Assembly: GCA_028288125.1 (NCBI GenBank)
Contig: JAQBOH010000085.1
Span: 1 to 38,361, forward strand
Length of the DNA: 38,361 bases
Origin: Mucilaginibacter sp.
GTDB taxonomy: Bacteria > Bacteroidota > Bacteroidia > Sphingobacteriales > Sphingobacteriaceae
Reading direction: 5' to 3'
The position numbers and the translations under genes were made by a program. Within the stretch, counting starts at the first letter, position 1. Each line of letters begins with the position of its first letter. Shown one piece after another: positions 1 through 38,361 of this stretch. Below the pieces are notes generated by a model. That model was given only the letters and a program-made list of their open reading frames with translations. It ran no database searches and was not told the origin of the DNA.

Positions 1-31
1 TACTTCTACAGCATTTGCTACGCGTTTGGGG

Positions 32-121
32 TGGTCAATTTCCCCCGGAATGCCCTGGTCAGTTTCGCCCGGAATGGGTGGTCAGCTTGCGCCGGAATGG
101 AGTGGTCACATTCATCAGAAT
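32..121. mobile_element. Terminal repeat end of an IS21-like insertion sequence (transposase genes outside the window)
   Basis: Four direct repeats of about 20 bp start at 32, 56, 79 and 103, a period of 23-24 bp. Their consensus is TGGTCAnnTTnnnCCGGAATG; the fourth copy is degenerate (ends CATCAGAAT). Several tandem subterminal repeats per end are typical of IS21-family (istA/istB) elements, and as I recall this GGTCA...CCGGAAT form is common in Bacteroidota members. No transposase is visible, so the body would lie to the left of position 1. The outer boundary is probably near 121-125, where the repeat pattern stops, but the flanking duplication cannot be seen. The family assignment is inferred from repeat architecture only. 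Confidence 0.65.
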
Positions 122-969
122 CTCCACGATGAAACGCTAATCTTGTCCGGATGGATATTGGCAAGGTCAAAGGTCATCGCCTGCGGCACCAGTTTGTCCG
201 GACGGTTATCGCTGGGCTTGAAGATCGCTGTAAACACCTCCTTCAGTTTTTGCGTAGCGATATCCGTGAAAAGCCCGGCCAGTGTAGCCATCGTCATGAT
301 GACATACAGGTTGACGGTAGTTCCCGGTGACGTAAAACTCGAACTGCCGCCGTTCATGGCAAAATAAAGAAATATAGCCAGGCCTGATGCCGTAAAAGGC
401 TTTGTACAATACCACAGGACCCAGCTTCGTTTGAACTGGCCGGACCCAATGAAAGTCGTTAGGGAAGATGAGATATGGACCATGTTCCCCAAAAAGCCGG
501 CGGCGGCAACTAGGATCAGTAGCAACGTACCCAGCTGGATGGTCGATCCTTCGTAACCGGTGACCCTGGCCCGCTGATTATGGTCTTCTTTTTCCTTTAC
601 TATTCCCGACGAATCCTTTTTCGATGAATCTTTTTTCAGGCTGTCTAGGCGCGTTAACGGGACAGATTTGGAACCACCGGCTCCAGGTGGTTTTGTCGAC
701 GCCGGTCCTCGCAAAGCTGCAGTCCCCTGTGAACAGTTGGTATCGATCAAATTTATTTTGAACAGTACGTTGCTGTATGTGTTTGATTTTCCACAGGGCA
801 TGCGGTCAGGCCAATAAGCAATGAGCGTTAACAGGGAAAGGCAGATAAAAGAGATCAGCAGGAAACCGATCCAGAATTTCTCTTTGCTTGTCGGGGGCGG
901 TTCCGTAATATTGTTTTGATTTGTTGCGGGATCGTCGTCCCCTGCAGGAGGTGTAACGTTGTCGGCCAT
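115..969 (-). CDS. Multi-pass membrane protein of unknown function, 3' end possibly cut by the IS element
   Basis: A 284-residue protein that I do not recognise. It has a Pro/Asp/Asn-rich cytoplasmic-looking N-terminus (1-30), a hydrophobic segment near 32-52, and a charged Ser/Lys-rich linker (about 95-135, including repeated KKDSS). Three further hydrophobic segments lie near 147-167, 190-210 and 222-242. There is no cleavable signal peptide. The last residues (SSWRF, then stop) lie at or inside the degenerate fourth repeat of the IS21-like end, so the C-terminus may be an artefact of insertion and the original protein may have been longer. The ATG at 967-969 has no clear ribosome-binding site. 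About 200 bp without a gene separates it from the next gene on the same strand. Confidence 0.6.
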   Translation of the reverse strand: MADNVTPPAGDDDPATNQNNITEPPPTSKEKFWIGFLLISFICLSLLTLIAYWPDRMPCGKSNTYSNVLFKINLIDTNCSQGTAALRGPASTKPPGAGGSKSVPLTRLDSLKKDSSKKDSSGIVKEKEDHNQRARVTGYEGSTIQLGTLLLILVAAAGFLGNMVHISSSLTTFIGSGQFKRSWVLWYCTKPFTASGLAIFLYFAMNGGSSSFTSPGTTVNLYVIMTMATLAGLFTDIATQKLKEVFTAIFKPSDNRPDKLVPQAMTFDLANIHPDKISVSSWRF

Positions 970-1172
970 TGTGATAGGTTTAAAGTACTTAAATGACTCA
1001 TAATTAAGCAGTATGGATGTTTAAATAAAGATAAATATTATTTATTGATTAAAATACCGTGAAAACACCCTTTCAATCGTTTAATTTTTAACGACGTTGT
1101 TCAACAAGGTCTGAATTCGATGAATTTATACTCTTTATTTGAGCAGGAGCAATGAATCGAATCATTAGGGGG

Positions 1173-1967
1173 CTAAACACACGCATTTGACCGGTTGCTC
1201 CATTCCAATTGCACATTATAGCCATCGACCGTCTTGAACTGCCATGCGCACAGGTCGCCGATCTCCATATTGTTGCCCTGGTCGTACCATCCGGAACCCG
1301 GGATAGCATCGGTGATAGCCTCGCACAATTCATGGCTGCTCGTCCCGGTCAGCGCGTCGAATACAGACTTGCCGCCGCGGCATCCGAAGCAATCCGGGTA
1401 AGGCATCACCGCATATAAAATATTATTCCCAATGTTGCCATGATAGCCGCAGAATGCCGTGCAGGATCCTTCTCCCTGCATGGTAACCGATACGCCGCTT
1501 TCCAGGTAAATAAAATAAAGCGTATTCGCGTCCGGCTGGGGGAAATCCGCATCGTTCGCCAGCCAGTCCTGCAGCTTCGCCTGGATATCCGCATCAGAAA
1601 CATTTTGGGCAGGTGATGCAGGGATCACCTTAGAGCCGGTACGCGTCCCGTTGCCAACCTTGTATCCGCCGGTGTCATATTCAGCCATCTGGGCCATTAG
1701 GGCGCCCTGCAGGATCGTGTCAAAAAAACCGTTGATCTGGTCCGGCAAGCCGGCTAACGCGCCGTTGGCAAAAGTCTGCCCCCAGAAAACAGTGAAAACT
1801 TTTACGCTGGAAAGCATCTGGCCGCCCTGGTAGGCCAGGCGGGCATTTGGGGGCGCGGCTAACGCCTTTGTTGGGTCGAATAGTTCTCCGCCCTCTTGGA
1901 TTCCGCCTGGAGGGCCGGGAAATAAAGGCACGATTTGTATTTGTCTGCTGGGGATTTTTCGTGACAT
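1173..1967 (-). CDS. Cysteine-rich putative metal-dependent hydrolase (HELCE motif), EXORDIUM-like in layout
   Basis: The reading frame is open back to 2156, but the residues before Met at 1965-1967 are Lys/Arg-rich, span a strong hairpin and look non-coding. I therefore start at 1967 (264 aa, MSRKIPS...). The middle contains VFTVFWG (about 57-63), a DTGGYKVGNGTRTGS stretch (98-112) and a SHELCEAITD motif (211-220), followed by GWYD and EIGDLCAW (236-242). A His-Glu pair before a Thr-Asp, then an E-x-x-D-L-C segment, resembles the SHEL...EIxDLC pattern of plant EXORDIUM/phosphate-induced proteins and bacterial relatives thought to bind zinc. Seven cysteines (169, 173, 193, 196, 215, 240, 263) suggest disulfides, yet no signal peptide is evident. 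The function is unproven. Confidence 0.6.
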   Translation of the reverse strand: MSRKIPSRQIQIVPLFPGPPGGIQEGGELFDPTKALAAPPNARLAYQGGQMLSSVKVFTVFWGQTFANGALAGLPDQINGFFDTILQGALMAQMAEYDTGGYKVGNGTRTGSKVIPASPAQNVSDADIQAKLQDWLANDADFPQPDANTLYFIYLESGVSVTMQGEGSCTAFCGYHGNIGNNILYAVMPYPDCFGCRGGKSVFDALTGTSSHELCEAITDAIPGSGWYDQGNNMEIGDLCAWQFKTVDGYNVQLEWSNRSNACV

Positions 1968-2035
1968 TTTTTTAGGGTTTAGATTTGATTTAGAAAAGGC
2001 TAATTGATTGTTCCGTATAAAATTAAATGTTGAGA

Positions 2036-2075
2036 CTAAATAAAAAAAGGGTGAAAACACCCTTTTTTTATTTAG
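2036..2075. terminator. Perfect 18-bp hairpin with A/T tracts, likely bidirectional terminator or leader hairpin
   Basis: The arms 2036-2053 and 2058-2075 are perfectly complementary: CTAAATA7GGGTG, loop AAAA, then the mirror. On either strand a GGGTG/CACCC core is followed by seven T. It lies about 70 bp upstream of the 264-aa gene (minus) and upstream of the broken HTH gene (plus). It can stop transcription from both sides, or act as a leader hairpin for the 264-aa gene. The 15-mer GTGAAAACACCCTTT within it recurs at 1059-1073, without a hairpin, just downstream of that gene. Confidence 0.7.
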
Positions 2076-2157
2076 CCCTTTCCTTCGCCCGGCAGACCAT
2101 CTAAAGGGGAGTAACTCGTGCCCCTCCCGCCCGCCGGCTTTTTTACGATATAACATA

Positions 2158-2378
2158 ATGACAAAGCTCGGCCTGTTTTTAACAAGGAGATCGGTGAATA
2201 AAGCAGAATATCCCGGCGAACTGGAATTAGTAAGACACGAATTACCCAGTTATCAAATAACTCCAGAACAAAGTTAACCGTTGAAGAACTTTATAAAATT
2301 GCATTGTCTATCAGTATTAAGCCCTGTGATTTATTAATGGAAGTTTGCGGGGATATAACGCTGCCTGAACAATCGTAG
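2158..2378 (+). pseudogene. Decayed small HTH (XRE-like) regulator gene, copy 1
   Basis: ATG at 2158 opens a reading frame beginning MTKLGLFLTRRSVNKAE. The frame is then lost. The DNA realigns, in other frames, to the paralogous copy at 14990-15240, and the last part reads ...YKIALSISIKPCDLLMEVCGDITLPEQS before the stop at 2376-2378. By eye the two copies share about 75-80% of bases over their length. At least one frameshift in the middle removes the recognition helix region, so this copy is non-functional. The intact parent was probably a protein of about 70 residues of the small cytoplasmic XRE type. It lies directly upstream of an intact but different HTH gene. Confidence 0.65.
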
Positions 2379-2450
2379 TAATTTAAATTATAGTTCCCCC
2401 GGTAGATACTTTGCTTTAAATAACATAAACAATTAACTGAAGGCGTCAAT

Positions 2451-2723
2451 TTGAGAAAGTTACATCCAGGTATCACTGCTAAAAAGGTGGAAAAGCAATA
2501 CGGAAATCAATCTTTTATTGATAATATCAATAAAAGAATTGCAGAAATTCGTGAGCAAAAAAGAATTGTCCAGGAAGACATTGTTGATCGCACAGAGTTC
2601 ACTCAAAAACAAGTATGGAATATTTTGAGTGGTATAAATAACACTTCTGTTTCATCTATAGAAGCCGTAAGTAATGCTCTTGAAATTCACCGAGGGAATT
2701 ATTTGAATTTGACTTTGAAATAA
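2451..2723 (+). CDS. Small XRE-family HTH transcriptional regulator
   Basis: A 90-residue protein starting with TTG at 2451 (an AGGCG-type Shine-Dalgarno lies 6 nt upstream; no in-frame ATG is nearby). After about 25 charged residues, a helix-turn-helix of XRE type covers about 28-85: INKRIAEIREQKRIVQEDIV, then FTQKQVWNILSGINNTS and SSIEAVSNALEI. It is probably a DNA-binding repressor without an effector domain. It is transcribed toward the end of the RHS unit (convergent, 40 bp apart) and has no partner gene on its own strand. Its target is unknown. The AT-rich composition resembles that of the adjacent membrane-protein gene rather than the GC-richer PUL. Confidence 0.75.
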   Translation: MRKLHPGITAKKVEKQYGNQSFIDNINKRIAEIREQKRIVQEDIVDRTEFTQKQVWNILSGINNTSVSSIEAVSNALEIHRGNYLNLTLK

Positions 2724-2763
2724 TTAAACAACCTCCGACCCATAAGCAAAGGAAAGGTAAAAA

Positions 2764-2921
2764 CTAAATTCTGGCGTTGCCTTCGGCCCAGGCTTGAGCA
2801 GGTAAATAACGTATTATAAGAGGGTCATAGAACTTCGCTTTATAGATCGTATCTTGTTTTATTGTTTGCCTCCGGCTGTAAAAGCCAGGATTAGTAATGT
2901 TAGCAGGATTAAGTTTTTCAT
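2764..2921 (-). pseudogene. Small lipoprotein-like gene broken by a frameshift
   Basis: ATG at 2919-2921 lies 6 nt after the stop of the 174-aa gene and encodes MKNLILLTLLILAFTAGGKQ followed by a stop: a signal-peptide-like hydrophobic start. One frame over, an uninterrupted stretch continues (QTIKQDTIYKAKFYDP, then LIIRYLPAQAWAEGNARI) to TAG at 2764-2766. The simplest reading is a single-base indel near the lipobox position (about 2870-2865) in a gene of about 52 codons. It would be the fifth gene of the RHS operon. A second possibility is that only the 20-residue peptide is made. I do not recognise the family. Confidence 0.45.
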
Positions 2922-2927
2922 AAGCCG

Positions 2928-3452
2928 TTATTTTTTTATTTCACTTAATAACTTTCCATTCTTATAGGTATCAATTCGCAATGTATCTTTCTTTTTGCCT
3001 AAATAAACCCAAACTCCGTCTGGCTTAAAATGAGAAGAATCGCAATCATTGCAATTTGGCTCATCTGCTTTCCAATATTTTATTACATTCACCCCCCCTG
3101 TATTATAAATCCATTCTTCAGATTTAATTGTATGACCATCTTGTGTTGAAAATCCGGTAGATACACGATATGTCGATGGTGCTGCTATTGCTTTGAACCA
3201 CATAAAAGGAAAGGGTGTACAAAAAAACAATGCAATAATAGTTGATACTTTATAAGCTTTTGATAACCAAATGGCTTTGTTTCTAAAGCCCATTATGCCT
3301 ACAACTATTAATGTAATAATCCAGAAGCACGGATATATAAATATGTAAACCATAGACGTAGCATTTGGCATAGTTAAAATATGCAGCCAAAACAAGAAAT
3401 TGATTACATTGTAAATAATGGCAACTACTGTTGCAGTAATATTAAGCTTCAT
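2928..3452 (-). CDS. Membrane protein of unknown function; candidate immunity protein of the RHS lipase-like tip
   Basis: A 174-residue protein with three hydrophobic segments (about 7-28, 33-56 and 66-90), then a soluble C-terminal part of about 80 residues rich in aromatic and charged residues with a C-x-x-C pair (CNDC, near 135-138). It starts only 5 nt after the stop of the 1528-aa RHS gene, so the two are translationally linked. Genes placed directly after an RHS or polymorphic toxin tip usually encode the cognate immunity protein, and lipase effectors acting in the periplasm typically have membrane-bound or periplasmic immunity partners. That role is inference from position; no known immunity family is recognised. 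The composition is AT-rich compared with the RHS core. Confidence 0.6.
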   Translation of the reverse strand: MKLNITATVVAIIYNVINFLFWLHILTMPNATSMVYIFIYPCFWIITLIVVGIMGFRNKAIWLSKAYKVSTIIALFFCTPFPFMWFKAIAAPSTYRVSTGFSTQDGHTIKSEEWIYNTGGVNVIKYWKADEPNCNDCDSSHFKPDGVWVYLGKKKDTLRIDTYKNGKLLSEIKK

Positions 3453-3457
3453 TTTAT

Positions 3458-6400
3458 TTATGGTTGTTTAACAAATTGACCGTTGATGTATTTGTAATTT
3501 CCTGGCTCAAGCTTATTAACGGCACTCATGAAATCTGTTATTGAATGGCCTCCATCAGAATTAACATTGCTGTCGCCTCCGGCTTGTCCTTTTTCTTTAG
3601 CATGACCACTTGTAAGTCCTACGACTAAATCGCCATTATTATCATATTGATATAAAGGAACTCCAGGTATCGCAGATAATTGATTTTGTTGATAAGCACC
3701 AAAATCATATTCTGTAATACTTAGCCCCCTACACTCTTGAGGATGCGATTTGGCATATTCGACGATTGCCTTTATAAGCCCCTTAGCATAAGCAGCCCCC
3801 ATACTATGAGCAATTATCTTAATACTTTCTGTAATTACACCATTCGTTCTGGCAAGACTATTGATTATAGCACCAGCGTCAATTTCACCCTGATCATGTC
3901 CCGCATCCATCCGATCATTTAAGAAAAGATTATCATTCATAAATAAGCGGCCTACTGCGGTACTCGCAAAAGTATTACTCCAGCCGCCCAAAGCCCCATC
4001 ATAGTATTTTACATGATCATCATTAAAATGATTTTCGACGGCAACATCAAACCGATCAACTAATCTTGTATGTGGACTACCATTCCTATGGGTTACACTA
4101 TTATATGTACTTGTATATGACCTGCCCCAGTATTGCGTACTTGCGCCATTACCCGCATTTTGACCTGCAACAAAGATTACTAAATGTCCGTCAGGATCAA
4201 TCGCGTTAACCGGGGTATTCGCCGCATAAGCATAAGGTGTAATTGAAAAATACAATTCTGCCTTTGGATCAATATGCCCCCATCTTCCAATTACTGGATC
4301 GTAAAAGCGCGCGCCATAATCGTACTGCTGCGTTTCCTCCTGAAACTCTTTTTTGTTGTAAAGATATTCATTTTTTGCGCCGGTCAAGGTACGACTAATC
4401 TCCATTCCGAAAGGCAGGTAATCATCGGCTTGTTTAGGCATACTTGCGCCCGTGCTGCTGTCAAAAGTTACCCTGGTATTGCCTAAATGGTCAGTTAGAC
4501 TATATTCGTAGTTTACTGTTCCGGTAAGGTTTAATACCCTGCCTTCTTCGGTTTGTATAAAGTCTGCCGCCCCGTTCCTGTATTGTATGCCGCTGATGTA
4601 ATCCGTAGTCGTGCTGCCATTATTCTTTTGCAGTTTCTCACCGTCTGCTGTATAGGTGTAATTCATATTGAACCCGCTTGCGCTAACATTCCGGGGCAGA
4701 TTCAATATGTTGTAAAGAATATCTTTTCCCGTACGGCCATCATGGTCTACGTTGCCATTCGGATCATACTGATAGCTGCCTGTCAACCCGGTAACGGATG
4801 CCAATTGATTGCCGTTATAATTATAATTATAATTATAACTGGCATTTATCCCGGCCGAGGGATGAACACGGCTCAGCGCCAAAATGTTACCCAAATAATC
4901 ATAACTGATATTATGCTCCGCATAACTATCATTAGATGCTCCATCCGTAAGCCGGTTTAACGGATCGTAGCTATAGGTAAAGTTCTTAGTCCCATTGCCG
5001 GGCGTTTCCCAGTATTGGCTGCTTATATTGCCATTGAAAGGCCCCGTAGTACTATTTATGTTGTAATTCAGCTGCATGGCAAACAGCGGCGCGTTGCTTT
5101 GCGTAAGCCATCCCCGCTCATTGTAGCTATAATCGATGCTTTGTAAGAAACTTGCCCCATCATTTGCGCTATGCAGGCGCTTGGTTTTCAACTGGCCTAT
5201 CTCATTATACACAAACTGGTTTTGCATAATACTTGCCGCCCCGTTGACCGCAGTATAAGTGCGGTATTTTCGGCCAGTATGGTCGTAATAGTAGGCATTG
5301 TCCATTCTTAATGACCAATTGGCCGTATTGTTTACTGTATAGTGAAAACGGTAACTATTGGAAGGCTGGTTATCAAAATAATAATTAACCTGGTTGAGGT
5401 CGTAATTATTGGTACTATAAATGCCGCCCAAGTAATGCTGTTTGTAGGTCGCCGTTACCCTTCCTTTATCATCATAATTATTTACTGTCCACAACATTGG
5501 CCCATAAGTGCCATTTGCGTTAAGTATAGTAACCTTTGTCGCGGTTACCAGCCCGGTCGGCTGCGGGATACCCGAAACACCATAGGGATTGCCCGGGAAG
5601 TTGTAATCATCATAGTAGTTTACGGTTAACGGCTGACTGAGCTGAGGATAACTGCTGAGGATATACCCGGTAGGATTCTGAGCTACATTATTGGAGAAGT
5701 CCCTTGTGTCCCACTGGGCGCCGCTATAAATACTATTTTGCAGCGTTGCCTGTGGAATTGTTGTACCTGCGTTCCACAATCCCGTTACAATTACACGGCC
5801 CTGTCCGTCATATTTGGTGACCGTCCATTGATTATTGCCGCTTTGTACGGCATCCTGGCTGAGCACCAATTCATCCAGTAAATTATAGACCAGCATTTGC
5901 GCTCCCTTTCCCGGTATGTTTTTTTGTATCAGCCTATTACGTCCGTCATAATGATATCCGTAAATGAAGTTCAGAAACACGGGGTCAGTTTCAACAAAGC
6001 TCGTTGGATAAGTTGTTCCCGCCGGAATGGGCGGTATCACATACGCCAGGTTGTTGCTATCGTCATATACATAATAGGTGGCAAGGTAGAGGCTGCCATT
6101 ATATACCATTTTGCACACTACCTTTCCCTGCATATCATTAAACGTCAGGACATTATTACCATTCTCATCTGTAACGGTTGTTTTATATAAGGTGTTTTGC
6201 GCATAATAGTTATTTCCAGTTGCCGCACCGTTGCCATTGCTGTTCACACTCCATAACAGTACCTCATTCGTTGCATTTCCGCCATAGGCCGTTTGTACAG
6301 TGTGGCCGCTGCCCGGCTGCCACACCTGACCTGGTGCGCCCTGTTCTACGGGGCGGTTCAAAGGTGATTGCTCAAAGACACTACTTGCAAAAGGATAAGG

Positions 6401-8044
6401 GGTTTTAACAACATTGGGATCCCAGGATATCGTAGTATTTTGGCTATAATAATTTGTCTGTTGAGTAATGGCATCTGCTTTATAGCTACCATTGTCAGAC
6501 ACATTCGGATTATTGGCATAAGGCAGGTATTTCGTTATCTCACGGCCGTATTGGTCATATGCGATAGCCTGAACCACATCCTTACGCGTGGTTGACCCTT
6601 GCCATTGGACGGTTTGGACAGGCCTGCCCAAGCCGTCAAAATAGGCTACCGTTTGATTCACCTGGTCAACGGCAGCCCCGGCAAATTGTGTAATGTCGGC
6701 GATCGGTGTCCGCGGCGTATAGGTGATCAAGTAGTTCCGATCCTGTGATGCATTGATGCTACTGCCGGTAATGACGCTAATATTTACAGTGGATGTCGTG
6801 GTTCCGCTGGTATTGCTTGCCGTAATGGTATAAGTGGCGGGTGCGGATGCCGTATTAGGGGTACCATTGATTATGCCGGTTATTGGGTCGAAAACCAATC
6901 CGGGCGGCAATGACGGGCTGATACTTAATTGCCCCAAAGTTATTTTACGAATGGCGTTATTGACGATATCGGATACATACAGGTTACCGGATATATCCAT
7001 CACGATGCCAAAAGGCCCGTTAAAAGTGGCAGATAAGCCGCTCCCGTTTGCCGCGCCAGCTGACCCGCTGCCTGCAACAGTCGTTACATTGCCAACGGCG
7101 TCTATCTCCCTGATCTTGTTGCCCAGGTAATCGGTGATATACTTTATGCCGTTATCAAGCACCAGGTCACTCGGGCGGTAAAAGTTACCCGTGCTGCCGT
7201 AACCATCGCTTGAATTTTCTGAATAAGCATTACCTGCAATAGTGGTTACCACTCCTGAAGGTGTGATTTTCCTGATCAGGTCACTGCTGCGGTCGGTCAC
7301 ATATACGTTCCCCGAAGCATCTGCCCGTAACCCGCTCGGATAGTTAAAATATGCCGCCGCCCCTGTACCGTCAGTGGTGCCCTGGGAGCCATTGCCGGCT
7401 AAAGTGGTTACGATGCCCGATGATGTGATCTTCCTGATTTTTTGCCCCGTGTAATCGGCTACATAGATATTGCCCGATCCGTCCATTGCCATGCCTAAAG
7501 GTCCGTTAAAACTTGCTGAAATTCCGTTCCCGTCTGCGCCCCCTGCATAACCGCTGCCGGCAAACGTTGTTACCTGCTGGGTGGATATGTTAATGGCCCT
7601 GATACGGTTATTGCTATAATCGGCTACATATAGGATTCCGGCATTGTTATCGATGGCCACACCTGCCGGGTAGTAAAAACTTGCTGCGGTACCTGTGCCG
7701 TCGGCTGATCCCTGTGAACCGCTGCCTGCGAAAACGCTGACGACACCGGACGGCGTTATTTTTTTTATACGATTGTTGAACTGATCTGCCAGATAAATAT
7801 TATTACTGCCATCTACAGCCATATCAGCCGGATGATTAAAACCCGATGCAAATAAGGAAACCTGCGCCGTCACCGCGCCACCTGTGTTGGAAGGCACGAC
7901 CGGGGTTATGACTGTCCCTGCTGCAAACGTATACGGGCCTCCATAATGAAGATTTGGCGCCTGTGAAAAAGATTTTCCGGCGAACAGCAATATCACTGAA
8001 AGCGCCATAAACCTGTTGCGATAGCTGATATCGTTCTTGTTCAT
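3458..8044 (-). CDS. NHL-repeat/RHS protein with lipase-like C-terminal tip (candidate polymorphic toxin)
   Basis: A 1528-residue protein. A signal peptide (1-28, cleavage after SFSQA) is followed by five to six NHL repeats (about 55-385, recurring NIYVADxxxxxIRKI and TTxAGxG), predicted to fold as a beta-propeller. A putative Ig-like segment (about 388-428, GIINGTPNTASAPATYTITA) and a DUF6443-like entry domain (about 432-500, FDGLGRPVQTVQW) come next. YD/RHS repeats lead to the canonical core end: LTDHLGNTRVTF, DDYLPFGMEI, YDYGARFYDPVIGRWGHIDP, then IDPDGH at about 1282-1287. The variable tip (1288-1528) contains IIAHSMGAAYAKG: a nucleophile elbow with Ser1414, a candidate Asp1447 or Asp1468 and His1500 (GGHSITDF). 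This fits a serine lipase/esterase fold. The RHS shell normally encapsulates such a tip. It is followed 5 nt later by a membrane-protein gene in the immunity position. Confidence 0.85.
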   Translation of the reverse strand: MNKNDISYRNRFMALSVILLFAGKSFSQAPNLHYGGPYTFAAGTVITPVVPSNTGGAVTAQVSLFASGFNHPADMAVDGSNNIYLADQFNNRIKKITPSGVVSVFAGSGSQGSADGTGTAASFYYPAGVAIDNNAGILYVADYSNNRIRAINISTQQVTTFAGSGYAGGADGNGISASFNGPLGMAMDGSGNIYVADYTGQKIRKITSSGIVTTLAGNGSQGTTDGTGAAAYFNYPSGLRADASGNVYVTDRSSDLIRKITPSGVVTTIAGNAYSENSSDGYGSTGNFYRPSDLVLDNGIKYITDYLGNKIREIDAVGNVTTVAGSGSAGAANGSGLSATFNGPFGIVMDISGNLYVSDIVNNAIRKITLGQLSISPSLPPGLVFDPITGIINGTPNTASAPATYTITASNTSGTTTSTVNISVITGSSINASQDRNYLITYTPRTPIADITQFAGAAVDQVNQTVAYFDGLGRPVQTVQWQGSTTRKDVVQAIAYDQYGREITKYLPYANNPNVSDNGSYKADAITQQTNYYSQNTTISWDPNVVKTPYPFASSVFEQSPLNRPVEQGAPGQVWQPGSGHTVQTAYGGNATNEVLLWSVNSNGNGAATGNNYYAQNTLYKTTVTDENGNNVLTFNDMQGKVVCKMVYNGSLYLATYYVYDDSNNLAYVIPPIPAGTTYPTSFVETDPVFLNFIYGYHYDGRNRLIQKNIPGKGAQMLVYNLLDELVLSQDAVQSGNNQWTVTKYDGQGRVIVTGLWNAGTTIPQATLQNSIYSGAQWDTRDFSNNVAQNPTGYILSSYPQLSQPLTVNYYDDYNFPGNPYGVSGIPQPTGLVTATKVTILNANGTYGPMLWTVNNYDDKGRVTATYKQHYLGGIYSTNNYDLNQVNYYFDNQPSNSYRFHYTVNNTANWSLRMDNAYYYDHTGRKYRTYTAVNGAASIMQNQFVYNEIGQLKTKRLHSANDGASFLQSIDYSYNERGWLTQSNAPLFAMQLNYNINSTTGPFNGNISSQYWETPGNGTKNFTYSYDPLNRLTDGASNDSYAEHNISYDYLGNILALSRVHPSAGINASYNYNYNYNGNQLASVTGLTGSYQYDPNGNVDHDGRTGKDILYNILNLPRNVSASGFNMNYTYTADGEKLQKNNGSTTTDYISGIQYRNGAADFIQTEEGRVLNLTGTVNYEYSLTDHLGNTRVTFDSSTGASMPKQADDYLPFGMEISRTLTGAKNEYLYNKKEFQEETQQYDYGARFYDPVIGRWGHIDPKAELYFSITPYAYAANTPVNAIDPDGHLVIFVAGQNAGNGASTQYWGRSYTSTYNSVTHRNGSPHTRLVDRFDVAVENHFNDDHVKYYDGALGGWSNTFASTAVGRLFMNDNLFLNDRMDAGHDQGEIDAGAIINSLARTNGVITESIKIIAHSMGAAYAKGLIKAIVEYAKSHPQECRGLSITEYDFGAYQQNQLSAIPGVPLYQYDNNGDLVVGLTSGHAKEKGQAGGDSNVNSDGGHSITDFMSAVNKLEPGNYKYINGQFVKQP

Positions 8045-8049
8045 AAAGA

Positions 8050-8532
8050 TCAGTTCTTTTGGGTTTTTACTTTCTTTCCTGTGGAATCGGCATTATTGGA
8101 TTTTAATACCTGCTGATGCGGGATGCGATTAACCTCTGTTTCATGCTGTTGCATTAGTTTGTTCCGCCTGTCCGTTTCCCTTTGTATGAGATCTCCCTGG
8201 CTTTGCTTTAAGGTTTCTTTTTGTGGCACCGTCAGCACGGAGTCTATTTTCTGCCGGCGTTCTGCCATCAGCCGTTTCAGCACTCGTTGCTTATCTGCCG
8301 GTTTACGCGCCTGGTCTTTCATCAGGCGATCTATTTCGTCGTGCTTATACCCGTACGCCGCCTGTACCTGCTTCGCTTTTTCGTTACTGACACCCAAACG
8401 TTCAGCCAGCTTTTGCGTGACACTGTCCGGTATATTTTGATCTGGTTTATTCTGCGCCTTAAGCTGGATACTTATTGTCAGCATGACGATCACCATGCCA
8501 TACTTATAGCTGCCTGTTAGAATACTTTTCAT
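8050..8532 (-). CDS. Spy/CpxP-like helical periplasmic protein
   Basis: A 160-residue protein with a signal peptide (about 1-26, ending LKAQ). The rest is charged and predicted all-helical. It contains the pattern seen in the Spy/CpxP (LTxxQ) and related Bacteroidota families: RLGVSNEKAKQVQAAY (46-61) and RRQKIDSVLTVPQKETLKQ (92-110, with a VPQ in place of LTPEQ). The tail (130-160) is Lys/Asn/Gln-rich. Such proteins act as periplasmic chaperones or stress sensors. Its position between two RHS genes (32 nt after one, 5 nt before the next) suggests it helps export or folding of the RHS shell; that is inference. No enzyme residues are visible. Confidence 0.6.
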   Translation of the reverse strand: MKSILTGSYKYGMVIVMLTISIQLKAQNKPDQNIPDSVTQKLAERLGVSNEKAKQVQAAYGYKHDEIDRLMKDQARKPADKQRVLKRLMAERRQKIDSVLTVPQKETLKQSQGDLIQRETDRRNKLMQQHETEVNRIPHQQVLKSNNADSTGKKVKTQKN

Positions 8533-8564
8533 GAGATATATCTTTACTTTTATGTTTTTTCTTT

Positions 8565-11500
8565 TTATTCCGGAATATAATCACCGTTAGGGCCGGACAT
8601 CATTGAATAGCTCCAGTTGTAACTGGAATAATGGTAATTGCCATAATAATCGTAGTAGCTTGAATTGCTGGACAGCGTTATGTTGCCCAGGTAATAAGAA
8701 CTTGCCCCTGCGGATACTGTGTAATAATTATAATAGGGCGTATAATACGTTCCGTTGACGTCATCGTAGGTTTCGTACGTTTCCTGTACGGCAACGGTCA
8801 TTCCCTGGGTCAGCGTAAATGGGATGGTACAGGCGGGATCTTTATAAAACATAACATACACATCCCCGGTTTCTGCATCCGGGTTACCAGGGGTGTAATT
8901 GTAATTATTGACATTGATTTGTGCATACACGATTTGCGGCTGGTCTGCCTGAGGTACCATGCAGTTCGTTTGCTGGCCCGCATAGTTATAACAGAAAGCT
9001 TTGACGATATTGCCGTCATTATTCTTAATGATCCGCAGCCGCTGGAAATCGTCATACTCATAATAAGTCACCTGGCCTTTTGCATCCATCATACTGGTCA
9101 TACCGATAAGCGGGTCATAGGTGTACGTCGTCATCTGCGCTGTCACGGGGTAAAATCGGATATCGTCTACCTGGCCGTAGATTGGGCCGATCGGATATGT
9201 GCCGCCGCTTACCGTCACCACGCTGCTTTGCTGCGTCCAGGTACTGCCTGATTTTACCCAGTAACTCAACCTATAGCTGCCGTTATCCAAACCGCTCAGT
9301 GTCCTGCTGTAAGGCGTACCGCTGCCATTATAACTGTGACGGCCGCTTTTGCTGTCATTGTAAAAACCATTGCCGCCGCCCTCCTCAAAGCCTTCATAAA
9401 AAATATCATTTGCCGGAGCGTTCGTTACCTGCGCTACCGGGTACTGTTTGTTATAACCCCATTGATAAGACTGGTAAGCGCCGCCTGTTTTCTGTTGCTG
9501 AAGCAGATTTCCGTATGAATCATACTTGTTGAATGTTACCCTTGTTTCTGTGGGATTGGCCAAAATTTGCTGATCAACAGAGGCTGGTACCAATATTGCT
9601 GTATTTGCAAACCAGTCGGTATAGTTTGCTGTAATCAATGATTCCTGCGTACTGTTCGTTTTTTTTTGAACTTGAATGACGGGCGCTTTTATATTTCGGT
9701 TCAGCATTGTTTGATAGACATTTCCCGGAGCTGCAAAGTCGTGCGCATATTTTAACACATCGGTAAGCACCTCATTTTTACTGGAAGTGGTTTGTATCCG
9801 TGTGGGCAATAAATGCGTATTATCGTCATAAAAATAATTTTCGGTACTTACCAGTGTCTGGCCATTATCCAATTGGTTCGTGGTTGTGGCGGTATGCAAT
9901 CTCACCACGCCTGAAGGGTATGGGTAACTGGTAAAAGTAAAATCTTGTAGGGAGCCATAAGTTTGGGACATATACGCAGTGACAGATGACGGAGTCTGCG
10001 TTTCACCGCTGCCGGAAACAATTCTAAAGTTTTTTAATATTTTTAATTGGGTTTTAAATATCTGCAAATCCGTTGTATAAGTATAATTTTTTTCGGTGAC
10101 AACGGCAAAAGACGTTCCCCCGTTTACTGATTTTAGCGTAAGTTCATCATACAGGAAATTATTTTTCCAGTCATTGGAGATCATCACCGGGCCGACATCA
10201 ATCAGCGCTGCTACTGTATCTTGCACAAGGTTATAACTATAAATGACCTTACCATTTGCCTGGCCTCCCGATGAAGACAATTGATACTTTGACACCTTTG
10301 GATATAACACCGGACTCCCGCTTATTTGTGTAAAAGATGAAAGCGTATTTGAATGATAAATGTAAGAAGGAGGAGCATCATTGTAATGGCCAACTTCAGC
10401 AAGCCTGTTTCTGATTAAGGTCGACGTTGTGCCTAATAAGAAAGGATAGGTCATTAATTGTCCATATCCTTCCTCTGCACTTATCCCATACTTATATAAG
10501 TCTTCATTTATAAATGCGCCGTTACCATCATAATTCGTAATGCTTTTAACGCGTAAACCACCACCGATTTTTGCAACCTGGCTGTTATCGTATTGTTGCC
10601 AGTTGAGATTTAAACTCGCGAATACTGCCCCGTCCGGACTGGTGTTCGACGAAATATTGGCGGTGATCGTGTAAGTATGGCCGGGAATGAAATACAGGTT
10701 GTTGCTTGAATAGGTATTAAGATAGATTTTTGGTGAGCTATACGCCTGCAGGTGATTGGGGCTGTACAGGACCTGTTGCCCGCCAGTAGCCTGATCCGTT
10801 ATCGTAATCGAGGGCTGCGGAATTTGGGTAGTGTAATTAAAGCTGGAAAAACTATAGGTATAGTAAATATTAACATAGCCCTGGCAAGTAAAAGTTGTTG
10901 AATATGAGGTCAGCCCGTTGCCGCCGACCACGCCGCAGCTCAGGCCGTTTGAGATTAACGTGCTTGGATCCATATACTGGTGTGGTTCCATTACAAATAC
11001 AGATTTACCACCCGTTGGATATTGAATGGACTGGATGTTGCACGCATTCATGTACGCCGCATCCGGAGCCCGGTTGGCATTACCTACAGCATATGTTGTT
11101 TGCAAATAGTCAGTAACGTACTGTGTTGCCAGGAGCGATAGGTTGTTAAACTGACCATTATTAAAGCCCCACATGTCTTGTCCTGTAGACTCCCTTGAAG
11201 TCATCAGCGTGGGGTCATAGGTCATAGTATAGTAATACGGGCTGCCGGCAGCCCCGTTAGGAGGGAAAAAACCAACGGCGTCCAATCTTAAACGGTAATT
11301 TCTCTCGTCATTATCGCTGTATGGATACTGAAGACTCCTGGTGGAATTATTAATAAAATAAGATTGGTTCAGTTTAACTGTTTTTATGGCCTGTAAAGTT
11401 CCGTTTACATCGGCGTAAACATCGATTTCACTAACCCTTTTCTCGCCGCTCCGATCCAACCGGTCGGTGGCGTTTACAAACGTTACTTTACCACCACGCC

Positions 11501-12371
11501 ATACTATTGAACTTAAAAACCTTTCTGTAGGATGCGAAATACTGGTAGTATTAGTTGAAAGCAACGTATTGGTTGCTGAAAATCCGTATCCGGAACTGTT
11601 ATTTGGCGTGTTAATAAAACTCGCCACATCATCATGCAGAAACTCGCCGCCTGTACCGAGGTCGTAATTAAAGGTCACTATATCGTTTTGATTCTGATCA
11701 ATGATTTTCGACAAACGCCAGGAACTAATATATGTAATGGGTACACCTAAATCAGTAACCGTTTCCGGCAGGTCAAAAACATAAACAATCCCATTGGCAT
11801 CGGTAATTTGAAAACTCGATTGGGAATTATTTATAAATTGTATTTTATTGTCTGTTAAAGGTATCTGGAATACTGACTGATCTTTATTAAAGACAAATTT
11901 GCCTGATTGCCCTGGAATTGAATAGGAAAAATTATCGGGTTCAAAGTCGGAATTCGGATTGTAAAGATATTGGTAATAGGTGCCAGGGTTATTAAGGATG
12001 TCCGTTTCAGCAGGCGCGGACAAATAACCCCCGTCTTCATCAGGTCTACCGATCATATTCCTTGAAAGTATGCCCCCTGCGTTTAACGCCCACCCCAGCC
12101 CCACGCTTGATGGAATGTCATTTACCTTTACGCCGCCGGCATGGTAATCTAAAGAAATAGGAACAGTTATTTTTCCTATTTTGATCTCGTATATCGGTAT
12201 CGAGATATTTGGAATGCCGGTACTGTAACCGACCGGGATATTTCCGAATTTTCCTAAAATAGCGGCATCCGGGGAAGTGGGCCTAACGGGCAGCAGGTTT
12301 GTTGTAGGCTGTTGGCCGAATGCAAAAAAACATATAATGAGCAAAAAAGCAGTAACAGAAAGCTTATTCAT
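8565..12371 (-). CDS. RHS/YD-repeat-related secreted protein lacking the RHS core
   Basis: A 1268-residue protein with a signal peptide (1-19, ending FAFGQ). Its N-terminal region is typical of large Bacteroidota RHS relatives: GNIPVGYSTGIPNISIPIY, ISLDYHAGG, and SSVGLGWALNAGG (to about residue 105). A long beta-rich middle follows. A jelly-roll-like segment at about 990-1080 (FYEGFEEGGG...VDDIRFYP) resembles carbohydrate-binding or concanavalin-like insertions. YD repeats are few (TTYTYDPLIGMTSMMDAKGQ, YYEYDDFQRLRIIKN). The C-terminus (about 1155-1268) has a YKDPACTIPF element like DUF5977 and a Tyr-rich end. The DHLGNTR and ARFYDP core motifs are absent, so it carries no recognisable toxin tip. 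As first gene of the unit it may be a surface partner of the second RHS protein; the role is unknown. Confidence 0.8.
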   Translation of the reverse strand: MNKLSVTAFLLIICFFAFGQQPTTNLLPVRPTSPDAAILGKFGNIPVGYSTGIPNISIPIYEIKIGKITVPISLDYHAGGVKVNDIPSSVGLGWALNAGGILSRNMIGRPDEDGGYLSAPAETDILNNPGTYYQYLYNPNSDFEPDNFSYSIPGQSGKFVFNKDQSVFQIPLTDNKIQFINNSQSSFQITDANGIVYVFDLPETVTDLGVPITYISSWRLSKIIDQNQNDIVTFNYDLGTGGEFLHDDVASFINTPNNSSGYGFSATNTLLSTNTTSISHPTERFLSSIVWRGGKVTFVNATDRLDRSGEKRVSEIDVYADVNGTLQAIKTVKLNQSYFINNSTRSLQYPYSDNDERNYRLRLDAVGFFPPNGAAGSPYYYTMTYDPTLMTSRESTGQDMWGFNNGQFNNLSLLATQYVTDYLQTTYAVGNANRAPDAAYMNACNIQSIQYPTGGKSVFVMEPHQYMDPSTLISNGLSCGVVGGNGLTSYSTTFTCQGYVNIYYTYSFSSFNYTTQIPQPSITITDQATGGQQVLYSPNHLQAYSSPKIYLNTYSSNNLYFIPGHTYTITANISSNTSPDGAVFASLNLNWQQYDNSQVAKIGGGLRVKSITNYDGNGAFINEDLYKYGISAEEGYGQLMTYPFLLGTTSTLIRNRLAEVGHYNDAPPSYIYHSNTLSSFTQISGSPVLYPKVSKYQLSSSGGQANGKVIYSYNLVQDTVAALIDVGPVMISNDWKNNFLYDELTLKSVNGGTSFAVVTEKNYTYTTDLQIFKTQLKILKNFRIVSGSGETQTPSSVTAYMSQTYGSLQDFTFTSYPYPSGVVRLHTATTTNQLDNGQTLVSTENYFYDDNTHLLPTRIQTTSSKNEVLTDVLKYAHDFAAPGNVYQTMLNRNIKAPVIQVQKKTNSTQESLITANYTDWFANTAILVPASVDQQILANPTETRVTFNKYDSYGNLLQQQKTGGAYQSYQWGYNKQYPVAQVTNAPANDIFYEGFEEGGGNGFYNDSKSGRHSYNGSGTPYSRTLSGLDNGSYRLSYWVKSGSTWTQQSSVVTVSGGTYPIGPIYGQVDDIRFYPVTAQMTTYTYDPLIGMTSMMDAKGQVTYYEYDDFQRLRIIKNNDGNIVKAFCYNYAGQQTNCMVPQADQPQIVYAQINVNNYNYTPGNPDAETGDVYVMFYKDPACTIPFTLTQGMTVAVQETYETYDDVNGTYYTPYYNYYTVSAGASSYYLGNITLSSNSSYYDYYGNYHYSSYNWSYSMMSGPNGDYIPE

Positions 12372-12769
12372 TGTAATTTATTTAATTTTTATTAGAGAGA
12401 GCTGAATGAGTGTTCCGGTTTGATATCCGGCTGTTCCTGATGAACCTCCGCGATATTTCAAGTCATAAGAATGCCATGTTTAACGGTATCGCTGTCATCC
12501 GGGGATGCGCTTCGCTAAACTAACCAGGGCGTAATAAATGCCGGAAACGGGAATTAGCCCAGTTCTTTGATTAAGTGATGATTTGTTTGCAGGGAAATGT
12601 TCATTTTTGGGTTTTGGTTTAGGTTTTAATTGTGACGAAATGGTAAACCTAATCTAAAAGTTAAATTTGATAAATAAAAGTTGAGGTTTGTAACATTCGT
12701 GTTACGTAAATAAGGTTGCATAAATTGGCCTTACAATACACTTTAGCGGTTTTCCGGTGAACTGCTGCC

Positions 12770-12855
12770 ACAACAAAGCCCCCTCACACTCGCTGTTCGG
12801 GGGCTTAACCTAAACCTTATCACAATAAGCAGGCATGAACGCCTGCAAATGAATA
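12770..12855 (-). ncRNA. Candidate structured small RNA (three consecutive hairpins)
   Basis: Reading the minus strand, a TATATTTG box (12861-12868) matches the Bacteroidota -7 consensus TAnnTTTG. It is followed about 15 nt later by hairpin 1 (GCAGGC, 6-nt loop, GCCTGC; 12846-12829). Hairpin 2 (CTTAT-TGTG-ATAAG; 12829-12816) overlaps it by one base. Hairpin 3 (AAGCCCCC, 15-nt loop, GGGGGCTT; 12806-12776) is followed by TTTGTTG, a weak U-rich tail. The transcript would be about 85 nt and end about 400 nt before the RHS operon. No -33 TTG stands at the expected spacing, which lowers confidence. It matches no RNA family known to me. Confidence 0.35.
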
Positions 12856-12860
12856 AGTTA

Positions 12861-12868
12861 CAAATATA
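12861..12868 (-). promoter_or_regulatory. -7 box (TATATTTG) for the candidate small RNA or RHS operon leader
   Basis: A perfect TAnnTTTG on the minus strand. The first transcribed base would be near 12855, just before the three-hairpin region. No TTG lies 19-21 nt upstream; the nearest similar triplet is TTA at 12893-12891. Confidence 0.3.
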
Positions 12869-13307
12869 ATCAACCTTTTGGAATGACAGTTAACGAATAA
12901 GCCAATAGCGACGACATTGTTACTTATTATGCAACAAACCACCCTTCCGTTTCCCAGATTTTCTTACGAACGGTTTTTTTTGTATCCTGTCCTTCCGGTG
13001 GATATTCCGTGAGGCTTGACCAGGCTATTCCGTGCGCTTTGGAGCACCGGGTTGTGTAGGCAATTAAGAAAATCGCAATTAATAATCAATAATTTAATAT
13101 GGTCAAAGTGTTACGGAATTAACTGTTTGCTAAATGTACCGTTCCGCATTTTATCTGCGAAAATTTCTTCAAGCAAACGCCGCAGGTCGGGCTCTGCTTC
13201 GCACGACGTTGCAATATTTACAATGCTTTCGGGCCTTGGTCCGCCAGAGAGGCGCCCCAATTTGCGTCGTAAATTTGTGTCTCATAGCCATTCACAATGC
13301 TAATAAA

Positions 13308-13447
13308 AGAGCAATATACTGCACTTTCTACCTAATTCGCTTACAATGTCAACATTTTAACTTAAAAAGTGCAACTAAATGCACTTTTTATTGCTTTTAT
13401 CACTATCGATATTTATATTTGCATTAAATAGAGCAACATAATGCACT
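13308..13447 (+). promoter_or_regulatory. Three HipB-type operators, consensus AGWGCA-N6-TGCACT
   Basis: Three copies of the same interrupted palindrome lie at 13308-13325 (AGAGCA-ATATAC-TGCACT), 13368-13385 (AGTGCA-ACTAAA-TGCACT, a perfect palindrome that extends to AAAAAGTGCA/TGCACTTTTT) and 13430-13447 (AGAGCA-ACATAA-TGCACT). Their starts are 60 and 62 bp apart, close to whole helical turns, so proteins bound at all three face the same side. The third copy covers the predicted transcription start and the hipB start codon, and the second abuts the -33 element. This is the arrangement expected for cooperative autorepression by HipB with the HipBST complex. The sites are seen directly; the binding protein is inferred. 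Confidence 0.8.
13391..13421 (+). promoter_or_regulatory. Promoter of the hipBST operon
   Basis: TTG at 13391-13393, a 20-nt spacer and TATATTTG at 13414-13421 match the Bacteroidota consensus TTG-N19-21-TAnnTTTG. The start site would be near 13428, giving a leader of only about 13 nt before the hipB ATG at 13441. The element lies between operator copies 2 and 3. Confidence 0.75.
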
Positions 13448-13656
13448 TTAAACAGCTTGTTAAGATGGTAAAGGAGCGGCGGGAGTCACTCCAGGTGACA
13501 CAGGAAACGCTGGCAGAATTGTCGGGGGTGGGACTGAGAACCGTTAAGCAGTTCGAAAGCGGCAAAGGAAATCCAACCCTCATCACGCTGCAAAAACTCG
13601 GAGATGCACTGGGCCTGGAAATAACCATGAAAGTAAAGACCAAATCCAATAATTGA
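13441..13656 (+). CDS. hipB: HipB-like XRE antitoxin and operon repressor
   Basis: A 71-residue protein made almost entirely of an XRE helix-turn-helix (about 3-65): a VTQETLAELSGVGLRTVKQF recognition unit, then ESGKGNPTLITLQKLGDALG. This matches HipB antitoxins, which bind palindromes such as those found at 13308-13447 and contact the kinase. The short tail TMKVKTKSNN resembles the C-terminal extension that in other HipB proteins reaches into the toxin. The stop TGA at 13654-13656 overlaps the ATG of the next gene by one base (TGATG), so translation is coupled. The first codons themselves lie inside the third operator, which makes autorepression likely. Confidence 0.9.
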   Translation: MHFKQLVKMVKERRESLQVTQETLAELSGVGLRTVKQFESGKGNPTLITLQKLGDALGLEITMKVKTKSNN

Positions 13657-13985
13657 TGAGGACGGCAAAGGTACTATTTAAAGATGAAGAAGCGGGAACC
13701 TTGACCCAGCATGACGATGGCTCGTTTTCCTTCGCGTATGACCCTTCATGGTTGGATGATACCGGCAAAGCGGCCATAAGCCTTACTTTGCCCAAAAGGC
13801 ACCAGGCATACCATTCCGAATTTCTCTTTCCATTCTTTTATAATATGTTGCCGGAAGGCTCCAATAAGCAGGTCGTATGCAAACTCAACCGCCTGGACCG
13901 TGACGACTATTTTGGTTTATTGATCACCATTGCAAAAAATGACACCATCGGCGCGGTAACCATCCATAAAATTGAAAACGAATGA
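13656..13985 (+). CDS. hipS: HipS-like small subunit (HipA N-subdomain 1 family), probable antitoxin
   Basis: I start at ATG 13656-13658 (109 aa) rather than the preceding TTG, because it forms a TGATG overlap with hipB. The sequence (VLFKDEEAGTLTQ, FSFAYDPSWL, AISLTLPKR, LFPFFYNMLPEGSN) is the N-subdomain 1 that in E. coli HipA is fused to the kinase. Here it is a separate protein, as in HipBST systems, where HipS is known to neutralise the kinase HipT. The length is close to that of HipS (about 107 aa as I recall). Its stop overlaps the next ATG by 4 bp (ATGA). It could be mistaken for a broken hipA, but the clean overlaps and separate starts argue for a true three-gene system. Confidence 0.85.
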   Translation: MRTAKVLFKDEEAGTLTQHDDGSFSFAYDPSWLDDTGKAAISLTLPKRHQAYHSEFLFPFFYNMLPEGSNKQVVCKLNRLDRDDYFGLLITIAKNDTIGAVTIHKIENE

Positions 13986-14968
13986 GCATACCAGAAATTA
14001 AATATTGCCCCGGAACATTAGCGCCTGGTTACGATACCTATAGCCGTACTTGCCTCATCCGCGTTTTCGATGGCAAAAAGGTCAGCCACATTCTCCCTTA
14101 TGAATCACCTGCTTCTAACCCGGAAACGGATGAATTATTTGAAGAAAACAGGAGACGGATGTCCATCTCAGGCGTACAGGAAAAATTCTCTGTCCTGCTG
14201 GAAAAGAACAAACTAAGGTTGATCAACGAAGGCGAGCGCGGAAGATATATTCTTAAACCGATCCCAAATGCCGGCAAGAAACCGGATCAGATGCCGGCAA
14301 ATGAGCATGTAACCATGCAGATCGCCCGCCAGGTCTACGGCATAGAAACCGCCGAGAATGCAATGATCTTTTTTAGCAATGGCGCGCCGGCCTATATTAC
14401 CAAGCGGTTTGATGTTAAGCCTGATGGAAGCAAACTGGCACAGGATGATTTTGCTTCGCTGGCAGGAAGAACACCTCAAACCCACGGCGAACACTACAAA
14501 TACGAAGGGAACTATCTTGAGCTTTTCCAGTTGATGGAAAAATTCGTCCCGGCATATAAACTCGAAGCGCCTAAACTATTGAAACTGCTAATCTTCAATT
14601 ATCTGTTCTCGAATGGCGATGCGCACTTTAAGAATTTTTCATTGCTGGAAACACCCCTGGGTGATTACCGCCTCAGCCCCGCTTATGATTTATTGAATAG
14701 CCACGTGCACATTAACGACCACGATTTTGCGCTCGATAACGGGTTGTTACCAAAAAACATAGCACAAGGTAAATTAAGCTACCAATTTAGCGTGTTGGCC
14801 GAAAAAGCAGGGATCGCGCAAAAAGTATTTGCTGAAATGATGGAACTCATGCTTTCACAATCTGAGGCGGTGGAGCGTTTTACATTTTCGTCGTTCCTGG
14901 ACGAGACCACACAACAGCACTACTGGCAGTCCTATCAGACCCGGCTCAAACAATTGCAGAAAAAATGA
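13982..14968 (+). CDS. hipT: HipT-like serine/threonine kinase toxin
   Basis: A 328-residue HipA-family kinase lacking the N-subdomain 1. Residues 61-63 read Ser-Ile-Ser in MSISGVQEKFSVLL, the Gly-rich loop of the family; the corresponding pair of serines is the autophosphorylation site in E. coli HipT. The ATP-binding lysine is in YILKP (Lys92), with NEH (107-109) and KRFD (141-144). The catalytic loop is NGDAHFKNFS (Asp213, Asn218) and the metal-binding Asp is in SPAYDLLNS (Asp236), so the active site looks intact. HipA targets glutamyl-tRNA synthetase and HipT tryptophanyl-tRNA synthetase; the target here is unknown. It is the last gene of the operon. No terminator is visible before the downstream HTH remnant. 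Confidence 0.9.
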   Translation: MSIPEIKYCPGTLAPGYDTYSRTCLIRVFDGKKVSHILPYESPASNPETDELFEENRRRMSISGVQEKFSVLLEKNKLRLINEGERGRYILKPIPNAGKKPDQMPANEHVTMQIARQVYGIETAENAMIFFSNGAPAYITKRFDVKPDGSKLAQDDFASLAGRTPQTHGEHYKYEGNYLELFQLMEKFVPAYKLEAPKLLKLLIFNYLFSNGDAHFKNFSLLETPLGDYRLSPAYDLLNSHVHINDHDFALDNGLLPKNIAQGKLSYQFSVLAEKAGIAQKVFAEMMELMLSQSEAVERFTFSSFLDETTQQHYWQSYQTRLKQLQKK

Positions 14969-14989
14969 CTAAGTCAAGATAAAGAATTA

Positions 14990-15240
14990 ATGACAAAACT
15001 GGGTCTATTTTTAACTAAAAGATCTGTAAATAAATTAGAAGTTGCCCGACGTACCCGTATAAGTAAGACCAGAATAACTCAGCTGTCAAATAATGCTAAA
15101 ACCCAATTAACCACCGAAGAGGTTTACAAAATTGCGTTGTTCATTAGTATTAAGCCTGTGATTTATTAATGAAAGTTTACGGAGATATAACAGGGTATAA
15201 ACCGGCCTACGGTCAATGTGTATTTCTATTTTATTTGTGA
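14990..15240 (+). pseudogene. Small HTH (XRE-like) regulator gene with 3' frameshift, copy 2
   Basis: ATG at 14990 encodes MTKLGLFLTKRSVNKLEVAR, then RTRISKTRITQLSNNAKTQL and TTEEVYKIALFISIKPVIY, with a stop at 15167-15169 (59 aa). Compared with the copy at 2158-2378, one C is missing at about 15155 (AAGCCTG against AAGCCCTG). Restoring it gives KPCDLLMKVYGDI... to 15240. The HTH core (VARRTRISKTRITQLSNN) is intact, so a shortened but DNA-binding product is possible. This family of about 70-residue XRE proteins is, as I recall, common in Sphingobacteriaceae. It sits between the converging hipT and SDR genes. Confidence 0.6.
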
Positions 15241-16005
15241 TCAATTATTGAGTTTGACAAAGCCACCATCAATCGGATAATCATTTCCGGATATAAATGA
15301 AGCCTCATCCGAACATAGATAGAGTGCCAAATGAGCGACTTCTTCGGGCGTACCCATGCGGCCAATGGGCTGACTTTGCGATAATTTTTCAAACGTTTCG
15401 TTTTCGCGGCCAGGATAATTTTTTGAAATAAACCCGTCAACAAAAGGCGTATGTACTCTTGCCGGTGAAATAGTATTGCAGCGTATTTTATCGGAAAGAT
15501 AATCCCTTGCAACAGACAGGCTCATGGCAAAAATTGCTCCTTTACTCATGGAATAAGCAAACCTGTCTGTAATGCCGACCAATGATGCAATGGATGCCAT
15601 ATTTAAAATTACACCACCGCCGCCCGCTTTCATTATAGGCACGGCCGCATACAGCATATTGTAAGTACCTTTTACATTCACGTTAAACACCCGGTCAAAA
15701 TCTGCTTCACTGGTATTTTCAACATTCCCAACATGAGCGATCCCCGCATTATTAATTAAAATATCAATTTTGCCAATCTTATTAAGCACTTGTTTAACCT
15801 GTGTCCGGTTAGTCACATTAGCCTCCCACACGATAGCATCCCCTTTTATTTCTTTAATATCTGCGGCTACTTGTTCCGCGACTTCCCTATTTAACTCAAC
15901 GATATGAATGCGCGCTCCCTGAGCTGCAAACAGTTGAGAAATGGCTTTACCAATTCCGCTTCCCCCGCCCGTTATAACTGCCTCCTTATTTTTTAAACAG
16001 AACAT
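15241..16005 (-). CDS. SDR-family dehydrogenase of the PUL (candidate 2-keto-3-deoxy-L-fuconate or L-sugar dehydrogenase)
   Basis: A 254-residue classical short-chain dehydrogenase. Features: TGGGSGIG (12-19), an acidic residue after beta-2 (Glu37 in IVELN), which favours NAD over NADP, NNAG (85-88), and the Ser138, Tyr151 and Lys155 catalytic set (NMASIA; YSMSK). The C-terminus has GNDYPIDGGF. It is the last gene of the esterase-GH95-GH27-GH36 unit, 11 nt after the GH36 gene. With the fuconate-dehydratase-like enolase and the second SDR elsewhere in the locus, a role in oxidising L-fucose or L-galactose, or the later 2-keto-3-deoxy acid, is plausible. SDR substrate cannot be read from sequence alone. 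Confidence 0.8.
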   Translation of the reverse strand: MFCLKNKEAVITGGGSGIGKAISQLFAAQGARIHIVELNREVAEQVAADIKEIKGDAIVWEANVTNRTQVKQVLNKIGKIDILINNAGIAHVGNVENTSEADFDRVFNVNVKGTYNMLYAAVPIMKAGGGGVILNMASIASLVGITDRFAYSMSKGAIFAMSLSVARDYLSDKIRCNTISPARVHTPFVDGFISKNYPGRENETFEKLSQSQPIGRMGTPEEVAHLALYLCSDEASFISGNDYPIDGGFVKLNN

Positions 16006-16016
16006 ATTATCAACCC

Positions 16017-18227
16017 TTATTTAACCTCATTAATTTGAACAACCACGCTTGTCCGCCCGGCTTTGACATCGGGGTTAAACCCGATCTTCATCAGGAAATC
16101 ACCAGAATAAATTTTATGATTATCGATACTGGAATGCGTTCCGGGGTAAAGGTTAACTTCTTTAAGCTGATATTTTTTTGCCGGGTCGAGCCCTTTTAAA
16201 TGGATGGGGAACTTGCTGCCTTCGCCGTAACGGTAATTGACCAGATAATTAAAAATTGCCCCGGATGATTTCGCAGGATCGATATACATTATTGAGGCCA
16301 CACTTTGCTCGCGCGGGTTTGATAACCGGTATTGGTCGCCCTGCCAGATAACCGGCTTTAATGCATTATAAGTTGTGATGGCGCCCCGGCAAAAGGCAAG
16401 ATCGTCAGGGCTTAACTTGCTTACCACAATATCAAAGCCAAGCTTGCCCATCATCGCTACATCGGTACGAAATTTAACAGGCTGCTTTCCCCAATCGGTT
16501 ACATGGTTTGAGCTTGCTATTGCCGGGTAGAAATAGGAGTACTCCCATTGTATATATATCCGTTCGATAGGGTCGGTATTATCGCTCGGCCAAAATTCAG
16601 TAAAATATTGCAGTGCGCCATAGTCGACACGGCCGCCGCCGCCTGAACAAAGCATCATGGGCACAGACGGGTACTTCGCTCTAACCCTTTCCAGTACTTT
16701 ATATAATCCGCGTATATATTCTACATAAAACTGCGACTGATTATGATTTTGATGCACAGAGTACGCATTATAAATTACCGCATTGCAATCCCATTTAATA
16801 TATGCAAGGGCAGGGTCTTTAATAAATAGGGAATCGACCACATGATATACAAAATCCTGCACCCGGGGATTACTCAAATCCAATACAAGCTGGTTGCGGA
16901 AATAATATTCGTCTCTTTTAGGCTGTTTGATCACCCAGTCCGGATGTTTCTCATACAAGCCGCTCTTCGGATTAACCATTTCCGGCTCTATCCAGATGCC
17001 AAATTTTACGCCATCATTTTGCGCCTCTTTTGCCAGCCAGCCGATGCCATTTGGCAGCTTTTTACGATTTTCCTGCCAGTCGCCCAAACCTGCATGATCA
17101 TCATTACGGGGATATTTATTAGCAAACCAACCGTCATCCAGCAAAAACATGTCGACCCCAAGTTTTTTGGTGTCCTTTAATAATTCGCTCAACCGGCTTT
17201 CATTAAAATCAAAATACGTCGATTCCCAATTGTTTAACAACGTAAGCCTTGTGCCTTTCCCGTCCAGAAGTTTGTATGCCCTGGCCCAGCTTTGCAGCTT
17301 CCTGCTTGCGCCCCCCTTGCCTTGATCAGAAAAAGTGTATACAAACGGCGGTGTTTGAAATTCAACGCCCGATTTTAACACATACGGCGAAGCATAATTG
17401 TTAATGCCGGCTATGATGCGGAGATTATCCTGATTGTCGAGCTCAAGATCGATCTTAAAATTTCCGCTCCATTCAAGCGCACCATATAAAACGCTGCCTT
17501 CGTCCTCGCCCGCAGGCCGGTCAAGCGAAACCATAAATACTGATGGCATAAACAGGCCGGCCCTTGTTCCCAACTTGGTGTCGAGCGTTTTAATACCGTG
17601 TGTGAGCTGGGTTTCCTCGGGCTGCATCTCTTTTGCCCAGTCGCCATGGTATTGTTTCAGCCAAAAGCTGCCGGCTTTCAAATACAAATTAGCTGAAGCA
17701 AATTTTTGCAGAACTACGTCCCCCTTTTCATGATGGGTAATGGAACTCCATTGTTCAATTACATTTTCGTTGTAATATGATTTATAATACAGTGTGACTT
17801 CAAGATCATAAACCGGGTCCTTTAATAAAACGCTCAGCAATGCAACATCATCATTCAGCTTAGTTAGCTGGTGGCTGATATAACGCAGATCGAGCGATTG
17901 ATTCCCATCAGCGTGAGTAACTGTGATGGCCGGTTCGAACAGGTTTCTTGATCCCGATGGCGTATAGGCCGAATTTACAAGCCCGGTATAATCACCCGCC
18001 TGTTTATAAACGGCTGGGATTTGCTCATATTCAGCTGCATTTCCAAGCCTTTTCCCCAGGTAGATGTTTTTTATATCTTTCTGCTGATCCACCTGCAATA
18101 CCATCGCATTGTCGGCTGTTTCAATCGGTATCGTTATGTTTTGTGCATACACATCAGCAACTGAAAGCACAGCCATGAAACACAAAACAATTATCCTGTT
18201 CTTATAATTTACGCCTTTATTTTTCAA
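16017..18227 (-). CDS. GH36 alpha-galactosidase, secreted
   Basis: 736 residues from a TTG start at 18225-18227 (the next Met is inside the signal peptide). Signal peptide about 1-29 (ending VYAQ). An N-terminal beta-supersandwich (30-320) precedes the GH36 (beta/alpha)8 barrel: NNWESTYFDF (332-341), FLLDDGWF (361-368), GIWIEPEMVNP (410-420), and YIKWDCN with nucleophile Asp480. CSGGGGRVDYG (527-537) and FWPSDNTD with acid/base Asp549 follow. Both catalytic residues lie almost exactly where Geobacillus AgaA has them (478 and 548, from memory). It should release terminal alpha-D-galactose by a retaining mechanism in the periplasm. It follows the GH27-like gene after 39 nt. Confidence 0.92.
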   Translation of the reverse strand: MKNKGVNYKNRIIVLCFMAVLSVADVYAQNITIPIETADNAMVLQVDQQKDIKNIYLGKRLGNAAEYEQIPAVYKQAGDYTGLVNSAYTPSGSRNLFEPAITVTHADGNQSLDLRYISHQLTKLNDDVALLSVLLKDPVYDLEVTLYYKSYYNENVIEQWSSITHHEKGDVVLQKFASANLYLKAGSFWLKQYHGDWAKEMQPEETQLTHGIKTLDTKLGTRAGLFMPSVFMVSLDRPAGEDEGSVLYGALEWSGNFKIDLELDNQDNLRIIAGINNYASPYVLKSGVEFQTPPFVYTFSDQGKGGASRKLQSWARAYKLLDGKGTRLTLLNNWESTYFDFNESRLSELLKDTKKLGVDMFLLDDGWFANKYPRNDDHAGLGDWQENRKKLPNGIGWLAKEAQNDGVKFGIWIEPEMVNPKSGLYEKHPDWVIKQPKRDEYYFRNQLVLDLSNPRVQDFVYHVVDSLFIKDPALAYIKWDCNAVIYNAYSVHQNHNQSQFYVEYIRGLYKVLERVRAKYPSVPMMLCSGGGGRVDYGALQYFTEFWPSDNTDPIERIYIQWEYSYFYPAIASSNHVTDWGKQPVKFRTDVAMMGKLGFDIVVSKLSPDDLAFCRGAITTYNALKPVIWQGDQYRLSNPREQSVASIMYIDPAKSSGAIFNYLVNYRYGEGSKFPIHLKGLDPAKKYQLKEVNLYPGTHSSIDNHKIYSGDFLMKIGFNPDVKAGRTSVVVQINEVK

Positions 18228-18266
18228 CTTTTAATAATTAATGTTTAACAAATATGCACATCAGGC

Positions 18267-20309
18267 TCAATTAATTTTTAATTTAATTATTATAGCATCT
18301 GCTGCAGGCAATTCGATATTTAACGTGTTTTTCAGTATTACTTTATTGTTATGAAACAGTTCTGTACCGCTATAAGAATGACCGGGGTTTAAACCGATCC
18401 GCTTTGCATCGATTACGAATGCTTGCGCCTTTGAATTATAATTAAAAACAGCGAGGTAAAAACTGTCTCCGATCTGGCGTACAAACATTGAAGAAGCGCC
18501 CTGGCCTGTATTACCCTCAACCGGCCTGAATGCCTTTCCGCATTGAATAATTTTAAGAAATTCCGAATTCTGATACCATTCTTTCGCGTGGCCCGACCAT
18601 GGCCCGTCAGATGAAAAATCATCGCCGGTAATAAATGTACCTGTAATGGCAGAAGACAACATCCGCGCACGGTTCTCACCTTCGGTCTGGTGGTCAAGTA
18701 CCACATGGTCGGCATCTACAAAATTATAGAGATAAGTTTGCCACCAGCCGTTGGTAACACTATTCAGCGTATACTTCGTATGTTCAATTGTTTTAAAAGC
18801 ATCACAAGCTATGCGCCTCGAATGCACGTATCGGCCTGTAGCCAAACTGGGGGATATGGCCGCGTAGATGAACATCTGACCGCCGAGCTGATCAACAAGG
18901 TATTCCATGCCTTTGCGGTAAGCCTGCATACCAGTGGTTACCGTTGTGTCATAAAACTTAGTTGATTCCGCAGCGCCATGACCTAAAAAATCAATTTTAA
19001 TCATTTTAAACCCGCATGCTTTAAGCTTTGATATAAAATAATCTATTCGCTGCCTGGTGCCGGGATGCGTAGGGTCAATGGCACGGGCGCCGTCAATGTC
19101 ATGATAACCGTCACCCACTTTCGTCCATAAGTCGCCGAATTTATAATTGCTGCCCTCCACCTTACGGTCAGGTCCGCCTTTATGTCCCCAGTCTGTGAAC
19201 GGAGCCCAGTAAACGCCCGGCTGTAAACCTTTTGCCGTACAGTAATCTGCAAATTGTTTTAATTTACCATAGTCACCTTTGGACATAAAATCCCAATAGG
19301 CATCAAGGTCAATATAAGCTGTATGACCTGTTCTAAAAAATTTTAGAGAATCTGCAAAATAACCGGCAACTTTTATCGCTTTCTCATAAGTCAGTTTATC
19401 CTGCAAAACGCCCCAGCTGTTCCAGCCTACGGGTGTTGGTTTTATCCAATTAAACACATACGGCGGATCCGCGATCCTGTTGGCTTTACCATATTCCTCC
19501 ATTCCGTTTCTCCAATCATCAAAATACCCGATCAAAATTTTGGGCGATTTAAGATGGCTGCCCTTGACCATACCATGGGCTATATGATCCCGGGTTATAG
19601 CCTTATCGCTGTAGCCGCCCCAAATACTTATTTGGTTTATCCCAAATACTGAAGAAGACACCTTGACGCCTGTTTTCCAGGTGCCATGTTCAACCGAACC
19701 GGCAACAAACCCAACCCTGCTCCGGTCGTTATAAACCACACCTACTTCCGCGCTTACATTGGTTTTGCCCTGCTCAAATGGCATGGCATTGTAACTGATA
19801 AAAGTATCGTTATCAAAGGGAACAAATATCGTCCGCATATCGCCGTTTAACGGGATAAAATTACCAACTAACGGGGCCATATAGTTGCTTTCCAGCTTGC
19901 CCCCGTTAACCTCCGTTTCGGCTAAAAAAAACTGTTTGCCCTGGTAGGTATAAAAAATCTGCCGCATTTGTGGCAGGCCCTTGCCTGTTAACATGATGAT
20001 GTGCATCCGGCCCTTGCCAAACCCGTCTGATATATGAACCACGCTATATTTTCTTTCTGTGTACAACTTTGACGTCACGGTATCCCCTTTCAACGCCACC
20101 GAGGAATACATATTTGTAAAAACAGCTTTATTATTTACGTACACATTTAAAGTGCCGCTATTTAAGTTATAGCTGATTTTACCATTGGCGCCATAGTTAA
20201 TATCAATAGTTCCCGCATTTTTTAATGCAAATGCTTTGGCGCCCGAAGGCAGACCCAACCCTACTATCGCCGAAATAAGAATAAAGTAACGTATATATCT
20301 TTTTAACAT
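18267..20309 (-). CDS. Clan GH-D (GH27/GH36-like) alpha-galactosidase-family enzyme, secreted
   Basis: 680 residues with a signal peptide (about 1-26). The N-terminal 280 residues form a beta-rich domain. The barrel begins at PTPVGWNSWG (291-300) and continues with TAYIDLDAYWDF (330-341), GLQPGVYWAPFTDW (361-374) and FKMIKIDFLGHG. Asp440 is the predicted nucleophile, and HSRRIACDAF (496-505) carries Asp503 as predicted acid/base. The spacing fits retaining clan GH-D enzymes, but the sequence differs strongly from the neighbouring GH36 protein, so the two are not duplicates and probably cleave different alpha-galactosidic (or related) bonds. It lies 7 nt after the GH95 gene. The exact CAZy family and specificity are uncertain. 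Confidence 0.8.
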   Translation of the reverse strand: MLKRYIRYFILISAIVGLGLPSGAKAFALKNAGTIDINYGANGKISYNLNSGTLNVYVNNKAVFTNMYSSVALKGDTVTSKLYTERKYSVVHISDGFGKGRMHIIMLTGKGLPQMRQIFYTYQGKQFFLAETEVNGGKLESNYMAPLVGNFIPLNGDMRTIFVPFDNDTFISYNAMPFEQGKTNVSAEVGVVYNDRSRVGFVAGSVEHGTWKTGVKVSSSVFGINQISIWGGYSDKAITRDHIAHGMVKGSHLKSPKILIGYFDDWRNGMEEYGKANRIADPPYVFNWIKPTPVGWNSWGVLQDKLTYEKAIKVAGYFADSLKFFRTGHTAYIDLDAYWDFMSKGDYGKLKQFADYCTAKGLQPGVYWAPFTDWGHKGGPDRKVEGSNYKFGDLWTKVGDGYHDIDGARAIDPTHPGTRQRIDYFISKLKACGFKMIKIDFLGHGAAESTKFYDTTVTTGMQAYRKGMEYLVDQLGGQMFIYAAISPSLATGRYVHSRRIACDAFKTIEHTKYTLNSVTNGWWQTYLYNFVDADHVVLDHQTEGENRARMLSSAITGTFITGDDFSSDGPWSGHAKEWYQNSEFLKIIQCGKAFRPVEGNTGQGASSMFVRQIGDSFYLAVFNYNSKAQAFVIDAKRIGLNPGHSYSGTELFHNNKVILKNTLNIELPAADAIIIKLKIN

Positions 20310-20316
20310 GATTATA

Positions 20317-22653
20317 TCAAACTTGCTGTGCCGTTACCGTTTTTAATTCGCCATTTATTTTAAGTTTCACTTTTCGCGGAGCTGGAGAAACGACCCTATA
20401 GCTGACCACCTTGCCATTTTGCCATTTAAAATCCACGGTGAAGTCGCCTCTCGCCCTAAGGCCTTTTACCTCTCCCGACGGTTTCCAGGCGTCAGGGACC
20501 GCAGGCAACAGTTCTATAAAATCTGCGTGACTCTGTATAAGCATTTCGGCAATACCTGCCGTTCCGCCAAAGTTACCATCGATCTGGAAAGGAGGGCCGG
20601 CATCCAGCAGGTTTGGATAAATACCGCCCCCTGATCCGTAATTCATATCGGTACGAATTGTTGGTTTCATCAATTCGGTATAAAGTTTATATGCCCTGTT
20701 TCCATCGCGCAGCCTTGCCCAGAATAATATTTTATAAGCTATCGACCAGCCCGGGCCATCATCGCCGCGTACATTAAGTGTTTTTTTTGCTGCTTCGGCC
20801 AGCTCAGGCGTTTTATCCGGCGTAATTAATGGCGCGGGGTACAAGCCATATAGGTGTGAAACATGGCGATGCTGTTGGTCCGTCTCTTTATAATCTTCCA
20901 ACCATTCTTGTATCCGCCCGTCCTTGCTTATAATCCCCGCAGGCGGCAATTCTTTCAGTTTTGACTCTAGTTCTTTCCTAAAAGCTTCATCAACACCCAA
21001 TACTTTGGATGCGGTAATTACATTATTGAATAGCTCCCTTGTAATCTGGTTATCAATGGTTGACCCAACGCAAATGGCGGCGGTTTTGCCATTCGGCAGA
21101 TAAAATGAATTTTCAGGTGAAGACGATGGCGAATTTACCTGCCAGCCCGTTTTTGGATCTTTTACTAAAATGCTGTTATAAAACTGCGCCGAACCTTTGA
21201 GTATAGGATATATGCTCCGGAGGTATTCTTTATCGTTGGTAAATGTGTAATGCTCCCAGATATTATTGCATAACCAGCCCGACCCGGACTTTGATATTCC
21301 CCATGAAGCACTTTCACCGGGCTCAGTAAAATGCCATGGATTGGTAATTACGTGCGCTATCCAACCGTCGGCATTGTAATATGCTTTAGCCGTTTTTTCG
21401 CCGGGCTTTACCATTCCCCGCACCAGTTCAACCAATGGCAGGTTTAGTTCCGAAAGGTTTGCGACCTCTAGTGCCCAGTGGTTCATCTGCACATTTATAT
21501 CCAGATGATAATCGCCGTTCCAGGGGGTTTGTATTTGATTAGCCCATAAGCCCTGCAAATTAGGCGGCAGCAAACCAACTCTTGTGCTGCATATGCTCAA
21601 ATACCTGCCAAATTGAAAAAACAAAACCGGCAAACCGTTGTCTGATGCCGGGTCCTTATGAAAAGAGATCAATCTTTTATCGGTTGTCTCGCTGGTATTA
21701 TTGGCATTCCCAAGGCTAATGTTTACCCTGTTAAATAATTTTTGATAGTTATCGATGTGATGCTGCCGTTCTGTGTTGTATGGCGTTTTTAATGCGGCCG
21801 CAAGTATATCTGCTGTTGTTTGCCTAAATGATCTCTCCTTAAAGTCTGTTCCGGCCGAAACGTAAATAATGGCTTCGGTGGCATCTTTTATTACCAGGGA
21901 ACTGTTTGATGTACTGACAGTTCCGCCGTTTAATTTGGCTTTTACCCGGGCAAGGTATTCCATTCCTTTTCCATCAAAACCGTTATCCAGCTGACCGTTC
22001 AATTGCAGTTCGCCGCCGTTTATAGATGCTGTTCCCCTTTGCGGCCTGCTGATTGTAATAGTGCAATTGAGCTGTCCGGGCTTATCCGCTGCGAGCTTTA
22101 TAATGCTTATATCGTTACCAAAGCTGGTAAAATACTCCCTGGTGTAAGTCACGCCATTTACCTTGTAAGTACTTTTTGCAATTGCGTCGTTTAAAGACAA
22201 TTCGCGCCCATAATTCTGGAAATTTGCACCGGTGCTGTCGTCGCCATTATATTTAAACCTTATGCTGAGGTTACCCAGCACCTGGTAACATCCAAATGGC
22301 ACAGCCCCGCCGCCTTTGCCCTTGCAAACAAAGTCCTTGTCGATCAATTTCTGCGCCTCGTCGTTTTTCCCCTCAGCAAGCAGTTTACGGATCTGCGGCA
22401 AAGCCTTATAAGCGTCGTAATTATTGGCATCCTGCGGTGCACCGGACCACAGCGTGATATCGTTTAATACAATATGCTCGGTCGTTACGCCGCCATCGGG
22501 CATCATGCCAAGACGGCCATTGCCCAAAGGCAATGTTTCTTCCCAAACCTGGGCCGGTTTATCGTACCATAATTTTAAGGGCTTTTGCTGCCCAAAACAT
22601 ATGTTTGCCAATAATAAAAATGTAGCTACTGGTGGAAAAATTCTCCCGGTCAT
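20317..22653 (-). CDS. GH95 alpha-L-fucosidase or alpha-L-galactosidase, secreted
   Basis: 778 residues with a signal peptide (1-21, ending CFGQ). The GH95 hallmarks are present in order: [20 protein letters not shown] (28-47), NDITLWSG (64-71), NLQGLWA (365-371), [13 protein letters not shown] (381-393), SPENSFYLP (512-520, Glu514 as probable general acid), [12 protein letters not shown] (595-606) and [10 protein letters not shown] (688-697, Asp692). These correspond to Glu566 and Asp766 of Bifidobacterium AfcA. Where AfcA has the Asn421/Asn423 pair, this enzyme has Asp385 and Asn387. GH95 members cleave alpha-1,2-L-fucose or alpha-L-galactose by inversion. Position in the esterase-GH unit (17 nt after the esterase) supports side-chain removal in the periplasm. 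Confidence 0.9.
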
Positions 22654-22670
22654 CTTTTTATGTTTATGAA

Positions 22671-24638
22671 TTACTTGTTGATTAAAAAATTAAATATCCG
22701 GCAGGCGTTCCCCCTACTTGCCTTATTTTTTTGATCGCTTATCCTAAGCGTTAACACGTGTTCGCCGGGTTTTAAATCGCTGCCAAGCAAAACGTACCAT
22801 GGCAAATGAAGCATACCGCTCCATGGCGTGTACAGGTCGGTACTTTTGAATGCGCCATCGTCAATGGCATACGATATAATTCCTGCATCGGAACCTGAAA
22901 CTATGGCTATTCCAACAGCTGTTCCTTTAAAAGGCAGTGATAATTCTGCTCCTGGTACGGCAGAACTTAATACGGGAACATCTACAAAACCCGGGCGTGT
23001 TGGCAGCCCGTCTGCCGGCTGCCATTTACCAGTAATTGTCCAGCCGCTTTTATAAACGGCATTTTTGATATTGTAATAACTTCCATTCTGGAAGTTCGAC
23101 GGGTCAATTGGTTTTGGTATCGATGTTTTCTGGCTGGTTATTGGCTGATCAAAACAATCCTGAAGCAGACTTTTAATCGTGGCAAAATATAATTCCTGCC
23201 CAAAAATTGCCGGGTGGAGGTCTTTAAAATCATCGGCCCAGGTAAATTCCTTATTATTCATTTTATCCCTTACCTCCTTGCCAAGGTTAATAAACGGGAG
23301 ATTATAATACTGCGATATTAACTGATGATTTCTGATCTCGGTTGGTACGATACCCTGATTATAATCATTCGTTTTTTCAGGATCGGCGAAAGCCATCATC
23401 ACGATATCCATTCCGGGATTGCTTTTTTTGGCGTGCCTGATGATGCCTTCCAATGCGCGCACCTGGGTAATGCTATCTGTGCCATTTGCCTTATCGTTTA
23501 CAGCCGCCTCAACAAAAAGAAGATCAGTTTTTCCCGAATCCAGCACATCGCGCTGCAGCCTGAAGGCATGCGGGAGGCTTCCTAACGAAGGAATACCTGC
23601 GGATATAAAATGAAATTTCACATCGGGGAACCGCTCTGTAAGATACCTGCATACCTTTTGCCGCCAGCCCGGATTATAAGTGATCGATCCGCCAAGAAAA
23701 GTTACTGTAGCTTCCTTTTGAGTTATTACAACATGATAAAAATCTTTTAATCCACCCGCTTTCTTATAGTAGTTATCATAAGACAGCGTCTTTTTCACAG
23801 GGAATGAGTTATTGAAAATAAATGCCGCATAATAATCCGGCCTGTCAATAGGGAAATGGTGGCCCTGCAGTTCCTGCGGGCCGATGGTAACCGGGTAAAT
23901 GCTCATCGGGCCGCCGGCAGCTATGTATCGTTGAGCAAACAGGTATGTATTTTCAACGGCCGGGACCAATTTATCATTTAAGCCTATCACATGCAATACA
24001 GGTACCCTGAATGATGCCAGTCCTTCCAAATTATCAATTGGATTATCATTATACGCCATGGCCTGCTCTTCGGTAAAATGCCAGGCCATCTTAAGCTGCC
24101 GCCATGAAGCCGTATCGCCCGGGCCTTTTTTCTTGCCGCCAGGCCAGCTCTTGAAATCGCATACCGGGGTTTCCCCATATATACAGGTAACTTTATCAGG
24201 GTTTCGTTTCGCCCAACCGTAGGCATACAGGGCGCCTCGGCTTACCGCCTCAAGGGCAACCCTGGGAGCAAATGATAATTTGGTGATTAAATAACTATAA
24301 AACTGATCCCAAACCTGTAAAGATTGCGGGCTTCCATACTGATCATCAACGCTTACATACGCAACATAAAAACCTTTTGAAAGCAGGATACTATCTATAT
24401 CCGTGTGCCAATCCGGAAAAGATGATCGCCAAACCCAGGGATTTCCGGGTAAGGCATGCGCTGGTTTTACGTAATAAGCGGGGTGCCCGTCTATTACAAA
24501 AGTTGTTTTTTCAAACCCCTTCAAGATGTCGGCTGCAGGTTTGCTCTGGCCTTTTACAAACCGGAAAGCACCAACAAGAATTATAGTCAAGATCAGCTTA
24601 GAACATGGCCTTGTAATGGCTAAAATATACCCCGGCAT
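22671..24638 (-). CDS. Two-domain carbohydrate esterase: alpha/beta-hydrolase plus SGNH hydrolase
   Basis: 655 residues with a signal peptide (about 1-31). Domain 1 (40-280) is an alpha/beta hydrolase with a nucleophile in [12 protein letters not shown] (Ser133), NDKLVP (Asp222) and QGHHFPID (His260 or His261). Domain 2 (about 305-500) is an SGNH hydrolase: [12 protein letters not shown] (Ser318), [16 protein letters not shown] (Asn381) and DLHP (Asp473, His475). A beta-rich C-terminal domain (about 515-655) ends the protein. Both catalytic sets look complete, so one polypeptide may remove two ester types (such as acetyl groups) from the glycan. First gene of its own unit, just after a terminator and a predicted promoter. 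Confidence 0.85.
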
Positions 24639-24665
24639 TTCATTATTTGATTTAAACTGGTTAGT

Positions 24666-24726
24666 TAAATATATACAGAGGCTGAAATTACAAAAATGGA
24701 TAAACCATTCAATTTAGTTTATATAC
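24666..24726 (-). promoter_or_regulatory. Predicted AraC-regulated promoter of the esterase-GH95-GH27-GH36-SDR unit
   Basis: On the minus strand a TATATTTA box (24673-24666; 7 of 8 to TAnnTTTG) lies 23 nt from a bipartite motif. In plus orientation the motif reads TGGATAAACC at 24697-24706 and a degenerate second half from 24713 (TTTAGTTTATATAC). AAATGGATAAACC (24694-24706) is identical over 13 bases to 32885-32897 upstream of susC, and AATTTA follows in the same register in both. The start site would be near 24659, leaving a leader of about 20 nt. No -33 TTG is evident, as expected for an activator-dependent promoter. Confidence 0.6.
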
Positions 24727-24755
24727 CTGCATTATGCACGACTAATCGCTTAAAA

Positions 24756-24790
24756 ATCAATCAGTCATTCTATTTGAATGACTGATTGAT
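24756..24790 (-). terminator. Rho-independent terminator after the SusCD/binding-protein genes
   Basis: Perfect 15-bp stem: ATCAATCAGTCATTC (24756-24770) and its complement (24776-24790), with a 5-nt loop. On the minus strand it is followed by TTTT. It lies 25 bp after the stop of the 412-aa lipoprotein gene, so it closes that unit and separates it from the esterase-GH unit. Confidence 0.8.
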
Positions 24791-24815
24791 GTATTAAAGT
24801 TATACGGTTTGGGAT

Positions 24816-26054
24816 TTATTGAGGATAAAACATGGTGATCTCACTCATATTGGTGTAGCTGCCTTCATTGTCGGAGTTGTGTTTAACCCTGATGCGAATA
24901 TAGCGAACCGGAGTGGTCATATTGTCAAGGACGAATTTCAATGCGGCCTGTCCGTCATCGGTCCTTTTAACCTCTTTGAGCAGCGTCCATCCTTTTGCAA
25001 TTGATTCGGCGTACCAGCCCGGGTCGTTTGGCTGCAGGGTGGTTGCCGCATTGGTAATATCGGCGATACCCCATACTTCAAAATCGTCGGGGTTATGGCA
25101 GCAATTACGGCCGGTCTCCTCTATCTGGCTTAAACTATTGTATATTTTACCCATATCAAAAGTCAATGTCTGGGGCAACGGATGTGCACCGTCACTATGA
25201 AATATGTTGGGATACCCCTGCGGGCCAACGCTTCCGTCCCAAAGCTTGTCTATGTCTGTGCTTGATTGATACGGGTTCATATCATTGGGCAGCTTAACTT
25301 TGGCGAATATCGATTTATCGCAAGGCGCGCTAATGATTATTTGCGGGAACATTGTAAAATTATTCACATTAAAGGTATCGATAGCGCCCTTTACCGGCAC
25401 GTACGACGACCTGTAATCCAATGTTGATCCCGGTTTAAAATCGGTTAATGTAATGGTGCTGTCCCTGTACAATAGTTTTGTTACCACCAGCCCGCTTTTG
25501 TTCGTGTACCTGATGGTAGTAGAAATATTATGCGCAAAACTGAACGATTCGCTCGCTGTATCAATTTTGTAAAAGTTGAGCGTTACATCATTGGTTGGAG
25601 ATAATGTGTAAGGGCTTGATGCCTTAAATGACCTGTTTACCAGGCCCGCCTGGTAATTCGGACCGTACACTTTCACATTATTAATATTAAGCGGAATAGA
25701 TCTGTTTCCCTTCGCATCATACGAGTAAACGACAAATGAATAAGAGTATTCGTTAAGCTTCGGTACAATGACCTTTAAGGTATCAGCAGGGTTATGGTCT
25801 GATGAGGTAAAAGTGAGCGAATCTGCTTTGTTATTCCAGAAGATCATATACTTCACAATACTTGGATCCGGGCTTGGGTTCCATTGCAGCTGCACCCGTA
25901 AATTACCGGGATGTGAGTGCGGATTATTCACAACTCCGGGATATACCAGTTCAGTTCCATTTAAAAATTTCTTAAACTCGGTATCTCTTTTTACACAACT
26001 GATAAAGCCGGCGACCAGCATCAGTATTATCGATATTTTTAAGATTGGTTTCAT
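24816..26054 (-). CDS. Surface glycan-binding lipoprotein (DUF4998-like plus F5/8 type C-like domain)
   Basis: 412 residues. The lipoprotein signal ends at LMLVAGFISC (Cys20). The region of about 30-130 resembles DUF4998: LNGTELVYPG, VQLQWNPSPDPSIVKYMIFW and YSFVVYSYDAKGNRS. A second beta-rich domain follows (about 130-245). The C-terminal part (about 255-412) resembles F5/8 type C (discoidin) modules: LWDGSVGPQGYPNIFHS, PQTLTFDMGKI, ARNCC-like GRNCCHNPDDFEVWG and PVRYIRIRVKHN. Such proteins encoded after susD usually act as outer-membrane glycan-binding proteins. Last gene before the terminator at 24756-24790, 27 nt after the preceding lipoprotein gene. Confidence 0.75.
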   Translation of the reverse strand: MKPILKISIILMLVAGFISCVKRDTEFKKFLNGTELVYPGVVNNPHSHPGNLRVQLQWNPSPDPSIVKYMIFWNNKADSLTFTSSDHNPADTLKVIVPKLNEYSYSFVVYSYDAKGNRSIPLNINNVKVYGPNYQAGLVNRSFKASSPYTLSPTNDVTLNFYKIDTASESFSFAHNISTTIRYTNKSGLVVTKLLYRDSTITLTDFKPGSTLDYRSSYVPVKGAIDTFNVNNFTMFPQIIISAPCDKSIFAKVKLPNDMNPYQSSTDIDKLWDGSVGPQGYPNIFHSDGAHPLPQTLTFDMGKIYNSLSQIEETGRNCCHNPDDFEVWGIADITNAATTLQPNDPGWYAESIAKGWTLLKEVKRTDDGQAALKFVLDNMTTPVRYIRIRVKHNSDNEGSYTNMSEITMFYPQ

Positions 26055-26081
26055 AATTTTTTATTTAAACATTAATAAATG

Positions 26082-27320
26082 TTATTGAGGCTTACCATAA
26101 ATTGAGAATTCCATCATGTGGGCAAAATCACCGCCAGACCAGGTGTCATGAACCAGCATGCGGAAATATCTTACCACAGGGGTGCCCGGAGGGAAATTAA
26201 AATTAACACCCGCAGCAACAAATGCGGCATCAGCAGCATTTGTGAAGCCCGGCGTAAGCCCTGATGGTGGATCCGGGTAATGGTAATTACCTAAATCAAT
26301 CCAATCTCCGACAACAGTTCCTACAGAGGCCGTTTGAGGTAACAGCGCATCCAGCGGAGCGGGCTTATTTGAACCCCAAATTGAAAAATCCCGTGGATTG
26401 CCATGAGCGTAGGCATATTGACCAGGCCTTTCCCACATAATAAACCGGCTTAACTGGGCCGACACGCCCATGCTAAATGTTACCTGCATAGGTTGCGGGC
26501 CGCCCGGGGCAGTATGCCAGCCAGCGGAGTAATCATCAGTTTTGTTATCCCATAAATAAGGAACTTCCCATCCGTAGGCTGTCGGGCTGTCAGTTGGCAA
26601 TCTATAGACCGAGAATTTGCTTTTGTCAATTAATGTTTCAAATATTGGGGTTATCGTTAAAATAGTCGTGTCAGAAACATTCCCGAATTTATCGGTAACA
26701 TAAACACCAAATTTTCTTGGGGCTGCCGCGTAACCACGTACCGTATAGTTTATCGTATCAACATTTGTATAATGCTGATCCTGCACCTCAAGCGCCTTGG
26801 TTGAATTATCAAGCGCTATTAAAATTACGCCGATATCCTTTTTAGCCGGATTTAAGCCTTTTACATTCACTCCGCCAAAGTCAGCAGCTAATTGAATTGT
26901 TGGCTTTATCAGTTGGTAATACGGGGTATCAGGGTGCACGGTTACTGTAACCGGATCGGATTGTACGTTAGACCGGCTTACCGACCAAAGGGTTACGGTG
27001 TAATCCTTGCTTTTGGCAAAGCCGTCAACCAACACAGTGTCGGTGTAATAACTTGCTTTGGTTTGCCGAACCGTCTTTCCGTTGATGTTATATTGTGCCA
27101 TAACGTATAAAAGATTCGTAGAATTGGGCAAGTTATAGGTTATGTATGCCGCACCATTCAAATTTTTAACTTTTACACCTGTGATCACTCCGGGTTTTGT
27201 TTGATCGCCGGAAACCGGTGTATTAAAACCATCGTTCCTCTTACAGGAACCCAATAAAATAATAAGCATCAGCGGTAATACCGGCAGTAATTGCTTTAAA
27301 TGTTTTTTGATCTTTATCAT
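26082..27320 (-). CDS. Surface glycan-binding lipoprotein (DUF4959/DUF5126/DUF5000-like)
   Basis: The frame opens with TTG at 27329, but ATG at 27318-27320 gives a better lipoprotein signal (412 aa, MIKIKKHLKQLL..., ending LIILLGSC with Cys26). After QTKPGVITGVKVKNLNGAAY come an immunoglobulin-like domain (DUF4959-like, about 35-115), a second repeat (DUF5126-like, about 120-220) and a C-terminal discoidin-like domain (about 225-412: YLWDNKTDDYSAGWHT, PMQVTFSMGVSAQLSRFIMW, DFSIWGS, VVRYFRMLVHDTW). This architecture is typical of PUL proteins following susD and suggests carbohydrate binding at the cell surface. It resembles the next gene in layout, so the pair may bind different parts of the same glycan. 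Confidence 0.75.
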   Translation of the reverse strand: MIKIKKHLKQLLPVLPLMLIILLGSCKRNDGFNTPVSGDQTKPGVITGVKVKNLNGAAYITYNLPNSTNLLYVMAQYNINGKTVRQTKASYYTDTVLVDGFAKSKDYTVTLWSVSRSNVQSDPVTVTVHPDTPYYQLIKPTIQLAADFGGVNVKGLNPAKKDIGVILIALDNSTKALEVQDQHYTNVDTINYTVRGYAAAPRKFGVYVTDKFGNVSDTTILTITPIFETLIDKSKFSVYRLPTDSPTAYGWEVPYLWDNKTDDYSAGWHTAPGGPQPMQVTFSMGVSAQLSRFIMWERPGQYAYAHGNPRDFSIWGSNKPAPLDALLPQTASVGTVVGDWIDLGNYHYPDPPSGLTPGFTNAADAAFVAAGVNFNFPPGTPVVRYFRMLVHDTWSGGDFAHMMEFSIYGKPQ

Positions 27321-27363
27321 CACGTTCAATTATTTAAATTTATGAATTGAATTCAGTCCACTG

Positions 27364-29268
27364 CTACCAATAAGGATTTTGCACAAGGTTATTATCGACT
27401 ATCAGGTCATTATCCTTAATAGGCCATAGATAATTTTGCAGCCCGAAAATGGGTATTAAAACCGTACGGGGAGTGTAATATTTACTGGCGTCAGTTTCAT
27501 AAATATTCCAACCCTGAAGCGGACTGCTTAGTACGCCCTGCAATTCTTTCCACCGGCGCAGGTCCCAGCCGCTTTGCGCTTCAAAACAAAGCTCAATCCT
27601 TCTCTCTTGGTGAATGATGGTTCTTAAGCCGGCTTTCGTTGAAAATTTTGAAGGGTTTTTAGAATAAGTGGTCCATGCCTGCTGTACACCTTGTAACCCG
27701 GCACGGGCCCTTACCATATCGATATAAGTAAATACCTGCGGAGATGGGCCGCTGACTTCGTTTAAGGCCTCTGCATACAATAAATATAAACCCGCAAGCC
27801 GCATTAAAGGCAAATGAAATTCTATCGATGCAAAACCATTGTCATAAACGGAAAGATAATTAGCCAGCTTTTTCGGCCAATAGCCGGTAATATTTAAAGT
27901 GTTCAAGTCTTTAGGGCCCGCCAACGAGGTGTTACCGCGCGCTTCAACATGATACATGTCATTTGTCGTTGTTTTTCCATTCCCAAACCAAATTCCGCCA
28001 TCAAAAGCAATATTCGCATAAAACCTTGGTTCGCGGCTAAAATGGTCATTGATCGTTGTGTACCCGTTGGCAATATAAAACCGGCTGGCATTGTCGCCTG
28101 TGCGCAAACCAAACCTGTTTGCATAATCAAAGGTATTATCTTCGTTGATGGGTACACCTTTATCCGAATAAAAAAGCTCGGCTGTCGCAATCGGTACTGC
28201 AAAGGTTGATGGATTCGAAAATATATTTACAGCTGATGCCGGAGTCATCCGGGGCGTGGCATAACCCTGGCACGGAAAAGTTGGATTTAGCGCCCATATC
28301 AGTTCGGGGTTTTGATCCCATTTTTCAGTTACTGCATTTTGCGCGGTTAAAACTTTAGTTAGAGAATCAGGGACACTTATTGCCGTCGCAGAGAATTTAT
28401 ATAATTTCAACCCCGCCGCGGCGGAGGCATCAATCGCCGCTTTACAAGCATCAGCCGCCTTTTGCCATTTTGATACATCAACGGCAGTTGAAAAAAGCAA
28501 CTGACCGTTTTTATTTTTAACACCTGCATAATCAGGGTTTCCGTTAAACAGAGGGCTTGCTTGTGTGGCTAAAACTTCTGCCTTAACCGACAGCGCAATT
28601 ACTGAAGTTATCCTGCCTAATTCCTGTGCCTGGTTAGTAATAACAGCGGGCAAATTAGGCGCCGCCTCATCAAGTAATTGTACGATATAACTAAATACAG
28701 AATCAACCGGTGATCTGGCTACACGTACCTGTTCGGTGGTTGCTGTAATATCGAGGTTTGTTTTAATAATGGGTATCGGCCCATATAAACGCACCAGGTA
28801 ATAATGATAGTAAGCTTTCAGGAATTTCACTTCTGCTATCCAGCGTTGTTTTTCTGCCTGAGAAAGGTCAACGGGCTGATTAATATTATCAAGCATAATA
28901 TTACACCTGCGTATAGACCTGTAAATAGCCTGTCCGCCGTTCTCTCCATCCCAGAAATTAAGGCCCACATTAGCGCTGCTCTGGGTTCCCCGGATGAGGT
29001 TAAACCCGGTTTCCATAAGCGGGTGATTGGTTAAGTTATTGGGATAAATGATCTCGGATGATGTCGTAAATGCTGCATTGGCCGTAGGATCATATAGTTG
29101 CTGCAAAGTAGCATAACAGGTAAAAAGATAATTTTCCGCTTCGTTACGGTTCCTGAAAGCATAATCCAGCGTACCTGTATTATCAGGAACAACGTTCAGA
29201 TATTTTTTACATGATACGCCCGATAAAACGAGCGTGATCAGTAATAAAACTTTATAATATTTTTTCAT
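27364..29268 (-). CDS. susD: SusD/RagB-family outer-membrane glycan-binding lipoprotein
   Basis: 634 residues with a lipoprotein signal (LVLSGVSC, Cys20) and the SusD N-terminus KKYLNVVPDNTGTLDYAFRN, whose helices carry TPR-like units (ENYLFTCYATLQQLYD; EKQRWIAEVKFLKAYYHYYL; YGPIPI). The C-terminal RagB/SusD signature is clear: LMRLAGLYLLYAEALNEV, YIDMVRARAGL, and ERRIELCFEAQSGWDLRRW. It forms the lid of the SusC transporter and binds oligosaccharide at the surface. It lies 21 nt after susC on the same transcript. Ligand specificity cannot be read from sequence; the neighbouring genes point to an alpha-galactosylated, L-fucosylated or L-galactosylated, acylated glycan. Confidence 0.95.
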   Translation of the reverse strand: MKKYYKVLLLITLVLSGVSCKKYLNVVPDNTGTLDYAFRNRNEAENYLFTCYATLQQLYDPTANAAFTTSSEIIYPNNLTNHPLMETGFNLIRGTQSSANVGLNFWDGENGGQAIYRSIRRCNIMLDNINQPVDLSQAEKQRWIAEVKFLKAYYHYYLVRLYGPIPIIKTNLDITATTEQVRVARSPVDSVFSYIVQLLDEAAPNLPAVITNQAQELGRITSVIALSVKAEVLATQASPLFNGNPDYAGVKNKNGQLLFSTAVDVSKWQKAADACKAAIDASAAAGLKLYKFSATAISVPDSLTKVLTAQNAVTEKWDQNPELIWALNPTFPCQGYATPRMTPASAVNIFSNPSTFAVPIATAELFYSDKGVPINEDNTFDYANRFGLRTGDNASRFYIANGYTTINDHFSREPRFYANIAFDGGIWFGNGKTTTNDMYHVEARGNTSLAGPKDLNTLNITGYWPKKLANYLSVYDNGFASIEFHLPLMRLAGLYLLYAEALNEVSGPSPQVFTYIDMVRARAGLQGVQQAWTTYSKNPSKFSTKAGLRTIIHQERRIELCFEAQSGWDLRRWKELQGVLSSPLQGWNIYETDASKYYTPRTVLIPIFGLQNYLWPIKDNDLIVDNNLVQNPYW

Positions 29269-29289
29269 AATCTTATAATTTATAATAAC

Positions 29290-32200
29290 CTATAAGGTTG
29301 CAGTTATACCCATGTTAAACACCTTCTGTATCGGGTAAGCAAATCCGTTACCGCCAAGCTCAGGATCCCATAATTTAAATGGCGCCCAGGTATACAGGTT
29401 TAAGCCATTAAAATATATACGGCATTTGGTGACACTTATTTTTTTGGTAAGAGATGCAGGCAATGTATAACCTACTTCAAGTGATTTAAGACGCATAAAA
29501 CTGCCATTGCGCATCCACCATGTACTTGTTTGGCGGTTGTTCTCTATCTGGTTGCCTGTTACGCCCAACCGGGGATACTCAGCATATAGATTTTGATTGC
29601 TCTCTGACCAGTGGTTATCAGCAAATGCCTGTAACAACTGTGTGTTACCATATATATATGGGTCCGGACTTTGAATGAATGGACTAACCCGGCTTGGGTC
29701 AATAAAAAACGACACGTGTGCCTGCCCCTGGAAAAAGGCTGACAGATCAAAATTCTTATATCCTGCTGAAAGTCCGTAGCCATAAACAATTTCGGGAACT
29801 GTAGGATAGCCTATAAACGTTTGATCTGCCCCGTCTATCTTTCCATCTCCGTTCAGATCGCGGTATTTTATATCTCCTCCCATCGGCGGTATGCCGTTGG
29901 TTGAAAAGATCTGTGTTGGCGAATTTTTCGCTTCATTATCATCAACAAATAGTCGTTCTGCTACGTAGCCGTATTGACGGCCGATCTCTTGTCCTGATTG
30001 TAAGCGATAAGCTTCATTATACTGAGGTTGCTCAAATTTACCATAGGTACTTACGGCGTAGGTAAAATTACCGCGCCCCTGCATCCAGAAGTTTTTGTTG
30101 AATACTTGCTTATAATCCGCCTGGAGATCGATACCTTTTGAATCGGCTGTACCGATGTTGGCGGCAACGTTTGGCAGGCCAGTATTGGGATCGATGGCTT
30201 CAAGTCCCATTGTTGAAGGCAATGACGTGCGTTCCTGTAAAATATTGTACCTGTGATATTTGTAAACCTCGGCAACTATATTCAAGTTTTTCAACACGGT
30301 GAACTCAAGGCCAAGGTTAGCCTGCTTTGATGTTTCCCAGGTAATAGCTGGATTAGCATAGTTATTAATATAAACGCCGTTACGTGTGTAACTGTTATTG
30401 GTGCCAAAGGTAGCCGGATTTCCGCCATTCAGGTTTACGTTTGAAATGTAGTAAAATCTTTGTGAGCCAATATTATCGTTACCCACTAATCCATAGCTTG
30501 CACGCACCTTTAACCGTGAAATGATATCTGATAAAGTACCGGTCCAGAATTTTTCTTCAGATACGATCCATGATGCCCCGAGCGTTGGAAAAAATCCAAA
30601 CCGGTGATCAGCAGAAAAACGTTCTGTTCCGTTATAACCAAAGTTAAACTCTAAAAAATACCGGCTTTTGAAAGAGTAGGTCGCCCGGCCTGCTACGGTT
30701 ACATTGCGATAGGGCAATGAATATTGCAAATCTTGCTGCTTGGTCACAGGATTCTGCGCATTTGAATAAATTGTTTGCTGCTCCGTGGCAATCAGTGAAC
30801 TGCTTATGTTATGATCTCCCAACCGCTTACTGTAATCTAACACACCCTGGAAAAAAACATACGTGTTCATATTGTCAGTACCCGGGTCATGATAGTATGA
30901 TAAATACTCTGTGGCCACATTATTCCCGGTTGGCTGCGGGTTCAGCCATTGAAGCGTATACTGGTTTGATGTTTTGTCGTAACTCCCTACGTTGTAATAA
31001 AATGGAGAATATCCCATCTGTGATTCAAAGTAGGCATAACGATTAGTATGGAACAAACCATGGAAAGAAAGGCCCGGCGTTATAAATTTCAAATTTTGGT
31101 TAAGTTCAAGCTGGGCAGACAATCTTGATTCGGAGTAATTTTTGTGCCCGCGTAATAAAGCAGCATATGGGTTATTATACTGTATGCTGTTATTGCCGCC
31201 AACATTACCAAACAAAATATGTTTTGTATTCCGGTTGGCCGAATCTGCCGGAAAGAATGCCGGGAACAATACCGGGCTGGTGTGTACAGCTACATTATAT
31301 AGGTCGGTTTGAAATGACGCATCAGTGGTTAACGGGCCATTGTATTCATTAAACATTCCCTCCAGGCGAACAACAAGCTCTGTCGTTTTAGAAAGGTTAA
31401 TGTTAATGTTTGAACGCAATTGATAATTTCTGAAATTGACGTTGTTATTATTATTGTTCTGGATATCCTGCTTGAGTATACCATTATCTAAACTGTATGA
31501 GCCGGAAACAAAATAGCGGGCAACATCGGACCCCCCGCTTACACTCATATCCGCCCGTTGTGTAAGGGTTGATTTTTTGAACAGCATATTGAGCCAGTCG
31601 ACAGCCGGGTACACATATGGATTACTGCCAGGTGCGTGATTTAACGTGGCCTGGGTATTGATGATCTTATTTTCAGAGAATGGCAGCGGGCTTAACGGGT
31701 CGCGGGTAGTTGTCGCTTCATTAAACAGCCGCATGTAAGTTATAGGATCTGCCAGCTGCAGCGTTTGGGCCGATTGTGAAATGGAGTTCTCGTACCTGAA
31801 ATTAATAACAGCTTTTCCTGTCTTGCCTTCTTTGGTAGTAACCAGTATAACACCATTGGCTCCGCGTGCTCCGTAAAGCGCCGTCGCACTGGCATCCTTT
31901 AAAATAGAAAAGCTGGCAATATCGTCTACCTGTAAGCGGGCGAGATCATTGCTTGAGTACTCAACGTTATCTATCAGGATCAACGGGCTCTTGTTATAGC
32001 CGAATGTTGTAACCCCCCTTATAAAGAATTGCGCATTATCCTGTCCGGGTTGCCCGCTTGGCTGATAGGCTATTATACCTGCTATCTGGCCTGCAAGCGC
32101 GTTGGTAAGGTTACTGGCAGGTATCTTTAATTCCTCGGGCTTTATAGTAGTAACCGATCCGACTATGGCCTCCCGCCTTTCCTTTTTACCATAAGCCGTT

Positions 32201-32580
32201 ACAACAACTTCTTGCGCTTGGGTGCTGGATTCGATAAGGATAATATTAAAGGTATGCTTATCGGCAGTTATCGTCATTTTTTGCGGGAAAAAGCCCACAT
32301 GCGATATATTTAATACCGTACCGTCAGGTACACTCAAGGCAAACTTTCCGTTAATATCGGTGACAGCATGAATGGCCTTGTTACCAACCGCGGAAATGTT
32401 GGCGCCAAATATTTTCATGCCCAGCGAATCGGAAACTGTTCCGTTTACGCTTAGTCCCTGTGCGCGGGCGTCAAGCGTCATCATACTGAACAACACGGCC
32501 AGAAGGAGTAAACCGGGTACCCGGCTAAGCGGGGTTTTGATACCCCATAAACGTTTGGTGAATTTGTAAAATTGTTTCAT
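29290..32580 (-). CDS. susC: SusC/RagA-family TonB-dependent oligosaccharide transporter
   Basis: 1096 residues with a signal peptide (about 1-41, ending DARAQ). A carboxypeptidase-regulatory-like domain follows (about 44-120: VNGTVSDSLGMKIFGANI, TDINGKFALSVPDGTVLNIS, VGFFPQKM). The junction EVVVTAYGKKERREAIVGSV precedes the plug domain (about 145-255: SNLTNALAGQIAGI, FIRGVTTFGYNKSPLILIDN, ILKDASATALYGARGANGVI). The rest is the 22-strand barrel ending in a PIQKVFNMGITATL tail. With SusD it imports oligosaccharides using TonB. It starts a separate transcript with an unusually long leader (about 270 nt) preceded by the PUL operator motif. Confidence 0.95.
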   Translation of the reverse strand: MKQFYKFTKRLWGIKTPLSRVPGLLLLAVLFSMMTLDARAQGLSVNGTVSDSLGMKIFGANISAVGNKAIHAVTDINGKFALSVPDGTVLNISHVGFFPQKMTITADKHTFNIILIESSTQAQEVVVTAYGKKERREAIVGSVTTIKPEELKIPASNLTNALAGQIAGIIAYQPSGQPGQDNAQFFIRGVTTFGYNKSPLILIDNVEYSSNDLARLQVDDIASFSILKDASATALYGARGANGVILVTTKEGKTGKAVINFRYENSISQSAQTLQLADPITYMRLFNEATTTRDPLSPLPFSENKIINTQATLNHAPGSNPYVYPAVDWLNMLFKKSTLTQRADMSVSGGSDVARYFVSGSYSLDNGILKQDIQNNNNNNVNFRNYQLRSNININLSKTTELVVRLEGMFNEYNGPLTTDASFQTDLYNVAVHTSPVLFPAFFPADSANRNTKHILFGNVGGNNSIQYNNPYAALLRGHKNYSESRLSAQLELNQNLKFITPGLSFHGLFHTNRYAYFESQMGYSPFYYNVGSYDKTSNQYTLQWLNPQPTGNNVATEYLSYYHDPGTDNMNTYVFFQGVLDYSKRLGDHNISSSLIATEQQTIYSNAQNPVTKQQDLQYSLPYRNVTVAGRATYSFKSRYFLEFNFGYNGTERFSADHRFGFFPTLGASWIVSEEKFWTGTLSDIISRLKVRASYGLVGNDNIGSQRFYYISNVNLNGGNPATFGTNNSYTRNGVYINNYANPAITWETSKQANLGLEFTVLKNLNIVAEVYKYHRYNILQERTSLPSTMGLEAIDPNTGLPNVAANIGTADSKGIDLQADYKQVFNKNFWMQGRGNFTYAVSTYGKFEQPQYNEAYRLQSGQEIGRQYGYVAERLFVDDNEAKNSPTQIFSTNGIPPMGGDIKYRDLNGDGKIDGADQTFIGYPTVPEIVYGYGLSAGYKNFDLSAFFQGQAHVSFFIDPSRVSPFIQSPDPYIYGNTQLLQAFADNHWSESNQNLYAEYPRLGVTGNQIENNRQTSTWWMRNGSFMRLKSLEVGYTLPASLTKKISVTKCRIYFNGLNLYTWAPFKLWDPELGGNGFAYPIQKVFNMGITATL

Positions 32581-33060
32581 ATATAAAGGTTATCGTTGGT
32601 TTATTGTGCAAATAGTACCGAACAAAAAGGCAAGAGAATTTCCATATACAGTTTTACTGCATGTGATCATCTTTGATAAATATCGCGCTGTTTGTGACTG
32701 TATTCCGGAATCTTTTTTTGGTAATTAACATTTACCAAATATCCGGGGCGAAGGCAAACATTATTTAATAAATAAGTGTGTACCTGACAGTTTCTTTTAT
32801 TGACGTAAGTAAATCTTTTGCATGCACTATTGGTTTATATGGGTTAATTGGTTTAGTAAAATTATTGCTCAAAAGATGATTCTGAAATGGATAAACCTTT
32901 AAATTTAATGGATTATACTATTATTTATAACAAATTTATTATACAGGTGGATTTCTAAAAGACGTCAGCATAGCTCGAAATAGCAAATAAGGAAGAAATA
33001 AGTTATTAGCTGGATAAAACTAATGGATTATACAACCAACCCGAAATAAATTGCCCGAAT
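32581..33060 (-). other. Long intergenic region upstream of susC
   Basis: 480 bp without a gene. It contains the predicted susC promoter and operator (32857-32918), leaving an untranslated leader of about 270 nt. A further motif-like copy at 33011-33032 (TGGATAAAAC, then AATGGATTATAC) has shorter spacing and no -7 box at the expected place. No clear hairpin or riboswitch was recognised in the leader. Confidence 0.55.
32857..32918 (-). promoter_or_regulatory. Predicted AraC-regulated promoter of susC
   Basis: On the minus strand a TAATTTTA box (32864-32857; 7 of 8 to TAnnTTTG) lies 23 nt from the bipartite motif, whose plus-strand reading is TGGATAAACC (32888-32897) and TTTAATGGATTATAC (32904-32918). 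The two half-sites are 21 bp apart, two helical turns, typical of AraC-family proteins. The start site would be near 32850. Confidence 0.6.
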
Positions 33061-34716
33061 TTATTTGAATATCCAAAAAAGCACAGACATAATAAGTATA
33101 AGCAGTACCGACAAAGTTTTGTAATTGCCTAAACCGCTCCATGCCGCGCCGCGCAAAGGCTCCCATGGCGATTTCCAGAACAACCGGGCACTTTCTTTGG
33201 TGTGTTGTACGGGAAACAAATAAGAAAGGATTACCTGCATGATAAAACACATGCAGAATAAATAAAAGGCCATCATCATAAAAGGCACCCTGCCGATAAC
33301 AGTATCAGGATATAATTTGCTGATAGCGAAAACGGTCACCCCTAGCGCCGACCCTATCCATAATGTATACTTAGCTGATATAGCCGAAGCCTTTTCCCAA
33401 AATACCCCAAGTAAAAACACGCAGGTGATTGGCGGCGCAATGTGCGCAATGATGTCATTTAACCCGTTAAAAATGCTTTCGTAATTATTAAGCAGCGGAA
33501 GCAATGCTAACGAGATTACCAATGCTACCCCGGCGGTAATTTTTCCAACATTTATAAGGCTGGTATCACTGGCTTGTGGCTTGCGGCGTTTATAAATATC
33601 ATAGCTCACCAATGTGGCGATAGCATTTAACGCACCGGATATCTGGCTCATTAAACCGGACAATAAAGCTGCAACCAACACGCCCACTAAACCGGTTGGA
33701 ATGAGCTGGGTTATCATTAATGTATAAATGCCTTTGCTCTCAACAACTTCCTTGCCTGCATGTGTGGCTTTTAATGCGGATATATCTAAATGCCCGGTTT
33801 GCGAAAGCGTATAAGCAAACAAACCCGGCATAACAAAAATAAAAACGGGCAGGATTTTTATGAACCCGCAAAATAATGGGCCGACACGGGCATGGTTTTC
33901 ATCCTTTGCACCTAATACACGCTGTACAATGGTTTGATCGGCACACCAATACCATATACCTAAAATGGGGTAGCCTAAAAAGACAGAATACCACGGCATA
34001 TTGCTTGCGTCGCCACTGGGCCTGAGCATTGATAATTTATTCAGCTGGCCTGCATGCTGCAACGTATTTATCATCGGTTCCCAACCTCCCATTTTATTAT
34101 AGGCTGTCACGCTCATGACTATCGCCCCGCATAAAAGCACGATAGTTTGGATGGATTCTGTCACCACAACGGCTGTTAACCCACCCACCACCGTATAAAT
34201 CGTAGTGATAACAGCTATTGCCATTACACTTGTGTACAAATTGACGCCGAATAGCGTGTGTAATACAATGCCGCCCGCCAGCAATGAGAAGCCGATATGG
34301 ATAATCACCGCTGACACTACTGATATCATGGCAAGCCAGTCGCGGCTGGCGCGGTCGTAACGTTTTTCCAAAAAATCAGGCAGTGTAGCAACGCCGGACC
34401 GGATATAAAACGGCGCAAAAAAGAGGGCCAGCAATATTAAGGTGAATGCTGCCATCCATTCAAAATCACCATTAAGCAACCCCGTATCAAAGCCGCTTTG
34501 CGCAAGGCTAACGAGGTGTACACACGAAATATTTGTTGCAAATAATGCCAGCCCTATCATTGGCCAGCGAAGCTTTTTCCCGGCTAAAAAATACTCGCCT
34601 GCATTATTGTTATTGTTACGGGTTTTGTGCTTGTGACGCAGCCCGGTCCATAAACCGATGATAAAGATGAGGACGATATAAAGGATACTTATAATCAGAT
34701 CAGGAGTATGTATCAT
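33061..34716 (-). CDS. Sodium:solute symporter (SLC5/SSS family), probable monosaccharide importer
   Basis: I choose ATG at 34714-34716 (551 aa) over the upstream TTG at 34728, because GACGGA lies 7 nt before it. About 14 hydrophobic segments span the protein from LIISILYIVLIFIIGLWTG to LSVLLILIMSVLFWIF. SGLT-type motifs include EYFLAGKKLRWPMIGLALFA and TNISCVHLVSLAQSG in the first helices, YTVVGGLTAVVVTESIQTI, GIWYWCADQTIVQRVLGAKD and LSGLMSQISGALNAIATL. It would import the monosaccharide released in the periplasm with Na+. Position directly after the L-fuconate-dehydratase-like gene (25 nt) suggests L-fucose, L-galactose or D-galactose as cargo; this is inference. Confidence 0.88.
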   Translation of the reverse strand: MIHTPDLIISILYIVLIFIIGLWTGLRHKHKTRNNNNNAGEYFLAGKKLRWPMIGLALFATNISCVHLVSLAQSGFDTGLLNGDFEWMAAFTLILLALFFAPFYIRSGVATLPDFLEKRYDRASRDWLAMISVVSAVIIHIGFSLLAGGIVLHTLFGVNLYTSVMAIAVITTIYTVVGGLTAVVVTESIQTIVLLCGAIVMSVTAYNKMGGWEPMINTLQHAGQLNKLSMLRPSGDASNMPWYSVFLGYPILGIWYWCADQTIVQRVLGAKDENHARVGPLFCGFIKILPVFIFVMPGLFAYTLSQTGHLDISALKATHAGKEVVESKGIYTLMITQLIPTGLVGVLVAALLSGLMSQISGALNAIATLVSYDIYKRRKPQASDTSLINVGKITAGVALVISLALLPLLNNYESIFNGLNDIIAHIAPPITCVFLLGVFWEKASAISAKYTLWIGSALGVTVFAISKLYPDTVIGRVPFMMMAFYLFCMCFIMQVILSYLFPVQHTKESARLFWKSPWEPLRGAAWSGLGNYKTLSVLLILIMSVLFWIFK

Positions 34717-34741
34717 TTTATCCGTCAAATATATTAAATGC

Positions 34742-35974
34742 TTATTTATTCAAAACCACCAAATCGCAGCTGCTTCCAGGTTGCTGCGGCGTTTTATATA
34801 CCCCGTTTATAATTTGCACCGGATAAGTAAAATGCTTTTGCAAATGCGGTATATGCTCTAAAAACAAAGCCTGGTGCCCCATTGAAATATGATTAAATAT
34901 AACCAGGTGCTGATGCAATTGCCCCATATCGCCCACGTGAGGAACTACTGGTATCCCATGCTTTTTACATAGTAAACTTACTGTAATAAACTCACTTACG
35001 CCTCCTACCCTAACCGCATCAACCTGTATAAACGAGGCAGCACCTGTTTGCAAATAATTCTTAAAAATAATCCTGTTCGGAACATGTTCACCCAAAGCCA
35101 GCTTCACCGGCGCGATCGCATCGGCAAGGGTTTTATGCGCCAGCACATCGTCAGGATGGGTGGGTTCTTCGATCCAATACGGGTCCATGCTTTTAAGCTT
35201 GTTACAAATAGAAATGGCCTGCGGCAGGTTCCATTGCTGGTTGGCATCCAGCATCACCTTCACATCGTTACCGGCAACTTCCCTTACCATATGTGCACGG
35301 CGGATATCCCTTTCCGGATCAGCCGAGCCTACTTTCAGCTTCATGGCTGTAAAGCCTTCCGCGATAGCTTTTTTGCAGTTTTCACGCACGTTTTCGTCGG
35401 AATAATTGAACCAGCCGATCGAAGTGTCGTATCCCGGATAGCCCGATTGCAATATATCCTCGCGCAAAGCCTGTGTCGATCGCTGTGACCGGAGCATTTC
35501 AACGGCCTGCCCGGCTGTTAATTCGTCCTCGAGATAGGAAAGATCAAGCGTTGCAACAATCTGTTCGGGCGACAGATCTATTAACAGTTTCCATAAAGGC
35601 ACACCTCGTTTTTTAGCCCAAAGGTCATAACAGGCATTTGTGACAGAGGCAAGGGCCAGGTGCACCACACCTTTATGCGGCCCGAGCCATCTGAATTGCT
35701 GGTCGTTGGACAGTTGTTGAAACAAGCTGCCAAAATTAGCCATTATTTCTTCTATATCTTTGCCGGTTAACTTGCTGGCATAATAAAGCGCCGCCTTGCA
35801 CACCAGGTCGTTGCCTTCCCCCAAGGTAAAAGCAAAGCCTATACCTGTTAAGCCGCTGTCGTCAACTAAACTGGTTACTGCGTATGAATATAACGGATTT
35901 TGATGTACAGCGTCGCTGCCTGCGCTGCCATCCAAAGCATAACGTATATCGTCTACCTTAATCTGTTTTATCAT
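34742..35974 (-). CDS. fucD: Enolase-superfamily dehydratase, probable L-fuconate (L-galactonate) dehydratase
   Basis: The frame extends to 36130, but that part overlaps the upstream SDR gene and reads as non-protein (Arg/Ser-rich). ATG at 35972-35974 (410 aa) lies 2 nt after the SDR stop. Enolase-family residues are complete: KLKVG (Lys212, Lys214), VMLDANQQW (Asp243), WIEEPT (Glu269), LALGEH (Glu296), VPHVGD (His346), LEHIP (Glu373). SIGWFNYSDENV (185-196) and RWLGPHKGVVHLA (95-107) match Xanthomonas L-fuconate dehydratase as I recall, whose catalytic residues are offset by about 5. It dehydrates L-fuconate, and often L-galactonate, to a 2-keto-3-deoxy acid in the cytoplasm. Other acid-sugar dehydratases remain possible. 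Confidence 0.82.
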   Translation of the reverse strand: MIKQIKVDDIRYALDGSAGSDAVHQNPLYSYAVTSLVDDSGLTGIGFAFTLGEGNDLVCKAALYYASKLTGKDIEEIMANFGSLFQQLSNDQQFRWLGPHKGVVHLALASVTNACYDLWAKKRGVPLWKLLIDLSPEQIVATLDLSYLEDELTAGQAVEMLRSQRSTQALREDILQSGYPGYDTSIGWFNYSDENVRENCKKAIAEGFTAMKLKVGSADPERDIRRAHMVREVAGNDVKVMLDANQQWNLPQAISICNKLKSMDPYWIEEPTHPDDVLAHKTLADAIAPVKLALGEHVPNRIIFKNYLQTGAASFIQVDAVRVGGVSEFITVSLLCKKHGIPVVPHVGDMGQLHQHLVIFNHISMGHQALFLEHIPHLQKHFTYPVQIINGVYKTPQQPGSSCDLVVLNK

Positions 35975-35976
35975 AT

Positions 35977-36774
35977 TTAAATAAGATTTTCCTGTATGGG
36001 CTGATTGATGGGGCGGCGATAGCCTAATTCGGCGCCGCCGGTTACAGGAAGTATACAACCGGTAATAAACCTGGCATGATCGGATATGAGAAATAAACAA
36101 GCGTCCGCTACCACATCTCCTTCCGGACAATAACCAAGCGCATGTATTTCGTCGAGGTAGTTTTCAACCATTGCCGTATCCGGCTGCTGCTTGCTCCATG
36201 TACGCAGCATAGGGGTCCAAACCCCCGCAGGTGCAACCGCATTTACCCTAATACCAAAAGGCGCATAATCAAGCGCCATGGATTTTGTCAATGCATTTAT
36301 GGCGCCTTTGGTAGCGCTATAGGCCGCATGGATCTCCTGTCCGATATCCCCTACCAAACTTCCTGTGTTCAGGATATTTCCCCTGGTTCTTTTAAGCTCA
36401 TTGATACCGAATCTTGTTGTATTATAAACGCCTTTTACATTTACTTCAAAAAGACGGTCCCACTCGGCCTCTGTCGTATCATCGGCAGTTTTCGACGGAT
36501 TTGATATGCCGGCGTTATTATGGATCACATCTATTTTGCCGAATTTATTTATCGTTTCTGCAATTGCGCTTTTTATGTCATTTGCCTTTGATACATCGGC
36601 GCGGATAAAAATAATATCATTTCCCGGTAGCGTTGTAGCTGCCTTATGAATGCTTTCTTCTGAATCGGATATGATACTGAGCATTGCCCCGGCACTATGA
36701 TATAACCGGGCACATTCAAAGCCAATACCTTCGGTACCACCTGTTAAAAAAATTACCTTGTTTTTTAATAGCAT
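35977..36774 (-). CDS. SDR-family dehydrogenase, candidate L-fucose (L-galactose) dehydrogenase
   Basis: A 265-residue classical SDR: TGGTEGIG (11-18), an acidic residue after beta-2 (Asp37 in IISDSE, favouring NAD), HNNAG (85-89), catalytic Ser139 (NTGSLVG), Tyr152 and Lys156 (YSATK), and C-terminal TGCILPVTGGAELGYRR. It is the first gene of the unit and precedes the fuconate-dehydratase-like gene by 2 nt, so the two enzymes probably act in one pathway. Known L-fucose dehydrogenases, including HSD17B14-type proteins, are SDRs, so oxidation of L-fucose or L-galactose to the lactone is the leading guess. A later dehydrogenase step is equally compatible. It is divergent from araC and preceded by the PUL operator motif. 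Confidence 0.8.
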   Translation of the reverse strand: MLLKNKVIFLTGGTEGIGFECARLYHSAGAMLSIISDSEESIHKAATTLPGNDIIFIRADVSKANDIKSAIAETINKFGKIDVIHNNAGISNPSKTADDTTEAEWDRLFEVNVKGVYNTTRFGINELKRTRGNILNTGSLVGDIGQEIHAAYSATKGAINALTKSMALDYAPFGIRVNAVAPAGVWTPMLRTWSKQQPDTAMVENYLDEIHALGYCPEGDVVADACLFLISDHARFITGCILPVTGGAELGYRRPINQPIQENLI

Positions 36775-36879
36775 ATTATTAAGTGATCGTATGGGATGAA
36801 TTAAATTTTTTTTGCAAACAACCGGGTGGTTTATTCCCGGCTGCTATTGTTCGCGGTTTTATTGGTTGTTAGGCAGGAG

Positions 36880-36942
36880 CAAAAATAGCGGTGTGCAACC
36901 TGTGTTATAATAGGTAAAACATTTATTTTAATGGACTATTCG
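36880..36942 (-). promoter_or_regulatory. Predicted AraC-regulated promoter of the SDR-dehydratase-symporter unit
   Basis: On the minus strand TATTTTTG (36887-36880) is a perfect TAnnTTTG. It lies 23 nt from the bipartite motif, plus-strand reading TAGGTAAAAC (36911-36920) and TTTAATGGACTATTC (36927-36941). This matches the susC motif in 22 of 32 bases in the same register. The start site would be near 36873, with a leader of about 100 nt. No -33 TTG is present. Confidence 0.65.
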
Positions 36943-37076
36943 ATTTTAAACGGAAATAAAAAAATAAATGCCATTTATTTAAATAAGAATTACAAATGAC
37001 TATTTATAAGCAGGATAAGTGGTTGTTTTTATAAATTGTTTTATCTATTATAGCACATTAAATTATTAACCGCTAC

Positions 37077-37098
37077 TTTAATGGAATATTCCATTAAA
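37077..37098. promoter_or_regulatory. Perfect 22-bp palindrome upstream of araC, probable autoregulatory operator
   Basis: TTTAATGGAAT followed by its exact reverse complement, centred at 37087/37088 and ending 18 nt before the araC start codon. The left arm is the distal half-site (TTTAATGGA) of the PUL motif found at 36927 and 32904. A TAACC element (37067-37071) lies upstream as in the other sites. Binding near the start codon would block araC transcription or translation. Confidence 0.6.
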
Positions 37099-37116
37099 AA
37101 CCATAATTATTATTGA

Positions 37117-38019
37117 ATGAGCAGCAGCTTTAAAAAACGTGACGGCTTTGAGGGAGAAAGGTTGATCAGTATTCCCCAAAAAGTATGGAAAGATGTCAAA
37201 GAAAGATACCCTATACTTTTCCCCTTACATATAACACATATTGGCTATTTCCCTAAAGCCGCTTTTCATTACCGGGAGCGTAGAAAAGGCTGTGAAGACA
37301 ATATTCTTATTTATTGCCTGCAGGGGAAAGGCCATTACATTTTAGATAATAAACGTTTCGAAGTACATTCAAATCAATTTATATTACTGCCCGCCACTGA
37401 ATGTTATTTACGATACTGGTCGGATGAGCAGGATCCGTGGACAATATACTGGGTACATTTTACAGGCCATGACATAAATAGTTTTAACAAATCCCTTAAT
37501 TTAAATATTGCACAGGGACCCGTAAATGTCCCGTTCAATGAAAAAGCGATTGAAATATGGCAGAACATCTATCAGACGCTGGAAATGGGTTATAGCGTTG
37601 AAAACCTCTGCAGCGCCTGCTTTTGCCTGTATCACATGATCGCTACATTTTTATTCCCCGAACGCCATATCGCCATTGAGAAAAATGAGCAGGGCGACAT
37701 CATCACCCAAACAGTACTTAACATGCGCAATAATTTAAGCAAAAAGCTGACGGTAGAAGACATGGCGGTTATGCATCGGTTATCTGTATCACATTTTTCA
37801 AATCTCTTTCGCAAATCTACAGGCATGCCCCCGATTGATTATTTTATTCACTTAAAAATGCAAAAGGCTTGCCAGCTACTATATGCCAATGGCAGTAAAA
37901 TAAAAACAGTGGCTTCAGAAATTGGGTATGACGATCCTTATTATTTTTCAAGGATATTTAAAAAATTTATCGGCACTTCACCCGAACAGTACAGAATAAC
38001 AGCAAAAAATACAGGATAG
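37117..38019 (+). CDS. AraC-family transcriptional activator of the PUL
   Basis: 300 residues. The N-terminal part (about 35-165) is a cupin-type sensor domain (ILIYCLQGKGHYILDNKRFE, QFILLPATE, DPWTIYWVHFTG). The C-terminal part has two helix-turn-helix units: KLTVEDMAVMHRLSVSHFSN (210-229) with LFRKSTGMPPIDYFIHLKMQ, then SKIKTVASEIGYDDPYYFSR (260-279) with IFKKFIGTSPEQYR. This is typical of sugar-responsive AraC regulators that activate when the sensor binds a mono- or disaccharide. It is divergent from the SDR-dehydratase-symporter unit across 342 bp that carry its probable sites. No SusR-like or hybrid two-component sensor, nor sigma/anti-sigma pair, is present in the window, so it is the only local candidate regulator. 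Confidence 0.9.
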   Translation: MSSSFKKRDGFEGERLISIPQKVWKDVKERYPILFPLHITHIGYFPKAAFHYRERRKGCEDNILIYCLQGKGHYILDNKRFEVHSNQFILLPATECYLRYWSDEQDPWTIYWVHFTGHDINSFNKSLNLNIAQGPVNVPFNEKAIEIWQNIYQTLEMGYSVENLCSACFCLYHMIATFLFPERHIAIEKNEQGDIITQTVLNMRNNLSKKLTVEDMAVMHRLSVSHFSNLFRKSTGMPPIDYFIHLKMQKACQLLYANGSKIKTVASEIGYDDPYYFSRIFKKFIGTSPEQYRITAKNTG

Positions 38020-38020
38020 T

Positions 38021-38361
38021 TATTTCCATCCCAAAAAGGTAATAATCATCCTGCTGGTAAAGCCCAAAGGTCACCCTTGTATTTCCCAGGTTGTCGCCTA
38101 AATGGTATTGATACATAGGTAATGCCCATTTCGTTAAAACTGTCGCTTGAAGTGCCGCCCGTCAGCCGGTTCAGCTTATCATAGCTGTCGCATAGTTTGT
38201 ATTTAATGCCCCTGGCGTGCCGTAATACCGGTAAGCGATATTGCCGTTGTACTGCTTGCTGGTGCCGGTATTATAATACAGCTGCATGGCAAATAGCGGC
38301 TGGCTGCTGCTCAGCAGCAGCCCAGCTCGTTGTAGGTATAGCCGATACTTTGGAAAAAAGC
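38021..38361 (-). pseudogene. Decayed RHS gene fragment, continuing beyond the window
   Basis: Read on the minus strand from 38361, the DNA encodes RHS segments in changing frames: FFQSIGYTYNELG; then LSSSQPLFAMQLYYNTGTS and YNGNIAYRYYGTPG; then YDKLNRLTGGTSSDSFNEM; then YQYHLGDNLGNTRVTFG and QQDDYYLFGMEI, which ends at 38021. At least two frameshifts and an internal deletion of roughly 100 residues (between FNEMGITY and YQYHLGDN, compared with the intact RHS protein at 3458-8044) make it non-functional. It stops 2 nt from the araC stop codon. The 5' part lies outside the window. Confidence 0.8.

Follow-up and report, generated by a model that had tools for sequence, protein, structure and literature searches.

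The window, by which we mean the whole stretch of 38,361 nucleotides analysed here from a Mucilaginibacter genome, contains a sugar locus whose genes lie on the minus strand in three groups, each of them probably a separate transcript; the operon extents given below are predicted ones. The first group encodes, in this order, SDR1 (35977..36774, minus), a possible L-fucose (sugar) dehydrogenase, an enolase-superfamily protein resembling L-fuconate dehydratase (34742..35977, minus) and a sodium:solute symporter (33061..34728, minus). The second begins with a SusC-type TonB receptor (29290..32580, minus), followed by a SusD-like protein recognised by a weak NCBIfam match and by DUF4998-type genes, and the third is headed by a GDSL esterase (22671..24638, minus), which precedes GH95, a protein whose melibiase C-terminal match is weak, GH36 and another SDR. 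The enolase-superfamily protein matches the structures 2hne, an L-fuconate dehydratase (E 2.9e-103), and 4a35 (E 3.3e-110); the NCBIfam models for sugar-acid dehydratases gave matches below cut-off only. SDR1 reaches 149.9 bits on the NCBIfam L-fucose dehydrogenase model, for which the cut-off is 300, and it matches structures of 17-beta-HSD14, a protein that has been described as an L-fucose dehydrogenase. The open reading frame listed for the fuconate dehydratase (34742-36130) begins within SDR1, and translation probably starts at an internal ATG near 35977. As seen by eye, two large RHS/YD-repeat-like open reading frames adjoin the sugar locus (3458-12371), and adjacent frames at 13653-14968 resemble a HipA-type kinase in two parts.

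Divergent from SDR1 lies the gene for an AraC-family regulator (37117..38019, plus), a one-component protein of 300 amino acids. It possesses both an N-terminal AraC-like ligand-binding domain (PF02311, E 6e-08, 32.9 bits against a cut-off of 21.1) and a C-terminal AraC-type helix-turn-helix (PF12833, E 1.1e-18; PF00165, E 3.8e-19), but it does not pass the equivalog model of the arabinose regulator, NF007860 (92.1 bits against a cut-off of 208).

Each of the three gene groups is preceded by a putative binding site on the minus strand. Read in gene orientation, the site consists of a single 13-bp half-site repeated imperfectly in direct orientation, GNATWRTCCATYW-N8-GNWTNNNCYATTW, with a register of 21 bp and a total length of 34 bp, where the distal copy GNATWRTCCATYW and the proximal copy GNWTNNNCYATTW represent the consensus over 78 unique sites. 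The earlier note on this DNA had described a bipartite motif with two different halves; the distance of 21 bp between the parts stands, but the parts are two copies of the same half-site. Site 1, upstream of SDR1, spans 36908..36941 (distal 36929-36941, proximal 36908-36920) and scores 48.1 bits; by direct reading it shows TTTAATGGACTATTC at 36927-36941 and TAGGTAAAAC at 36911-36920. Site 2, upstream of SusC, spans 32885..32918 (distal 32906-32918, proximal 32885-32897) with 41.9 bits, and reads TTTAATGGATTATAC at 32904-32918 and TGGATAAACC at 32888-32897. Site 3, upstream of the GDSL-esterase operon, spans 24694..24727 and scores 7.8 bits, its proximal half (24694-24706) being intact, with TGGATAAACC at 24697-24706, and its distal half (24715-24727) degenerate. 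The motif copies and boxes were thus found where the earlier note had placed them, and the 23 nt that it gave between motif and box, as it delimited the motif, correspond to 20 nt from the 13-bp half-site: a TAnnTTTR box follows the proximal half-site after exactly 20 nt at all three promoters, always in the same orientation. These -7 boxes, all on the minus strand, are TATTTTTG for SDR1 (36880..36887), TAATTTTA for SusC (32857..32864) and TATATTTA for the GDSL-esterase operon (24666..24673). The claim that a -33 element is missing holds for two of the promoters, which have no TTTG near -33, but fails for the third, where TTTG occupies -33 to -30, 17 nt before the box.

In Flavobacterium psychrophilum, TAnnTTTG has been placed at -12 to -5 (PMC9723704). 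On this scale the distal half-site would cover -66 to -54 and the proximal half-site -45 to -33, and transcription is predicted to start at about 36875, 32852 and 24661, 2 nt away from the starts proposed earlier (36873, 32850 and 24659). Just downstream of the predicted SusC start, ACCAATTAA is found in all five loci compared, namely the window (32842-32852, minus), L033, L037, L038 and L039, four of which share the form CCAATTAACC, and AACCAA-like stretches also follow several SDR1 boxes. The conserved stretch after the SusC start is possibly a leader or translation element. In addition, a lone distal-type half-site, GTATAATCCATTA, lies at 33021..33033 (minus), 115 bp upstream of site 2. Such an extra copy precedes the SusC site by 115 bp in L033, 106 bp in L103, 130 bp in L039 and, in a weak form, 214 bp in L115, and it is absent at five other SusC sites checked. 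Distances of 115 and 106 bp correspond approximately to 11 and 10 helical turns, but those of 130 and 214 bp are not near whole turns; the lone half-site in the window is a possible looping partner of the SusC site.

In 300 first-order Markov copies of the window, made to gauge chance occurrence, the full motif never occurred, as against 2 occurrences in the window itself, and a proximal half-site with a phased box appeared on average 0.013 times per copy, as against 3. The genome from which the window comes (3.42 Mb, 79.9% complete) contains two perfect matches, both at the sugar locus, and none else within one mismatch. A single match elsewhere (on C131) has 2 mismatches, and three have 3 mismatches, one of which is the third site; up to that limit, 6 matches stand against 10 for the backwards pattern used as a control. 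No convincing further member of a wider regulon was found in this genome, from which, as it is about 80% complete, regulon members may be missing. The third site lacks significance when taken alone and rests on its orthologue in L033, the closest relative, where the promoter has both halves and scores 34.1 bits.

Conservation of the sites was followed in orthologous loci of the genus, for which all 11 AraC matches outside the window, at 54-87% identity, were taken as stretches, L036 and L040 being truncated at a contig end or at the stretch boundary. The araC gene is adjacent to and divergent from SDR1 in eight of the 11. A weight matrix of 34 columns built from 14 training sites, with the gap to the box excluded, was scanned over the window and these stretches. 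The SDR1 promoter has a site with a phased box in 9 of the 10 loci possessing SDR1, and in the remaining one, L043, a site without a box. At the SusC promoter a strong site was found in 5 of the 8 loci with SusC; L041 has a degenerate site only, at the right phase, and the matrix scan gave no site at the SusC promoters of L034 and L042. For the third operon the site is present in 6 of 7 loci, preceding the GDSL gene in the window, L033 and L035 and GH95 in L037, L038 and L039, and the scan detected no site before the GDSL or GH95 gene in L042. The phased promoters before GH95 lie at 17530 in L037, 16848 in L038 and 1372 in L039; the scan detected no site ahead of the GDSL gene in these three loci, where the phased promoter occupies a different position within the cluster. 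In the window and in seven orthologous stretches with such sites (within L033-L040), every one of the 20 sites before SDR1, SusC and GDSL or GH95, of which 14 had trained the matrix, is separated from TAnnTTTR by exactly 20 nt. L043 was considered apart, and has two sites, one without a box at 20 nt and a second with a box at that distance.

The palindrome TTTAATGGAATATTCCATTAAA in front of araC was missing from the list in the earlier note. It is a perfect one (37077..37098, without strand), composed of two inverted cores of the same half-site, and ends 18 nt before the araC start codon; a single proximal-type half-site, GTTTTATCTATTATA, lies upstream of araC at 37038..37052 (plus). The palindrome is perfect in L033 and L103, near-perfect in L035, L036, L037, L040 and others, and absent from L034, L104, L106, L118 and L120. 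It may serve as the autoregulatory operator of araC, a role that we infer from sequence because no -7 box could be assigned by eye at a conserved distance from the araC-promoter half-site.

When the search was extended to 149 genomes of the genus, 193 matches with at most one mismatch were found in 69 genomes, as against 7 for the backwards pattern, although the genomes are related and the matches are not independent events. The motif occurs in 41 of the 42 genomes with a close AraC orthologue (E at or below 1e-125), in 8 of 9 with an intermediate relative, in 17 of 43 with a remote relative only and in 3 of 55 with none. It is thus found in 28 of the 107 genomes without a close orthologue, and Fisher's test of the close-orthologue class against the rest gives p 6e-17, a value to be read with the relatedness of the genomes in mind. 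No match was found in G101, which has a close orthologue, or in G116, which has an intermediate one. Motif presence, as judged from these sequences, tracks the divergent AraC gene, and this comparison supports the earlier proposal of the AraC protein as the likely activator. The rigidity of the layout was equally clear when it was left free to vary: with gaps of 8-34 nt allowed, 120 of 138 matches had the box at exactly 20 nt, the next best gap accounting for 4 and the backwards pattern giving 10 matches in all, and when the spacing between half-sites was freed, 21 bp was kept by 138 of 143 matches (14 backwards). The precise phasing claimed from three promoters is supported by this comparison. 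Among the 78 unique sites of the fetched loci, positions -30 to -13 carry little information, so the spacer is conserved in length, not in sequence, and -64, -63 and -61 are nearly invariant though they lie outside the fixed bases of the search pattern. TTTG beginning at -34 to -32 is present in 9 of the 78.

A wider set consisted of the best 80 loci kept from a capped search, which include Mucilaginibacter, Pedobacter, Chitinophaga, Flavobacterium and Siphonobacter and some of which share genomes with the training loci. Here the matrix found 76 matches above 12 bits in 58 of the 80 loci, with the box at 20 nt in 58 and at 19 nt in 3, compared with a mean of 0.46 matches for 50 column-permuted matrices and 2 for the reversed matrix. 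A box at 19-21 nt accompanies 21 of 24 loci in which the AraC identity is at least 60%, 20 of 34 at 47-59% and 4 of 22 at 46% or below; the signal fades in other genera. An open reading frame lies downstream of 76 of 82 unique sites, and 64 of these frames are related to window proteins (SDR1 31, SusC 18, GDSL 8, GH95 5, others 2), shares that are biased by the way the loci were collected, namely around AraC genes or sites. Four of the 12 remaining frames were scanned and proved to be an aldose 1-epimerase, a GH92, a GH2-type protein and, in a Flavobacterium (L134), a GH29 fucosidase. That target, the homology to fuconate dehydratase and the presence of GH95 in the cluster suggest a link of the system to fucose, with the score of SDR1 below the L-fucose dehydrogenase cut-off on the other side; the ligand of the regulator is probably L-fucose or a compound close to it.

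More distant AraC genes carry a comparable layout. In 38 distinct upstream regions of paralogues 34-46% identical, a motif-free count of 13-mer repeats before TAnnTTTR (gaps 14-24) gave 75 counts for a shift of 21 bp and 14 for the next shift, where the sliding 13-mer may score a single repeat more than once. When the search was anchored on a pair of TCYAT cores with a 21-bp shift, a box followed in 15 of the 38 regions, at a gap of 20 nt in 10 and of 19 nt in 5, and no box followed the paralogue core pairs at any other gap from 5 to 35. All 15 phased repeats point away from araC. Among the genus-wide matches listed, at least 11 lie 108-150 bp from an AraC paralogue and are divergent to it. 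Phased repeats at paralogues mean that the layout belongs to a wider AraC group.

We consider it highly likely that the divergent AraC-family protein is a class II activator of the three co-oriented operons, which would serve the use of L-fucose or fucosylated glycans. In E. coli, AraC at araBAD occupies the tandem half-sites araI1 and araI2, in a register of about 21 bp, with the proximal one reaching the -35 element, and this class II geometry is a feature of AraC-type activators there. In the proposed mechanism, the Mucilaginibacter protein would bind the 21-bp direct repeat as a dimer, one helix-turn-helix domain per half-site, with the proximal half-site at about -45 to -33 taking the place of the -33 element; the replacement fails at the third site because TTTG is present at -33 there. 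Loaded with sugar, the bound protein would recruit the sigma-A polymerase to TAnnTTTG. Glycan uptake and breakdown by SusC/D, GH95, alpha-galactosidases and the esterase would in this way be coupled to sugar import and oxidative fucose catabolism by the symporter, the dehydrogenase and the fuconate dehydratase, and the palindrome before araC may serve autoregulation, the inducer presumably being L-fucose or a close metabolite.

Binding of the sites by another AraC-type helix-turn-helix regulator, either a hybrid two-component protein or a paralogue encoded elsewhere, with the adjacent AraC regulating itself or nothing here, is improbable. Hybrid two-component motifs are likewise direct repeats averaging 21 bp, according to PMC3878776, and the paralogues have similar sites, but motif presence follows the orthologue of the adjacent gene, araC keeps its place divergent from SDR1 and its site in most orthologous stretches, the araC-promoter palindrome shares the half-site core, and no regulator was found among nine other window proteins scanned. 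Still less probable is that AraC acts mainly as a repressor that blocks polymerase at -33 until the sugar releases it. A protein at -45 to -33 could also block, and the TTTG at -33 of the third promoter would suit such a role; the scarcity of TTTG at that position among the 78 sites, however, implies that the majority of these promoters would have little strength unaided, and the strict gap of 20 nt is expected for polymerase contact rather than occlusion. The rigid spacing between the motif and the -7 box might suggest an extended core promoter or an alternative sigma-factor element, a reading that is hardly credible in view of the two copies of one half-site, the few occurrences per genome and the near-absence of the motif from genomes lacking any relative of the regulator.

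Parts of this architecture have precedents. Direct repeats with 21-bp periodicity were described for AraC-family rhamnose regulators, including those of Bacteroides, in PMC3870299; RhaR of Bacteroides is also an AraC-family sugar regulator with predicted 21-bp direct repeats, but its sugar, motif and genes differ. The hybrid regulators (HTCS) of B. thetaiotaomicron, as presented in PMC3878776, control polysaccharide utilisation loci through AraC-type helix-turn-helix domains and predicted direct repeats, but they are sensor kinases with a periplasmic domain, unlike the one-component protein of Mucilaginibacter. FucR of Bacteroides, which the same paper assigns to the GntR family, also controls fucose use in Bacteroidota and belongs to an unrelated protein family, and the Mucilaginibacter fucose pathway, set against the FucR system, looks oxidative owing to its fuconate dehydratase. 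A TTTG at -33 has been described for Bacteroides, but in F. johnsoniae no such element could be identified (PMC7366714). The AraC/araBAD and RhaS/rhaBAD systems of E. coli share the protein family with the Mucilaginibacter regulator, which differs in half-site sequence, in the Bacteroidota box TAnnTTTG, in the palindrome at the araC promoter and in having a polysaccharide utilisation locus as target. In the open PMC literature, searched by titles and abstract openings with subscription papers outside its scope, we found no description of this regulator or of a fixed distance from an AraC repeat to TAnnTTTG. The novelty lies in the regulator, in its regulon and in the rigid phasing relative to the -7 box; 21-bp direct repeats as such have precedents in AraC-type rhamnose regulators and in HTCS.

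Through a rigidly phased motif, examined across 149 genomes of the genus, an AraC regulator from soil Bacteroidota is connected with its operons, and the phase yields predictions of start sites. The arrangement recurs in relatives that carry the neighbouring regulator gene and thus looks like a genuine sugar-sensing switch of a known type. AraC-type activators of this phylum may commonly take the place of the weak -33 element. On balance, we favor the view that a large AraC subfamily in Bacteroidota uses this layout as its general grammar, with a class of promoters in which a 21-bp direct repeat 19-20 nt before TAnnTTTR mostly replaces the -33 element and serves several sugars. If this is true, the regulon, its orientation and its start site would be readable from sequence for several sugars, which would be fucose in the present case and another sugar for the paralogues divergent from aldose 1-epimerase.
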